This document shows positions 1 through 64,000 of a stretch of 64,000 nucleotides of DNA, one piece after another. The notes under the pieces are model-generated. The model searched no databases. It saw only the letters and a program-made list of their open reading frames with translations, and had not been told where the DNA came from. The translations under genes were made by a program, and so were the position numbers. This DNA is from Salinispora tropica CNB-440 (GTDB lineage: Bacteria; Actinomycetota; Actinomycetes; Mycobacteriales; Micromonosporaceae), in contig NC_009380.1 in the NCBI RefSeq assembly GCF_000016425.1, forward strand, positions 2,794,144-2,858,143. Direction: 5' to 3'. Position 1 is the first letter of the stretch; each line of letters starts with the position of its first letter.

Positions 1-45
1 CTGCCGCCCTGCGCGCGACGCGGACGGAAGCACCGTTGGTTCGTG

Positions 46-58
46 CCTCGGACCGAGG
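46..58. promoter_or_regulatory. short inverted repeat upstream of the SGNH hydrolase
   Basis: CCTCGG and CCGAGG arms around a single A lie about 50 bases before the hydrolase start. It could be an operator or the foot of a terminator of an unseen upstream gene. Nothing else is recognisable in the first 106 bases. Confidence 0.25.
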
Positions 59-106
59 ACGGATTTCCACTTAGCATCACCGCGCTTCCTGCGCTAACGT
101 CCGATC

Positions 107-811
107 ATGACAGCGACGCACAGCGAAGCCATTGATCCTTACTGCTTGCGGGAGCAGGAGAGGAGCGCCCTGCTCCAGGGGCATCCGTGGCGACGTTTCG
201 TGGTGCTCGGCGACAGCGTCGCGGAAGGGCTCTGCGAGCCGGTTGACGGCTACCCGGATGTGCAGTTGGCCGACCGGATAGCCGCCGAGCTCCGCGCCCG
301 GGCGCCGGAACTCGCCTACCTCAATCTTGGCTTGCGCGGGCTGCGGGCGCACCAGGTCAGGGCCAGTCAGCTCAGCCCGGCACTGGAGTTCACACCGGAT
401 CTCGCCCTGGTCGTGTGCGGCGGCAACGACGCGTTTCTGCCCAGCTACGACGCCGATGCGGTGGATGCCGAGATCGCCGGGATGGTCGAGGCGCTCCAGC
501 ACGCCGGGGCGACAGTCATCACGGTGGGAATGTTCGACGTGTCGCACAGTCCCGCCGTGCCCGAGGCCCGCCGCGCCGGCCTCGGTGTGCGCCTGCGCCG
601 GCTGGCCGAACACACCCGCGCGGTGGCCAACCGCCTGGACACGGTCCACGTGCACCTGACCGACCACCCGCTGACCGCCGACCCTTCCATCTACAGCAGC
701 GACGGCCGCCACGGAAGCGCCCGTAGCGACGCCATCGCCGCAGCGGAGACGCTCCGTCGCCTCGCGCACCATCTCGGTGCGGCGCGCATTGACCGGAGCG
801 GCCTCCGCTGA
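107..811 (+). CDS. SGNH/GDSL-family hydrolase
   Basis: A 234-residue SGNH hydrolase, probably an esterase or lipase acting on an unknown ester. The block I motif LGDSVAEG (nucleophile Ser37) is near residue 34, block III GGND at residues 105-108, and the block V region SDGRHG with candidate Asp199 and His202 near the C-terminus. No signal peptide is visible, so it is likely cytoplasmic. No clear Shine-Dalgarno precedes the ATG, so a leaderless transcript is possible. It converges on the ATP-grasp gene with a gap of 57 bases and its link to that locus is unproven. The family call is firm; the substrate is unknown. Confidence 0.85.
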   Translation: MTATHSEAIDPYCLREQERSALLQGHPWRRFVVLGDSVAEGLCEPVDGYPDVQLADRIAAELRARAPELAYLNLGLRGLRAHQVRASQLSPALEFTPDLALVVCGGNDAFLPSYDADAVDAEIAGMVEALQHAGATVITVGMFDVSHSPAVPEARRAGLGVRLRRLAEHTRAVANRLDTVHVHLTDHPLTADPSIYSSDGRHGSARSDAIAAAETLRRLAHHLGAARIDRSGLR

Positions 812-868
812 CGAGTCAACCAGCACCGAAGGGCCCGGTTCCCGGTGGGAACGACCCCGCGCGACCGG

Positions 869-2236
869 TCAGGCCGGCGGCGGGTCCGTCACCAGCAGGC
901 CGGAGATAAGCACGCCGCGGGCCAGGTTGAGCACTCCCTCGCTACCGGGGAAGCCGATGCGAACACAGGCACCCGCCGGCTGACGGCCGAAGAGATACGG
1001 AGCGACGCTGTACGGCACCTCCGCGGTGGTCAGGTCCCCGGTTTCCATGTGTACGAACTCCACCGGCACGTTGTCGGCGTGCACATAGCGTTGCAAGATG
1101 AAGCCGCCCTGCCGGGCGAACCGGCCCACCGCCTCCCGCCAGGCGTCCGCGTCGGTTTCCCGGCCGATCAGCACGTCCACCCCAGCGGATCCACCGGACG
1201 GCTTGACCACCAGGTCGTGCCGGTCAGCCACCGCCTGCTCGACCAGGTCCGGAGTGAACAGCCAGGTCTGCGGCACATACCGGTGAATCAGATCCCGGTC
1301 GGCCGTCGGCAACGTGTCAGCGTCCGCCCAGAGCCAGGCGAACACCTGCTTGTTCCCGAGTAGCCACGCGGCCGCCGACACCCACATCGGCACGGATCCT
1401 GCCCGTACCGCCGCTTCCAGAGCGTCCACTCCGGCGCTCGGCGTGACCCGGTTCGGCACGAAGAGCCGGAACAGCCCGTCGACCGGGGCACCCCGGATGA
1501 CCAGCCGCCCCTTGGTGTCCTGGGTGGCCTCCGTAACCGGTGCGACGATCAGATCGAGGCCGGCGACGGCGGCGCGGTCAACCACCGGATCCAGCTTCCG
1601 GTAGAAGCGCTCCGGGTCTTCCAGCCCCGGGTATTCGGCGTCAAAGTCGATCAACAGGGCGAGCCGCGCCCCGGCTGCCAAGCCAAGGCCGTCACGAATG
1701 GCCGCGAACCGCATGTCCACCGCGGAAGGTGCCGGTTCCATCCGAACCCGGTCGAGGCCGCGCCGCCGATAGAGATCAACGAAGCGTCGTATTGTCGTGT
1801 CCGAGTCGAGCGCCCCACCAAGACTACTGTCAATGTTGTACTCCACCACCCGCGGTACTCCGTCGCTCAGCAGCACGTCCGGGCGGAACCCGGCGAGCAA
1901 CGCCTCCGTGAGCGGCTCGGCCTCGTCGAGCAGCCGGTTCTGCCCCGCCGGCATCCCGAGCAGGTGGCGTAGCTCCCCCGCCGTCCTGGCCCGCCGCCGG
2001 CACGACTCGAAGATCAGCTGGGCGAGCCGGTCACAGACGGAGTTGAGCACCCGCAGCGACGTCCTGTCCATCACCGGTGGTCGAGCCAGCCGCCACTGCT
2101 GGTTGTACGAAGCCCGTTCGTCGAAGATCTCGCGCCAGGACTCCACCCCGGCGGAGACCAGATCGGCACGGAGGTCAGCGGGCAGGTCCAGCCAGGCCTG
2201 CGCGGCGGACGGCCAGCGGTAGTCAACATCGGTCAT
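869..2236 (-). CDS. probable ATP-grasp amide ligase, last gene of the KS/aryl operon
   Basis: About 455 residues. The segment VVKPSGGSAGVDV (near residues 343-355) resembles the glycine-rich ATP-binding strand-loop of ATP-grasp enzymes, and EYNID near 132-136 resembles the acidic nucleotide/metal site of glutathionylspermidine-synthase-like permuted ATP-grasp proteins. If right, it would activate a carboxylate as acyl phosphate and form an amide or ester. The start was set at the ATG at 2236 because AAGGA lies 11-12 bases upstream; the ATG at 2248 has AAGG directly abutting it. It overlaps the stop region of the E1 beta gene, so it is translationally coupled and the most distal gene of the operon. 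The family call rests on short motifs and is moderate. Confidence 0.55.
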   Translation of the reverse strand: MTDVDYRWPSAAQAWLDLPADLRADLVSAGVESWREIFDERASYNQQWRLARPPVMDRTSLRVLNSVCDRLAQLIFESCRRRARTAGELRHLLGMPAGQNRLLDEAEPLTEALLAGFRPDVLLSDGVPRVVEYNIDSSLGGALDSDTTIRRFVDLYRRRGLDRVRMEPAPSAVDMRFAAIRDGLGLAAGARLALLIDFDAEYPGLEDPERFYRKLDPVVDRAAVAGLDLIVAPVTEATQDTKGRLVIRGAPVDGLFRLFVPNRVTPSAGVDALEAAVRAGSVPMWVSAAAWLLGNKQVFAWLWADADTLPTADRDLIHRYVPQTWLFTPDLVEQAVADRHDLVVKPSGGSAGVDVLIGRETDADAWREAVGRFARQGGFILQRYVHADNVPVEFVHMETGDLTTAEVPYSVAPYLFGRQPAGACVRIGFPGSEGVLNLARGVLISGLLVTDPPPA

Positions 2237-2240
2237 GTGG

Positions 2241-3206
2241 TCATCCATCCTTGCTGACGTGGTGAATGGCGTGCCGCAACAGCTCGCGGCCCGGTTGTAC
2301 CGCTCGGTCCAGGGCCGGGGCGAACGGCAACACCGCACCGTCCGGGCGGGTTACCCGACGCGGCGGCGTGTGCAGTCGGATCTGTTCGACCACGGTGGCA
2401 ATGACCTCACCGGCAATGCCGCAGGAGCGGTTGGAGTCGTCAACCACCACCAACCGCCCGGTCCGGGCGACCGAGCCGAGCAGTCCGTCCCAGTCAAACG
2501 GGTAGAGGGTGCGTGGGTCGAACACCTCCACCGAGACCTCGTCGGCCAGCTCTTCGGCGACCGCGAGCGCGTCGTGCACCAGGTGCCCGACGGCGACCAC
2601 CGTCACATCGTCACCGGCTCGATGCACCCGCCCCCGCCCCAACGGCACCGGCACCCGGTCACTGACGTCGGCACGAGTGTCCATCGCCGCGGCCGGCGCG
2701 AACACCACCACCGGGTCGTCGCAACGAATCGCCGACACCAGCAGCCCGTACGCGTCGGCCGGGGTCGCCGGCACCACAGTGGTCACTCCCGCGTGGGTGA
2801 AAAGGCTGTACGGGTGATCGGAGTGCTGCCCCGCCCATCCGGTACGGGAACCAGAGCCGGGCACCAGGTAGGTGACCGGCACCGCGCACTGACCGCCGGT
2901 CATCAACGGGAACTTGTGCGCGTGGTTGACGATCTGTTCGAAGACCAGGAACAGCAACGCCGGGATCTGGAACTCCACCACCGGCCGGGCTCCGGCCATC
3001 GCCGCCCCGGTGGCGAAGCTGGTAAACGCCTGTTCCGACAGCGGGGTGTCCCGGACCCGCTCCGGGCCGAAGCGCTTCAGCAGGCCGGCGGTGACCGCCG
3101 ACGCGGCGACCCGAATGTCCTCCCCGAGGAGGAACACCTCCTCGTCCCGGGCCAACTCGTCGGCTAGCGCCCGGTTGAGCGCCTTGCGGTATGACAGCCG
3201 CGGCAT
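2241..3206 (-). CDS. ThDP-dependent 2-oxoacid dehydrogenase E1 beta subunit
   Basis: A 321-residue transketolase-like pyrimidine-binding plus C-terminal domain protein of the E1 beta family. Hallmarks are GEDIR near residue 28, the conserved stretch TPLSEQAFTSFATGAAMAG, the region around GWAGQHSDHP, and the C-terminal FDPRTLYPFDWD. With E1 alpha immediately upstream (stop and start abut) it should form an alpha2-beta2 enzyme that decarboxylates a 2-oxoacid onto ThDP. No lipoyl E2 or E3 gene is present. Comparable isolated E1 pairs are known in phenylglycine biosynthesis (PglB/PglC), acting on an aryl-oxoacid. With a hydroxyphenylpyruvate-using enzyme in the same operon, an aryl 2-oxoacid substrate is the leading inference. 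Confidence 0.88.
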   Translation of the reverse strand: MPRLSYRKALNRALADELARDEEVFLLGEDIRVAASAVTAGLLKRFGPERVRDTPLSEQAFTSFATGAAMAGARPVVEFQIPALLFLVFEQIVNHAHKFPLMTGGQCAVPVTYLVPGSGSRTGWAGQHSDHPYSLFTHAGVTTVVPATPADAYGLLVSAIRCDDPVVVFAPAAAMDTRADVSDRVPVPLGRGRVHRAGDDVTVVAVGHLVHDALAVAEELADEVSVEVFDPRTLYPFDWDGLLGSVARTGRLVVVDDSNRSCGIAGEVIATVVEQIRLHTPPRRVTRPDGAVLPFAPALDRAVQPGRELLRHAIHHVSKDG

Positions 3207-4178
3207 CTACCCACCTCCAGTGCGGGCGGTCAGCCCGCTGGCGTACAGGTGCTCCAGTGCGGTGGCCGGGTCGGGCTCGGGGGCGGCGAGGGCCTCGGCC
3301 ACCGCCGCGTCGAGCACCGCCTCCACGTCGGCGTCGACCTTCGCCCGTTCGGTGGCCGACAGCCGCGAGCCGGCGATCCGCACCGGATCCCGGGACCGGC
3401 CGCGTTCGACCTCCTCCACCGAGCGATAGTCGAGGCGGACCGCGTGCTCGAAAGTGTGGTGGGCATCGAACCGGTAGGTCTGGGCCTCCAGGAACTCGGG
3501 GCCACCGCCGGCGCGCATCCGGGTGAGGGCGGCAGCGGTGGTGGCCTGTACGGCGGCCGGGTCCTGGCCGTCCACCACGGACGTCCGAATGCCGAATGCC
3601 TCCGCCCGTGCCGGAATGCTGCCGGCCACCGCGTCGGCCACCGGCATCGTCGTGGCGTAGCCGTTGTTCTCGCACACAAACAGCACCGGCACCCGCCAGA
3701 GTGCGGCCAGGTTGAACGCCTCCAACAGCATCCCCTCGTTGACCGCACCGTCGCCGAGGAAGCTCACCCCCACCAGGTCGTCACCGCGCCGGCGCCGGGC
3801 CCAGACGGCGCCGGTGACAATCGCGCCACCGGCGCCGACGATGGCGTTGGCGCCGAGCACCCCGACCGCGAAGTCGGCAGCGTGCATCGAGCCGCCCCGG
3901 CCCCGGTTCAGGCCCGTAACCCGACCGCACAGTTCCGCCATCATCCGGGCTGGATCGGCCCCCTTCGCGAGCACGTGGCCGTGCCCCCGGTGGGTGCCGG
4001 CGACCACGTCGTCGGGGCGCAGCGCCGCACACACCCCGGCCGCGATCCCCTCCTGGCCGACGTACGGGTGGATGCCGCCGACGATGTGGCCGGAGCGGAC
4101 GAGTTCAATCGCCCGCTCCTCAAACCGGCGGATCAGCCGTACCGTGCGGTAGAGCCGGACCGAGCCGACTTCGGTCAC
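3207..4178 (-). CDS. ThDP-dependent 2-oxoacid dehydrogenase E1 alpha subunit
   Basis: About 323 residues, E1 alpha fold. The ThDP motif begins GDGAVNEG and ends about 25 residues later at ENN. Other family marks are HPYVGQEGI near the N-terminus, HRGHGH and RGGSMH. The start is the GTG at 4178, whose GTGA overlaps the stop of the DUF3050 gene; the longer reading frame to 4310 is antisense-like sequence inside that gene. It partners the adjacent E1 beta. The family is shared by pyruvate, acetoin and branched-chain enzymes, so sequence alone does not fix the substrate. Its place among aromatic-acid genes argues for an aryl 2-oxoacid. Confidence 0.9.
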
Positions 4179-4987
4179 CCGCGCCCCGCAGCCGCTGCCG
4201 GATTGCCCTTCACCGCGGCCAGGATGTCGTCCCACAGCTTGGCCCGCGCGGCTAGCGCGGTGTTGACCGTGTCCGCGCACTCCTGCCACTTGGTGTCGTC
4301 GTCGCCACACAGGTCGGCGAGCATCTGCATGGCCATCGGGGTGTGCTGCTCACCGTCGACCTCGATGTGCCGCTCCAGGTAGTCGACGAACCGGGTCAGC
4401 CGCCCCGACCGGTGATTGACGGCGACGACCTGGGTGAACATCTCCGGGATCAGATCCTCCCGGCCGAACGCGAACGCGGCGGCCTGGCAGTGCACCGGGG
4501 TGCTCTCGATGATCCGCCAGGTGGTGCCGGCGAAGGCCGCGGAGGGGGCGGGAACCCCCGCCTCCGCCAACGACTCGGTGACCGACTGGCCAGCACGCAA
4601 GAGTTCGACCAGCTTGTCCACGGGCTTGGTGTCGGCGCCGGCCTCGGTCATGCCCTGCACATACAGCTCGAAGTGGCTGAGGAATCCACTACCCAGCTCG
4701 TCGCTCTCCTCCACCATCACGATGTCGTTGATCAGACGGCGACTTCCGGTCGGCCCGGTCGGGATCCACGGCACCGTCACACAGGTGAGCTGCCGTTGCA
4801 GCGACTTGAGCAGGGACATGAAGTCCCAGACCGCGAAGACGTGGTGCTCCATGAAGGTCACCAGCGCCGCGTGGGTGTCGAGACTGGCGTACAGCGGGTG
4901 CTGGACCACCGTGTTCCGGCGGTCGGTCACCGCCTTCTCCAGCCGCTCGATTCCGGGGTGCGTCTTTCCCCAGTCGTACCGTGACAT
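4175..4987 (-). CDS. DUF3050-family heme-oxygenase-fold protein, possible diiron oxidase
   Basis: 270 residues matching the DUF3050 family, a member of the heme-oxygenase-like superfamily that also holds non-heme diiron oxidases. Candidate metal ligands are EHH near residues 47-49, an EE pair near 93-94 followed by HFELY (His105), and a C-terminal [11 protein letters not shown] segment with His207, Asp211 and His215. The ligand-rich helices suggest oxidative chemistry such as C-C cleavage or N-oxygenation, which is an inference. It overlaps the E1 alpha start and sits 3 bases after the PhyH oxygenase, so the two oxidative enzymes are co-translated. Confidence 0.75.
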
Positions 4988-4990
4988 GAC

Positions 4991-5920
4991 TCAGCCTCCC
5001 TGCTTGGCGTGGTGGCGCCAGATGACCGGGCAATATTCGGGGTCCGCGTAGTCCGGCCGACCGTCGTCGGTACGGCGAACAAGCACGTCGTGGTTGTACG
5101 CGGCGTTTTCGCCGGTGGAGAGCGGATACGCCCGCCAGCTGTTGTCGCCGTCCTGCAGGTGCAGTGAGATCGCCTGGCGGGGCCGTCCGCTGACGTTCGC
5201 ACCGCTGCCGTGATAGGTCCGGCAGTGGTGGAAGCTCATGTGCCCCTTCGGGATCACCATCGGGATCTTCCGGACCTCGGCGTTGTTGTGTCCCGCGTTG
5301 CGGGCCAGCATGTCGTCGAGTTGGTTGCGGTCGCGGTCGGCGAAGTGCCGTACCACGGTGTCGTCGGCGCCGACCTCGGCCCACCGGTGCGAGCCGTCGA
5401 CCATGACGATGGTGCCCAGTTCCTCCCCACAGTCATGGAATGGGATGAAGGCGGTCAGCATCCGCTCCGACGACGAGGACGCCCAGTAGTGCTTGTCAAA
5501 GTGCCACGGCACGATGTTCGACGGCTCCCCGTCGATCGGTGGCTTGAAAATCAACGTGGACTGGAAAATCCGGATCTCGTCGGCCTGTGCCAGCCGGGCG
5601 GCGACCGCGCCGATCAGCCGCTTGCGCAGGAGCGCCCCGAGCCCGTCGTGCTCGTGGTGGACGTAGTCGTTGTGCCGCTGCACCGCGCCCTTGGCCGGCT
5701 CCCAGTAGGCAAGCTTCGGGGGCCGCACCGGTAGCCGGCGGTGTCGTTCACCGGCGTAGTACCGGTCGGTAGCCGCGGCGAGAGCGTCCACCTCGTCGTC
5801 GGTGAACAGCTTCTTCGACAGATACCAGCCGTGCTCGGCGTAGAACGCCACGTCCTCGTCGGACGGAAGCAACGACTTTTCCTCATCGGTCAGATGCAGG
5901 TCGAAATCAGTAGTGGTCAT
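4991..5920 (-). CDS. phytanoyl-CoA dioxygenase (PhyH)-family Fe(II)/2-oxoglutarate oxygenase
   Basis: 309 residues. The facial triad is visible as HFD (His140, Asp142) in PWHFDKHYW and the distal His237 in TYHGSG, with arginines about 9-11 residues later for 2-oxoglutarate. It would hydroxylate, desaturate or epoxidise a small molecule or a carrier-bound intermediate. Its start overlaps the stop of the HMS/HPPD-like gene (ATGA type), placing it firmly in the operon. The substrate is unknown; tailoring of the KS product or of the aryl starter are both possible. Confidence 0.85.
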   Translation of the reverse strand: MTTTDFDLHLTDEEKSLLPSDEDVAFYAEHGWYLSKKLFTDDEVDALAAATDRYYAGERHRRLPVRPPKLAYWEPAKGAVQRHNDYVHHEHDGLGALLRKRLIGAVAARLAQADEIRIFQSTLIFKPPIDGEPSNIVPWHFDKHYWASSSSERMLTAFIPFHDCGEELGTIVMVDGSHRWAEVGADDTVVRHFADRDRNQLDDMLARNAGHNNAEVRKIPMVIPKGHMSFHHCRTYHGSGANVSGRPRQAISLHLQDGDNSWRAYPLSTGENAAYNHDVLVRRTDDGRPDYADPEYCPVIWRHHAKQGG

Positions 5921-7020
5921 CCCGTCACCTCCTGGGTAGCGGCGACACCGCCGGCCGAGGCCGCCACCGCCAGTTCCCGCTCCTTGGCCTCGTAGAGCGC
6001 CTTGATATTGCCGCTGCCGAAGGTCTGTGCCCCACGCCGCTCGATCAGCTCCAGGAAGAGCGTGCGGCGCACGTGCATCGACTCCGTGAAGATCTGCAGC
6101 AGTTGACCGTCGTGGTCCCGGTCGACCAGCACACCGAACTCCCGCAACTGGTCCACAGACCCGTCGACCCGGCCGACCCGGGTCTCAAGGTCGTCGTAGT
6201 AGGCCGCCGGCGTGCGCGCGAACCGAAGCCCTCGCTGACGCATCGCGCCGATCGCCTCGATGATGTCGTTGGTACGCAACCCCAGGTGCTGCACTCCCGC
6301 GCCCGAGTGCTGGGCAAGGAATGCATCGATCTGCCCAGCCCGCCGGTTGGTGTCCGGCTCGAGGAGCACCAGTGTCACCCGCCCGGACGGGCACTGCACC
6401 ACGGTGGAGTTCATCGCCTGGCCGCCGACCTCCACGTACTCGTGGAAGATCTCGTCGAAGCCGAAGACCTCCCGGTAGCCGCATACCGTCTCGGCGAGCT
6501 GCCCGGGCGGCACGCACACCGCCAGATGGTCGATCTCGACGAGCAGGTCCTCGGCGGTCTCCGCTACCGGCGGCAGCTCCGCCAGGCCCGGCAGGAAGTC
6601 ACGACCGCCCCGACGGCGCTCGACCAACCGGTGCCGCACGTCGGCGAAACCTTCCACCTCGGCGATGACGACCTCCGCGTCCGCGCTGGTGACGGTGGTG
6701 GGTGGCAGCGCACCGACCGCGCCCCTGTCCAGCAGTTCGGCGTACGCCTTGGTGGCGTCGTCAACCGCCAAGGCGACCACAGCGATGCCATCCCCGTGCC
6801 GCCGCACATATTCCGCCGCCGGATGATCGACGGTCAGCCCGGAGGTGAGCAGCAACCGGATGTCGGCGTGCCGTAGCAGCAGCGACCGCTGCCCGGTCAG
6901 CCCGGTCTCCGGGCCGCCCTGACCACAGAGCCGCATCCCCACCCCGTTGCCGAAGTAGAAGGCAGCCTGACTGGCGTCACCCACATAGAATTCGATGTGG
7001 TCTATGCCACGGATGTCCAT
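5917..7020 (-). CDS. 4-hydroxymandelate synthase / 4-hydroxyphenylpyruvate dioxygenase homologue
   Basis: A 367-residue two-domain vicinal-oxygen-chelate protein. The Fe(II) triad is His165 (EIDHLAV), His245 (VQHLGL) and Glu324 (LFLELIERRG), followed by the family signature TFGSGNIKALYEA. Triad spacing of 80 and 79 residues matches what I recall for Amycolatopsis hydroxymandelate synthase better than for HPPD. Both enzymes use 4-hydroxyphenylpyruvate and O2; HMS gives 4-hydroxymandelate, HPPD gives homogentisate. The start is the ATG at 7020 with AAAGGG six bases upstream. No mandelate oxidase or hydroxyphenylglycine aminotransferase gene is nearby. Its position inside a secondary-metabolite operon favours HMS-type starter supply. 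Confidence 0.85.
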   Translation of the reverse strand: MDIRGIDHIEFYVGDASQAAFYFGNGVGMRLCGQGGPETGLTGQRSLLLRHADIRLLLTSGLTVDHPAAEYVRRHGDGIAVVALAVDDATKAYAELLDRGAVGALPPTTVTSADAEVVIAEVEGFADVRHRLVERRRGGRDFLPGLAELPPVAETAEDLLVEIDHLAVCVPPGQLAETVCGYREVFGFDEIFHEYVEVGGQAMNSTVVQCPSGRVTLVLLEPDTNRRAGQIDAFLAQHSGAGVQHLGLRTNDIIEAIGAMRQRGLRFARTPAAYYDDLETRVGRVDGSVDQLREFGVLVDRDHDGQLLQIFTESMHVRRTLFLELIERRGAQTFGSGNIKALYEAKERELAVAASAGGVAATQEVTG

Positions 7021-7088
7021 CTCCCACCCTTTCCCACAGATCCCCCGTGCCGGTCGTGCGGGCACCCCGCCCGCGAAAGGTTGCACCG

Positions 7089-8333
7089 TCAACTCCGCGG
7101 CCGGGTGGCCCGCGAGAGCAGCAGGCTGACGTTCTGCCCCCCGAAACCGAAGGAATTGGTCAGCGCATAGCCGGTCTCGGTCGCCCGGGGCTCCTTACGG
7201 ATGTGATCAGCCGGGCATGCCGGGTCCGGGTCGTCGAGGTTCCAGGTCGGCGGTAGCAGGCCCCGCCCGAGTGCCAGCGCGGTCGCCGCCGTCTCCAGTA
7301 CGCCGGAGGCCCCGAGCAGGTGACCGGTGAGCGCCTTGGTGGAGCTGACCGGCACCCCATTCGTGCCAAAGACCTCGGTAAGTGCCGTGATCTCGGCGAT
7401 GTCGCCGAGCTTGGTCCCGGTGCCGTGCGCGTTGACGTAGCCAACCTCGGCCACCGGCACCGGTACGCCGCGGCCGCTGAGCGCCCGCCGGATGGACTCC
7501 GCCGCGCCGGTGCCGTCCGGCCGGGGTGCGGTCGGATGGTACGCGTCGGTCGTCACGCCGTACCCGGCGATCTCGGCGTACCCGGGGGCGCCCCGGGCCG
7601 CGGCGTGGGCGGCGCTCTCCAGCACCAACAGCGCCGCTCCCTCGGCGAGCACGAAGCCGTTCCGGCGGAGGTCGAACGGTCGGCTGGCCTCCGTCGGGTC
7701 AGCCCACCCCCGGGCAAGGGCCCGGGCGTTGCCGAAGGTGTCCGCGAAGGTGGGAAAGAGCGGCGCCTCGCTGGCCCCGCAGAGCACCACGTCGGCCTCG
7801 CCTGCCTGGATCAGCCGGACGGCGTCGGCGACCGCCTGGACGCCGGAGGCGCAGGCGGTGCCGACCGAAGAGCTGTAGCCCCGAATGCCGTGCCGGATCG
7901 CGATCCGGGCCGACGGCATGTTCGGCAGCACCCCGGTGAGCAGGTACGGGCTGACTCCCGCTCGCCCCCGGGCCGCTCGGGTGAGCACCTGCGTCTCCAG
8001 GGTGGCCAGCCCACCGACCCCGCCGACGATGACCGCCGTCCGTTCCGGGGCCACGTCCCGGCCCACCTCGATGCCGGCATCGGCGAAGGCATCCGCGGCG
8101 GCGAGCAGAGCAAGCAGCACGATCCGGTCGAGGACCTTGGTGTCCGGACCAGACGACACCGACCGCGGATCGATCGCCGGCAGCAACCCCGCGACCTCCA
8201 GGGTTCCGGCTGCGGGGTGGTCGGCCGGCAGGTGCGTCAGCCCGGAGCGGCCGGTGCACAACGCGTCGAAGGTGGCCTCGGCACCCCGGCCCACCGGGGT
8301 GTGTAAACCCATCCCGGTGATGACCGCGGTCAT
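7089..8333 (-). CDS. FabF-like beta-ketoacyl synthase with intact catalytic residues
   Basis: 414 residues, thiolase-fold KAS I/II family. The nucleophile is Cys161 in TACASG, with His303 in NAHGTGT, Lys333 and His338 in STKALTGH, so the C-H-K-H set is complete. It should catalyse decarboxylative Claisen condensation of an acyl unit with malonyl-ACP. It is coupled to the upstream ligase (stop/start overlap) and lies 68 bases before the HMS-like gene. It is not a KS-alpha/CLF pair member of the spore-pigment type; together with the variant KS downstream of the ACPs it forms a separate set. Confidence 0.92.
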   Translation of the reverse strand: MTAVITGMGLHTPVGRGAEATFDALCTGRSGLTHLPADHPAAGTLEVAGLLPAIDPRSVSSGPDTKVLDRIVLLALLAAADAFADAGIEVGRDVAPERTAVIVGGVGGLATLETQVLTRAARGRAGVSPYLLTGVLPNMPSARIAIRHGIRGYSSSVGTACASGVQAVADAVRLIQAGEADVVLCGASEAPLFPTFADTFGNARALARGWADPTEASRPFDLRRNGFVLAEGAALLVLESAAHAAARGAPGYAEIAGYGVTTDAYHPTAPRPDGTGAAESIRRALSGRGVPVPVAEVGYVNAHGTGTKLGDIAEITALTEVFGTNGVPVSSTKALTGHLLGASGVLETAATALALGRGLLPPTWNLDDPDPACPADHIRKEPRATETGYALTNSFGFGGQNVSLLLSRATRPRS

Positions 8334-9946
8334 CGGGACGCCTCGCTCAGGTAGCGCTCCCGCAGCGCCACCTTGCGGACCTTGCCCGTCACCGTGACCG
8401 GGATGTCGGCAGAACGAACCGGGACCACCCGCCGTAGGGTCGCCCCGACCTCACCGCCCAGCGCCTTCCGAACCGCCGCGGTACGGTCGGCGCTCCCGTC
8501 CGCGTCGGTGGCCAGTTCCAGCAGCACGTCGGTGACGACACCGGCCGGCTGGCGCACCATGACCACCGTGCAGTCGGTGACGTCGGGGCAGGCGGCGAGG
8601 ATCCGTTCCTCGGACAACGCGGTGTAGAAGCGCTTCCCGTCGGGCGAGTCGACCGAGTCGACCGCCCGGTCCAGGTGGTAGTACCAACCGTCGGCGTCGG
8701 CGTAGACCAGGTCCCCGGTCAGATACCAGCCGCGCTGGCGGAAACGGTGGGTGGTGACCGAGTCGTTCCAGTACCCGCGGAACAACGACGGCGAGTCGAT
8801 GCCCAGCCAGCCAGCCTCGCCCGTCGGCACCGGCTCACCCGCCGCGTCCAGCACGGCGACCTTCGTGAACCGGTACGGCCGGCCGATGCACCGTCCGTAC
8901 CGGTCGGTCTCCTGGGTGTGGGTGATGTGGAACATGGAGTGTCCCATCTCGGAGGAGCCGAGACCGTCGATGAACACCGAGCCCGGCACCCGGGTGAGAC
9001 CCGCGCGGGTCACCACGTCCCGGGAGCCGACCGACACCAGATGCCGGATGTGTGGCTCGTGCGACGAGTCGCCGGTGTTGAACCACAGCCGTACCGAGTC
9101 CAGGTCGTACCCGGACAGGTCGCACCGGGCCAGCTCGGCCCACGTGACCGAGAAGCCGAACACCCCGTCCGGGCGCCAGCGCTGGATGGCGTCGAGAACC
9201 TGTTCTCCACCCTGGTCGGAGAGGAGGAGCATCTCCGCACAGTTACCGAGCACCTGGTTGACCATGAGTACGGTGGCGGTGTGTGGGGCGGGCAAGGCGC
9301 TCAGGATCCGGCTGGTGCCCTGGGCCTGCGGCATGCTCAGCAGGTGTCGGGTCGCCGCGAAGAGGCTGGCGTGCGAGTGCAGCACCGCCTTCGGCACTCC
9401 GGTGGTGCCGGACGTATGAGTGATCACGATCGGATCGTCCGGGTGGTGCCGGTAGTGGGCGGGCGCCCCGGCTGGGTCACCACTGCCAGCCTCGGCCGGC
9501 GTGCCGAGCACCGGGACCCCAAGGTCGTGTTCGGCGAGCAGCCCACGATGTTCCTCATCGGCGAGCACCGCGACGCCACGCAGCCGTCGGATGTACTCGG
9601 CGGCGATCGTCGGCCGTAGCCGCCCGTTCATCAACGCCGGGATCGCGCCGAGCCGGGTCAGCGCGAGATAGCTCAGCACCATGTCCGCGGTTGCGGTGGC
9701 CCAGACCGCCACCGGGTCACGGGAGCCGATGCCCCGTTCGTGCAGCCAGGCGGCCCGGGCTGCCACCTGGCGGTCAAGCTGTCCCAGCGTTAGCGCCGTC
9801 TCCGCGGGGTGCCCGTCCAGCGGTGTGTCGAACGTCAGGCAGGGCATGTCCGGGTCGGCGCCGTGGGCAAGCACCCGCTCGAGCACATTCCCGGCGCCGA
9901 TGTGGTTGTCGGCGGCGAGCAGCCCACGGATTCCCCTGGGTCTCAT
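8330..9946 (-). CDS. AMP-dependent acyl/aryl-acid ligase
   Basis: 538 residues of the ANL superfamily. The phosphate-binding loop is THTSGTTGVPKAV, the hinge-region motif is GWYLTGDLVY, and the C-terminal catalytic Lys lies in VTVTGKVRK. It would adenylate a carboxylic acid and load it on CoA or on one of the ACPs in this operon. Its start overlaps the stop of the stand-alone ketosynthase domain gene and its stop overlaps the ketosynthase gene. An aromatic or fatty acid substrate cannot be told apart by eye. It is one of two ligases in the locus. Confidence 0.9.
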   Translation of the reverse strand: MRPRGIRGLLAADNHIGAGNVLERVLAHGADPDMPCLTFDTPLDGHPAETALTLGQLDRQVAARAAWLHERGIGSRDPVAVWATATADMVLSYLALTRLGAIPALMNGRLRPTIAAEYIRRLRGVAVLADEEHRGLLAEHDLGVPVLGTPAEAGSGDPAGAPAHYRHHPDDPIVITHTSGTTGVPKAVLHSHASLFAATRHLLSMPQAQGTSRILSALPAPHTATVLMVNQVLGNCAEMLLLSDQGGEQVLDAIQRWRPDGVFGFSVTWAELARCDLSGYDLDSVRLWFNTGDSSHEPHIRHLVSVGSRDVVTRAGLTRVPGSVFIDGLGSSEMGHSMFHITHTQETDRYGRCIGRPYRFTKVAVLDAAGEPVPTGEAGWLGIDSPSLFRGYWNDSVTTHRFRQRGWYLTGDLVYADADGWYYHLDRAVDSVDSPDGKRFYTALSEERILAACPDVTDCTVVMVRQPAGVVTDVLLELATDADGSADRTAAVRKALGGEVGATLRRVVPVRSADIPVTVTGKVRKVALRERYLSEASR

Positions 9947-10461
9947 GGTCGGTCTCCTCCCCCCAGCAGCACGGCGACGGCTGACTCCGCATCACCGTCG
10001 TCGGGTGCCGTGTCGATCAGGATCAGCAACACCGCGTCGGCGTCGCCGTCGTACAGCAACAGGTCGGCCTCGGCGAGCCCGGCTGCCCGAGGGTCGCCGG
10101 CCGGTGCGAGGCAGACCACCGGTCCACCCAGCCCCCAGCGGGCGGCCAGGTGGCCGACCACGCTGTTCGGCACCGACTGGAAGAAGAACAGCGGTCCCGG
10201 CCGACGGTCAGCGGCCACCGCTGCCCGCACGTACGTCGCGCTGGCCTCGTCGCCGGTCGGGCTGACCAGCACGATCGCGGTGCGCTCTCCATCAGGGGCC
10301 GGCGCGGCCCGGTATGCCCGGCGGAGGCACCGATCTGCTACCGCCGCCACCAGCGGGTTGAACGCCGAGTGGACGAATCCTGGTAGCGGTGGCGCCGCGC
10401 CGTCACCCGACTCCGGCCAAGCCGCCTCAGCCCGCACCGTCGGTCCATCCGGCCCGGTCAC
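9943..10461 (-). CDS. stand-alone ketosynthase N-terminal-like domain (Ketoacyl-synt_2 type)
   Basis: About 172 residues. The protein has FVHSAFNPLV, ERTAIVLVSPTGD and FFFQSVPNSVVGHLAARW, which resembles the N-terminal half of chain-length-factor-like ketosynthases (the family annotated as beta-ketoacyl synthase, N-terminal 2, in aryl polyene and related clusters). No cysteine nucleophile motif is present and the C-terminal half is missing. The start was set at the GTG at 10461, whose GTGA overlaps the stop of the variant KS. It is probably a structural or chain-length partner of one of the adjacent ketosynthases. The longer reading frame to 10887 is shadow sequence of the neighbouring gene. 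Confidence 0.7.
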   Translation of the reverse strand: MTGPDGPTVRAEAAWPESGDGAAPPLPGFVHSAFNPLVAAVADRCLRRAYRAAPAPDGERTAIVLVSPTGDEASATYVRAAVAADRRPGPLFFFQSVPNSVVGHLAARWGLGGPVVCLAPAGDPRAAGLAEADLLLYDGDADAVLLILIDTAPDDGDAESAVAVLLGGGDRP

Positions 10462-11537
10462 GTCGCACCCAGCAGCAGGGCAGTGCTCGCGCCGCCGAAC
10501 GCGGCGTTGAGGGTGAGCGCGTAGCCGGTGGCGGCCGGACGCGGCACGTCCCGGATGACATCGAGCGGGCAGTCGGGGTCCGACCCGAGCCAGCCGGCGT
10601 TCGGCGGCAGCTCGCCGCGCCGCAGCGCGAGCACCGTCACCACAAGTTCCAGCAGGCCGGACGCCTCCAGGGCATGTCCATGCAGGGATTTGGTGGAGCT
10701 CACCGGTACCCGCCGGGCCATCGGGCCCAGCGCGGTCCGCAACGCCGCCGCCTCGGCCGCGTCGCCCGGTCCGGATCCGGTGGCGTTGGCATTGACGTAA
10801 CCGATGTCCTCCGGGCAACGGTCGGCGCGGGCCAGCGCGGCCCCGATCGCCCGGGCCAGGCCACGGCCCTTCGGTTCCGGCTGACACGGGTGGAAGGCAT
10901 CACCCGCCCGCCCCCAGCCGAGCAGGCCGGCGATGGGTCGACGGGCGACGTCGGCGCGTTCCAGCACCACCGCCGCCACTCCGTCGCCGAGTAGCAGACC
11001 GGTACGCCCGGCGCTGAACGGACGCACTGCCGCATCGGTGGCGAGCGCCCGGCCGACGTCGAAGAGGGCGTACTGGTCGGGCTCGACCAGGTAGCCGGCG
11101 GCGACCACGGCGCGGTCGACCTTGCCGCGACGTAGCAACGCCGCCGCGTCGGCGACCGCGTTGGTTCCCGAGACACACGCCGTGGTGTACGTGCGCAGGG
11201 CGGGGAAGCCGGTGGCCGCGGCGAGGCCCGCGCCCAATGCCGGCACGGACCTCCCGCCGTGCACCGCGAGCAGCAGTGCCGCGTCAGCCCGGTCCGACGC
11301 GGTGAGCCCCGCCGACCGGCACGCCACCGTCACCGCCTCGGCCAGTTCGTCAGCGAGGGTTCCGGTCTCCGGCAGGGTGGCCGCCGCGTTGACCCGCCGG
11401 GCGCCGGTGTCGAACCGACGGACCGGCCGGAACGCGGGGATTCCGGCAAGCATCCCGGCCACCTGCTCCTCGGCGCCCCGACCGAGTGCACTGGTCGCGT
11501 GGACACCGGTGAGGAGAACATCGGCCGGCTCAACCAT
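10458..11537 (-). CDS. variant beta-ketoacyl synthase lacking the first catalytic His
   Basis: 359 residues, short for the family (about 410). Cys121 is kept in TTACVSG, and Lys283 and His288 in STKSLHGH. The first active-site His motif, NAHGTGT in the neighbouring KS, reads NANATGS here, so that His is Asn251 and the following Gly is Ala. The protein is therefore neither a classical KS (C-H-H) nor a classical chain length factor (no Cys). It may be a condensing partner, an acyl-transfer KS or a specificity factor. The start is the ATG at 11537, overlapping the stop of the ACP gene. The family call is firm, the activity unknown. Confidence 0.85.
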   Translation of the reverse strand: MVEPADVLLTGVHATSALGRGAEEQVAGMLAGIPAFRPVRRFDTGARRVNAAATLPETGTLADELAEAVTVACRSAGLTASDRADAALLLAVHGGRSVPALGAGLAAATGFPALRTYTTACVSGTNAVADAAALLRRGKVDRAVVAAGYLVEPDQYALFDVGRALATDAAVRPFSAGRTGLLLGDGVAAVVLERADVARRPIAGLLGWGRAGDAFHPCQPEPKGRGLARAIGAALARADRCPEDIGYVNANATGSGPGDAAEAAALRTALGPMARRVPVSSTKSLHGHALEASGLLELVVTVLALRRGELPPNAGWLGSDPDCPLDVIRDVPRPAATGYALTLNAAFGGASTALLLGAT

Positions 11538-11769
11538 CGGCGGTGGCCAGGGCGGTCTGGAAGACCACCAGTGCGTCGTCAACGGTGCGGATCCCGGCGA
11601 GTTGGTCGTCGGTGAGGTCGAGTCGTCGGTCAGAGCGCTGTTCGACCAGGTGCACAAGCCAGGCCAGCTCCATCGAGCCGATTCGCTCGGGCACGTCGGT
11701 GGGTCGATCGGTGAGCTGGGCGAGCATGGCCACCAGGTCGACCCGCCCCAGGGCGGGCTCGCCGGCCAT
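11530..11769 (-). CDS. acyl carrier protein-like, atypical GSM attachment site
   Basis: 79 residues, acidic and four-helix-sized. The likely phosphopantetheine site is Ser in IGSMELAWL: the serine and the following hydrophobic helix are kept but the usual Asp before Ser is Gly. It overlaps the ACP upstream (TGATG) and the KS downstream. It could be a dedicated starter carrier, or a degenerate partner that is not modified. The divergent PPTase in the locus would be the natural modifying enzyme. Confidence 0.7.
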   Translation of the reverse strand: MAGEPALGRVDLVAMLAQLTDRPTDVPERIGSMELAWLVHLVEQRSDRRLDLTDDQLAGIRTVDDALVVFQTALATADG

Positions 11770-12035
11770 CAGGAGTGGTCGCCCGGCGCCCCGGCAACCC
11801 GGTTGGCGACCATCGTGGTGAACTCGCCCACCGTCATCAGAGCCAGCTTTTCCGACTCTTCCTCGGCGAACGTCAGTCCATACTGGTCCTCGACGCGGAC
11901 CGCCAGGTCGGCGAGGGCCAGGGACTCCAGGTCCACTCCCGCTGGACCGAGAGTGGCATCGTCGTCAACCCCCTCCACGTCGTAGTTCATGTCGGTAAGT
12001 TGCTCGATGACGAAGGCGCGAACCTCGGCTCTCAT
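11769..12035 (-). CDS. acyl carrier protein, first gene of the KS/aryl operon
   Basis: 88 residues with a canonical-looking helix II start, GVDLESLALADLA, where Ser follows Glu. A good Shine-Dalgarno (AGAGAGG, seven bases before the ATG at 12035) lies in the 16-base gap shared with the divergent PPTase. It carries the growing chain or starter for the ketosynthases of the operon. As the first gene of an approximately 11-kb coupled transcript, its promoter must lie inside or overlap the PPTase coding region, since the gap is too short to hold one. Confidence 0.88.
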   Translation of the reverse strand: MRAEVRAFVIEQLTDMNYDVEGVDDDATLGPAGVDLESLALADLAVRVEDQYGLTFAEEESEKLALMTVGEFTTMVANRVAGAPGDHS

Positions 12036-12051
12036 TGGTTAACCTCTCTCC

Positions 12052-12747
12052 GTGAACCTGTCACCGGTGCCGGATCGGGACACCGTGTATGTGTGGATCG
12101 GTTGGGAAACTGACGGTCGGCCGGCTTCAGCCGGGCGGCTGCTGCGACAGGCCGCCGCTGGTGTGCTGGGCTGCCCGGAGGCGGACATCGTGGTGAACCA
12201 CCGGGCCGATGCCGCTGCCCTGGTCACAAGGGACACCGGTTCGGGCCGGGTCACCGTGCCGGCGAGCGTGAGCCGTGGCGGCGGAGTGACGGCGGTCGCC
12301 GTCCGGACCGGCGGGCCGGTGGGGGTGGACGTCGAACGGTGCCGCCAGCTGCCCGTGCTGGGCCTGGCCCGCCGCTGGTATGGCCCGACCGAGGTGGCCT
12401 GGCTCGCCGCCCGGCCCGTAGCGGGACGGAGTCGGGACTTCCTGCGGTTGTGGACCGCGAAGGAGGCCGTCGGCAAGGCCCTCGGCCTTGGACTGCGCGC
12501 CGGAGGACCGCGCCGCCGGATGCCGGTCCCCGACACTGGACGGATGTGCCCGGTGCCCGATGTCGCCGATGTGTGGGTGGGCCATCCCCACTGTCCCGGA
12601 GCGCTGCTCCTCGCGGTGGCGGTGGTCGGCGGCGAAGCCGAGGTGGTCGTCGTCGGGGAGGCGGAGCGGCCCGGTCATGAGGTCCCTGCCGTCCGCAGCA
12701 TGTCGACCGACCGGACCAGCTTGCCGGTGGTCGTGCGGGGCAGCTGA
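12052..12747 (+). CDS. Sfp-type 4'-phosphopantetheinyl transferase
   Basis: 231 residues. The Mg/CoA motifs are VGVDVERC in the middle and FLRLWTAKEAVGKALG in the C-terminal half, diagnostic of the Sfp/AcpT family. It converts apo-carrier proteins to holo form using CoA and most likely serves the two ACPs next door. The start is the GTG at 12052; no Shine-Dalgarno fits between it and the divergent ACP, so a leaderless transcript or a slightly later GTG (12067 or 12085) is possible. Its last 73 bases overlap the 3' end of the convergent acyl-AMP ligase. Confidence 0.92.
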   Translation: MNLSPVPDRDTVYVWIGWETDGRPASAGRLLRQAAAGVLGCPEADIVVNHRADAAALVTRDTGSGRVTVPASVSRGGGVTAVAVRTGGPVGVDVERCRQLPVLGLARRWYGPTEVAWLAARPVAGRSRDFLRLWTAKEAVGKALGLGLRAGGPRRRMPVPDTGRMCPVPDVADVWVGHPHCPGALLLAVAVVGGEAEVVVVGEAERPGHEVPAVRSMSTDRTSLPVVVRGS

Positions 12748-14075
12748 TCGAGCAGCCGCAGGGTACGGGGCCGCTTGTAGCCGGCCAGCCGCTCGGCGAC
12801 CTGCTGGTCCAGGGTCTCCTCGGTGAGTGTTCCCACCGGCTGCACGTATGCGGTGATGCCGTCGTCCCAGACCACCACCGCGGCGGCGACCCCCGGTAGC
12901 TCGGCGACCGTGTTCTCCACCTCGGTGAGGTCGACCTTCATCCCGCCGACCGAGACTTGGGAGTCGAGCCGGCCGCGAATGGTCACCAGGCCGCTGTCCG
13001 GGTCGACGGTGCCCGCGTCCCGGGTGTGTAGCCAACCGGCGGACCAGCGGGACGGATCGGTGGAGCCGAGGTACGGGGAGGTGGGGCAGCTTACCCACAA
13101 CTCGCCGGCCACTTCGCGCACCTCGATGCCGGGGGCCGGGGTGATCGCCGGGCGGTGCCGTCCGTACAGGTCGGTACCGATGACCCCAACCTCGGTCATC
13201 CCATACATGTTGCCCAGCGGCACGCCGAAGCGCTCGGTGAAGGAGCGGACCGTGGCGGCCGAGACCAGTTCACCACCGGTGACCATCCGAGCGAACATGG
13301 GCAGTGGGCGGTCAAGCTGAGTCGCAGCCAAAAGTCCGATATGAAATGGCACGCCGAGAACGGTCGCTGGACTGTCAGCTGCGCCAATCGCATCGAGTAC
13401 CGCCGCACCGCTGAGTCGTTCTGGCGGGACCAGTTCGACGCCGGCGTGCAGCCCGTAGAGCAGGCCACCGACGAGGCCGAGCACGTGCACCATGGACGGA
13501 AGCAGGATGAGCCGTTCGCCGGGTAGTGCCACGCCGTCGAGCTGGGTGTAGCGACGTACCTCTGCGACGAGGTCGGCGGCGGTCCGACCAATCACCTTGG
13601 AGGGTCCGGTGGATCCGGAGCTGAGTTGGATGACCGCGTGGTCGCTGGTTGCCGGGCGATCGGCATAGGGGGCTACCCCCTCAGTGACATCGACGAAGAC
13701 CCGTAGTGCGGCGTTGCCGGCGCGGACCGGTGCCACGACCACCTGTGGGGTGAGCCGCCGCAGCGCACGGTCGGCCTCGTGGTCAGTCAGACGGTGGTCC
13801 AGCAGGATGGCCTGCGCGCCGCTACGCCAGGTGGCGAGCAGGTTCACCACATATGCCAGGGACGGCGGCAGCCGTAACGCGACAGCACCCCCAGCGCGCA
13901 GACCAGCGGCGGCGAGGCGGGTCTGCGCCTCGGTGACCAGCCGGTGTAGCGTGCCCCGGTCAACCGGGTCGGGTAGCCGGAGGCAGACGTCGACCGGTTT
14001 GCCGGTAAACAGAAAATCGTCTATCCAGCCGGGATCGATCGCATTCGAATCGCGGGACGAGGGGTTCCCGTTCAC
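12675..14075 (-). CDS. second AMP-dependent acyl-CoA/ACP ligase
   Basis: 466 residues, somewhat short for the ANL family. Motifs in order are LSSGSTGPSKVI, YGMTEVG, GWLHTRDAGTVD, RGRLDSQVSVGGMKVDLTE and the Lys of PRTTTGKLVRS. It activates a carboxylic acid as adenylate and thioester. It starts at a GTG (14075) and is separated from the type II PKS operon upstream by an intrinsic terminator near 14193, so it needs its own promoter in 14076-14192, where a perfect 6-bp-arm inverted repeat sits. It overlaps the convergent PPTase by 73 bases. Confidence 0.9.
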   Translation of the reverse strand: MNGNPSSRDSNAIDPGWIDDFLFTGKPVDVCLRLPDPVDRGTLHRLVTEAQTRLAAAGLRAGGAVALRLPPSLAYVVNLLATWRSGAQAILLDHRLTDHEADRALRRLTPQVVVAPVRAGNAALRVFVDVTEGVAPYADRPATSDHAVIQLSSGSTGPSKVIGRTAADLVAEVRRYTQLDGVALPGERLILLPSMVHVLGLVGGLLYGLHAGVELVPPERLSGAAVLDAIGAADSPATVLGVPFHIGLLAATQLDRPLPMFARMVTGGELVSAATVRSFTERFGVPLGNMYGMTEVGVIGTDLYGRHRPAITPAPGIEVREVAGELWVSCPTSPYLGSTDPSRWSAGWLHTRDAGTVDPDSGLVTIRGRLDSQVSVGGMKVDLTEVENTVAELPGVAAAVVVWDDGITAYVQPVGTLTEETLDQQVAERLAGYKRPRTLRLLDQLPRTTTGKLVRSVDMLRTAGTS

Positions 14076-14100
14076 TGCCGTTCACCGCCCAGCACAAATA

Positions 14101-14116
14101 AGGGCATTCCTGCCCT
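14101..14116. promoter_or_regulatory. perfect inverted repeat (AGGGCA-TTCC-TGCCCT)
   Basis: Six-base arms around TTCC, centred about 33 bases upstream of the ligase start codon. No T-tract follows, so an operator or mRNA leader hairpin is likelier than a terminator. Confidence 0.45.
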
Positions 14117-14192
14117 AGAGAGGTCCACTTAGGTGCTACGGCTGACCCTACGGCAGACTCCAGATCCGCTAACAGGTGCGAAAGGATAGATC

Positions 14193-14228
14193 AAAAAAAG
14201 CGGCTGGCCGGATTGCCGACAACCGCTT
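14193..14228 (-). terminator. intrinsic terminator of the type II PKS operon
   Basis: Read on the minus strand, AGCGGTTG pairs with CAGCCGCT (one G-U pair), with a further CGG/CCG pairing inside, and is followed by seven consecutive T. It lies about 200 bases after the ABM monooxygenase stop. It marks the boundary between the two biosynthetic loci. Confidence 0.75.
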
Positions 14229-14428
14229 CGCAGTGCAGGATCGTGCGCGTGCACCCGCGCCGAAACCAACGGGTGGCCCTGCGTGCGTTAGGAGGACCTT
14301 CGATACCCGAACGCATGATGCGCCCACCCCAACAACCGCCCCCTCCCCAACCGGTGCCCGCGCGGGCGGGCTGCCGATTCCGGCTGGCCATCCCGCATCG
14401 GCCAGGCCGTGGGCTGGTCCCGGTGCCG

Positions 14429-14788
14429 TCAGGGCAGAGTGGGGGTCTGGGCGAGAATGTGGAAACGGAGGGAGCGGGCGTCGGTGAAACACTCGCGCAT
14501 CGGGCGGACCAGGTCACGGTGCTCCGAGCTCCGTTCCCACGCCTCGAAGTCCGCCAAACTCGCCCACTCGCTGGTGATCAACCACTGCTCCGGGTCCGCC
14601 GCCGACCGGCACACCTGGTCAACCCGGTGTCCCGGCACCCCGCCAGCGACGAGGTGCCGCACCGCCTCGTACGCGGCCAGGAACGCCTCCGTCCGCTCGA
14701 CTGGCACCCGCACCAGGAACACCACCCGCGCCCGTGCCGCACCGGCGCCAGACCGGGTCGCCGCGTTCCGTTCGTCCAGTTCGGTCAC
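14429..14788 (-). CDS. ABM-domain monooxygenase/cyclase-like protein (whiE ORFI type)
   Basis: 119 residues of the antibiotic biosynthesis monooxygenase (ABM) fold, seen in VVFLVRVPVERTEAF, the central EQWLITSEWASLADFEAWE and the C-terminal FHILAQ. Small ABM proteins act in aromatic polyketide pathways as cofactor-free oxygenases or ring-closing helpers. It overlaps the start of nothing downstream and is the last gene of the minus-strand type II PKS operon; its ATG overlaps the stop of the KS-beta gene. A role in oxidising or folding the spore-pigment polyketide is inferred from position. Confidence 0.8.
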   Translation of the reverse strand: MTELDERNAATRSGAGAARARVVFLVRVPVERTEAFLAAYEAVRHLVAGGVPGHRVDQVCRSAADPEQWLITSEWASLADFEAWERSSEHRDLVRPMRECFTDARSLRFHILAQTPTLP

Positions 14789-16032
14789 TGCTCACCACCG
14801 TCACTCGGCGCCGCCCCAAGCAGGACCAGCGCACTGTTGAACCCGTCGAAGCCGCGGGCGCAGACCAGGGACAACCGGTTCACCGGCGGCCGCTGCTCCC
14901 GCAGGAAGTCCAGCTCGCACCCCGGCGCGACCTCATCCGGTCCGGCGGACGCGGGCAGCGTGTCATGGGCGAAGGCGAGCAACACGGTCGCCACGTCCAA
15001 GGCGGCTCCCCCCTGGTGGGCCCGTCCGGTCAGCGACTTCTGGGTGGTGACCGGGGGCAGCCGGTCCCCGAAGACAGCCCGCAGCGCGACCGCCTCGCTG
15101 CGGTCATAGCGCGGCACTCCCAACGCGTCGGGCACCACCACGTCGACCGCGTCCGCGCCGACACCGGCCCGATCCAACGCCAGCCGCATCGCCCGGGCAT
15201 ACTGCCCCGGATCGCCCGCTCCATCCGCGGTGGTGTGCGCGCCGTCGTGGGTGGCGCCCCACCCCATCACCTCACCGTAGACACGGGCCCCGCGGGCCAG
15301 CGCATGGCTCAACTCCTCCACGACGAAGACCGCACCCCCCTCCGCCGGCAGGTAACCACTCGCCGCCACGTCAAACGGTCGGTACGCCTGCTCCGGGTCC
15401 GCCCCCTCGCTGAGCATCCCGGAGGCCAGCTGACAGGCCAGCGCGTACGGGCTCAACGGGCACTCGGTCGCCCCAGCGATCACCACCGGAGTGCCCCGGC
15501 GGACTGCCCGGGCGGCGTGCGCCAAGCTGTCCAGCCCACCCGCGGTCTCGGCCACCAGCACCCCGCACGGCCCCTTGAACTGATGGTGAATCGAGAGCTG
15601 GCCGACGCTGGCGGCGTAGAACCAGGCGATCGACTGGTACGCCCCGACCGTCCGGGTGGACCCTCCCCACAACCGTTGCAGTTCCCGCTGCCCGAACAGG
15701 TTTCCCCCGGACGAGCTGGCCAGGGCGACCGCATAGCCATACGGGTCCGGGGCCCGCAGGGGCAACCCCGCGTCGGCCAGGGCCAGCCGGGTAGCGGCGA
15801 ACCCGAGGTGTGTCCAGCGGTCGGTCTGCACCAGCCGACGGTTGTCAGCGTAGGCAGCGGCGTCGAATCCCGACACCTCGCCGCCGAAGCGGGTCGGGTA
15901 GCCGGACGGATCGAACAGCGTGATCGGCCCGGTACGCCGGGTCCCGGTGAGCACCGTCTGCCAGTGCGCGTCCACGCCGACGCCGCTCGGCGCGACCACC
16001 CCGATCCCGGTCACCACCGCCCGCGCGGTCAC
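14785..16032 (-). CDS. type II PKS KS-beta (chain length factor) with Thr at the usual Gln position
   Basis: About 415 residues with the ketosynthase fold but no Cys: the segment aligned with the KS-alpha nucleophile reads AETAGGLD, putting Thr163 where antibiotic chain length factors have Gln. It pairs with KS-alpha to set polyketide chain length and supply the malonyl-decarboxylation function. The start is the GTG at 16032, overlapping the KS-alpha stop (GTGA), as usual for this pair. The order KS-alpha then KS-beta, with cupin and cyclase genes upstream, matches whiE spore-pigment loci. Confidence 0.93.
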
Positions 16033-17300
16033 GCCGTCACCGCCGACAACCGCCGGAACACCATCGCTGACTGGAAGCCGCCGAATCCGCTGCCGACCGA
16101 CAACGCCACGTCCACCGGCAGCTCCCGCGCCTCGTTCGGCACGTAGTCCAAGTCGCACTCCGGGTCGCGGGTCGCCCAGTTGGCCGTCGGCGGTACCACG
16201 CCGAACTCGATCGCCAGCGCGCAGGCGGCCATCTCGATCGAACCGATCGCACCGAGGGAGTGCCCAACCATCGACTTGATCGAGCTGACCGGCACCCGGT
16301 ACGCGCACTCGCCGAGCGCCCGTTTGAACGCGGCGGTCTCATGCCGGTCGTTCTGCCGGGTTCCGGAGCCGTGCGCGCTGATGTAGGAGACCTGGTCGGC
16401 CCGGATGTGTCCCTGGCCGAGCGCGTCGGTGATGGCGAGCCCCATCTCCAGACCATCCGGGCGTAGCCCGGTCATGTGGTAGCCGTTGCTGCGGCTGGCG
16501 TACCCGGCGACCTCGCAGTAGATGTGCGCGCCCCGCCGCCGAGCCCGCTCCTCCTCCTCCAGCACCAGCACCGCGGCGCCCTCGGCGAGGACAAAGCCGT
16601 GCCGGTCGGCGTCGAACGGGCGGGAGGCGTGCTCCGGGTCGTCGTTGTCGGGGCTGGTCGCCTGGATAGCGTCGAACGAGGCGACGGTAACCGGGGAGAT
16701 CGGCGAGTCGGCGGCACCGGTGAGCACCACGTCGGCCTCGCCGTCGACGATGAGCTGATGGGCATAGCCGATCGCGTCGATGCCGGACGTGCAGCCGGTG
16801 GAGACCACCTGAACCGGCCCGTGCAGCCCGTACCGGCAGGCCAGGTCGGCACCGAGGCTACTCGGCACCAACGCCTGGTACAGGTAGGGGCCGCCACGGG
16901 CGGCGTCAACCAGCCAGTGCTGGCCGCTGTCGCTGACCGTGACGTACTCCTGCTCCAGCGCCATCGTCCCACCAACGGCGGTGCCCAGGACCACACCAGT
17001 GCGATCACGCAGCGCGTCGGTGAAGTCCAGGCCGGCGTCAACGACCGCCTCGGCCGCGCAGGCGAGCGCGAACTGCACGTACCGGTCAGCACGACGATAT
17101 TCGGTGATGCTGAGGCCAGCAGCCACCGGCTCGAAGTCGCACTCGGCGGCGATTCGCGACCGGAACGGTGACGGATCGAAGAAGGAGATCCGCCGGGTCG
17201 CCGTCCGCCCCTCGGTGATCGCCTTCCAGAACCGATCCCGAGTGGCGCCACCCGGCGCGACTACCCCGACGCCGGTCACCACCGAGCGGCGCCCGGTCAC
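16029..17300 (-). CDS. type II PKS KS-alpha
   Basis: 423 residues. The active site is complete: Cys170 in STGCTSG, His310 in ISAHGSGT, Lys342 and His347 in IKSMVGH. With KS-beta it forms the minimal PKS that condenses malonyl units on the ACP. The arrangement and the accompanying genes (cupin, ACP-aromatase, TcmI-type cyclase, FAD hydroxylase) suggest a spore pigment of the whiE class. It is separated from the upstream cupin gene by about 110 bases containing a 43-bp direct repeat. Confidence 0.96.
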
Positions 17301-17314
17301 GGTGCCACTCCGTT

Positions 17315-17412
17315 TCGCGACCGCGGGGCTCGCACACCCGGCTCACTCCTCGCGCTCCGCACCTCCACCACTCGCGACTGCGGGGCTCGCACACCCGGCT
17401 CACTCCTCGCGC

Positions 17413-17414
<2 letters not shown>
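17315..17414. repeat. two direct copies of a 43-bp intergenic repeat
   Basis: Copies at 17315-17357 and 17372-17414 begin TCGCGACCG or TCGCGACTG and end TCCTCGCGCTC; I see one mismatch. They fill most of the gap between KS-alpha and the cupin gene, and the second copy runs two bases into the cupin stop codon. They look like a dispersed intergenic repeat of Micromonosporaceae genomes. Confidence 0.85.
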
Positions 17415-19905
<2,491 letters not shown>

Positions 19906-19918
19906 CAGCCCACCTGCC

Positions 19919-20493
19919 TCAGACCGGATCCACCGCGAGCAGCGGCTGGTCGTACTCCACCGGTTGACCGTCGTCGGCGAGGACCTCGGCGATTCGCCCG
20001 ACCCGATCGGCGGTCACCTCGTTCATCAGCTTCATCGCCTCGACGATGCCGACGACCTGGCCGGGGTGGACCCGATCTCCGACGGCGACGAACGGCGCCG
20101 CGCCGGGCTCCGGCGCCCGATAGAAGGTGCCGACGATCGGTGACCGCACGGCGTGCCGAGCCGCGGGTACGGCGACCGGCTGTGGGGGGACGACCGGCTG
20201 CGGGGCGCGGATCGATGCCGCCGGGGACGGGGGCACGTGCTCGGCGTCACCCGCCGAATGCCACTCCACCTCCAGGATCGCCTCACCGCTGCCCAGCCGG
20301 ATCCGCCGCACCGGCCCGGCCAGGTCGGCGAGGAGTTCCTGGGCTTGTCGGCGCAGCTCCGCCAGCGCGGCATCCGCCGAAGCGCCGGATACCTCGGTCG
20401 GAGTGTCATCGAAGGTCCCATCGGACTGGGATGCCGCGTCCGCCGCCGCATCACCCTGGAGGTCCGGCACGCCGGTCGGCGCCAGTTCGGCGC

Positions 20494-20497
<4 letters not shown>
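19919..20497 (-). CDS. accB: biotin carboxyl carrier protein
   Basis: About 192 residues. The biotinylation motif EAMKLM has Lys156, in a C-terminal lipoyl/biotinyl domain that begins near VRSPIVGTFY. An Ala/Pro-rich linker precedes it, and a helical region near residues 40-62 resembles the N-terminal AccB segment. The start was set at the ATG at 20497, which overlaps the accDA stop; the frame extending to 21025 is a shadow of accDA. It shuttles carboxybiotin between AccC and AccDA. Confidence 0.93.
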
Positions 20498-22190
<1,693 letters not shown>

Positions 22191-22194
<4 letters not shown>

Positions 22195-22523
22195 GGCTGG
22201 TTGCCAGGAGCGTCGAACCGGTACACGCACCGGGCCATCGCGTCTCGCGGCTCCCGCCAGGTCGGCAGGTACGGCGAGACGTACGGGCGAAGCCGCTCGC
22301 TGACCCGAATGAACTCCGGGTGACACCGGGCCTCTGCGACCGCGTTCTCCCCCGGCAGCTCTGTCTCCAGGAGGTGCAGATACAGGTCTTGCAGCCGGTA
22401 CAGCGACCGGTGCTGGACCCCGGCCAAGCGAGGCAACTCGGTCGCGTCGGACTCGGCGAAGATCTCGGCGATCCGCTCCTCCGCGCTCGGGTCGACCTTC
22501 GCGACAATCAACGAACGCTCCAT
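22191..22523 (-). CDS. TcmI-type polyketide cyclase, copy 1
   Basis: 110 residues of the TcmI/WhiE ORFVII cyclase family, recognised by AEIFAESDATELPRLAG, RSLYRLQDLYLHLLE and SPYLPTWREPRDAMA. It closes later rings of the aromatic polyketide. The start is the ATG at 22523 with GGAGG eight bases upstream, making it the first gene of the minus-strand operon. A clear paralogue is encoded divergently at 23824-24171. Confidence 0.92.
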
Positions 22524-22915
22524 CGATGAACCTCCCCCAACGGCTTCGGGCACCGGTGGCGCCGTACGCCGACAAGCCGGACGACTATGCGCACCATGGC
22601 GGCGCCACCGTCACCGGCGCGTCACCGGACTCGTCTCCGGCCCAGACTTTGGTGACGGTGCGTTGACGCTGACTGTGTAGGAGCTGTGACATGCAACCTG
22701 CACATAGTGCCTATCCCCAGTTCGGAGCGGGTTTCACAGCAGTTACGCACCCGTCGGGACGTTGACGGTGCGTGACCAGATTGATAATCTCCGTCACGGT
22801 TAACCCGGTCGCCGTGACCCGACGCCGTGCCGCGGGATCAGCTACCCGACCTGTGGGGTCACGGGCAGCCGCGCCGGGGGACACACACCGAGGAACATTC
22901 CGCAGGGGGTCCGCC
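22524..22915. promoter_or_regulatory. divergent control region of the type II PKS locus
   Basis: 392 bases without a gene between copy 1 cyclase and the SARP. It holds four TGACGG elements: TGACGGTGCGT on the plus strand at 22653-22663 and again at 22763-22773 (110 bases apart), TGACGGTG on the minus strand at 22606-22613 and TGACGG on the minus strand at 22791-22796. They are candidate SARP operator repeats. Confidence 0.55.
22762..22788 (+). promoter_or_regulatory. candidate SARP gene promoter
   Basis: TTGACG at 22762-22767 and GATAAT at 22783-22788 are spaced 15 bases, close to a housekeeping -35/-10. The -35 overlaps one TGACGGTGCGT element, and the -10 lies within the near-palindrome AGATTGATAATCT, which would suit autoregulation. 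Confidence 0.45.
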
Positions 22916-23743
22916 ATGGCCGCTGGTCCGTCCATGCCGACCGCCGGGGACCGTCCGGGTACCCTGATCCGGCTGCACCTGCTGGGCGGGTTCCGGCTGT
23001 TGCATGGCAACGCCCCGGTGGTCGTACCACGCGGGCTGCAACGCGTACTTGCGCTGGTCGGCCTGCGCCCCGGCACCACCCGCAGCCACCTCGCCGGGCT
23101 GCTCTGGCCGGACAACCCGGAGGAACGCGCCCTCTCCTCGCTCCGCACCGCCCTGTGGCGACTACGGCAGGACCCCTACTGTCCGCTGCACACCAGTGGA
23201 GACACCATCCGACTCGGGCCCGCCGTCCAGGTTGACGTGGACGGCCTGGTTGGCATGGCTGCCCGGGTCCGCGACGGCGATGATCCGAGCACCGCCACGA
23301 CCGTACTCGCGAAGGGCCGCCACGATCTGCTGCCCGGCTGGTACGACGACTGGGTGCTGGCCGAGCGGGAGCGGCTTCGCCAACTGCGACTGCACATGCT
23401 TGAGGAGTTGGCCGACCACTACCTGACGGCGGGTCGGCACGGTGAGGCGCTCGAGGCCGCGTTGGAAGCGATGGCCGCCGAGCCACTCCGCGAGACACCG
23501 CACCGCCTGGTGGTCCGCATCCACCTCGCCGAGGGCAACGCCTTCGAGGCGGTGCACGCGTTCTACGTCTACCGCGACCTGCTACGCCGGGAGCTACGAC
23601 TGGAACCATCGGCCACAATGACCGCCCTGCTCGACGAGACGCTCCGGCCAATCCGACAGGCCAGCCGCGACCCCCGCGGCCGCCGGCAGGTGCCCCCCAC
23701 GCCCCGCGTCACCAGGACGGACATTGATGTGACGGGCAGGTGA
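22916..23743 (+). CDS. SARP-family transcriptional activator
   Basis: 275 residues. The N-terminal winged-helix region starts at RLHLLGGFRLLHG and contains LWPDNPEERALSSLRTALWRLR; a bacterial transcriptional activation domain follows (DLLPGWYDDWVLAERERLR, then TPR-like helices). There is no ATPase extension, so it is a small SARP. It likely activates the flanking type II PKS genes through direct repeats upstream. The start is the ATG at 22916 with AGGGGG six bases before it. Spore-pigment loci are usually under sporulation control, so an embedded SARP is of note. Confidence 0.92.
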   Translation: MAAGPSMPTAGDRPGTLIRLHLLGGFRLLHGNAPVVVPRGLQRVLALVGLRPGTTRSHLAGLLWPDNPEERALSSLRTALWRLRQDPYCPLHTSGDTIRLGPAVQVDVDGLVGMAARVRDGDDPSTATTVLAKGRHDLLPGWYDDWVLAERERLRQLRLHMLEELADHYLTAGRHGEALEAALEAMAAEPLRETPHRLVVRIHLAEGNAFEAVHAFYVYRDLLRRELRLEPSATMTALLDETLRPIRQASRDPRGRRQVPPTPRVTRTDIDVTGR

Positions 23744-23823
23744 CAGTGGCCCCGGCAGCGTGGGGAGCGGCACCACCCGCCCCGGCTCGGCGCACGGGGC
23801 ACCACGGCGGAAGGAGTCCCCAA

Positions 23824-24171
23824 ATGAGCCGACTACTGATAGTCAACAGAATCGTCCCCGGCGCGGAGGGACGGGTAGCCCAGATCTTCGCCGAGTCCGA
23901 CGCCACCGAGTTGCCCAGCCTCACCGGTGTGCGGCACCGCTCCCTGTACTGCCTGCACGACGTGTGCGTCCACCTAATGGAGACCGCGGACGTGGACCCA
24001 GACACCCTGGCCGACGCCCGGAACCATCCGCTCTACCGGCAGGTCAACGAGCGGCTCTCCGCGCACACCTCCCCGTACCTGCCGACCTGGCGCTCACCGC
24101 GCGACGCCATCGCCGGCTGTTTCTACCGTTGGGACTCCGCGGCTACCGCCGCGCCCCACGTGGCGAGCTGA
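23824..24171 (+). CDS. TcmI-type polyketide cyclase, copy 2
   Basis: 115 residues, the same family as the divergent copy 1 and sharing AQIFAESDATELPSLTG, RHRSLYCLHDV and SPYLPTWRSPRDAIAGC. The start is the ATG at 23824 with AAGGAG eight bases upstream. It is followed after seven bases by the FAD hydroxylase gene. One of the two copies probably acts on a different ring or forms a heterodimer; the sequence does not say which. Confidence 0.92.
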   Translation: MSRLLIVNRIVPGAEGRVAQIFAESDATELPSLTGVRHRSLYCLHDVCVHLMETADVDPDTLADARNHPLYRQVNERLSAHTSPYLPTWRSPRDAIAGCFYRWDSAATAAPHVAS

Positions 24172-24178
24172 CCTCCAC

Positions 24179-25531
24179 GTGTCCCGCATCCGACCGCACG
24201 TTCTGATCATTGGGGCGGGGACCGGTGGACTCTGTCTGGCGCAGGGACTGCGCCAGGCCGGAATCGCCGTGACCGTCTACGAGCGGTACCGCACCCGAGG
24301 CGATGGCCTACTCGGCTACCGGATCGGTATCGGACCAACCGGCAGCCGGGCGCTCCGCGAGTGTCTGCCGTCCGACCTGTTCCGCATCTACCGGGCCACC
24401 TGCGCCTCGTCCCCCCGCTACTTCAATGTCGTCACCCAACGGCTCCGGCAGACCGCGTCGTTTCCGCTGCGATCGGAGACCGACGAGGTGAACACCGAGC
24501 GCTCCGTCGCCCGGATGACCCTGCGCCAGGTCCTGCTCACCGGGCTGGAGGACGTGGTCCACTTCGACAAGGCCCTCACCCACTTCGAACAGCGGGATGA
24601 CGGCAGCGTCACCGCGCACTTCGCCGACGGGGACAGTGCCACCGGCGACCTGCTGGTGGGGGCCGACGGCACCCACTCGGCGGTCCGGCGCCAATACCTG
24701 CCGCACGCCGTGACCCGGAACGCGGGCACCATCAACATCGCCACCCGGATCCCGTTCACCGAGGAGGTACGGGCGCTGTTGCCGGAGCGGATCGAGAAGG
24801 GCATCTCGCTCATCTTCGGCAGCGGCGGCGTGATGGGCGTCCTGCATGTCATGGAGTTTCCGTGGGATCGCTCCGGCGCGCTCAAGAACGGAGTCGATCC
24901 AGCCGACGCGGCGCTGCTGAACAGCTGGCCCGGCCGGGCACACGACAGCACCCGGGACAACGTGAACCTGGTTGTCTGGAGTACCGCTCGGCGGTTCCCA
25001 CCCGACATCATGCGGCTCCGCGGCGAGGAGTTGATCCGGACCGCGCTCGGTCTGACCCACAACTGGCACCCGCGCCTACGCCAGCTGCTGGTCCTCGCCG
25101 ACCCGGCCAGCGCCCTGCCGGTCAAGGTCTCCACCAGCGAGCCGGTTCCACCATGGAAGAGCAGCACCGTCACCCTGCTCGGCGACGCCATCCACACGAT
25201 GACGCCGGGGCGCGGGGTGGGTGCGAACACCGCCCTACGGGACGCCGCGCTGCTGAACCGAGAGCTACGCCGCGCCGCCGCGGGAGAGAAGACGCTGCTG
25301 CAGGCGGTAGCCGACTACGAGGCGGCCATGTTGCCGTACGGCTTCGCTCGGGTGGCCGACTCGTTGAACCGCAGCGGCACCAGCGGCGACGACCCCATGT
25401 ACAAGCCCGTCGTCGGCCGACTGGCCCTGCTCGGCGCCCGCGGCTACTTCGGCATCACCAGCCGGGTACCACGGCTCGCCCGACGGTTTGTGGATGACTT
25501 CTACAACTACCGGGGCGAGGAGGAGGACTGA
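24179..25531 (+). CDS. FAD-dependent aromatic hydroxylase (whiE ORFVIII type)
   Basis: 450 residues, class A flavoprotein monooxygenase. The Rossmann motif is IIGAGTGGLCLAQGL at residues 10-24, and the GD motif is LLGDAIHTMTPGRGVGANTA near residue 335. It would hydroxylate the polyketide pigment precursor using NAD(P)H and O2. It starts at a GTG seven bases after the cyclase stop and ends immediately before a strong hairpin. In whiE the equivalent gene is also transcribed divergently from the rest, as here. Confidence 0.92.
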   Translation: MSRIRPHVLIIGAGTGGLCLAQGLRQAGIAVTVYERYRTRGDGLLGYRIGIGPTGSRALRECLPSDLFRIYRATCASSPRYFNVVTQRLRQTASFPLRSETDEVNTERSVARMTLRQVLLTGLEDVVHFDKALTHFEQRDDGSVTAHFADGDSATGDLLVGADGTHSAVRRQYLPHAVTRNAGTINIATRIPFTEEVRALLPERIEKGISLIFGSGGVMGVLHVMEFPWDRSGALKNGVDPADAALLNSWPGRAHDSTRDNVNLVVWSTARRFPPDIMRLRGEELIRTALGLTHNWHPRLRQLLVLADPASALPVKVSTSEPVPPWKSSTVTLLGDAIHTMTPGRGVGANTALRDAALLNRELRRAAAGEKTLLQAVADYEAAMLPYGFARVADSLNRSGTSGDDPMYKPVVGRLALLGARGYFGITSRVPRLARRFVDDFYNYRGEEED

Positions 25532-25534
25532 ACC

Positions 25535-25572
25535 GCTACGGCCGGACCCCAGCACCGGGGTTCGGCCGTAGC
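25535..25572 (+). terminator. strong hairpin after the FAD hydroxylase
   Basis: A 16-bp stem (GCTACGGCCGGACCCC with one G-U pair) closes a six-base loop four bases after the stop codon at 25531. No T-tract follows, as is common for actinobacterial terminators. Confidence 0.75.
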
Positions 25573-25744
25573 GCCCGGCGCCGCCCCTTTGGTCGACGTT
25601 GCGTCGCCCTGTAGCCATCATGGGTGTGATCCGGTCGAGCTACGAGCTGGTTACCAGGCCGTGCTGTCGTACCGCACCGGATGTGTGGCAAGCTTCGGCG
25701 AGCTTTTCTCGACTAACTCGCTCATCGAAAAGGGGAGGTCTGCC

Positions 25745-26500
25745 GTGGCCTGGTCGGACTGGCCGTTGATTGTTGTGGCCCTGTTGGTGGGCGCCGCTGC
25801 CGGCTGGGTGGTCCGCGGCCGGCACAACGCCGCACGGGCTGGCACCACTGAGGATGGTACGCCGGTGGCCGCGACGAAGACAGCCGGAGGCGAACCCACC
25901 TCCACATCCACATCCACATCCACGTCCGCTTCCGCTGACACCGACACCGACACCGACACCGACCGTCCCAGCGGGACCGAACCGACACCGGTCCAGACCG
26001 CTACGGCGTCAGAGCCAGCGTCGACGCAGATCGAACCGGCGCCGGCCCGGGAGCACAGCTCGGCGCCCGGCAGCAGCCTGACCGAGCCAGCCGACGCCGA
26101 CACGGCGGCACCCCCGGTGGTCGTGCCACGCCCGGTGGCGCCCGACACCGAGCCCGCGGACCGGTCGGCGGTCGCCGCCGATTCTGGACCGGAGCCGGAC
26201 ACCGCTACGGCTGAGCCCAAGCCGGACACCGCTGCGTCTGGGCCGGAGCCCGACGCCACCGACGACTTCCGCCGGATCCAGGGCGTCGGACCGAAGATGG
26301 CCGCCGCGCTACACGCCGCCGGCATCCGCACCTACCGGCAACTCGCCGAGCTGGACGTGGCGGCGCTGCGGGAGACCATTCGCGCCGCCGGTCTGCGTGG
26401 CGCGGCGAGCCTGCCAACCTGGCCGCAGCAGGCGAAGACCCTGGCCAAGGCACCCGAAGCAGCGGGTGTGCCGTCGGCCGAAGGCGGCGCGAACGCCTGA
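25745..26500 (+). CDS. membrane-anchored protein with low-complexity linker and C-terminal helix-hairpin-helix
   Basis: 251 residues. An N-terminal membrane segment (WPLIVVALLVGAAAGWVV) is followed by a Pro/Ala/Glu/Thr-rich linker of about 150 residues that includes Thr-Ser and Thr-Asp dipeptide runs encoded by six-base simple repeats. The C-terminal 75 residues hold a helix-hairpin-helix-like domain: DFRRIQGVGPKMAAALHAAGI. Such domains bind DNA non-specifically or mediate protein contacts. The start is the GTG at 25745 with GGGGAGG six bases upstream. Function unknown; a membrane-tethered nucleic-acid binder is possible. Confidence 0.8.
   Translation: MAWSDWPLIVVALLVGAAAGWVVRGRHNAARAGTTEDGTPVAATKTAGGEPTSTSTSTSTSASADTDTDTDTDRPSGTEPTPVQTATASEPASTQIEPAPAREHSSAPGSSLTEPADADTAAPPVVVPRPVAPDTEPADRSAVAADSGPEPDTATAEPKPDTAASGPEPDATDDFRRIQGVGPKMAAALHAAGIRTYRQLAELDVAALRETIRAAGLRGAASLPTWPQQAKTLAKAPEAAGVPSAEGGANA
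25899..25962 (+). repeat. simple hexamer repeats inside the HhH protein gene
   Basis: Runs of CCACAT and then GACACC units encode the Thr/Ser and Thr/Asp dipeptides of the linker. Such runs are prone to length variation between strains. Confidence 0.8.
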
Positions 26501-26535
26501 GTGCGCCGCCTCGGGCGCCGCGGGCAGACGGGTAT

Positions 26536-26580
26536 ACGACCGCACCGGGGAGCGGCGGAGCCGTTCCCCGGTGCGGTCGT
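26536..26580. terminator. bidirectional terminator between convergent genes
   Basis: Perfect 16-bp inverted repeat (ACGACCGCACCGGGGA at 26536-26551 and its complement at 26565-26580) with a 13-base loop. It lies between the HhH protein stop (26500) and the beta-helix protein stop (26605), so it can serve both. Confidence 0.85.
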
Positions 26581-26604
26581 TCGCCCAACCGGCCGCGAGT
26601 GGTA

Positions 26605-28038
26605 CTACCGGAAGCAGTGTGGCACCGGACTGGTGCTGCCCAGGCAGTTGGTCGGTTGGTTCTCCGCCACCACGGTCTTTGAGTCCAGCGTCGCCTGCGC
26701 CCGATCCACGTTCAGGCCACCGGCCGGCAGCGTTGACTGGTTCTCGACGACGAGGCTGCGGTAGAGCCCGATCCGACCCATGCTGACCGCGATCCCACCG
26801 CCGGTGGACTTCGCCTCGATGGCGTGGTTGCTCCGGACCGTGCTGTCCCGTACCAGCAGGTTCGACTTGGCCGCGTGGATGCCGCCGCCGGAGCCGTGGG
26901 CGGTGTTACCAGATACCACGCTCTCGTCCAGCGGCACGAGGCCCTGGAAGGTGGAGATGCCGCCGCCGTCGCCGATGGCGAGATTGTCCCGGATCTCCAT
27001 CCCCCGCAGGAAGATCAGCGCGTCCGAGTTCGCGATCCCGCCGCCGGTTCCCGCCTTGTTGCCGACGACCTTCGAGTCGGAGACCCGGGTACGGGCTGAG
27101 AAGCTCGCCAGGCCACCGCCCTGCGCCGCCGAGTTGTGCTCGAAGGTGCTCGTGTGCACCTCCGCCGCGGCCTGGTAGTTGCCCAGCCCGCCACCGTAGG
27201 CGGCGGCACTGTTGCCCGCGAAGGTCGATGAGTGCAGGGTCAGCACGCCGTTGTTGAGCAGGCCCCCGCCCTTGCCCGCCGATCCGTAGGCATGATTGTC
27301 GACGAGCGTGCTGTCCCGAACGACCATGTTGCCGTCGTTGAACAGTGCGCCCCCGCCGCCCTCCATCGAGGACGAGGTGTTGTGCACCGCCGTAACTCGT
27401 TCGATCAACGCCGACGCGCCGTGCACCACGTGGACGGCTCCCCCCTCGGCGTCGGAGTGACCGCCAACGAGGCGAACGTTGCGCAGGGTCAGCTCACCAC
27501 CGTCACGGACAGTGAAGAAGCGGAACGCCTCGGCCTTGCGCGCACGCTCGATCGTGGCCTGCTCGCCTTCGATGGTGACCGGGTGGTAGATGACCGGCAG
27601 TCCTGCCTTGTCGTCGGCGGGGTTCCGGGGCGGCTTCTCGGCCTCGCCGGGGTTCTCGGCCGAGTCCGCCGCTTCCCGCGCGTCCCGGATTCCGCCGTCG
27701 TACTGGTCGGGCTGGTGGAAGGCATCGGTGAGCGTGTAGGTGCACTTCGGGGCGAGCCGCAGCGTCCCGCCGCCCTCGGCGTTGACCCGGACCAGCGCGG
27801 CGATCAGCTTGGCGCTGTCACAGGGCACCGGCGTTACCCGGGACTCCCCGCTTCGGCCACCGGCGGAGTCGCCTCGGGCCACGGCGGCGTTCTCACCACC
27901 CCGCTCGTACGCCGCGGCCGAACCGCCCAGCCCCGCCGCTCCGACGACCAGGCCACCGGCCACCAGCCCGCCGGCGAGCAGCCGTCGGGACCGTTGTCGG
28001 CCCCGCGGCGGTCGCTGGCTGTCGTGATACGTGGACAT
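26605..28038 (-). CDS. secreted right-handed beta-helix repeat protein
   Basis: 477 residues. The N-terminus has basic residues, SRRLLAGG and a hydrophobic Gly/Ala/Val stretch ending near GSAAAY, resembling a Tat-type signal. The body consists of repeated turns such as GGGLLNNG, STFAGNSAA and GGGISTFQG, typical of parallel beta-helix proteins related to polymorphic outer-membrane-protein-like repeats. The end carries two Cys (NCLGS and PHCFR) that may form a disulfide. The start is the ATG at 28038 with AGGAGA five bases upstream. Likely exported and surface or matrix associated; no catalytic residues are evident. Confidence 0.85.
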   Translation of the reverse strand: MSTYHDSQRPPRGRQRSRRLLAGGLVAGGLVVGAAGLGGSAAAYERGGENAAVARGDSAGGRSGESRVTPVPCDSAKLIAALVRVNAEGGGTLRLAPKCTYTLTDAFHQPDQYDGGIRDAREAADSAENPGEAEKPPRNPADDKAGLPVIYHPVTIEGEQATIERARKAEAFRFFTVRDGGELTLRNVRLVGGHSDAEGGAVHVVHGASALIERVTAVHNTSSSMEGGGGALFNDGNMVVRDSTLVDNHAYGSAGKGGGLLNNGVLTLHSSTFAGNSAAAYGGGLGNYQAAAEVHTSTFEHNSAAQGGGLASFSARTRVSDSKVVGNKAGTGGGIANSDALIFLRGMEIRDNLAIGDGGGISTFQGLVPLDESVVSGNTAHGSGGGIHAAKSNLLVRDSTVRSNHAIEAKSTGGGIAVSMGRIGLYRSLVVENQSTLPAGGLNVDRAQATLDSKTVVAENQPTNCLGSTSPVPHCFR

Positions 28039-28237
28039 CGTGCTCTCCTGCCTCTCCCTCGCGACTGAGCCGACCGGCAACATTTCCGGACGGTAGGGCA
28101 GCGACCACGTGGCCGTCACCGAACGTCACGCTACGGCGAAGAGAGAGGGCAGAATTGATAATGTGAATAAATCACCTGTTTGCCTGCCATGCTGGCAGTG
28201 TGGGGGTGATTCGCCAACAACCTACCCAGACAAGCCT

Positions 28238-28276
28238 AGGAGGCTGGTCCGGCTCGGTGAGTCGGACCAGCCTCCT
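28238..28276. terminator. perfect 14-bp hairpin
   Basis: AGGAGGCTGGTCCG at 28238-28251 and its complement at 28263-28276 enclose an 11-base loop. There is no T-tract on either side. Probable terminator of the DUF5995 gene on the minus strand, or part of an unannotated RNA. Confidence 0.6.
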
Positions 28277-28364
28277 GGGGGAACTCCCGATATGTACTGC
28301 CGGGCGGGTTGGCCGGCGCCTGCCGGTCAACCCGCCCGACCTCCCCCTTCCCTCGGCGGCGGCC

Positions 28365-28418
28365 GGAACGGATACCCCCGTTACCGCCGGACGCCCACCC
28401 CCGGCGCGTATCCGTTCC
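28365..28418. repeat. inverted repeat with 11-bp arms
   Basis: GGAACGGATAC at 28365-28375 pairs with GTATCCGTTCC at 28408-28418 across 32 bases. Function unknown; see the finding on this gap. Confidence 0.7.
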
Positions 28419-28515
28419 CGCCTCCCCACCACGCCGTCCACGACCTAGGGATCTTGGCTGACGACGCGGACGCCACCCGCGCACGGCTTCGCCGCGGAGC
28501 GCGGTCCCCCGCCGG

Positions 28516-29286
28516 CTACTGCAAGAACGCCCCCAGGGGCGAGAGCAGGAGCCGGCCGAGCAGTTCGGCATTGTTGTCCAGCCGTAGCCGCTCCTGCTCG
28601 TGGGCGACCCGATCGTTGCGACACCGCCAGATCTTCTTCGCGTTCCGCCAGGCGACGTTGCGGGCGTACTCGACCAACTCCCCCTGGTACCAGTCGTCGA
28701 CCTCACCGTTGAGCATGTCGACAAGTAGTTGCCACTCGTCGAGATAGCCGCGCCGCAGGCTGGGAATCTGCGCGGCAAAGATGTTGTTGATCTTCAGGTA
28801 GTCGTCATGTTGATCGCTACCGTCCACCGGCTCCGACTCGAGGCTGTCGAACGTCGTCACCAGCGCAAACGGCAGGTCGTAGTTGATGTGCGCGTTGATC
28901 CCGGCGGCAGCCGACGGCAACGGCCGGACATCCGGACCCTGCATCCGCCGGAACAGACACGACCAGGCCTTCGGACAGCGCGAGTTGGAGTCGGTCCACA
29001 GCCGCAGCGCGTCGAAGTAGCGAGCGGCGAACTCGACGTCCAACCGGGACAAGAAGACCACGTCGGCGAAGAAGCCCTCGTAGAGGCCCTCCAACACCCG
29101 CTCGGTAATGGTCAGGTAGAGCCGGTTAAAGTCGGCCACCGGGCAGGCATCATCCGGGCGAGAACGCCGATCCAACAGATCCTGCAACCTGGTCAGGTGG
29201 TCAACCACCGCCGGAACGTCCACCGGACGGTCGGCGAGCAGGTCGATGATGTCCCGATGCACGAGACCCCAGACCACATCACTCAT
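28516..29286 (-). CDS. DUF5995-family protein
   Basis: 256 residues. Recognised from DFNRLYLTITERVLEGL, GFFADVVFLSRLDVEFA, and GINAHINYDLPFALV, which match the conserved core of DUF5995. The family has no assigned reaction. Conserved His/Asn residues in NAHIN suggest a polar functional site. The start is the ATG at 29286 with AAGGGG seven bases upstream; a longer frame to 29493 overlaps the LuxR gene and is unlikely. It follows the LAL regulator on the same strand with a gap of about 94 bases and might belong to its transcript. Confidence 0.75.
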   Translation of the reverse strand: MSDVVWGLVHRDIIDLLADRPVDVPAVVDHLTRLQDLLDRRSRPDDACPVADFNRLYLTITERVLEGLYEGFFADVVFLSRLDVEFAARYFDALRLWTDSNSRCPKAWSCLFRRMQGPDVRPLPSAAAGINAHINYDLPFALVTTFDSLESEPVDGSDQHDDYLKINNIFAAQIPSLRRGYLDEWQLLVDMLNGEVDDWYQGELVEYARNVAWRNAKKIWRCRNDRVAHEQERLRLDNNAELLGRLLLSPLGAFLQ

Positions 29287-29380
29287 ACCTGTTCCCCTTG
29301 CGGCAGACGTCCCACGTGCCGTACGCCGTACAGCCTCGCAGCTGGTGAGAGCAGCGCGGATCAGTAGAACGACGTATTCG

Positions 29381-32287
29381 TCAACGCGCGTCCGGTGGCT
29401 GGTTTCGGAGGAGGATCGCGCTCGCCTGCACCCGGGTACGGACCTGCAGCTTGTCGAAGATGTGCGAGACGTGCACCCCGATGGTCCGCTCACTGATGAA
29501 CAGTCGCTGGCCGACTTCCTTGTTGGTCAGCCCCTCTGCCACCGCCGCGAGCACCTCCCGCTCGCGTGCGGTCAGCACCGCCAGTTCCTCCCCATCGGCC
29601 GGGACGCTAGAGGTCGGGTTACCGGCCGTCGTACCCTGCTCCGTCAACACGACCCGTGCGCGGCCGGCGACGGTCCTGATCTCAGCGGTCAGCGGCACCG
29701 CCCCCAGCCCCAGGGCCGCCTGGTACGCCTGGCGGAGCAGCTTCCCGGCCTTCGCGCTACGGCTGCGGCGGGCGAGTAACGCCTCCGCCTGGCGCAGTCG
29801 CGAGTAGGTCGCCGGATAGGGGTGGTGTCGCCGGTCCCACTCTGTCACCGACCGGGCCCAGAGCTCCGGGTCGCTACCGTCGATCCGGCTCACCTCGCCG
29901 GCGCAGAGGGCCAGGAACGCCTCGACCACGCTGCGTACCGGGCGGGCCGCCGTCCCCGCCCGACGAGCCACCCGATCCGCGGCCTCGCGGAGCCGCCGCA
30001 CCGCCGTCTCGTCCACCGAGAGGCTCCGGCTGGCGTGCGCCTCGGCCTCTGCCCGCAGGCCGTGCCAGATCAGCGCGGCAAGAATGACCAGGTCATCGGA
30101 GCGGCTCTCGGTCAGGCCCCGTTGTACGGCCTTCCGCGCCAGGTCGTGCCGGCCCTGCCACATTGCCAGACCGGCTCGCAGGGTGAGCAACGGAATCACG
30201 TGTCGCGCCCCGCCGCCTGCGCAGAGGGTGGCGACCGCGTCGAGGTCCCGGTCGGCAGCCTCGATGTCGCCGTATCCAACGGAGAGCCGACAGCGGGCCA
30301 GCAGCACCTCGACCGCTTCCGCACCGGAGGGTCGGTGCCGCAGCGCCGTCGCGGCCACCTTCTCCGCCTCGGCCCACTGACCAACCCGGAACAGTCCGTT
30401 GATGGCGATGGCCAGCAGCCGGGTCTCGTAGGTCCGGCCGAGCCCGAGGGCGGCGACCCGCTCCGCGCCCCGCCGCGCGACGACCACCCCCTCCTCGAGA
30501 GTGTTCAGCGGCCCGGTCAGCAGCTCGGCCAGATGCAGGTACGCGCAGGCCACATCCTCCGGACGGCCGAACCGCTCAGCCGTGTCCAGGGCGCGACGCA
30601 CCACGGCCAGGCCGGCCTCCGGATCCTCCCGGAAGGCCTCGGAGAATCCCAGGGCGGCGCTGGCCAACACGACCTCCGACGTGGAGCCCGTAACAGTGTC
30701 GGCCAGCTCCAGCGCCTCCCGGGCACGCGTACCGGCGTCGGCATACCGGCCCAGATGTAGCAGCAGCTCGGCGAGGTGAGCCGTGATGGTCGCCCGCTCG
30801 CGGGGCGTACAGTCGGCGGCAGCCAGGGCCCGCTGGTATTCGACCTCGGCCAGCGCGGACCGACCGGCGGCGGCGAGGTAGCGGGCCCGCCGGATGGACA
30901 GACCGCAGGCCGACCGGGAGGCGTCGGCACCCGCCACCTCCTCCAGCAGCGCCAGGGCCCGGGCGTGCTCGCCGCAGTGGTGCGCCGCCTCGGCGGTCCG
31001 CTCCAGCAACATCACCCGGTCGACAGCTGACCCGACGGCAGGCGCCTCGGCCAGCTGCAGGGCACTCGACCAGTGCCGGTGCGCCTCGACGTACCCGTGC
31101 AGCCGCTCGGCCTCCTCGGCGGCCGCCATCGCTGCCGGCAGCGCCCGGACCGGCTCCCCGGCGAGGCGCCAGTGGTGCGCCAGCCGGGCCTGGTGCAGTT
31201 CGGCGTGCGCGCCGGTCAACGCCTGCGCGTAGCGCCGGTGCAGGGCGACTCGCTCCACCGGCAGCAGCTCCTCCTCCAGCACCTCGGCGACCAGCCGGTG
31301 TCGTAGTCGGTAGCCCTCGTCGGCGCCGACCAGCAACCGGTGCGCGACGGCTTCCCGGACCGCGTCGATCAGCTCGTCGTCCGGCAGTCGCACCACCTTT
31401 GCGAGCAGCCAGTGCTCCACCGGCTCCACCCCGACGGCTACTGCGCGTACCACGGCGTGCGCGTCCGGCGGCAGCACCTCCATCCGGGTCAAGAAGATCT
31501 CCCGCAACGTGTCAGAGAGTCCGTCCCGGCCGTCCCGCAGATCGCGAGCCAGCTCCTCCACCACGAAGGGGTTACCGCCGCTCCGCCGCCACAGCTGCTC
31601 GGCGGCGGCTGTTGGCAGGGCTTCACCAGCCACCGCGGCAGCCAACTGCTCGGTGGCGGCACGATCCAACGGTGCCAGGTCGAGCACCCGCACCGTACGC
31701 AGGCGGCGCAGCTCGGTGAGCATCCGGCGCAGCGGGTGCGCGCCCTGGAGGGACTCGGCGCGAACGGCGGCCAGCACCGAGAGTTGCAGATCACCCAGCC
31801 CGGCAAGCAGGTAGAGCAAGAGCTGCCGGGTGCTGCGGTCGGCCCACTGGAGGTCATCGAGGACGAGTACCAACTGTCGCCCGCCGGCGATCAGGTGCAG
31901 TCCGTGGGAGACCTGCTCCAACAGCGCCCCGGCACCGTCGGGGCCACCGGTCTGGTCGACGAACATCTCGAGCAGCCCCCGGAGGGCCGAGGAGGCGCGG
32001 ATGGGCCCGGTGGTCAGCTCGGCGTCGAGGCGACGCAGGGCCTGGCGCAGTGGATGCAGCGGGGAGGCGTCACCGATGTCCAAACAGGCACCGGTGAGCA
32101 GAAGGGCACCCGCGTCCCGCAGCTCGGAACCGACCTCGCGCAGCAGCCGACTCTTGCCAACCCCACTCTCACCAGTGAGGAAAACCGCGGTGGGTTGCCC
32201 CTGGCCGGCGCCGACCAGAGTGGATCTTACCGCCTCCAGTAATTCGGTCCGGCCGACGAGCGGCGCACCATCCACATCGCTGACCAC
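29381..32287 (-). CDS. LAL-type LuxR-family ATPase regulator
   Basis: 968 residues, typical for large ATP-binding LuxR regulators. The Walker A GESGVGKS is at residues 39-46 and the Walker B-like VLVLDDLQWAD near residue 140; TPR-like helices fill the middle; a LuxR HTH ends the protein (LTAREREVLAAVAEGLTNKEVGQRLF, starting near residue 900). It should bind DNA and respond to ATP and an unknown ligand. It diverges from the cyclase/ATPase gene at 32490. The target genes cannot be told from sequence. Confidence 0.93.
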   Translation of the reverse strand: MVSDVDGAPLVGRTELLEAVRSTLVGAGQGQPTAVFLTGESGVGKSRLLREVGSELRDAGALLLTGACLDIGDASPLHPLRQALRRLDAELTTGPIRASSALRGLLEMFVDQTGGPDGAGALLEQVSHGLHLIAGGRQLVLVLDDLQWADRSTRQLLLYLLAGLGDLQLSVLAAVRAESLQGAHPLRRMLTELRRLRTVRVLDLAPLDRAATEQLAAAVAGEALPTAAAEQLWRRSGGNPFVVEELARDLRDGRDGLSDTLREIFLTRMEVLPPDAHAVVRAVAVGVEPVEHWLLAKVVRLPDDELIDAVREAVAHRLLVGADEGYRLRHRLVAEVLEEELLPVERVALHRRYAQALTGAHAELHQARLAHHWRLAGEPVRALPAAMAAAEEAERLHGYVEAHRHWSSALQLAEAPAVGSAVDRVMLLERTAEAAHHCGEHARALALLEEVAGADASRSACGLSIRRARYLAAAGRSALAEVEYQRALAAADCTPRERATITAHLAELLLHLGRYADAGTRAREALELADTVTGSTSEVVLASAALGFSEAFREDPEAGLAVVRRALDTAERFGRPEDVACAYLHLAELLTGPLNTLEEGVVVARRGAERVAALGLGRTYETRLLAIAINGLFRVGQWAEAEKVAATALRHRPSGAEAVEVLLARCRLSVGYGDIEAADRDLDAVATLCAGGGARHVIPLLTLRAGLAMWQGRHDLARKAVQRGLTESRSDDLVILAALIWHGLRAEAEAHASRSLSVDETAVRRLREAADRVARRAGTAARPVRSVVEAFLALCAGEVSRIDGSDPELWARSVTEWDRRHHPYPATYSRLRQAEALLARRSRSAKAGKLLRQAYQAALGLGAVPLTAEIRTVAGRARVVLTEQGTTAGNPTSSVPADGEELAVLTAREREVLAAVAEGLTNKEVGQRLFISERTIGVHVSHIFDKLQVRTRVQASAILLRNQPPDAR

Positions 32288-32321
32288 CCATGCAGACTAG
32301 CCACCGCCTCCGGTGCATTCT

Positions 32322-32343
32322 ACCAGCAATTTAGCTGGTTTTT
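32322..32343 (+). terminator. intrinsic-terminator-like hairpin in a divergent promoter region
   Basis: ACCAGC and GCTGGT arms around a six-base AT loop, running into TTTTT on the plus strand. It lies 147 bases before the cyclase/ATPase gene, where no plus-strand gene ends, so it may be a leader attenuator. Confidence 0.65.
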
Positions 32344-32489
32344 CCCCATCCCGTCGGCATTGTGAACAAAAGTTGCAGCCGGCGGACATACGTCATTCGG
32401 CAGATCCCGCAGCGACGTAAAGCTGACAGTCTCGGATTATCGGCAGGGTTCGCAGGAACCAATCCACCCACGGGGGACCGAAAGGACAG

Positions 32490-34907
32490 ATGCCCGCCAT
32501 GTTGAACGTCACCGCTGGGCCCCGCCCGGTCGCCGACCGGATTCCCAGCACTCCCCCTCACACCCCACGAGTCGGCGCCGACGCACTCGGCCGATGGCCG
32601 GTTCCCGAGGAGAGGCGCACAGTCAGCGTCCTCTTCGCCGACATCGTCGGATCGACCCGGCTGGTCGACCAGCTCGACCCCGAGGAGGTACGGGCCCTGC
32701 AACGGGCCTACTTCGACACGGTGGCCCGGGTGCTGCGCCGCTGGGGTGGAGTGGTGGAGAAGTACATCGGGGACGCGGTGATGGCGCTCTTCGGCGCCAC
32801 GGAGTCCGACGGCTTCGACGCCTACCGTGCGGTACGGGCCGGCCTGGAAATCCAACGCTCGCTAGACCGGCGGACGCTTCCCGGGGTGCCGACACTGCGC
32901 GTACGGGTCGGAGTGGCGACCGGCGAGGCGGTGGTCGACCTCACCACCACCCACAACGGCGCGCACGGCATGGCCAGCGGCGCGGTCATCACCCTCGCCG
33001 CCCGCCTCCAGACGTACGCCCCGCCGGGCGGAGTCGTCCTCTGCACCGTCACCCACCAGGCAACCAACAGGCTGATCGATCAACGTCCGGTGCCCGCGGT
33101 GGCGGTCGTCGGAAAGTCGCTACCCATCGAGGTCTGGCACGCCACCGGCCCGGCCCGGCCCAAGCCGACGCGGCACTGCGGGCCGCTGATCGGGCGACGC
33201 GGGGAGCTCGCCGCCGCCCGGGCCCAGCTGGTGCGCGCGGTGCGGGACCGCCGGCCCCGTTGGGTCTCGGCGACCGGCCCGACGGGCAGCGGACGCAGCC
33301 GGCTACTCCACGAGTTGGTGCGCGTGGTCCCCACAATCGACGGAGCCTCGGTCCACTGGTGTGTGGCGGCGTGCCCGCCGTATCCGGAGCAGCCACTGGC
33401 ACCCGTGGCCGAACTGGTCCGTGCCTTCGCCGGGATCGGTGACCAGGATCCGACCCCGGTAGTCCGGGCCCGGCTCACCTCCGCCGTCGCCGCGGTGGTC
33501 CCGCCGGCACGCCGCACCGAGGTGGTGTCCGCGCTGCAGGAGCTGCTGGAGGAGCCGGACACCAGCGTCACCGCCCATCGGGGGGTGGCGAGGTGGCAGG
33601 AGTGCCTGCTCGGCCTCGCCGAGCGGCAGCCAGTGGTGGTGGCGGTTGACGACCTCGACCGCGGCGCCCCGGAGGTGAGCCGCTTCCTGCACCGGCTGCT
33701 CGCCGCAGCCCGAATCCGGGCACTGCCCCTCGCGGTGATCGCCCTGCACGGTCCGGAGCCGACGACCGCGCGGCTCATCGGGGGCCGACGGGAGGGGCTG
33801 CCGCTGCACCGCTTGTCGACCAGGGAATCCGAACGGCTGCTGCACCACCTGCTGCACCAGGCCGGCCAGCCGGCTGCGCTCGCCAAGGTGCTGCTACCGC
33901 TGGTCCGCGGCCTCCCCGGGCGAGCCGCCGCATATGTGGCGTCGCTGGCCCCCGGCTCCGCACCACCGGTTCCCGATCCGATCCGCCGTGCCCTCGACAC
34001 GCGGCTCGACCAGTTGGACGGCACCCGGCGGGCAGTGTTGATGGCCGCCGCTGCCATCGGGACACCCGTCACACCGGTGCTGCTGGACCGCGTACTCGGC
34101 TGGGCACCGGGCCGGGCGGTCGCGGCGCTACACGATCTGACACATCAGGACCTGCTGGCCGCAGGGCCGAACGGCTACACCGTGCCGGACCCGGTGGTCG
34201 CCTCCGTCGCCGCCGCTCGGCTCACCCGGGCGGTCCGGACCGAGTGGCGCACCCGCGCAGCCGCCCCGGCCGGCTCAGGCCCCGTTCAGGGTGCGGCTAC
34301 GGCCACGGAACTCGGCGATCACCGCACCATCGTCCCGGGTCACGGTGACGTCGTAGATCCCGCTGCGGCCGTACCGGATGCGTTCGGCGGCCCGAGCAAG
34401 CAGCACATCCCCCTCGCGCGCCGGCCGGACAAAGACAATGTCTCCGCCGGCCGCGACCGTCACCGGGCCGTGGCTGTTACAGGCCAACGCGAACGCGGTG
34501 TCGGCGAGCAGGAACAGGTAGCCGCCGTGGGCGATGCGGTGCCCGTTGACCATCGCCCCGGTCACCCGCATCCGGGCCACCGCCGCGCCCGCCGCCGCCT
34601 CGATCAGCTCGATGCCGAGCGCACGCGAGGCGACATCGGCAGCGAACATGTCGTACGCGGCGTTGCGCCGCTGCGGGTCCGGCACCGGACGTTGACCGGA
34701 CCCGTCCGGCTCCGGCGCCGTCGCCCTCTTCCGCCCGGTCGACTCCCGCCGGTCCCGGTGGGGCGGACGATCCGACATCGCCGCTCTCCTCACTACGCCG
34801 GACGAACAATTCGACGATCTTGCCACCGTACGTCACCGCCCCGGGTCCGGCATCACCGAGACCCGGCCGCACCACGCTGCCGCGTGGCCGCGTCGCCCCG
34901 CCGATAG
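32490..34907 (+). CDS. class III nucleotide cyclase domain fused to an ATPase-like regulator, apparently truncated
   Basis: The frame encodes 805 residues. Residues 40-220 are a class III adenylate/guanylate cyclase homology domain with both metal Asp (Asp51 in FADIVGSTR, Asp95 in YIGDAVMALFG); the transition-state Asn is replaced by Thr168 (VITLAAR) while Arg172 is kept. Residues 230-590 resemble an AAA/STAND ATPase, but the Walker A reads GPTGSGRS with Arg for Lys. From about residue 596 the frame runs antisense through the paaI-like gene and shows no domain, and the TPR region usual in this family is absent. It is likely a shortened, perhaps inactive, sensor. The start at 32490 has AAAGGA just upstream. 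Confidence 0.75.
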   Translation: MPAMLNVTAGPRPVADRIPSTPPHTPRVGADALGRWPVPEERRTVSVLFADIVGSTRLVDQLDPEEVRALQRAYFDTVARVLRRWGGVVEKYIGDAVMALFGATESDGFDAYRAVRAGLEIQRSLDRRTLPGVPTLRVRVGVATGEAVVDLTTTHNGAHGMASGAVITLAARLQTYAPPGGVVLCTVTHQATNRLIDQRPVPAVAVVGKSLPIEVWHATGPARPKPTRHCGPLIGRRGELAAARAQLVRAVRDRRPRWVSATGPTGSGRSRLLHELVRVVPTIDGASVHWCVAACPPYPEQPLAPVAELVRAFAGIGDQDPTPVVRARLTSAVAAVVPPARRTEVVSALQELLEEPDTSVTAHRGVARWQECLLGLAERQPVVVAVDDLDRGAPEVSRFLHRLLAAARIRALPLAVIALHGPEPTTARLIGGRREGLPLHRLSTRESERLLHHLLHQAGQPAALAKVLLPLVRGLPGRAAAYVASLAPGSAPPVPDPIRRALDTRLDQLDGTRRAVLMAAAAIGTPVTPVLLDRVLGWAPGRAVAALHDLTHQDLLAAGPNGYTVPDPVVASVAAARLTRAVRTEWRTRAAAPAGSGPVQGAATATELGDHRTIVPGHGDVVDPAAAVPDAFGGPSKQHIPLARRPDKDNVSAGRDRHRAVAVTGQRERGVGEQEQVAAVGDAVPVDHRPGHPHPGHRRARRRLDQLDAERTRGDIGSEHVVRGVAPLRVRHRTLTGPVRLRRRRPLPPGRLPPVPVGRTIRHRRSPHYAGRTIRRSCHRTSPPRVRHHRDPAAPRCRVAASPRR
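34275..34778 (-). CDS. PaaI-like hotdog-fold acyl-CoA thioesterase
   Basis: 167 residues. The hotdog signature is VNGHRIAHGGYLFLLADTAFA, with HGG and a downstream Asp, plus GDIVFVRPAREGDVL. Related PaaI enzymes hydrolyse phenylacetyl-CoA derivatives; the genes of the phenylacetate pathway are not nearby. The start is the ATG at 34778 with AGGAGA six bases upstream; the first 30 or so residues are a charged extension. The whole gene lies antisense inside the reading frame of the cyclase/ATPase gene. The hotdog motifs make this the real coding strand. Confidence 0.88.
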   Translation of the reverse strand: MSDRPPHRDRRESTGRKRATAPEPDGSGQRPVPDPQRRNAAYDMFAADVASRALGIELIEAAAGAAVARMRVTGAMVNGHRIAHGGYLFLLADTAFALACNSHGPVTVAAGGDIVFVRPAREGDVLLARAAERIRYGRSGIYDVTVTRDDGAVIAEFRGRSRTLNGA

Positions 34908-34930
34908 GGTGGGCGCGTTCGACGGCGGGG
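34896..34930. promoter_or_regulatory. inverted repeat in the crcB leader
   Basis: CCCCGCCG at 34896-34903 and CGGCGGGG at 34923-34930, just before the crcB ribosome binding site. I could not recognise a fluoride riboswitch in it. Confidence 0.35.
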
Positions 34931-34946
34931 TGGAGGGGAGAAGCGG

Positions 34947-35450
34947 GTGTCCGGACCGGAGCAGCGACGCCTCGACCCCGATGTCGACATGGCCGTGCCC
35001 GCCGATCGAGCAGAGCTGCCCACCCACCCGGCCGCGGTGCTCGCCGCCGTCTCCGCCGGCGGTGTCCTGGGCGCGCTGGCCCGCGCCGGCCTGTCGGCCG
35101 TGCTGCCATCCGATCCGGCGGGCTTCCCGGTGCCGACGTTCGCGGTCAACCTGAGCGGATGTCTGCTGATCGGCGTGCTGATGGCGGTGCTCGCCAAGCG
35201 GGCCAACCCACCGGCTCTGGCCCGGCCGTTTCTCGGGGTCGGGGTGCTCGGCGGCTACACCACCTTCGCCACCCATGCCGTGGAGGCGCGGCAGCTGGCT
35301 GCCACCGGCGCGGCGACAACCGCCCTGGCCTACCTCGCGGCGACCCTGGCCGGCGCGCTACTCGCCGTCTGGGTTGGGTACGCGGCCACCGACCGGCTCA
35401 CGTCGTCGGCCAGCGGCACCGAGCCAGGACAGCGGCCGGCGACCGGATGA
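34947..35450 (+). CDS. crcB: CrcB/Fluc fluoride channel subunit 1
   Basis: 167 residues, longer than most CrcB (about 125) because of a roughly 40-residue hydrophilic N-terminus. The family motifs VNLSGCLLIG and GGYTTFATHA are present, with four hydrophobic segments. Fluc channels export fluoride as dual-topology dimers; actinobacteria often make a heterodimer from two tandem genes. It starts at a GTG with AGGGGAGA upstream and overlaps the second crcB by ATGA. Confidence 0.92.
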   Translation: MSGPEQRRLDPDVDMAVPADRAELPTHPAAVLAAVSAGGVLGALARAGLSAVLPSDPAGFPVPTFAVNLSGCLLIGVLMAVLAKRANPPALARPFLGVGVLGGYTTFATHAVEARQLAATGAATTALAYLAATLAGALLAVWVGYAATDRLTSSASGTEPGQRPATG

Positions 35451-35812
35451 CCGCGTTGCTCGTCGCGCTCGGCGCGGCCGTCGGGGCGCCGCTGCGCTAC
35501 CTCGCCGACCGAGCGGTACAGGACCGCTTCGGTACCCGCTTCCCCTGGGGCACGTTGACCGTCAACGTGGCCGGCTCGCTCCTGCTCGGGTTCCTGCTGG
35601 GGCTCCCGCTCCCGCCGGCGGCTGGCGTGCTGCTCGGCACCGGGCTCTGCGGTGCCCTCACCACATACTCGACGTCCAGCTACGAGACCCTGCGCCTGGC
35701 CACCGCCGGCCGGTTCCGTCCGGCAGTGGCCAATGCGCTACTTGGCGTCGTCGCCGCGGTGGCAGCGGCGACGCTCGGCCACCTCGCGGCGACCGCCCTG
35801 CCCTGGCCGTAA
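35447..35812 (+). CDS. crcB: CrcB/Fluc fluoride channel subunit 2
   Basis: 121 residues. The motifs LTVNVAGSLLLGFLLG and ALTTYSTSSYET are diagnostic, with four membrane segments. The start ATG at 35447 overlaps the stop of the first crcB, so the two are translated together and probably form a heterodimer with opposite topologies. The reading frame upstream to 34820 has no family features. Confidence 0.93.
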   Translation: MTALLVALGAAVGAPLRYLADRAVQDRFGTRFPWGTLTVNVAGSLLLGFLLGLPLPPAAGVLLGTGLCGALTTYSTSSYETLRLATAGRFRPAVANALLGVVAAVAAATLGHLAATALPWP

Positions 35813-35835
35813 GCCGGACCGTCGCGCTCCCCACT

Positions 35836-35847
35836 GCCCCGCGGGGC
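35836..35847. terminator. short palindrome between convergent genes
   Basis: GCCCCGCGGGGC lies in the 54-base gap between crcB and the end of the cobalamin operon. Weak candidate for a shared terminator. Confidence 0.35.
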
Positions 35848-35866
35848 GGAACAACCGTGAGTCGGC

Positions 35867-37528
35867 TCAGTGGCCGGACGCGGCCAGGGCCGGCTCCTCG
35901 GCGAACGCCGCGACCGGGCCAACCACGAAGACCGCCGGGGGACGCACGCCCGCCCGCGCCGCCACCGCCGCGATCCCGTCCAGGCGCGCGGGCAGTGAAC
36001 GCTGTCCCGGATGACCGGCATCCTGCACCGCGACGACCGGGGTGTCCGGGGCGCGCCCGTGCGCGATCAGCGCTGCGGCGACAGCCCCGATCGTGTCGAC
36101 TCCCATCAGCACCACCACGGTGCCCCGGGCCCGGCCCAGCGCCGCCCAGTCGATCAGCGAGTTCGGATGCCCCGGCGGTAGGTGCCCGGAGACGACGGTG
36201 AACTCGTGCGCTGTCCCGCGATGGGTGACCGGTATCCCGGCCAGGGCCGCCGCGGCCACCGCGCTGGTCACCCCCGGCACCACGGTCACCGGAACCCCGG
36301 CCGCCGCGCAGGCCAACACCTCCTCGTGCCCGCGCCCGAAGACGAACGGGTCGCCCCCCTTGAGCCGGACCACCCGCCGTCCGGCGCGGGCGTGCCGGAC
36401 CAGTGCGGTGTTGATGACGTCCTGCCCGACGGACGGCCCCCGGGGTGACTTCGCCGCGTCCACCACCCGCACCCCCGGACGTAGTCCGGCGAGCAGCCCC
36501 TGCGGGGCGAGCCGGTCCACCACCACCACATCGGCGACCTCCAGCAGCTCCCGGCCCCGAACGGTGATCAGATCCGCTGGGCCCGGCCCGCCGCCGACGA
36601 TCGCCACCTCCCCCGGGCGCAACGCGGGCTCGGGGTGCTGATGATGGTGGTCGTGGTGGTGGTGGTGCCCGCCCACCGGGTCGTCCGGGTGGTCGTGCGG
36701 GGTCTGCGGCCGGCCCACCTTGTCGACGAAGCCCGGCATCGATACCCGGTACGCACAGGTGTCGCAGTTCATCCGAATGTCGCCGCGCACCGCCTCCTCG
36801 TGCCGTTCCAGCACCAGGTCGGCCAGGGCGTCGCAGTCGCCGATCAGGTCCGCCACCCGCAGGTCCAACTCCGGATGGGCGGCGGCGAACTCCCGCGCCT
36901 GGGCCCGGATCCGATCCGGTAGCACCCCGGCGAACAGGAAGTACGGGGCGACGACGATCCGCCGCGCCCCGAGCCGGCGCAGCCGGTCCAGGACCGCCGG
37001 CACGGATGGCTCGGCGAGTGAGATGAAGCCCGGTTCGACGCCCGCGTAGCCCCGTCCCTCCCACAACAACCGGGCCACCTTGGCCACCTCGGCGTTCGCG
37101 TCCGGGTCGGTGGAGCCACGCCCGATCAACGCCACCCACGTGTCGGCCCGATCCGCGCCGGCCAGCGCCGCGTCGATCCGCTCCTCAAGGGCGGTGTGCA
37201 GCATCGGGTGCGGACCGAGCGGTCGGCCGTAGGCGTATGACAGGCCGGGGTGGCGCTGCTGTTCCCGGGCCAACGCGGCCGGAATGTCGCCCTTGCCGTG
37301 CCCGGCTGCGGTCAACACCAGCGGCAGCGCCACCAGCGCCCGATGCCCCCGGTCGGCGAGCGCGCCGACCGCGTCGGTCAGGGGCGGACGGGACAACTCG
37401 ATGAAGCCGCCCTCGACGTCGCCAACCGTACCGCCGGCACGGGTACGCACCCGCTCGACCAGCGCGGCGAACTGCGCCACCCCCTCGGCGCTACGGGTGC
37501 CGTGCCCGACGATGACCAATGCGGTCAC
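35867..37528 (-). CDS. fused sirohydrochlorin cobaltochelatase (CbiX) - uroporphyrinogen-III C-methyltransferase (CobA)
   Basis: 553 residues. Residues 1-250 are a long CbiX: VIVGHGTRSAEG at the start, LTAAGHGKGDIP, and a second half with APYFLFAGVLPDR. An MNCDTC motif (Cys255, Cys258) like the Fe-S site of Bacillus megaterium CbiX precedes a His-rich linker (residues 278-298, eleven His). Residues 305-553 are CobA: VAIVGGGPGPADLIT, RLKGGDPFVFGRG, VVPGVTSA. The fusion would couple precorrin-2 formation with cobalt insertion. It starts at a GTG overlapping the cobH stop and is the last gene of the operon. Confidence 0.92.
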   Translation of the reverse strand: MTALVIVGHGTRSAEGVAQFAALVERVRTRAGGTVGDVEGGFIELSRPPLTDAVGALADRGHRALVALPLVLTAAGHGKGDIPAALAREQQRHPGLSYAYGRPLGPHPMLHTALEERIDAALAGADRADTWVALIGRGSTDPDANAEVAKVARLLWEGRGYAGVEPGFISLAEPSVPAVLDRLRRLGARRIVVAPYFLFAGVLPDRIRAQAREFAAAHPELDLRVADLIGDCDALADLVLERHEEAVRGDIRMNCDTCAYRVSMPGFVDKVGRPQTPHDHPDDPVGGHHHHHDHHHQHPEPALRPGEVAIVGGGPGPADLITVRGRELLEVADVVVVDRLAPQGLLAGLRPGVRVVDAAKSPRGPSVGQDVINTALVRHARAGRRVVRLKGGDPFVFGRGHEEVLACAAAGVPVTVVPGVTSAVAAAALAGIPVTHRGTAHEFTVVSGHLPPGHPNSLIDWAALGRARGTVVVLMGVDTIGAVAAALIAHGRAPDTPVVAVQDAGHPGQRSLPARLDGIAAVAARAGVRPPAVFVVGPVAAFAEEPALAASGH

Positions 37529-38115
37529 TCTTCCCCCTCCACATAGAGCAGGGCGTTGAGGGCGGCGGCGGCAACCGCCGACCCGCCCTTCTCGCCCCGG
37601 TTCGAGATTCCCGGCAGGCCACTGACCCGCAGCGCGGCCTTCGACTCCGCGGCGCCGACGAAGCCCACCGGCAGGCCGACCACCAGGGCCGGCCGGGCAT
37701 CCAGGGCGAGTAGTTCGGTCAGTGCGGTGGGCGCGCAGCCGACCACCCACACCGCACCGGGCCCCACCCGGTCCAGGGCGATCCGCACCGCGGCGGCCGA
37801 ACGGGTGATCCCGGCCCGCCGAGCCAACTCGGCGGTGCCCGCCTCGGCGACCGGGCAGATCGTCGCCCGGCCGGTGATCCCGGCGGCGACCATCGCCACG
37901 TCGGCCACCACCGGTGCGCCCGACCGCAACGCGGCCAGCCCACCGGCCAGGGCGATCTCGTCACACACCAGATCCGTCACGTAGCTCAGGTCCGCGCTGG
38001 CGTGTACCACCCGCTCGGTGACCGCACGGGTCAGCGGCGGCAGGTGCCGCAGGTCGACCCGCTCCCGCAGAATCCGGTACGACTCCATCTCGATCGGGTG
38101 CACCGGCCGGCTCAT
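37525..38115 (-). CDS. cobH: precorrin-8X methylmutase
   Basis: 196 residues, CobH/CbiC family. The N-terminal HPIEMESYRILRE, ending in a Glu/Ser/Tyr cluster, and the C-terminal GISNRGEKGGSAVAAAALNAL are typical. It migrates the methyl group from C11 to C12 to give (cobyrinic or) hydrogenobyrinic acid. The ATG at 38115 overlaps the stop of the ferredoxin gene. Confidence 0.95.
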   Translation of the reverse strand: MSRPVHPIEMESYRILRERVDLRHLPPLTRAVTERVVHASADLSYVTDLVCDEIALAGGLAALRSGAPVVADVAMVAAGITGRATICPVAEAGTAELARRAGITRSAAAVRIALDRVGPGAVWVVGCAPTALTELLALDARPALVVGLPVGFVGAAESKAALRVSGLPGISNRGEKGGSAVAAAALNALLYVEGEE

Positions 38116-38360
38116 CCGTCCTCCCGCACCGGTACGGCGTTGACCGGGGTGGTGACCATCGGCTCCTCCAGGTGTCGCGGGCCGGCGGCGCGGATCGCGC
38201 CGACCGGGCAGATCTCCAGGCACTCCAGGCAACCGGTGCAGCGGTCGGCGCGGATGACGAGGCCGCCGGGCACCGGCCGGATGGCGTGCGTGGGGCAGGT
38301 CAGCAGGCAGGCCCCACAGCCCTGGCAGGCGTCGACGAGCACCGGCGCCGGGCCGGTCAT
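38112..38360 (-). CDS. 2[4Fe-4S] ferredoxin of the cobalamin operon
   Basis: 82 residues with two cluster motifs, CQGCGACLLTCP and CTGCLECLEICP. It probably delivers electrons to a corrin step, such as ring contraction or cobalt reduction, since no cobG or cobK gene is visible here. The ATG at 38360 overlaps the cbiG-cobJ stop. The tail of about 25 residues after the second cluster is not conserved in short ferredoxins. Confidence 0.88.
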   Translation of the reverse strand: MTGPAPVLVDACQGCGACLLTCPTHAIRPVPGGLVIRADRCTGCLECLEICPVGAIRAAGPRHLEEPMVTTPVNAVPVREDG

Positions 38361-40090
38361 GCCCGCCACCGGTAGCCCCGTGGCGTGACCATCCGACCGG
38401 CGACCCGGCGTGTCTGGCTGCTGCCCACGACCACGACGCTGTACATGTCGACACTCGCCGGATCGAGGGTGGCCAGGGTGGCCAGCTGCACCCGTTGCCC
38501 GTTCCGGCTGGCGTTGCGGACCACCCCGACCGGAGTCTCCGGCGGTCGGTGCTCCGCGAAGAGCCGCAGCGCCGCCGGCAACTGCCAGTCCCGGTTCCGG
38601 CTGCGTGGGTTGTACAGCAGCGCCACGAAGTCCCCCTGCGCCGCGGCGGCCACCCGACGAGCAATGACATCCCAGGGGGTGTGCAGGTCGGAGAGGCTCA
38701 GGTAGGCGTGGTCGTGCCCCAGCGGCGCACCGAGCAGGGCCGCCGCCGCGAGGGCGGCGGTCACCCCGGGCACACCGACCACATCGACCCGCTCATCGGC
38801 GTACTCGAGGGTGGGGCTCGCCATCGCGTACACCCCGGCGTCGCCGGAGCCGACCAGGGCGACGGCGTGGCCGGCGGTGGCCTCGGCGACGGCGGAGCGG
38901 GCGCGCTCCTCCTCGGCGCCAAGCCCGCTGGCGAGCACCCGGGTCCCCGGGCGCAGCAGGTGGCGGATCTGGTCAAGGTACTGGTCCAAGCCGACCACGA
39001 CGGCGGCCCGCCGCAGCTCGGTCACCGCCCGGGGGGTACGCAGATCGGCCGCGCCCGGTCCGAGGCCGACCAGGGCGAGCCGGCCCCGCGGCGCGTGCCG
39101 GGCGACCGCGACGGTCGCCATCGCGGTCGCGGTCTTGGACACCAACAGTTCAGCGTCCCCGCCGAGCAGCGCCGCGGCCTCCGCGACGCTCGGGGTGCCG
39201 ACCGCGGCGCGAACCACCTCGCTGGGGTTGGGCACCTCAACCGCCGCCAGCTCCGCGGCAGACCAGGTCACCAGAGGTATCCGCAGTGCGTCGGCGGTGG
39301 CGCGGATACCCACCTCGTCGGCCTTGATGTCGGCGCTGGCCAGGCAGCGCAGGCTCGCCGCGCTGAGGCCCGCGGTGGCGAGCACCCGATCCAGCAGGGC
39401 ACGCACCTCCGCAGCCGGCACGCCGCGACTCGCCCCGACCCCGGCGACCAGCGAGGGGGGACGGAGCACGACGGTCCGCTCATCCAGGGGCACGATCCGG
39501 TCGGTGACCAGCACCCGACAGCCAGCCGCGGGTGCACCGACGGGGCTGGCCGGGGAAACGTGGACGTTGTCCGGCAGTGCCGGCAGTGGCCAGGGCTCGT
39601 CGGCGACCATCGTGACCGGTTCGCCGTCCAGGATCGCCCGGCTCACCGCGGCGACCGCCCCCTCGACCGGCCAGCCCAGCGTGTCCAGGCCGGGCAGGTC
39701 GACCGCATCGGTGGCGGTAGTGACCACCGGCGCCGCGTCGAGTAGGGCCCCGACCTCGGCAGCGAGGGCATTGGCACCGCCGGCGTGCCCACCGAGCAGG
39801 GCCACCGCGTGCCGGGCCGCCTCGTCCACCGTCACGACCGCCGGATCGCTGCGCTTGTTGTCGAGCAGCGGGGCGACGAGGCGCACCACCGCGCCGGTGG
39901 CCAGGAACGCGACGATCTGATCGCACTCCGACCAGGCGGCCCGGAGCCCCGCGGCGGCACTCTCCGCCTCCACGATCCGGGCCTGCGGCCAGGCATCGGC
40001 GAGGAGACGGGCGTGCCGGCGCCCGGCCGCGGTGACCGCGACCAGCCCGATCCGGCGCGACTGCGCCTCGGTGCCATCGGATTGCTTCAC
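38357..40090 (-). CDS. fused cobalt-precorrin-5A hydrolase (CbiG) - precorrin-3B C17-methyltransferase (CobJ)
   Basis: 577 residues. The N-terminal CbiG part (about 1-330) has LLDNKRSDPAVVTVDE and LLGGHAGGANALA, then GVGASRGVPA in its C-terminal subdomain. The CobJ part (about 335-577) has LALVGLGPGAADLRT, LVGSGDAGVYAMA, VVGVPGVTAA and LLYNPRSRNRDWQ. CbiG opens the C20 lactone; CobJ contracts the ring by methylating C17. It overlaps both neighbours by four bases. Confidence 0.94.
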   Translation of the reverse strand: MKQSDGTEAQSRRIGLVAVTAAGRRHARLLADAWPQARIVEAESAAAGLRAAWSECDQIVAFLATGAVVRLVAPLLDNKRSDPAVVTVDEAARHAVALLGGHAGGANALAAEVGALLDAAPVVTTATDAVDLPGLDTLGWPVEGAVAAVSRAILDGEPVTMVADEPWPLPALPDNVHVSPASPVGAPAAGCRVLVTDRIVPLDERTVVLRPPSLVAGVGASRGVPAAEVRALLDRVLATAGLSAASLRCLASADIKADEVGIRATADALRIPLVTWSAAELAAVEVPNPSEVVRAAVGTPSVAEAAALLGGDAELLVSKTATAMATVAVARHAPRGRLALVGLGPGAADLRTPRAVTELRRAAVVVGLDQYLDQIRHLLRPGTRVLASGLGAEEERARSAVAEATAGHAVALVGSGDAGVYAMASPTLEYADERVDVVGVPGVTAALAAAALLGAPLGHDHAYLSLSDLHTPWDVIARRVAAAAQGDFVALLYNPRSRNRDWQLPAALRLFAEHRPPETPVGVVRNASRNGQRVQLATLATLDPASVDMYSVVVVGSSQTRRVAGRMVTPRGYRWRA

Positions 40091-41364
40091 AGGCGCTCCC
40101 CGGTGAGGACGACCACCGGGTTGGTGGCCGCGAGACGGATCGACCCGCCGGGCAGGTCGGCGAGGCGGGCGGCGGAGAGTTGGACACCCTCGACCGTGTA
40201 ACCAGCGGCCCGCAGCGCGTCCCGGGCCGGGGCGACCCGGTCCAGCGCGGCGAGCGCGACGACTATCCGCCCCGGCTGACGGGCCGCTACCGCGGCGAGC
40301 ACCCCGGTTCCGCCCCCGCCGACGAAGACCGCGTCGGGGTCGGGGAGCCCGTCGAGGGCGGCCGGTGCGGCGCCGGGAACCACCCGTACATCGACGCCGT
40401 GCCGAGCGGCGTTGCCGCGCACCAGGTCCACTGCGGCCGAATCCCGCTCAACGGCGACGACCGCCGCACCGAGCAGGGCGCATTCGATGCCCACCGAGCC
40501 GCTGCCGGCACCCACGTCCCACACCAGCCTTCCGAGCCGGGGCCGGAGCCCGGCCACGACCAGCGCCCGCACCTCCGCCTTGGTGATCATCGAATCGCGA
40601 TGCCGATACGCCCCCTCGGGCAGCGCCCACCCACCGGCCGGGGCGGCGGCCGGCTGGTTGTCGACCCGCGCCGCGCCGATCGGTCCGGGGGCGAGGCTCA
40701 GCAGCACGTGCGGATCGGTCCAGCTACCGGCCGCCGCCTCCGCCGGGGTCGTCCAGGTGATCCGCTCGGCGTCGGTGCCGAGGTGCTCGGCCACCATCAG
40801 GCGACGCGACCAACCCGCCAGGCCGGCGCCGAGCTCCGCGGCCCCCGCGCCCGGCGCGGTGAGCACCGCGACCAGAGGCAGCGCCCGGCAAGCGTTGAGC
40901 GCCTCCCGGGCGTCGCGCCCATGGGCGCTGACCACGGCAGCGCCGTCCCAGGACAGCCCGGCCCGGGCGAAGGCGGCGGCGATACTGGACACCGCCGGTA
41001 ACACCCGCACCGGCAGCCCGGCCACCCGCAACCGCCGCACGATCCCGAAGCAGCCCGGATCACCGCTGGCGAGGACGACGGCCGGGGTGCCGGCGGCAAC
41101 CGCGGCGGCGAGCCGCTCCAGGGCCGGCGACAACGGACCCAGCACGACCGTCTCCGTACCGGCCCGCACCGGCGCAGCCGTCAGGTGCCGGGCCGCACCG
41201 ACCACCAGCCCCGCCCGCACCAACTCGGCGGCGAGGGCCGGGTGCGTCGGGTTACCGGCGGCATCCACACCGGCCACCGTCACCGCCGTCGCTCCGACGA
41301 CGACGGAGTCACCGGCGACATCTGCGCTGGTGTTCCTCCGACCGTCACCCGACGTACCGGTCAT
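40087..41364 (-). CDS. cobL: precorrin-6Y C5,15-methyltransferase (CbiE-CbiT type)
   Basis: 425 residues. The N-terminal CbiE half has ASGDPGCFGIVRRL and VLPAVSSIAAAFARAG; the C-terminal CbiT half has RDSMITKAEVRAL, WDVGAGSGSVGIECALL and FVGGGGTG. It methylates C5 and C15 and decarboxylates the C12 side chain. The ATG at 41364 overlaps the cbiD stop; the longer frame to 41523 is a shadow of cbiD. Confidence 0.95.
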   Translation of the reverse strand: MTGTSGDGRRNTSADVAGDSVVVGATAVTVAGVDAAGNPTHPALAAELVRAGLVVGAARHLTAAPVRAGTETVVLGPLSPALERLAAAVAAGTPAVVLASGDPGCFGIVRRLRVAGLPVRVLPAVSSIAAAFARAGLSWDGAAVVSAHGRDAREALNACRALPLVAVLTAPGAGAAELGAGLAGWSRRLMVAEHLGTDAERITWTTPAEAAAGSWTDPHVLLSLAPGPIGAARVDNQPAAAPAGGWALPEGAYRHRDSMITKAEVRALVVAGLRPRLGRLVWDVGAGSGSVGIECALLGAAVVAVERDSAAVDLVRGNAARHGVDVRVVPGAAPAALDGLPDPDAVFVGGGGTGVLAAVAARQPGRIVVALAALDRVAPARDALRAAGYTVEGVQLSAARLADLPGGSIRLAATNPVVVLTGERL

Positions 41365-42503
41365 TGGGACCACCGCCCGCTCGCGGCCACGCGCCGCGCC
41401 CCGGCGAAGTCGACCATCGCCACATCGACGGTGACGGCGTCCCCGGCGAAACGGCGCAGCACCGTGCGGACCCGACGGCAGAGCAGGTCGCCGGCGGGGC
41501 CGAGCAGGCCGGCGGCCTCCCACAGTTCGTACGCGTGCCGCCCGGTGTTGGCGGCGGTGACGGCGGCGGCCAGGTCAGCGCTGCCGCCCGCCTCGACGGT
41601 GACGGCACCGAGAAGCGACAAGTCCACCTTGGAGCGGGTGTAGTGGGTCATCAGGACGCCGGCGGCGAGCTTGGCCAGCTTGCCCGCCATGCCGACGAAG
41701 GCCACCCCGGACAGGCCGTGGGTGACCGCGGCGGTGACCGCCGCGCCGGTGAAGTCACCAACCTCCACGAAGCACACCTCGGGCAGCTCCGGCAGCAGCT
41801 CCCGGGCGGCCCGCTCGGTCCGCCCGCCCGTGCACAGCACCACCGTCTGCTCCCCCTGAGCGGCCGCCACCTGGACGGCCTGCACGACGCTGGCCCGCCA
41901 GGACGCGGTGGAGAAGGGTCTGACCACACCGGTCGTACCGAGAATCGAGATGCCGCCGATGATGCCGAGCCGACGGTTCGTCGTCTTCCGGGCCATGATC
42001 TCGCCGCGCGGGACGCTGATCACCACTCGGACGCCGACGACGGCCAGGTCAACCACCTCGGCAACCGCCTCGCCGATCATCCGACGCGGGGTGTCGTTGA
42101 TCGCTGGTCCGCCGACCGTCAGCCCCAGCCCCGGCTTCGTCACCGTGCCCACCCCGGGCCCGCCCTCCAGGGCCAGTCCGGGGACCCACCGCCAGCCGAC
42201 CGTGGCGGTCAGTTCGGCACCGTGGGTGACGTCCGGGTCGTCGCCGGCGTCCTTGACCACCACCGCCTCGACGCCGTCAGCCGTACGGTCGCAGCGCGCC
42301 ACCGGGAAGCACACCCGCCGCCCGGCCGGCAGTCCGATCTCGACCTGCTCCGGTGACACGCCGGTGACCAGGGCGGTCAGCGCGGCCTTCGTCGCGGCCG
42401 TCGCGCAGGCCCCGGTGGTCCAGCCGGTACGCAGCGCCACGGGCCGAACCTTCGCGGTGCGTGGCAGGTCCGGCTCGCGTAACGGCGGCAGGTCGTAGGT
42501 CAT
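41361..42503 (-). CDS. cbiD: cobalt-precorrin-5B C1-methyltransferase
   Basis: 380 residues. Characteristic are LRTGWTTGACATAATKAAL near residue 25 and GIIGGISILGTTGVVRPFS in the middle. CbiD performs the C1 methylation of the anaerobic (early-cobalt) route and replaces CobF. The ATG at 42503 overlaps the cobM stop as TGATG. Upstream extension of the frame to 43106 is shadow. Confidence 0.95.
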   Translation of the reverse strand: MTYDLPPLREPDLPRTAKVRPVALRTGWTTGACATAATKAALTALVTGVSPEQVEIGLPAGRRVCFPVARCDRTADGVEAVVVKDAGDDPDVTHGAELTATVGWRWVPGLALEGGPGVGTVTKPGLGLTVGGPAINDTPRRMIGEAVAEVVDLAVVGVRVVISVPRGEIMARKTTNRRLGIIGGISILGTTGVVRPFSTASWRASVVQAVQVAAAQGEQTVVLCTGGRTERAARELLPELPEVCFVEVGDFTGAAVTAAVTHGLSGVAFVGMAGKLAKLAAGVLMTHYTRSKVDLSLLGAVTVEAGGSADLAAAVTAANTGRHAYELWEAAGLLGPAGDLLCRRVRTVLRRFAGDAVTVDVAMVDFAGARRVAASGRWSQ

Positions 42504-43399
42504 CAGGTCGGCCGGTCCGCACGCTCCGACGCCGGTCCCGCGGGGCCGGTCCAGACCGGTCCGCCGGCGCCGGACTCGCCGGCCCTTGGTGCTACCCGAT
42601 CGGTGGACTCCCGACGCAGGACGGCCCGCGCGGCCGGCTCCGCCCGCCGGTGACCGTGGAAGTGCCCCGGATGGTAGAGGTGCGAACGGGTACCGGTGGC
42701 AGCCAGCGCCGGTCCAACCAGGATGAGGGTGTGCTTCCAGAGCCGGTGTTCCCGGACCGTCGCCGCCAGGGTGCCGACGGTACAGTGCGCCACCAGCTCG
42801 TCCGGCCAGGTCACCTGGTACGCCACGATCGCCGGAGTGTCGGCCGAATACCCTCCGGCGAGCAGCTCGGCCTGCACCTGACCGGAGCGCGCGGCGGAGA
42901 GGAACAACGCCATCGTGGTGCCGTGCCGGGCGAACTCGCGCACCCGCTCGCCCGGGGGCATGGGCGTCTTCCCACCCTCCAGGCGGGTGAGGATGACCGA
43001 CTGCGCGACCTCGGGAACGGTCAGCTCCCGACCGACCCGGGCGGCGACCGCGGTGAACGAGGAGACCCCGGGCACGATCTCCACGGACAGCCCGAGCGCC
43101 CGACACAGATCAAGCTGCTCCTGCACCGCGCCCCACAACGCGGGATCGCCCGAGTGGATCCGGGCCACGGTCAACCCGTCGGCGGCGGCCCGCTGGTACA
43201 GGGGCAGCACCCCCTCCATCGGCAGCCGCGACGAGTCGACGATCTCGGCATCCGGCCGGGCGTGGGCCAGTACGTCGGCGTGGACCAGGCTGGCCGCCCA
43301 GACCACCACGTCGGCGGCGGCGATCACCCGGGCCGCGCGCAAGGTCAGCAGATCTGCCGCGCCGGGCCCGGCACCCACGAACCAGACAGTGCCGCTCAC
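42503..43399 (-). CDS. cobM: precorrin-4 C11-methyltransferase
   Basis: 298 residues; the family is about 250, and the extra 45 residues at the C-terminus are Arg/Gly/Ala-rich and start after a His-rich patch, HLYHPGHFHGH. The tetrapyrrole-methylase core has WFVGAGPGAADLLT, ARIHSGDPALWGA and IVPGVSSFTAV. The GTG start at 43399 overlaps the cobI stop. Confidence 0.95.
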   Translation of the reverse strand: MSGTVWFVGAGPGAADLLTLRAARVIAAADVVVWAASLVHADVLAHARPDAEIVDSSRLPMEGVLPLYQRAAADGLTVARIHSGDPALWGAVQEQLDLCRALGLSVEIVPGVSSFTAVAARVGRELTVPEVAQSVILTRLEGGKTPMPPGERVREFARHGTTMALFLSAARSGQVQAELLAGGYSADTPAIVAYQVTWPDELVAHCTVGTLAATVREHRLWKHTLILVGPALAATGTRSHLYHPGHFHGHRRAEPAARAVLRRESTDRVAPRAGESGAGGPVWTGPAGPASERADRPT

Positions 43400-44139
43400 A
43401 GCTTCCCCCCTCGGCGGTCCCGGCGGGCCGGGACCAGCAGTGTCGACAGGTACGGCGGGTCGTCGCCGGCCTCGGCGGCCGGACCGACGCGGTCGCCGGT
43501 CAGGCCCAGCCCGCTGCCCAGCACCGCGTCGGAGAGTCGACCCTGCCGGCGTAGCTCGGCCAGCAGCTCCGCGTGCCGGCGCCACCCCTTGTAGGCGACG
43601 ACCGTGCCGGGCCCGGCGACAGCGTCGGCGAAGAGCGCCAGCCCGGCGGTGGCCGGCAGCAGGGTCAGCGGCTCTCGCCCCTCACAGAGTGGAACTCCGC
43701 TCCTGGCGGCGAGCTCCTGCATGGCGGTGATGCCGGGGACGGTGTGCACGGCGACCGCCGGCCGCAGCGCACGGAGGCTCTGCGCCAGGTAGCCGAAGGT
43801 GGAGTAGACGTTGGGGTCGCCGATGGTGGCGAAGGCCAGCGTCCGGGCACCGTCGTCGACGGCGGTGGCGACCGCCTGCGCGGCGGCGTTCCACGCGCTC
43901 TCCCGCCGTTCGGTCACCCCGCCCCGGTCGTCCAGGGCGAACGGCAGCCGACGCAGCCGCTCCGATGGGACGTACGGGGCGATGGTGGTCTCGGCCCGGC
44001 CGGCTGCCCGGGCGCCCTCGGGCCGGTCCAGCACCGGTACGAAGACCACGTCGGCCTCACGCAGGATCCGTACCGCGCGCACGGTGATGAGCTCGGGGTC
44101 GCCGGGTCCCACCCCGACCCCGGTCAGCGTCGCGGTCAC
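43396..44139 (-). CDS. cobI: precorrin-2 C20-methyltransferase
   Basis: 247 residues. GVGVGPGDPELITVRAVR at the N-terminus, FATIGDPNVYSTFGY and VPGITAMQELAA identify CobI/CbiL. It adds the C20 methyl group using SAM. The GTG start at 44139 overlaps the cobB stop; the extension to 44259 is a shadow. Confidence 0.95.
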   Translation of the reverse strand: MTATLTGVGVGPGDPELITVRAVRILREADVVFVPVLDRPEGARAAGRAETTIAPYVPSERLRRLPFALDDRGGVTERRESAWNAAAQAVATAVDDGARTLAFATIGDPNVYSTFGYLAQSLRALRPAVAVHTVPGITAMQELAARSGVPLCEGREPLTLLPATAGLALFADAVAGPGTVVAYKGWRRHAELLAELRRQGRLSDAVLGSGLGLTGDRVGPAAEAGDDPPYLSTLLVPARRDRRGGKL

Positions 44140-45494
44140 CGGGTCGCCGCCGCTACCAGCCGCTGGGCTGCTCGGGGATGACCGGCCCAGTGGGTGTGCA
44201 GGTACGAGGCGTGGATCCGGCCGGTGACGAAGCCGTGCGCGGCGCCGTCCCAGCGCCACGCCGCCAGCTCGCCGTGACCGGGTTCGGTGCCGGTGCGGTG
44301 AAACTCGTGACCGCGTACTGGGTCACCGGCGGCGTGCGCCACCGAGTCGGCGGCGGCGACGGCTGCCCGGTAGCCGAGGGTGAGCCGTCCGGTCATTCGG
44401 GCGGTCAGGTCGAGTCGGCCGCACATCGGCACACCGTCCAGTTCCCGTCCCAGGTAGAGCAGGCCTGCGCACTCGGCCACCACCGGCCCGTCGAAGGCGG
44501 CCAGATCGGCGCGCAGCCCGGTGTTGGCGGCGAGCGCCTCCACGTGCACCTCGGGGAAGCCCCCGCCGACAACCACCGCCCGAGTGCCGGACGGCAGCGC
44601 CGCATCGCGTAACGGGTCAAAGGGGACGACGATCCCACCGGCGGCGGTGAGCAGCTCGGTCGTCTCGGCGTAGCCGAAAGTGAAGGCCGGGCCACCTGCG
44701 ACGGCGACCACTGGACGGTCGGACCCGGCCGGGCCGCCGACGGCGGCGACCGGGTCCCAGGGCGGCGCCGTCAGCGGTGGCGCGCTCCGGGCCAGTTCCA
44801 GCACCGCGTCGAGGTCCACCGTCGCTCCCACCAGGTCGGCCAGCGCGTCAACCACGGCGATCGACTCGGCGGCCCGCTCCGCGACCGGAACCAGGCCAAG
44901 GTGGCGGGAGGGGGCGGCGACCTCGGCGGCCCGGGTGACCGCGCCCAACACCGGTACGCCGACCTCGGCCAGGGCGTCGCGCAGCAACGACTCGTGCCGG
45001 GGTGAGCCGACCCGGTTGAGAACCACCCCGCCGATTCGCACCGCCGGGTCGAAGGCGCCCATTCCGAGGGCCAGGGCGGCGGCGCTGCGCCCCTGGGCGG
45101 TGGTGTCGAGCACCAGCAGCACGGGCGCGGCGACGAGCCGGGCGACGTGGGCCGTGGAGGCGTACCCGCGGTGGCCGACCGCACCGTCGTGCAGCCCCAT
45201 CACCCCCTCGACAACCGCGATGTCGGCGGGGCTGGGCACAGCCGCGCCGTGCCGCAGCAGGCCGGCTATCCGCTCCTCCCCCACCAGCCACGGGTCGAGG
45301 TTGCGGCCGGGCCGGCCGGCGGCGAGGGCGTGGTAGCCGGGATCGATGTAGTCCGGGCCGACCTTGTGTGGGCTGACCCGGTGGCCCCGACGGCGCAGCG
45401 CGGCGAGCAGCCCGGTGGCGATCGTGGTCTTGCCGTGGCCGCTGGCCGGCGCGGCGACAACGACCCGCGGCAGGGGCCAGGGGGTGGTCACCAT
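44136..45494 (-). CDS. cobB: cobyrinic/hydrogenobyrinic acid a,c-diamide synthase
   Basis: 452 residues. The N-terminal dethiobiotin-synthetase-like NTPase has APASGHGKTTIATGLL and HKVGPDYIDPGYH; the glutamine amidotransferase domain has GGGFPEVHVEAL and the nucleophile Cys in VAECAGLLYLG. It amidates the a and c carboxylates with ATP and glutamine. The ATG at 45494 overlaps the cobO stop. Confidence 0.95.
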   Translation of the reverse strand: MVTTPWPLPRVVVAAPASGHGKTTIATGLLAALRRRGHRVSPHKVGPDYIDPGYHALAAGRPGRNLDPWLVGEERIAGLLRHGAAVPSPADIAVVEGVMGLHDGAVGHRGYASTAHVARLVAAPVLLVLDTTAQGRSAAALALGMGAFDPAVRIGGVVLNRVGSPRHESLLRDALAEVGVPVLGAVTRAAEVAAPSRHLGLVPVAERAAESIAVVDALADLVGATVDLDAVLELARSAPPLTAPPWDPVAAVGGPAGSDRPVVAVAGGPAFTFGYAETTELLTAAGGIVVPFDPLRDAALPSGTRAVVVGGGFPEVHVEALAANTGLRADLAAFDGPVVAECAGLLYLGRELDGVPMCGRLDLTARMTGRLTLGYRAAVAAADSVAHAAGDPVRGHEFHRTGTEPGHGELAAWRWDGAAHGFVTGRIHASYLHTHWAGHPRAAQRLVAAATR

Positions 45495-46099
45495 TCGATG
45501 CCCTTCTGGCCCTTCTGGCCGGCGTCCATCGGATGCTTCACCTTGGTCAGCTCGGCCACCAGGTCGGCGGCGGCCACCAGGCGGGGGTCGGCATCGCGAC
45601 CGGTGATGACGACGTGTTGAAAGCCGGGTCGGGCGGCGAGGGTGTCGACCACCTCGGCGACGTCCACCCAGCCCCACCTCATCGGGTAGGTGAACTCGTC
45701 GAGCACGTAGAGGCCGTACCGCTGGGCGGTCAGGTCGCGCTGGATCTGCCGCCATCCCTCGCGGGCGTCGGCGGCGTGGTCGGCCGCACCGTCGCGCTGG
45801 ATCCACGACCAGCCCTCACCCATCTTGTGCCAGCTCACCGGAGCACCCTGACCGGTCTGCTCGTGCACCTCGCCGAGGGCGCGGAACGCGCTCTCCTCTC
45901 CCACCCGCCACTTGGCGCTCTTGACGAACTGGAACACCCCGATCGGTAGTCCCGCGGTCCAGGCACGCAGCGCGAGACCGAAGGCGGCGGTGGACTTCCC
46001 CTTCATCGATCCGGTGTGGACGATCAACAATGGGCGGTTCCGTCGCTGCTTGGTCGTGAGCCCGTCGGCCGGCACGTGCGTCGGCTTCCCCTGCGGCAT
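45488..46099 (-). CDS. cobO: cob(I)yrinic acid a,c-diamide adenosyltransferase
   Basis: 203 residues, CobA/CobO/BtuR family. The P-loop is HTGSMKGKSTAAFGLAL; FQFVKSAKWRVGEE and VLDEFTYPMRWGW are typical. It transfers adenosine from ATP to cob(I)yrinic acid diamide. It overlaps cobB downstream and abuts the chelatase gene upstream (TGATG). Confidence 0.95.
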   Translation of the reverse strand: MPQGKPTHVPADGLTTKQRRNRPLLIVHTGSMKGKSTAAFGLALRAWTAGLPIGVFQFVKSAKWRVGEESAFRALGEVHEQTGQGAPVSWHKMGEGWSWIQRDGAADHAADAREGWRQIQRDLTAQRYGLYVLDEFTYPMRWGWVDVAEVVDTLAARPGFQHVVITGRDADPRLVAAADLVAELTKVKHPMDAGQKGQKGIEW

Positions 46100-48315
46100 C
46101 AGACAACGCTCCTCTCCGCGGTGAAGCCCGCGGTCGCCAACTCCGCCAACGGGGAGGTCGTCACGGCCGGCAGGGGGTGGTGGGCGGCGGCCAGCTGGGT
46201 GGCCAGGCGGCGGGCCAGGTCGAGGCGGACGGGGCCGGACTCGCAGTCCACCACGACGCAGGGGGCGCCGGTCGCACGCAACACCGCCGCCGCCCGCGCC
46301 GCGCGGGGCAGCGGGTCCGCGCCGGCGGTGGCCCGACCGTCGGTCACGACCAGGGTCAACGGTCGCCGGCGGGGATCCCGCAGGCGCTCCACCCGCAGCA
46401 GCTCGGCGGCGGCGAGCAGGCCCTCCGCGAGCGGGGTACGCCCGCCGGTGGGCAGTTCGGCCAGCCGGGTGGAGGCGGCGAGCACCGAGGCGGTAGCGGG
46501 CAGCAGGACCTCCGCGCCCGAACCGCGGAAGGCGACCACCGCCACCTTGTCGCGACGCTGGTACGCGTCGGTGAGCAGGGCGAGCACCGCGCCCTTGACC
46601 GCGCTCATCCGCTGGCGGGCGCCCATCGAACCGCTGGCGTCCACCACGAACAGCACCAGGTTGCCCTCGCGTCCTTCCCGAACGGCCTCCCGCACGTCGG
46701 CCGGGCGTAGCCGCAACGGTCCACTGGTCCGTCCCCGAGCGACCTGGTACCCAGCGGCGGCTCGGACCGTCGCCGGCAGGTGCAGCGCACCGAGGCGCCC
46801 CGCCGGTACCCGCGCACCGGTGGTGCGGCCCCGCCCGGTCCGCGCCCGCGACCGTCGGCCCGGCACCCCCTCGCCGATGCCCGGCGCGGTGAACAGCCGC
46901 GCCCGTAGCCCGGGCTGCGGCGCGGCCACCGGCCGCGCGTCCCGGCTCGGCTGCTCGGGCCGAGACGTACCGTCTTCTCCGGCCGCGGGTCGGTCGGGAC
47001 CGGACGGGTCAGCCGCGGAGCCGGCGCTGCCATCGGGGTGGGTGTCTCCGGCGGAGCCGGTGTCGCCAGCCGGGCCGCCCGCACCACCGGGACCGGTGCC
47101 ACCGGCCGGACCGCCGTCGGGGCCACCGGCCGGACCGCCGTCGGGGCCACCGGCCGGACCGCCGTCGGGACCGCCGTCGGGACCGGTGCCACCGGCCGGA
47201 CCATCATCGGGGCCGGTGCCGTCATCGGGGCCGTCCGGATGCTCCTCCTGCGCCCGGTTCAGCGCCTCGTCGAGGCGCTCTTCGTCCAGTCCCGGCGTGT
47301 CGAACGGGTCCCGGCGGCGACGGTGCGGCAGGGCGAGTCGGGCGGCCACCCGAACGTCTTCCGCGGTCACCCGGTCCCGGCCCTGCCAGGCGGCATGTGC
47401 CACGGCGGTCCGGGCCGTGACGATGTCGGCCCGCATCCCGTCCACGTCGAACGCCGCGCAGACCTCGGCGATCTGCCGCAGTGCCGCGTCGGTCAGCACC
47501 ACCCCGTCCAGCCGGGCACGGGCGTCCGCCACCCGGCCGGCGACCGCCGCGTCCTCCCCAGCCCAGCGGGCGGCGAAGCCGGCCGGGTCCGCGTCGGCGT
47601 CGAGCCGGCGGCGCACCACCTCCACTCGGACGGCCGGGTCGCGGCTAGCCGCCACCTCCACGGTCAGCCCAAACCGATCGAGGAGTTGTGGACGCAGCTC
47701 CCCCTCCTCCGGGTTCATCGTGCCGACCAGCAGGAACCGGGCGGCGTGGCTGACCGACACGCCCTCCCGCTCGACGTGGCAGCGCCCCATCGCGGCGGCA
47801 TCCAACAGCAGGTCGACCAGGTGGTCGTGAAGCAGATTCACCTCGTCGACGTAGAGCACCCCCCGGTGGGCGGCGGCGAGCAGGCCGGGCTCGTAGGCGC
47901 GTACCCCGTCGGCGAGCGCCCGCTCCAGGTCGAGCGAGCCGACAACGCGGTCCTCGGCGGCGCCGACCGGCAGCTCGACCAGCGCGGCTGGGCGACGTTC
48001 GGTCGTCCGCACCGCCGGGTGGGGCCCGTCCGGGCAGCGGGGGTCGGGCGTCTGCGGATCGCAGGCGAATCGGCAGTCGGCGACCCGAACAACCGGCGGC
48101 AGCAGGGCGGCGAGGGCGCGCACCGCGGTCGACTTGGCGGTGCCCTTCTCACCCCGCACGAGCACCCCACCGATCGCCGGGTTCACCGCGTTCAGCAGCA
48201 GCGCCAGGCGCATGTCGGCCATGCCGAGCACCGCCGAGAACGGGTAGTTCGCCCCGGGAGCCTCCGGTCGGGGCGGCCGGGTCGCCCGCAGTCCCGGTTT
48301 ACTCGTCGTGCTCAC
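46099..48315 (-). CDS. single-chain AAA+/von Willebrand cobaltochelatase subunit (ChlI-ChlD type)
   Basis: 738 residues. The AAA+ part has the P-loop [10 protein letters not shown] near residue 55 and [20 protein letters not shown] Gly/Pro/Asp-rich linker (about residues 365-450) contains 24-bp tandem DNA repeats. The C-terminal von Willebrand A domain has the MIDAS DASGSMG. It combines the functions of CobS and CobT as the ATPase partner of CobN in late cobalt insertion. The ATG at 48315 overlaps the cobN stop. Confidence 0.92.
47104..47175. repeat. 24-bp tandem repeat in the chelatase linker
   Basis: Two perfect copies and one slightly divergent copy starting at 47104, 47128 and 47152, each beginning GGCCGGACCGCCGTCGGG. 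They encode the Gly-Pro-Asp-Gly-Gly-Pro-Ala-Gly linker units. Confidence 0.85.
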
Positions 48316-51300
48316 CCGCGGTCCTCCAGATCACCCTCGCTGGCCAGATACGTCTCTCGGAGCCGGTCCAGGGTGCTCGGCTCCGGCTTTGCCCACAGCC
48401 CACGGTCGGCGGCCTCAAGTAGTCGTTCGGTCATGCCGCGCAGCGCCCACGGATTGGACCGTTCCAGGAACTCCCGGGTCTCTGCGTCAAACAGGTACGC
48501 CTCGGCGAGCCGCTCGTACATCCAGTCGTCGACCACACCCGCGGTGGCGTCATAGCCGAACAGGTAGTCGACGGTGGCCGCCAGCTCGAAGGCACCCTTG
48601 TAGCCGTGCCGCCGCATCGCCGCGACCCACTTCGGGTTGACCACCCGGGCCCGGAACACCCGGCGGGTCTCCTCACTGAGGGTGCGGGTCCGCACGTCGT
48701 GCGGCATCGCCGAGTCGCCGACGTACGCGGCCGGTGCGGCACCGGTGAGGTGCCGGACCATCGCCACCATCCCGCCGTGGTACTGGAAGTAGTCGTCAGA
48801 GTCGACGATGTCGTGCTCCCGGGTGTCCTGGTTCTTCACCGCCACGGCGATCCGCGCGAAAGCGCGTTCCATGTCGGTGCGGGCCTCCCGGCCGTCCAGC
48901 CCCCGCCCGTACGCGTAGCCGCCCCACACCGCGTACACCTCGGCCAGATCAGCGTCACTGCGCCAGTTCCGCGCGTCGATCAGCGGAAGCAGGCCGGCCC
49001 CGTACGCGCCCGGCTTCGACCCGAAGATCCGCGCGGTGGCCCGGCGCTCATCGCCGTGCCCGGCGAGGTCCTCGGCCACGTGCGCCCGGAGGTAGTTGTC
49101 CGAGGCCGACTCCTCCAGCGCGGCCACCTGTCGTACCGCGTCATCCACGAGTGCCACCACGTGCGGAAAGGCATCACGGAAAAAGCCGGAGATGCGGACG
49201 GTCACATCGATGCGGGGGCGACCCAGCTCGGCCAGGGGCACCACCTCGACGCCGGTCACCCGCCGGGACCGGTCGTCCCAGAGCGGCCGGCAGCCGAGCA
49301 ACGCAAGCACCTCGGCGATGTCGTCACCCTGCGTCCGCATGGCGCTGGTGCCCCACACGGTGAGCCCGACCGAGCGCGGGTACGCCCCGGTATCGGCGAG
49401 GTGCCGGCTCAGCAGCGAATCGGCCAGGGCCACACCCACATCCCAGGCGTTGCGGCTCGGGATCGCCTTCGGGTCGACCGAGTAGAAGTTACGGCCGGTG
49501 GGCAGCACGTTGACCAGGCCACGGGTGGGTGAGCCGGACGGGCCGGGGGGCACGAACCCCCCGTTGAGGGCAGCGAGGGTATGCGCCAGCTCGTCGGTGG
49601 TGCGCTCCAGCCGCGGCACCAGCTCGGTGGCGGCGAAGCGCAGCACCGCGGCGGCGTCCGGGATCGCCCGACCGGTGACCTCCGCGACGACCGCCTCCGC
49701 TCGATCGGCCGGCCAGCCGAGCGTCTCCATCCCGACGGCGAGGCGCCGGGCCAGGCCTTCGATCAGGTCGACGGCGTCGGCGGCGGTAACGGCCGGGCCG
49801 TCGGCGGCCTCGGTCAGCGCGGCCGGCACTGGCACCCGATCGCCGGGCACGGCGAGCAACGCGGACTCATCCAGGCCGTAGCTGGCGGCGATCGCCTGCC
49901 GCAGGCCGGGCAGGGCCCGGGTCCCACCCCACACCTGTGGGGCACGCAGCACGGCGAGCACCAGGTTGACCCGCGCCTCGCCGTCGGGTGCTTCGGCCAG
50001 CACGTGCAGGCCGTCGCGGATCTGCACGTCCTTGACCTCGCAGAGGTAACCGTCGAGATGCAACACGAAGTCGTCGAAGTCGTCGGCGGCCGGCATCTGG
50101 GCCTGGTGCAGGTCGTGGTGCAGCTCGGCGGCGCGCACCAGCTCCCAGATCTGTCCCCGTACGACGGGCACCTTCGCCGGGTCGAGCGCCTGCACGGTCG
50201 CGTACTCGTCGAGCAGCTGCTCCAGCTTCGCCAGGTCCCCGTACGTCTCGGCGCGGGCCATCGGCGGCACCAGGTGGTCGATGACGACCGCGTGCGCGCG
50301 GCGCTTGGCCTGCGTCCCCTCCCCCGGGTCGTTGACGATGAACGGGTACACCAGCGGCAGGTCGCCGAGCACCGCGTCCGGGGCGCAGTCGGCGGCAAGT
50401 CCGAGGCCCTTGCCCGGCAGCCACTCCAGGGTGCCGTGCTTGCCCAGGTGCACCACGGCGTCCGCGCCGAAACCACCCGCCGCGGCGGGTGCGGCCAGCC
50501 ACCGGTACGCGGCCAGATAGTGATGGCTCGGTGGCAGATCCGGGTCGTGGTAGATCGCGATCGGATTCTCCCCGAAGCCGCGGGGCGGCTGGATCAGCAG
50601 GACCACGTTGCCGAACCGCAGGCCGGCCAGGACGATGTCGCCCCCGTCGGTGTACAGCTCCCCCGGCGGCTGCCCCCAGTGTTTGACCATGTTGGCGCGC
50701 AGCTGCGCCGGCACCTCGTCGAACCACCGCCGGTACGTCTCCTGCGGCACCCGCGCGCTGGCGGCGGCGAGCTGCTCGGGGGTGAGCCACTCGACATCGT
50801 GACCGCCGGCGGCGATGAGCGCGTGGATGAGGACGTCCCCGTCGTCTGGGACGGGTGCCGCGCCGAGGTCGTAGCCGGCGGCGGCGAGCGCGCCGAGTAG
50901 CCGCACCGCGCTGGCCGGGGTGTCCAGGCCGACGGCGTTGCCGACCCGGGAGTGCTTCGTCGGGTACGAGCTGAGCACCACCGCCACCCGTTTGTCGGCG
51001 TTGGACAGGTGCCGCAGCCGGGCGTGGCGGACAGCGATTCCGGCCACCCGGGCGGCGCGCTCCGGATCGGGCGCGTAGATCGACAGCCCGTCGGCGTCGA
51101 TCTGCTTGAACGAGAACGGCACGGTAACGATCCGCCCGTCAAACTCGGGGATCGCCACCTGCATCGCCGCGTCCAACGGGGACAACCCGGCGTCACTGTC
51201 GGCCCACTGCTCCCGCGTGCTGGTGAGGCAGAGCGCCTGGATGACCGGCAGGTCGAGGGCGGCGAGCGCGCCCACGTCCCAGGCGTCCTCGTCGCCACCA

Positions 51301-51980
51301 CCGGCCGCGTCGGCCGCCACGGTGCCCCCGGCAGCGAGCACGGTGACCAGCAGCGCGTCGCAGCGGGCGAAGAGTTCCAGGGGGCCCGCACCGGCGGTCA
51401 GCCCGCGCAGCGAGCCGCAGAAGATCGGGACCGCGTTGCCCCCCGCGGCCTCCACCGCATCGGCGAGCGTGTCCACGAAGGTGGTGTTGCCGGCCAGCGC
51501 GTGCGCCCGATAGAAGACGATCCCGACGGTCGGCCGGTCCGGGTCGGCCGACCGTTCGCCGTGTATCCCGTACGCCGGGGTCGGTGCGGGGGGCGCGAAC
51601 CCCTCGCCGGTGAGCAGCACCGTGTCGGAGAGGAACCGGACCAGCTGTGCCAGGTTCTCCGGGCCCCCTTCGACCAGGTAGGACAGGGCCTGGGTGGTGA
51701 CACCGGAGGGCACGGTGGAGACGGCGGTCAGCTCGGCGTCGGGAATGCTCTCCCCACCCAGCACCACTGTCGGCACGTCCGAGGCGAGGACCGTGGCCAA
51801 TCCGTCCGGCCATGCGGCCCGGCCGCCGAGCAGGCGTACGACGGCCAGGTCCACGCCGTCGAGCAGCTCCGGGACGCCGTCAACGGCCACCCGGGTCGGG
51901 TTGGCCAGGCGATAGTCGGCCCCACTGGCCCGCGCGGCAAGCAGGTCGGTGTCGGCGGTAGAGAGCAGCAGAATGCGCAC
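48312..51980 (-). CDS. cobN: cobaltochelatase large subunit
   Basis: 1222 residues. Typical CobN stretches are [43 protein letters not shown] and [12 protein letters not shown]. It inserts cobalt into hydrogenobyrinic a,c-diamide with the AAA+ subunit and ATP. The start is the GTG at 51980 with GGAG six bases upstream; the frame to 52097 has no family features. It is the first large gene of the cobalamin operon, behind a riboswitch and a 21-codon ORF. Confidence 0.95.
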
Positions 51981-52233
51981 GGCAAACTCCGGAGAGTGAC
52001 ACCCGCACGACGTGCGGGTGATCAGGGAGACGGGAGACGATGTTGGCTTCGCGGCGCCGCCGCTCTGGGCCACCCGACAGGGCGGCCGACGGGGCACGCG
52101 TCAGGCAGCGATCAACCGTGGGCAGCGGGGCCGAGACCAGCGGCGGCGCCATAGCCGACTGCGGGCACATGTGTGACGGCGGGCACATGTGTGACGGCGG
52201 GCCCACGCGTGACGGCGGCGGGTCGCGGACCGG
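51981..52233. other. cobN leader downstream of the small ORF
   Basis: 253 bases. Apart from the 18-bp tandem repeat and the cobN ribosome binding site I see no gene or terminator here. Confidence 0.6.
52163..52216. repeat. three tandem copies of an 18-bp repeat
   Basis: Units at 52163-52180 and 52181-52198 are identical (GGGCACATGTGTGACGGC); the third at 52199-52216 has three changes. Each of the first two contains the palindrome CACATGTG. Confidence 0.9.
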
Positions 52234-52299
52234 TCACGGAACATCACTCCAGGCCGGCCTGAAACGACAGTTGTCGATAAATGGGACGCTACGCGTCAT
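52234..52299 (-). CDS. 21-codon ORF between the cobalamin riboswitch and cobN
   Basis: A short frame coding 21 residues (MTRSVPFIDNCRF and so on, ending DVP) starts at 52299. It has a near-perfect Shine-Dalgarno, GAGGAGG, with a suitable spacer, about 30 bases after the B12 box. No family is recognised. It could be a leader peptide whose translation is what the riboswitch controls, or a remnant of a small cobalt-transport gene. Whether it is translated is unknown. Confidence 0.45.
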   Translation of the reverse strand: MTRSVPFIDNCRFRPAWSDVP

Positions 52300-52324
52300 C
52301 GGGTCCTCCTCGGGTATCCACGCC

Positions 52325-52515
52325 CTGGGGTGCGCCGACGGCCGAAGTATCCTGGCTCCCGGATCAACGCTCACCCCCGGCCTTCCAACCGCGCGACGCG
52401 CGCTCGTGGCTCCGCAAGGAGGATCACTCCCCGATGACAGTGGCGGGACCGCGCCGGATTCACACCGGCTTCCTTCACTGCCGTCCGGCCGCGAACTCTG
52501 CCACACGACTGCACC
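52325..52515 (-). ncRNA. cobalamin (B12) riboswitch
   Basis: On the minus strand the conserved elements appear in order: GGAAGCCGGTGTGAATCCGG (complement of about 52453-52473), GGTCCCGCCACTGT just after, and the B12-box region GGGAGCCAGGATACTTC followed by GGCCGTC (complement of about 52336-52359). These match the AdoCbl riboswitch consensus. It should repress the cobalamin operon when the coenzyme is plentiful. No obvious intrinsic terminator follows, so translational control at the small ORF or cobN is likely. The outer boundaries are approximate. Confidence 0.92.
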
Positions 52516-52643
52516 ACCGGTCAACGCGACCGAGATGGGCCCACCGGACGACCGGGCTCGGGACCCAGTCCGCCAGACAGCACGACTCGGGAATCCCACC
52601 GGCTGATCCGGAGCCGGAGCCATGACCTCAGCGGGCGCGGCGG

Positions 52644-52988
52644 CTACCGAACGCGCCGCTCCGGATGGGCCCGGTTCCAGGCCCGCATCCGCTCCGGATA
52701 GCCCATCTTGACCGCCTCGTACAGCGGCAGGCCCAGCCGGCGGGCGAGCGTCGCGGCAACCCGTGGCGACCCGGTACGACGGCGGATCCACTCGCCGTCG
52801 TGAGCGATCGCCACCACCGTCGTGTCCGTCGCCGTCGTCTCCGGCTCCAGGTAGAACTCGACACCGGTCCGGCTGGCGACGAACTGTTCCAGCGCCACCA
52901 GATCCTCACGGGTGCCCTCCCGGTCGAGCTTCGTCGGTACCCCGTCAGAGCCCCAGGTACGCGACCGCCTCCGACTGAACCAGCCCAT
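52644..52988 (-). CDS. small conserved hypothetical protein
   Basis: 114 residues, basic at both ends. The N-terminus MGWFSRRRSRTWG is followed by an alpha/beta core (VALEQFVASRTGVEFYLEP, TTVVAIAHDGEWIRR) and LGLPLYEAVKMGYPERMR. The composition fits a small cytoplasmic protein; I do not recognise a family. The start is the ATG at 52988 with GAGGAG six bases upstream. It lies upstream of the cobalamin riboswitch on the same strand but need not be related. Confidence 0.7.
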   Translation of the reverse strand: MGWFSRRRSRTWGSDGVPTKLDREGTREDLVALEQFVASRTGVEFYLEPETTATDTTVVAIAHDGEWIRRRTGSPRVAATLARRLGLPLYEAVKMGYPERMRAWNRAHPERRVR

Positions 52989-53126
52989 GCCGCTCCTCCT
53001 CGGGTCTCCGGTACCACCGACCTCCAGTGCACCACCCTTGGCTGACCGCCATCTGTACGTCCCCTGATGCTCAGCTGGGTGCACCGGTGAGCATGGGAGC
53101 CGAGCCCTGGAACGCCGTCGGCCGGG

Positions 53127-54398
53127 TCACCGTCCGGGGGGCGGGAGTGAGGCGTGCGCCACCGCGAGCACGAGCCGGTCCCAGGAGTGGGTCAGACTGC
53201 GGCCGGTGAGCTCGGTGAGACGGCGGAGACGATGGCGCATGGTCTGCGGGTGCAGTCCGACCGCGGTCGCGGCCTCGATCGCCGACCCATGGGTGAGGTA
53301 CGCGTGGAGCCCTTCGAACAGGTGGGCGTTGGCGGGGGTGAGTACCGGCCCGAGAACCGCGGCGTGCAGTGCGGCGCGGTCGACGGGGGGTGCGCCGTGC
53401 AGCACCGCGACGGTGAGCGCGTCGCCGCGGTCGAGGACGGTCCGGCGGGCGAACGCCTCCACGGGTGCGTGCTCCAGCGCGGCTACGGCGGCCCGGTAGT
53501 CCTGCGGCAGGGTCGCCGCGGAAGCGCCGCTGATCAGACAAGCCCGCCAGCCCCCCGCGGCCACGGCCGTCGCGACCGCGCAGCGATCGTGCTCGTCCGG
53601 GAGCAGCAGGACACCCGCGCCGGCTCGCATCGTGCTCAGCAGCGCGCCGGTACTCAGGTCGACCGGTCCGTGGTCCGCGCCGACTGCTGGCGACTCGGCG
53701 AGCGCGGCGACGCGGGCCCGGTGGGTCTGCGGACTTGCCGGGTCGCCGACGGCGAGAAGGAGGCCGAAGCTGGCGGGAACGCGGACGTTGAGCTGCTCGG
53801 TGCGGTCGGCGAGCGCACCGGGCGAGGTCTGGCGACCGGCAAGCAGATCGTGCAGGAATTCGTCGATCAGTTGACGCCGGTCGGTGATCAACTCGGCGGC
53901 CTTGTGCTGGTAGCCGTTGGCCAGCGCCTCGGACAGGTCGTCGAGCGCGGCGACGAGAGCCTGAACCAGCGCGGCGAGGTCGGCGACGGTCAGGCCGGGC
54001 GGGGCGTGCTCGGCGACAGCGTCGGTGATGACAGCCGCCGCGACCCGATAGGCGCGCAGCACCGCCAGCAGTGGCCGGCCATCCGTGGCGCGGGTGGCGC
54101 CGATGCCCCGGAAGCGGCTGATGTCCCGGACGGTCAGCCGAGTGCCGTCGACCCACATCTCGGTGAGCCGGGTGACGGCCCACTGGGCGATCGCCGTGAC
54201 CTCCCGCAGTTGGGTGTCGCTGAGTTCACGGTAGATCGGGACCTGGTCCACGACCGCGCCGACCATCTCATCCACGAGGGCCGGACTACGCTCGGTGAGC
54301 GTCCGATGCACGACCAGTCGTTCCGCGAGGCCCACCCCGGTCACCACCCCTCGCGCTGCCAGCCGGCCCGAGCGCCCACGAACCGCGCGGGTTGACAA
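53127..54398 (-). CDS. PucR-type transcriptional regulator
   Basis: 423 residues. The C-terminal helix-turn-helix of the PucR family is visible in LHAYLTHGSAIEAATAVGLHPQTMRHRLRRL, preceded by a GGDEF-like central domain and a helical N-terminal sensor region. It probably controls the divergent FAD-dependent dehydrogenase gene, whose start is 140 bases away. Relatives respond to nitrogen or purine catabolites, but the ligand here is unknown. Confidence 0.87.
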   Translation of the reverse strand: MSTRAVRGRSGRLAARGVVTGVGLAERLVVHRTLTERSPALVDEMVGAVVDQVPIYRELSDTQLREVTAIAQWAVTRLTEMWVDGTRLTVRDISRFRGIGATRATDGRPLLAVLRAYRVAAAVITDAVAEHAPPGLTVADLAALVQALVAALDDLSEALANGYQHKAAELITDRRQLIDEFLHDLLAGRQTSPGALADRTEQLNVRVPASFGLLLAVGDPASPQTHRARVAALAESPAVGADHGPVDLSTGALLSTMRAGAGVLLLPDEHDRCAVATAVAAGGWRACLISGASAATLPQDYRAAVAALEHAPVEAFARRTVLDRGDALTVAVLHGAPPVDRAALHAAVLGPVLTPANAHLFEGLHAYLTHGSAIEAATAVGLHPQTMRHRLRRLTELTGRSLTHSWDRLVLAVAHASLPPPGR

Positions 54399-54538
54399 TA
54401 CCCGTGCTCACCACGCGCGGAACTGGTGGCGCCGCCCGATCGGCTGCGGCACGGTGGGGCGACCACCCGGCGCCGCCCCGCTCCCCGCGACCGGCCCGGA
54501 AGCGGGTGAATGCCCGCCCCCACCGATAGGAGGCATCC

Positions 54539-56194
54539 GTGGAAGCTGACGTCGTCGTGGTCGGAGCCGGTCTGGCCGGGCTGGTCGCCGCCGCCGAGGC
54601 AGCAGACCTCGGCCGTACCGTGCTTCTCGTTGACCAGGAGGGGGAGCAGAACCTGGGCGGGCAGGCGTTCTGGAGCCTCGGCGGGCTGTTCCTGGTTGAC
54701 AGCCCCGAGCAGCGACGGATGGGCGTTCGGGACTCCATCGAGCTGGCCCGGCAGGACTGGTTCGGCAGCGCCCAGTTCGACCGCGACGAGGACCGCTGGC
54801 CGCGCGCCTGGGCCGAGGCGTACCTGGAGTTCGCCGCCGGAGAGAAACGGTCCTGGCTGCGGCGGTACGGGCATCGCTTCTTCCCGGTGGTCGGATGGGC
54901 CGAACGCGGGGACGGCCGGGCCGGTGGGCACGGCAACTCGGTTCCGCGGTTCCACATCACCTGGGGCACCGGTCCCGGCGTGGTGGAGCCGTTTGAGCGA
55001 CGGGTACGGACACACGCTGACACCGGGCGGATCCGGTTCGCGTTCCGCCACCAGGTTGACGGGCTGCTCGTGGAAGCCGGTGTGGTGGTCGGGGTGCACG
55101 GCAGCCGGCTGGAGCCGACCACGGCCGAGCGAGGCCGGCCGAGCAGCCGCACCGTGGTCGGCGAGTTCCAGGCCCGCGCCCAGGCCGTCATCGTCACCAG
55201 CGGCGGGATCGGCGGCAACCACGACTTGATCCGCCGGGCCTGGCCGGCGCGGCTCGGCACCCCACCGAAGCGGATGGTCGCCGGCGTACCGGCCCACGTG
55301 GATGGCCGAATGCTGGGCATCGCTGAGGACGCCGGCGCCAACGTCATCAACCCGGACCGGATGTGGCACTACGTCGAAGGGCTACGGAACTGGGATCCGA
55401 TCTGGGACAACCACGGAATTCGCATCCTGCCCGGTCCCTCCTCGCTCTGGCTGGACGCCGCCGGCAACCGGCTACCGGCCCCGTACCACCCCGGCTTCGA
55501 CACCCTCGGCACCCTGCGCCACCTGCGCCACAGCGGCTACGACTACTCATGGTTCCTGCTCACCCAGAAGATCATCGAAAAGGAGTTCGCGCTCTCCGGC
55601 TCCGAGCAGAACCCAGACCTCACCGGCAAGGACCTCACGTTGCTGCTGTCCCGGGTGCGGGCCGGCGCTCCCGGGCCGGTCGAGGCGTTCAAACGGCACG
55701 GCGAGGACTTCGTCGTCGCTGACACCCTCGACGAGCTCGTCGCCGGTATGAACCGCGTCGCCGACCCGGACGTGCCGGCGATCGAGGTCGGCCGGATCCG
55801 CACGCTCGTCACCGAGCGGGACCGACAGCTCACCAACACCTTCTGCAAGGACGCCCAGGTCAAGGCGATCCGCTCCGCCCGTACCTACCGCGGTGACCGG
55901 CTCCTACGGGTCGCCGCGCCGCATCGCCTCCTGGATCCGAAGGCCGGGCCGTTGATCGCCGTGCGGCTCAACATTCTCTCCCGCAAGACCCTCGGTGGGC
56001 TGGAGACCGACCTGGACGGTCGCTGCCGGACCCGCGACGGCGACGCCTTTCCCGGCCTCTACGCCGCCGGCGAGGTCGCCGGGTTCGGTGGTGGCGGCAT
56101 GATGGGCTACAACGCCCTGGAGGGATCCTTCCTCGGCGGCTGCCTCTTCTCCGGCCGGACCGCCGGCCGCGCCGCCGCCCGGCACATCAGCTGA
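54539..56194 (+). CDS. FAD-dependent dehydrogenase (fumarate reductase / ketosteroid dehydrogenase superfamily)
   Basis: 551 residues. The N-terminal dinucleotide motif VVVGAGLAGLVAAAEAADLG and the C-terminal YAAGEVAGFGGGGMMGYNALEGSFLGGC are typical of the family that includes 3-ketosteroid-delta-1-dehydrogenase and fumarate reductase flavoprotein. The substrate is not evident and no steroid-catabolic genes are near. The GTG start at 54539 has AGGAGG seven bases upstream. A divergent PucR regulator likely controls it. Confidence 0.88.
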   Translation: MEADVVVVGAGLAGLVAAAEAADLGRTVLLVDQEGEQNLGGQAFWSLGGLFLVDSPEQRRMGVRDSIELARQDWFGSAQFDRDEDRWPRAWAEAYLEFAAGEKRSWLRRYGHRFFPVVGWAERGDGRAGGHGNSVPRFHITWGTGPGVVEPFERRVRTHADTGRIRFAFRHQVDGLLVEAGVVVGVHGSRLEPTTAERGRPSSRTVVGEFQARAQAVIVTSGGIGGNHDLIRRAWPARLGTPPKRMVAGVPAHVDGRMLGIAEDAGANVINPDRMWHYVEGLRNWDPIWDNHGIRILPGPSSLWLDAAGNRLPAPYHPGFDTLGTLRHLRHSGYDYSWFLLTQKIIEKEFALSGSEQNPDLTGKDLTLLLSRVRAGAPGPVEAFKRHGEDFVVADTLDELVAGMNRVADPDVPAIEVGRIRTLVTERDRQLTNTFCKDAQVKAIRSARTYRGDRLLRVAAPHRLLDPKAGPLIAVRLNILSRKTLGGLETDLDGRCRTRDGDAFPGLYAAGEVAGFGGGGMMGYNALEGSFLGGCLFSGRTAGRAAARHIS

Positions 56195-56292
56195 CGGGCG
56201 AAGCCCGGCAGGGCCGCCGTTCGGAGGGAGACGTCCACAGTCGGTCGGTGACGCCGACCTGCACCGCAGTCGGTCGCGGTCCGGACGCCCGG

Positions 56293-57093
56293 TCACCTGC
56301 GGGCGGCCTCGACGGCCGGCCGGGCGAAGACTTCGAAAGCCTGCCGCAGCGCGGCGACCGGGTCGCCCTGCGGGATGAACTCGTGGGTCACGTATCCGGG
56401 GTAGTCGTGCTCCCGCAGCGCTGCGGCGATCGCCCGCCAGTTCACCTCCTGGCGGTCGTCGAGCTCGGCTCTGCCTGGTACACCGGCCACATGAACGTGG
56501 CCGATAAGCGGAAATTTCTCCCTTATTGTGTGAATCAGGTTACCTTCCATGATCTGCATGTGGTACATGTCGTACAGCATCCGCAGTGCCGGCGAGCCGA
56601 CCTGTTCGATGACCGCCGCCGCCCAGGCCGTTGAGTCGCACTCGTGCCCGGCGTGGTCCACCTTCGTGTTGAGCGGTTCCAGCACCAGCCCCACCTCGGC
56701 GGCCTCGGCTTCGGCGGCGAGGGGTGCCAGGCCCTCGGCACAGATGCTGATCCCGTCATGCGGAGGGCCGGACCAGTTGCCCGAGGCGACCGCAAGGTTC
56801 AGCACCCCGTCGGCGATCGCGATCTCCAGGTTGCGGCGTACCTCATCGGCCAACGCCCGGTGATTGGCCCGATCGCTGAAGCCGACCTCGACGCACTCCT
56901 GGCCATCGATGACCGTCAGCTCCAGGCCCACGTCGTAGGCCTCCTGCCGACGGTCGCGGGGCAGGAAGTCGACGCCCTGGTAGCCGATGGTCGCGGCCTG
57001 CCGCAGCAGGTCAGGTACCTGCTGCGGTGCCTGCGCGAACGACCACCAGGCGAAACTCTGCTTGATGCTCACGATGCACCCCACTTCATTCAT
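56293..57093 (-). CDS. hydroxypyruvate isomerase-like TIM-barrel protein
   Basis: 266 residues of the AP-endonuclease family 2 TIM-barrel. Metal-binding segments are LEPLNTKVDHAGHEC, YDMYHMQIMEGN, GHVHVAGVPGRAE and THEFIP. The family includes hydroxypyruvate isomerase and 2-oxo-tetronate isomerase (OtnI). It would interconvert a small sugar acid. It is transcribed convergently with the FAD dehydrogenase and has no obvious partner. Confidence 0.87.
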   Translation of the reverse strand: MNEVGCIVSIKQSFAWWSFAQAPQQVPDLLRQAATIGYQGVDFLPRDRRQEAYDVGLELTVIDGQECVEVGFSDRANHRALADEVRRNLEIAIADGVLNLAVASGNWSGPPHDGISICAEGLAPLAAEAEAAEVGLVLEPLNTKVDHAGHECDSTAWAAAVIEQVGSPALRMLYDMYHMQIMEGNLIHTIREKFPLIGHVHVAGVPGRAELDDRQEVNWRAIAAALREHDYPGYVTHEFIPQGDPVAALRQAFEVFARPAVEAARR

Positions 57094-57302
57094 CGTGCGG
57101 ATCCAGCGGTGGCTCAGACGCAGGCCGAGGTGGTGTCAACACCCTTGGCCGTCAACGTACGCGCCGCTGCTCCGGTACCGGGTCCGGATGTCCGAAGTCT
57201 GCACGGAACACCCGCCGGTCGATCAACGTGTGCCCGCCCCGGCCGGCAACGCCGAGGGACAGCACTCGAGTTGACCCGAACGGTCGCCGGCCGCCAGCAC
57301 GA

Positions 57303-58517
57303 TCAGCGAGAAGGGCGGGTCGCCGGCACCAACGCCAGCGACGGGAGCAACAGGATCGGCACGACCAGCAGGGCGTGCAGCGTCCCGATCCGGTCCCCGA
57401 TCAGACCCAACAGGGGTGGTCCGGCGAGGAACGCGGTGTAGCCGATCACCGCCACCACGCTGACCCGGGCCGGGGCGTGCTCCTCCTCATTGGCCGCGGC
57501 GCTCATCCCCACCGGGAAACTGAGGGAGACACCGAGACCCCACAGCGCCACGCCGGCGACCGCAACCGGTCCGGAACCGGCCAGCACCGCCACGCCCACG
57601 CCGACCACGGCGAGCAGGATCGTGCTGCTGAGCACCGGCACCCGGCCCCACCGGTCCAAGGCGAGGGTGCCGGTGGTCCGGCCGACGGTCATGCCGATCA
57701 CGAATACGCCGTACACGGCAGCTCCAGCAGCCTCGGTGACACCGTAGCCGTCAACGAACGCGACGGCGACCCAGTCGGTAGCGACCCCTTCGCTGAACGC
57801 CGCTACCAGCACGAACAGGCCGATCAGCAGGGTCCGCGGTTCCTTCCAGGCGGCCAGCAGCGCCCGGCGGCGGGCTGCCGGGGAGACCCCTTCGGCACCC
57901 GGCGCTACCTCGGGGACCGGCAGGAACGCCCGCGCGCCGAACACCGTGCCGACCAGCACCGCCCCGGCGGTCAGCGGCAGGTGGGCGGCCACCGTCAGCC
58001 CCACCTGGGCGGCCACCGCGCCAAGACCCGCTCCCGCCACCGAACCCAGACTCCACGCCGCGTGAAACCGAGGCATCACCGTGCGACCGAGCCGCCGCTC
58101 AACGACGGCACCCTCGATGTTCATCGCGACATCACAGGTGCCGGTGCCGTAGCCGAAGACAAACAGCCCCACCGCCACCCCGGGAAGCCAGCCGACCGCG
58201 CCCGCCCAGACACCGGCGGTCCCCAAGCCCACGGAGACCAACAGGGTCGCCGCCATCACCGTCCGGGCGGTACCCAGCCGCTGGGCGACCAGACCAGAGG
58301 TGGGCATCGCCAGCACCGCTCCCGCCGACATGGCGAGCAACAGCAGCCCGAGCCGACCCGGGGTGAGGTCGAGCGCCTCGCGGATCGCCGGCACCCGGGC
58401 GAACCAGGACCCGATGGCGAGGCCGTTGAGGGCGAACACCACCGCGACACCGGTGCGGGCCGCCAGCACCGACCGGGGTACGGCAGCGGGGGCGACCGGG
58501 GTGGTAACGCTGCTCAC
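57303..58517 (-). CDS. MFS transporter, copy 1
   Basis: 404 residues, about 12 membrane segments. Conserved features include WFARVPAIREAL, FVFGYGTGTCDVAMNIEG and RFHAAWSLGSVAGAGLGA. The start is the GTG at 58517 with AGAGGA seven bases upstream. It diverges from the LacI regulator and a perfect palindromic operator lies between them. Its substrate is unknown. A second copy of the same length is encoded at 60538-61752. Confidence 0.92.
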   Translation of the reverse strand: MSSVTTPVAPAAVPRSVLAARTGVAVVFALNGLAIGSWFARVPAIREALDLTPGRLGLLLLAMSAGAVLAMPTSGLVAQRLGTARTVMAATLLVSVGLGTAGVWAGAVGWLPGVAVGLFVFGYGTGTCDVAMNIEGAVVERRLGRTVMPRFHAAWSLGSVAGAGLGAVAAQVGLTVAAHLPLTAGAVLVGTVFGARAFLPVPEVAPGAEGVSPAARRRALLAAWKEPRTLLIGLFVLVAAFSEGVATDWVAVAFVDGYGVTEAAGAAVYGVFVIGMTVGRTTGTLALDRWGRVPVLSSTILLAVVGVGVAVLAGSGPVAVAGVALWGLGVSLSFPVGMSAAANEEEHAPARVSVVAVIGYTAFLAGPPLLGLIGDRIGTLHALLVVPILLLPSLALVPATRPSR

Positions 58518-58568
58518 GACAGGGTCCTCTCGCTCGGGATGATCGGGCCTGACCACACGAGCACACCC

Positions 58569-58584
58569 CTGAGAACGTTCTCAG
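58569..58584. promoter_or_regulatory. LacI-type operator (perfect 16-bp palindrome)
   Basis: CTGAGAACGTTCTCAG lies between the divergent MFS copy 1 and LacI genes. The central CG with flanking AA/TT is typical of LacI-family sites, so it is likely bound by the adjacent regulator. Confidence 0.85.
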
Positions 58585-58682
58585 TGCAAACCGAAAAGTA
58601 CTCGCAGGCCACCGCCGCCGGACCGAGCGATAATGGTCCCGACGACACACGTCGCCCCGGCGACGGGAAACGGGGGACCTCA

Positions 58683-59669
58683 ATGCCGGCACCGCAGCGC
58701 GCGCCGACTCTGGAGGATGTGGCTCGGGCGGCCGAGGTCTCCCGCGCCACCGCCTCCCGAGTGCTCGCCAACAACGGGTACGCCGCGGCCCGCACCCGCG
58801 ACCGGGTCACCGCCGCCGCCGACCGGCTCGGCTACGTGCCGGACCCGGCCGCCCGCGCCCTGGTCCGCGGCACCGGGGTCCAGCTGGTCACGGTGGTCCA
58901 CGGCACCTCGCCACGGGCACTCGAGGACCCGTACGTTGACCAGGTTGTCGGCGCCGCCGCCCGGGTGTGCGCCCCGCACGGCGTCGGCGTGGCCCTGCAC
59001 TGGCTGCCGACCCGCGACCTGGCCCAGTTGCGCCGGCTCGCCGAGCAGCGTGGGGTGAGCGGGCTGATCCTGGTCAACACCACCCCCTCGGTCCTGGCGG
59101 CCGTGCCACCGACCCTGCGTGGCCGGGTCGCCTCTCTCGGCGTCGGCTCCCCCCTGGTGGCCTCCTTCGACATCGACAACGGCGGCGGCACCACGGCGCT
59201 GGTGGAGCACCTCTACACGACGGGCCGCCGCCGTATCGCCATGATCAGTGGTTCTCGCTGGTTGCCCTGCGCCGGCCGCTCGGTGCGCGCCTACCGGGCC
59301 GTGCTGCGGGCGGCGGGGCTGCCGCCCCGACTGGTCCGAGGTGACTTCACCGCCGACCGGGGACGTGCCGCAGCCCGGGAGGTTCTGGCCCGCTGGCCGG
59401 ACACCGACGCCATCGTCGGTGCCAGCGACGTGACCTCGTTCGGCGTGATCAACGGGCTCCTTCGGGATGGCGTCCAGGTCCCCGGGGACATCGCGGTGAC
59501 CGGCTTCGACGACACCCCACTGGCCGCGATGACCAACCCCTCGCTCACCACGTCCACCCACCCGGTGGCCGGAATCGCGACAGCTGCGGTGACCGCCGTA
59601 CTCAACGGCGACGCGGTCCTACCGCCAACGCTCTTTCCGTCCCGCCCGGTGCACCGGATGAGCGGCTGA
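58683..59669 (+). CDS. LacI-family transcriptional regulator
   Basis: 328 residues. The N-terminal HTH and hinge are TLEDVARAAEVSRATASRVL and YVPDPAARALVRG; a periplasmic-binding-protein-like effector domain follows, with AVTGFDDTPLAAM near the C-terminus. It is expected to repress the divergent MFS gene and perhaps itself through the 16-bp palindrome. The start is the ATG at 58683 preceded by GGGGGA. The frame upstream to 57228 is antisense to the transporter. Confidence 0.93.
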   Translation: MPAPQRAPTLEDVARAAEVSRATASRVLANNGYAAARTRDRVTAAADRLGYVPDPAARALVRGTGVQLVTVVHGTSPRALEDPYVDQVVGAAARVCAPHGVGVALHWLPTRDLAQLRRLAEQRGVSGLILVNTTPSVLAAVPPTLRGRVASLGVGSPLVASFDIDNGGGTTALVEHLYTTGRRRIAMISGSRWLPCAGRSVRAYRAVLRAAGLPPRLVRGDFTADRGRAAAREVLARWPDTDAIVGASDVTSFGVINGLLRDGVQVPGDIAVTGFDDTPLAAMTNPSLTTSTHPVAGIATAAVTAVLNGDAVLPPTLFPSRPVHRMSG

Positions 59670-59748
59670 CCGCCGGTGACGGTCCAACACCAGGTCCGGC
59701 ACCAACCCGAATACCCCGGGCGCCACGTCGCCACATGAGCGCAGTGAC

Positions 59749-59764
59749 AGCCCCCGGAGGGGCT
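59749..59764 (+). promoter_or_regulatory. short leader hairpin before the acetyltransferase
   Basis: AGCCCC and GGGGCT around CGGA, about 40 bases before the acetyltransferase start. It could attenuate expression or end the lacI transcript; there is no T-tract. Confidence 0.35.
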
Positions 59765-59804
59765 CTACGGGCCGATTCAACCTCCGCCCCGGAAGGAGTT
59801 TGCA

Positions 59805-60443
59805 ATGACGGGCGTTCCAACCGATCCGAGCACCCTGCATCCGATGCCCGAACGGCCACGTGTGGTGCTGTTGAAGCCACTGGTAGCCTCGCCACTGATC
59901 GAAGTTGGGGAATTCACCTACTACGACGACCCGGACGATCCGACCGCTTTCGAGGTTCGCAACGTTCTCTATCACTTCGGGCCGGAGCGGCTGATAATCG
60001 GAAAGTTCTGCGCGTTGGCCGAGGGCGTACGGTTCATCATGAACGGCGCCAATCACCGCATGGACGGGCCCTCGACCTTCCCGTTTCCGATTATGGGTGG
60101 CTCCTGGAGCGAACACTTCGATCTCATCACCAACCTGCCCGGGCGGGGTGACACGGTGGTTGGTAACGACGTGTGGTTCGGCTACCACACCATGATTATG
60201 CCTGGTGTTCACATCGGCAGCGGGGCGATCATTGCTGCTGGATCTGTGGTCGTCGACGATGTCCCCGCATATAGCATCGTCGGCGGCAACCCGGCCAGGG
60301 TGATCCGCCGCCGCTTCCCCGAAGAAGACGTTGCCCGCCTGATGGCGGTTGCCTGGTGGGACTGGCCGCTGCAACACATCACCGATCACATCCGCACGAT
60401 CATGTCCGGCAGTATTGACGCCCTGGAGACCGTGGCGCCATAA
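59805..60443 (+). CDS. Vat/CatB-type xenobiotic O-acetyltransferase
   Basis: 212 residues of left-handed beta-helix hexapeptide repeats. The catalytic His84 is in MNGANHRMDGPST, and VVGNDVWFGYHTMIMPGVHIGSGAIIAAGSV shows the repeats; GGNPARVIRRRF near the end completes the signature. Vat proteins acetylate group A streptogramins and CatB proteins acetylate chloramphenicol; the sequence fits either. The ATG at 59805 has AAGGAG seven bases upstream. It sits between LacI and the second MFS copy, suggesting a small resistance island. Confidence 0.9.
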   Translation: MTGVPTDPSTLHPMPERPRVVLLKPLVASPLIEVGEFTYYDDPDDPTAFEVRNVLYHFGPERLIIGKFCALAEGVRFIMNGANHRMDGPSTFPFPIMGGSWSEHFDLITNLPGRGDTVVGNDVWFGYHTMIMPGVHIGSGAIIAAGSVVVDDVPAYSIVGGNPARVIRRRFPEEDVARLMAVAWWDWPLQHITDHIRTIMSGSIDALETVAP

Positions 60444-60537
60444 AGCTGATGAATCTGTCCACCCTCACCGGACCAACCGTCAGGCTGAAGCCTCCCCGCC
60501 AGCTCGGAACCCTGCCACGGCGACGACGGTTCGGTAA

Positions 60538-61752
60538 TCATTCATGGTGTCCACGAGGAGGGCGGGTGGCGGGCACCAACGCGACCGACAACAGCAGCAC
60601 AATCGGTACCACCAGCAGGGCGTGCAGCGTCCCGATCCGTTCCCCGATCAGGCCGAGTAGGGGCGGGTCGGCGAGGAACGCGGTGTACCCGATCGCGGCG
60701 ACCACGCTGACCCTGACCGGGGCGCGCTCCTCCTCGTCGGCCGCTGCGCTCATCCCCACCGGAAAGCTGAGGGAGCCGCCGAGGCCCCACAGCGCCACGC
60801 CGACGGCCGCCACCGGCTCGGAGTCAGCTAGTACCGCCACACTCACGCCGACCACCGCAAGCAGAATCGCACCCCCGAGTACCGGCACCCGCCCCCACCG
60901 GTCCAAGGCAAGGGTGCCGGCGGTCCGGCCAATGGTCATCCCGACCACGAACATCCCGAACACCGCGGCTCCAGCGGCCTCGCTGACCCCGTACCCGTCA
61001 ACGAACGCAATCGCGATCCAGTCGGTGGCGCTCCCCTCACTAAACGCTGCGACCAGCACAAACAGGCCAATCAGCAGGGTCCGTGGCTCCCGCCAGGCCG
61101 CCAACAACGCCCGGCGGCGGGTCGCCCGGGACACCTTGCTGGCGACCGAGGTCGTCTGGGCAGCCGGCAGGAACCCCCGCGCGCCGAACACCATGCCGAC
61201 CAGCACCGCACCGCCGACCAGCGGCAGGTGCACAGCCACCGCCAGCCCCACCTCGGCGGCCACCGCACCAAGACCCGCCCCCGCCACCGAACCCAGACTC
61301 CACGCCGCGTGAAACCGAGGCATCACCGCGCGACCGAGCCGCCGCTCAACGGCAGCACCCTCGATGTTCATCGCGACATCACAGGTACCGGTGCCGTAGC
61401 CGAAGACAAACAACCCCACCGCCACCCCGGGCGGCCAGCTGGCCGCGCTCGCGCAGACACCGGCTACCAGCAGGCCGACGGAGAGGGTCAGCGCCGCCAC
61501 CATCACCGTCCGGGCAGTGCCGAGGCGTTGGACGACCAGACCGGCGACGGGCATCGCCACCACCGCACCGACCGACATCGCGAGCAACAGCAGCCCGAGC
61601 CGGCTCGCGGAGAGGTCAAGCACCTCCCGGACCCCCGGCACCCGGGCAAACCAGGAACCGATAACGAAACCGTTGAGGGCAAACACCACCACGACACCGG
61701 TACGGGCAGCCAGCGCCGACCGCGCGGCGGCCGGGGCCACGACGCTGCTCAC
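60538..61752 (-). CDS. MFS transporter, copy 2
   Basis: 404 residues, the same length as copy 1 and nearly identical over long stretches such as VFGYGTGTCDVAMNIEGA and SFPVGMSAAA, including at the DNA level. The start is the GTG at 61752 with AGAGGA upstream. Copies are in the same orientation about 3.2 kb apart. The palindromic operator of copy 1 is present here only in a decayed form (61811-61823). Confidence 0.92.
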   Translation of the reverse strand: MSSVVAPAAARSALAARTGVVVVFALNGFVIGSWFARVPGVREVLDLSASRLGLLLLAMSVGAVVAMPVAGLVVQRLGTARTVMVAALTLSVGLLVAGVCASAASWPPGVAVGLFVFGYGTGTCDVAMNIEGAAVERRLGRAVMPRFHAAWSLGSVAGAGLGAVAAEVGLAVAVHLPLVGGAVLVGMVFGARGFLPAAQTTSVASKVSRATRRRALLAAWREPRTLLIGLFVLVAAFSEGSATDWIAIAFVDGYGVSEAAGAAVFGMFVVGMTIGRTAGTLALDRWGRVPVLGGAILLAVVGVSVAVLADSEPVAAVGVALWGLGGSLSFPVGMSAAADEEERAPVRVSVVAAIGYTAFLADPPLLGLIGERIGTLHALLVVPIVLLLSVALVPATRPPRGHHE

Positions 61753-62025
61753 GACGGGATCCTCTCGCTCGAGGAGTGGTGCTGGGGCCGGGCCGCACGA
61801 GCACACCCCCGAGTAACATTCTCAACGCATACCGAATATCCCGCGTCGGCTCACGCGCTGTCCGCCGAGCGCCAATCGGCACGCCGTGCCGCTGCCGCCC
61901 CCATGGCCCGATCCTTGTTAACGTGAGTACGCGGCGACGCCGCCTGCCGGCACTCCCCCTCGTACCTGGCACCGACCGCACCACCCTTCGGCCCGGCGGA
62001 CCGGTTGACGGACGAGGGAGACGAC
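61753..62025. other. upstream region of MFS copy 2 and hypothetical gene
   Basis: 273 bases between the divergent genes. It contains the decayed operator GAGTAACATTCTC at 61811-61823. No other gene or hairpin is evident; a promoter for the plus-strand gene must lie here. Confidence 0.5.
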
Positions 62026-62958
62026 ATGGCCGACGGCCCGCCGGCGGAGACGCCCCCGCCGGCCGTACCCCCCGATCCGAAGCAGCACCCGGAGGCCGCG
62101 CCGGACGCCGGGCGGTCTGGCCGCTGGGCCCGGCCGGTGCGGGCGTGTCGACGGGGCGCGGCACGGCTGGCAGCCGTAGCGCGGCGACGGGCCGCCCGGC
62201 TGACACCAACGGCCCGACGACTGGCCGCCCGGCTGACACCGGCCACCCGACGACTGTGGCGGTGGCTGCTCACCGTGGCCCGTACCGTCGACACGGCCGC
62301 GAAGCAGGGGCCGGCCCCGCCCCCACCGCAGGACCCGATCGAGCGGCGTGAGCCGGCCGGGCCGATCACCGTCTTCGCCCGAGGCTACGTCTTCACCTTC
62401 ACCATCCGCGCCGACCTCACCTGGCGGTCGCAGGGACTGCGACCGGACCAGCTGGCCTGGTACGCCCACTACTTCCTGCCACCGGTGACCCAGCGGCTGA
62501 CCGGCATCGCCGCCGATCTCGCCCGAAGCGTCGCACCCCACCGGGCCGGCGAGCTGGAAGCGCAGCTTCAGCGGAAGCTCGCCCAGCAGGAACCGTGGTC
62601 GTTCGAGCGCGGCGGTCAGACGGTCACCTGCCGTCCGGAGGCCTGGGTGCAGCTCGACGAGCGAGTCCGCCAAACCCTCCAGCCCTACTGGGAACGCGTG
62701 ATCGCGCTGGACTGCCGGCACGAGGAGCTGCTACGCCGTGCCCGCTACGCCGAACAGCTCAACCGACGCTGGTCGGCGATCCTCGCCGACCTGCCCGACG
62801 CCGATGTCCCGGAAACGGTCCGCGACGGGCTCACCCGCGCCCGGGAGCGGACCCTCTCCGAGCAGCGGGCCGCCGCCCGGTGGAGCGGTGAACTGCTACG
62901 CCAACGTCACACCGGCCCGGAGGCCGAAACGGAGCCGGAGCCAGAAGTATCCGGCTAA
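62026..62958 (+). CDS. hypothetical protein with Arg/Ala-rich N-terminus
   Basis: 310 residues. Residues 1-40 are Pro/Asp-rich, then an Arg/Ala-rich region repeats ARRLAARLTP-like units (about 55-80), followed by a helical C-terminal domain (PITVFARGYVFTFTIRADLTW, LDCRHEELLRRARYAEQLNRRW). No family is recognised. The start is the ATG at 62026 with GAGGGAG just upstream; the TTG at 62005 is less likely. It lies divergent to MFS copy 2 and convergent to an ABC permease. Confidence 0.7.
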   Translation: MADGPPAETPPPAVPPDPKQHPEAAPDAGRSGRWARPVRACRRGAARLAAVARRRAARLTPTARRLAARLTPATRRLWRWLLTVARTVDTAAKQGPAPPPPQDPIERREPAGPITVFARGYVFTFTIRADLTWRSQGLRPDQLAWYAHYFLPPVTQRLTGIAADLARSVAPHRAGELEAQLQRKLAQQEPWSFERGGQTVTCRPEAWVQLDERVRQTLQPYWERVIALDCRHEELLRRARYAEQLNRRWSAILADLPDADVPETVRDGLTRARERTLSEQRAAARWSGELLRQRHTGPEAETEPEPEVSG

Positions 62959-62982
62959 CGCCCGGACCCGACCGGCGGCGGC

Positions 62983-64000
62983 TCAGCTGGGGACGTCGCG
63001 GCGGCGGAAGCCGACCAGCCCGGCGCCGAACAGCACACCGGCCACGGCGGTGAGCAGCACAAGCGGCAACACGGTCACCTCGACCGCCGGCACCGACGGC
63101 ACATGGGTGTACGGCGAGAGGTTGAGCACCACCTGCGGCAGGTCGAGCACCGCGCCGAGCTGACCCATGAGCAAGAACCCAATCAGCACCGCCCAGGACA
63201 GCGGCACCGACCACCGCGGGGTCAGCCCGATCAGCGCGGTCACCAAGCTCGCCACCACCAGCAACGCCGGTAGCTGCAGCAGCCCGGCCCCGCCCAGGTG
63301 ACGTGCCTGCCCGACCGGATCGCCGGCCGCGAGTCCGTAGCCGAGGCCGGTCGCGATCCCGGCCAGCAGCACGAGGACCGCCGCACCCAGGACCGTGCCC
63401 ACCACCTGGGTCGCCAGCCAACGAACTCGGCTCACCGCGGTCGCGAGCACCGCCTCCAGAACACCGTCCGACTCGTCGGCGCGGGTCCGCAGCAATGCCT
63501 GCACCACGTACGCGCCGATGGCCAACGCGAACAGCCCCAGCATCGCGGCGAGGAACGCGTCGACCAGGTCGTCGGCCCCGCCCCCCATTTCGGCGATCAG
63601 GTCGGCGGCGGTCGGATTCTCGGCGATCACGTCCTTGACCTCGTCCGCGGCGAAGCCCATCGAGATCCCGAGGATCACCACCGCCACCGACCAGCCGACC
63701 AGGGAGCCGCGGTGCAGCCGCCAGAACAGTCCGGCCGGGCTGAGCATGCCGGCGGCGGCACGGGCCGGCCCCCGCGGGGCGCTGAACAGCCCGGCCCCGA
63801 GGTCCCGCCTACCGGCAAGACCGAACGCGGCCAGCGTGGCGCCGACCAGCAACACGACCGGCAGGCCCAGGACCCACCACCGCTCAGCATCGAACGCGCG
63901 TACCTGAGTGCCCCAGCCAAGCGGGGAGAGCCAGGACGGCCATGCGCTCACCAGTTGCAGGCCGTCCCGTTCGCCGAGAACATCTCCGGCAGCGCGGAGC
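62983..64000 (-). CDS. ABC exporter permease, partial at the window end
   Basis: At least 339 residues of an ABC-2 type multidrug exporter permease with many hydrophobic segments. VSAWPSWLSPLGW is a common motif in these actinobacterial permeases, and the last cytoplasmic residues are FRRRDVPS. The frame continues open past position 64000, so the gene starts outside the window; the GTG at 63951 is internal. The ATPase partner is presumably upstream, beyond the window. Confidence 0.88.
   Translation of the reverse strand, partial: LRAAGDVLGERDGLQLVSAWPSWLSPLGWGTQVRAFDAERWWVLGLPVVLLVGATLAAFGLAGRRDLGAGLFSAPRGPARAAAGMLSPAGLFWRLHRGSLVGWSVAVVILGISMGFAADEVKDVIAENPTAADLIAEMGGGADDLVDAFLAAMLGLFALAIGAYVVQALLRTRADESDGVLEAVLATAVSRVRWLATQVVGTVLGAAVLVLLAGIATGLGYGLAAGDPVGQARHLGGAGLLQLPALLVVASLVTALIGLTPRWSVPLSWAVLIGFLLMGQLGAVLDLPQVVLNLSPYTHVPSVPAVEVTVLPLVLLTAVAGVLFGAGLVGFRRRDVPS

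Follow-up and report, generated by a model that had tools for sequence, protein, structure and literature searches.

The free-standing ketosynthase KSN of Salinispora tropica CNB-440, in which the first catalytic histidine is replaced by asparagine, belongs to a family whose members mostly (66 of 74) are short of exactly one triad histidine, the first in one group and the second in the other. The 74 sequences (66 in the first tree and eight added later) comprise 41 with a Cys-Asn-His triad, 25 with Cys-His-Gln, 8 with Cys-His-His and none without any triad histidine. The lost residue is always replaced by an amide, either asparagine or glutamine, that is fixed within its group, and the remaining histidine is invariant. 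Our tentative reading is that KSN and a half-length chain-length-factor-like (CLF-like) partner, CYF, may act as a non-elongating acyl shuttle between two carrier proteins.

The window analyzed here is a 64,000-nucleotide stretch (positions 2794144-2858143 of a 5,183,331-base single-contig genome), and the genes of the operon are listed in Table 1. A sequence-only reading of this DNA had reported that NANATGS takes the place of NAHGTGT in KSN with Cys121, Lys283 and His288 kept, and translation of 10458-11537 on the reverse strand confirms it, giving the motifs TTAC(121)VSG, VNAN(251)ATGS and SSTK(283)SLHGH(288); the neighboring ketosynthase was correctly described as intact, as KS2 (7089-8333) reads NAHGTGT with both histidines present. 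The alignment supports an ATG start for KSN at 11537, and a mechanical list of open reading frames offers a TTG at 11657 as an alternative. The conservation of Asn251 is far beyond chance, since no full-length relative from Salinispora, Micromonospora or Kribbella has anything other than asparagine at the first-histidine position. A base-call error or a pseudogene was rejected as the origin of Asn251, given this conservation, the codons used (AAC in KSN, AAC or AAT among relatives) and a clear purifying selection on the gene (dN/dS 0.23-0.32 for KSN and 0.11-0.19 for KS2). Cys121, Lys283, Phe347 and the GG that follows Phe347 are invariant across the aligned KSN relatives, which together with the purifying selection indicates that KSN is a working enzyme. 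Its AlphaFold model (pLDDT 83.8) matches the FabF fold with a Z of 46, the FabF equivalog TIGR03150 scores 194.8 bits against a curated cut-off of 493.75, and a segment of ∼35 residues in the N-terminal half is missing from KSN and kept in outline by CYF.

Orthologues in other Micromonosporaceae genera and in a Catenulispora bin keep the first histidine (NAHGSG) and have glutamine in place of the second (HGQ). The Cys-His-His triad occurs in second copies in two genomes (L119, L129) from a single genus within the same family, five genomes (L149, L150, L153-L155) from a single genus within the same class and one other genome (L152). On a tree built without the active-site columns, in which deep branches are weak, the fewest changes are five among the three triad states, or three between single-histidine and two-histidine forms, and the single-histidine forms may or may not be one clade (AU p 0.378). 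The two groups may have arisen separately from a two-histidine ancestor or by a swap. The possibility that a histidine is supplied from another position, named earlier as a refutation, finds no support in the alignment, where no column gains an invariant histidine in the asparagine group. His286 (of the HGH motif) was also rejected as a rescue of the histidine lost at 251, as most members of each triad group carry it; it is absent from one Cys-His-Gln member, which has valine there, and from three Cys-His-His members.

Table 1. Genes of the KSN operon and its divergent neighbor, in window coordinates.
Feature	Coordinates	Strand	Basis or remark
E1 beta, 2-oxo acid dehydrogenase subunit	2241-3206	(-)	PF02779/PF02780
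E1 alpha, 2-oxo acid dehydrogenase subunit	3207-4310	(-)	PF00676
DUF3050, haem-oxygenase-like	4175..4987	(-)	PF11251
PhyH family dioxygenase	4991..5920	(-)	PF05721
4-hydroxyphenylpyruvate dioxygenase (HPPD) family enzyme	5917..7092	(-)	TIGR01263, 332.7 bits, above NCBIfam cut-off
KS2, intact stand-alone FabF-type ketosynthase	7089..8333	(-)	Cys-His-His
AMP1, adenylate-forming enzyme	8330..9946	(-)	nearest NCBIfam model AvaA6, 483/975 bits
CYF, half-length CLF-like partner, 172 aa, without active Cys	9943..10461	(-)	PF13723
KSN, FabF-type ketosynthase	10458..11537	(-)	359 aa; Cys121-Asn251-Lys283-His286-His288
S79, second carrier protein	11530..11769	(-)	orthologue alignment; IDSLELAWLVHQVEQRYG motif in relatives, GSM here
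ACP2, acyl carrier protein, DLESLALA motif	11769..12035	(-)	PF00550 just below cut-off; alignment
4'-phosphopantetheinyl transferase, divergent	12052..12747	(+)	PF01648
AMP2, second adenylate-forming enzyme	12675..14075	(-)	conserved, operon head

Adjacent genes from ACP2 through KS2 share 1 to 8 bases, and the core AMP2-ACP2-S79-KSN-CYF-AMP1-KS2 is preserved across genera. The operon type that carries a single-histidine KSN consists of two carrier proteins, KSN, the half-CLF, AMP ligases and the intact ketosynthase, followed by HPPD, PhyH, DUF3050 and E1 alpha/beta, genes that are missing from the seven Cys-His-His loci with sufficient flanking DNA; the annotated genes of 869-22575 include no ketoreductase or dehydratase. 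Pfam gives no match for S79, and it is its orthologues that display the carrier-protein motif; where most relatives have DSL or DSM, the Salinispora copies compared have GSM, a difference that may affect phosphopantetheinylation. An aromatic type II KS/CLF set (14785-22575) adjoins the operon in Salinispora and Micromonospora and is absent from the DNA examined around the Kribbella copy. The CLF of this set (14785-16032) has threonine, not the usual glutamine, at the place of the ketosynthase cysteine, and aspartate and arginine at the two histidine positions. The same genome holds a second set of ketosynthase and ketosynthase-like genes (L067 3836-9580; G000:C1:3193835-3199579), one of which bears a weak resemblance to AmcG (35.8 bits), next to genes that by eye resemble FabZ-type and SDR-type enzymes. 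Farther along the window, two very similar MFS-like transporter genes lie a few kb apart (57303-58556 and 60538-61806), by eye an apparent duplication. Literature searches found no paper naming this cluster, nor one placing DUF3050 with a ketosynthase.

The partner of KSN would probably be CYF. The two genes overlap by 4 bases and are translationally coupled, and the CYF model (pLDDT 81.6) has ApeC (6qsp_B) as its best fold match, followed by 7f28 and Iga12 (6kxd_B). The proposal that KSN might serve as a partner to the intact ketosynthase is not supported, the coupled half-length protein at 9943-10461 being the likelier dimer partner. Nor is KSN a chain length factor in the sense of a ketosynthase that has lost its active cysteine, for KSN keeps this residue and it is CYF that is without it. 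A heterodimer is suggested by analogy with AmcF-AmcG and ApeO-ApeC. The aryl polyene pathway of ApeO-ApeC and ApeR resembles the KSN operon in having a ketosynthase with a single-thiolase-fold CLF, a second stand-alone ketosynthase and two free acyl carrier proteins (ACPs), but ApeO-ApeC elongates and works with a ketoreductase and a dehydratase (PMC8358021). Of the traits of highly reducing type II polyketide synthases (ApeO-ApeC, Iga11-Iga12), a ketosynthase-fold CLF partner is indicated by the structural matches of CYF, in a complex that is predicted, whereas reductive genes are missing from 869-22575 and the Cys-His-His triad has become Cys-Asn-His.

There is reason to think that such a triad can move acyl chains. 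KS3 of HtmA1, a KS0 domain from the trans-AT polyketide synthase that makes hangtaimycin, has Cys-Asn-His and is a proven transacylase that needs its cysteine and cannot extend, and changing the cysteine stops the pathway (PMC8456789). Like KSN it keeps the cysteine, and because it moves a chain from ACP to ACP, a shuttle between ACP2 and S79 is the reading favored here. KSN and CYF would form a heterodimer whose Cys121 accepts the acyl chain of one carrier protein and, without lengthening it with malonate, passes it on, most likely between the tandem carriers ACP2 and S79; holding or activating the thioester, as well as the thiol that comes in, would fall to the remaining histidine and the amide at the other triad position, and carbon-carbon bond formation would be left to the intact KS2. 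We infer that elongation is lacking and in which direction the chain is passed; judging from the HPPD and E1 genes, the substrate may be an aryl acid. Counting toward this shuttle are the invariance of Cys121, the loss of one histidine at opposite positions, the location of ACP2 and S79 directly upstream of KSN, the lack of ketoreductase and dehydratase genes as against a ketoreductase beside the Cys-His-His relative in L156, and the Cys-His-His triad of KS2, which is kept in 49 of 49 orthologues for which the triad is covered in full.

Other observations count against the shuttle. In each group an amide invariably fills the vacated position and the other histidine never varies, which suggests that the pair still does chemistry. 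Two carrier proteins are not specific to the single-histidine form, since they also stand beside some Cys-His-His members (L130, L156). KSN does share with KS0 domains the kept cysteine and the loss of the HGTGT-motif histidine; however, KS0 domains sit within trans-AT modules (HtmA1 KS3 belongs to a megasynthase with a dehydratase and an ACP), whereas KSN is a free-standing protein beside single-domain proteins, has a half-CLF partner, and has orthologues in the same operon type that keep the HGTGT histidine and lose the second. The acyl-transfer role proposed from the sequence alone is plausible, having a direct experimental precedent with the same triad, and this idea holds up; the sequence-only interpretation taken as a whole is supported in part.

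A less probable reading is that KSN-CYF makes a bond itself, the histidine and the amide forming an oxyanion pocket as in the Cys-His-Asn triad of FabH and chalcone synthase, in a single condensation or a Claisen or Dieckmann cyclization. The earlier statement that a ketosynthase needs both histidines is too strict, as FabH-type Cys-His-Asn enzymes decarboxylate and condense (PMC12664062) and the ketosynthase of the tenuazonic acid synthetase TAS1 performs a cyclization (PMC4640141). The TAS1 domain is, like KSN, a ketosynthase of the polyketide synthase type with one triad histidine replaced by an amide, but there the second histidine has become asparagine, and the domain is fused to a nonribosomal peptide synthetase and cyclizes and releases the product. 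AmcF and its small partner AmcG, from cispentacin biosynthesis, have a similar layout (a short ketosynthase, then a partner of ∼160-170 aa, an ACP and an adenylation enzyme) and carry out one C2 extension and a cyclization (PMC10698177), and the restriction of the replacements to asparagine or glutamine, fixed within groups, also speaks for bond making. Against it, HtmA1 KS3 does not extend, and no other enzyme was found that combines exactly Cys-Asn-His with a functional test; the NCBIfam cut-offs for AmcF and AmcG are also unreached. Indeed, membership in these families (NF058662/NF058659) was rejected at 147.6/325 and 26/80 bits; the likeness to AmcF is one of length, gene layout and profile coverage, the model spanning nearly all of KSN. 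The AmcF profile also matches ordinary ketosynthases, FabF among them, in control genomes that include E. coli, which likewise counted against membership. Both the shuttle and the condensing or cyclizing enzyme are consistent with the data, with the shuttle the likelier.

It is rather unlikely, in our judgment, that a histidine paired with an amide serves one specific reaction equally well whichever of the two positions each holds, the KAS II fold having evolved from Cys-His-His relatives toward a new chemistry, possibly a non-decarboxylative or cyclizing Claisen reaction on an aryl-derived thioester.

We give little credence to KSN as a Claisen enzyme of the non-decarboxylating type, with a thiolase-like Cys-Asn-His arrangement, in which an activated methylene, for instance that of an arylacetyl thioester made via E1 alpha/beta, would be the nucleophile. 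In its favor, HPPD, PhyH or E1 genes accompany 45 of 45 single-histidine loci and none of seven Cys-His-His loci, counting those with enough flanking DNA downstream. However, this link is mostly shared descent, as the tree holds only one or two pairs that are independent; moreover, the alignment contains no conserved new histidine, and the Cys-His-Gln orthologues misfit a thiolase triad. In L156, from another genus, a ketoreductase, an AurF homologue and a chorismate-binding/glutamine-amidotransferase protein lie near a Cys-His-His KSN/CYF pair (2627-13824), and an aminoaryl or nitroaryl starter pathway is possible there.

Least likely of all is a non-catalytic KSN that serves KS2, or the aromatic KS/CLF, as a structural or chain-length partner, for although its triad is weakened and inactive ketosynthase partners are used in type II systems, no relative lacks Cys121, a half-CLF of its own is translationally coupled to KSN, and the operon occurs in Kribbella without an aromatic KS/CLF in the DNA examined.

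KSN is a bacterial carbon-chain-building enzyme of a conserved, uncharacterized cluster, and its triad, taken with the opposite replacement in its relatives, suggests carrier-to-carrier handover or an unconventional joining, not normal lengthening. The operon marks a widespread, uncharacterized actinomycete pathway. Within the same operon type orthologues have lost opposite histidines, so that nature offers a swap experiment on what each of the two does in a ketosynthase, and the case carries a warning that one lost histidine alone is no ground for calling a ketosynthase inactive, or active.
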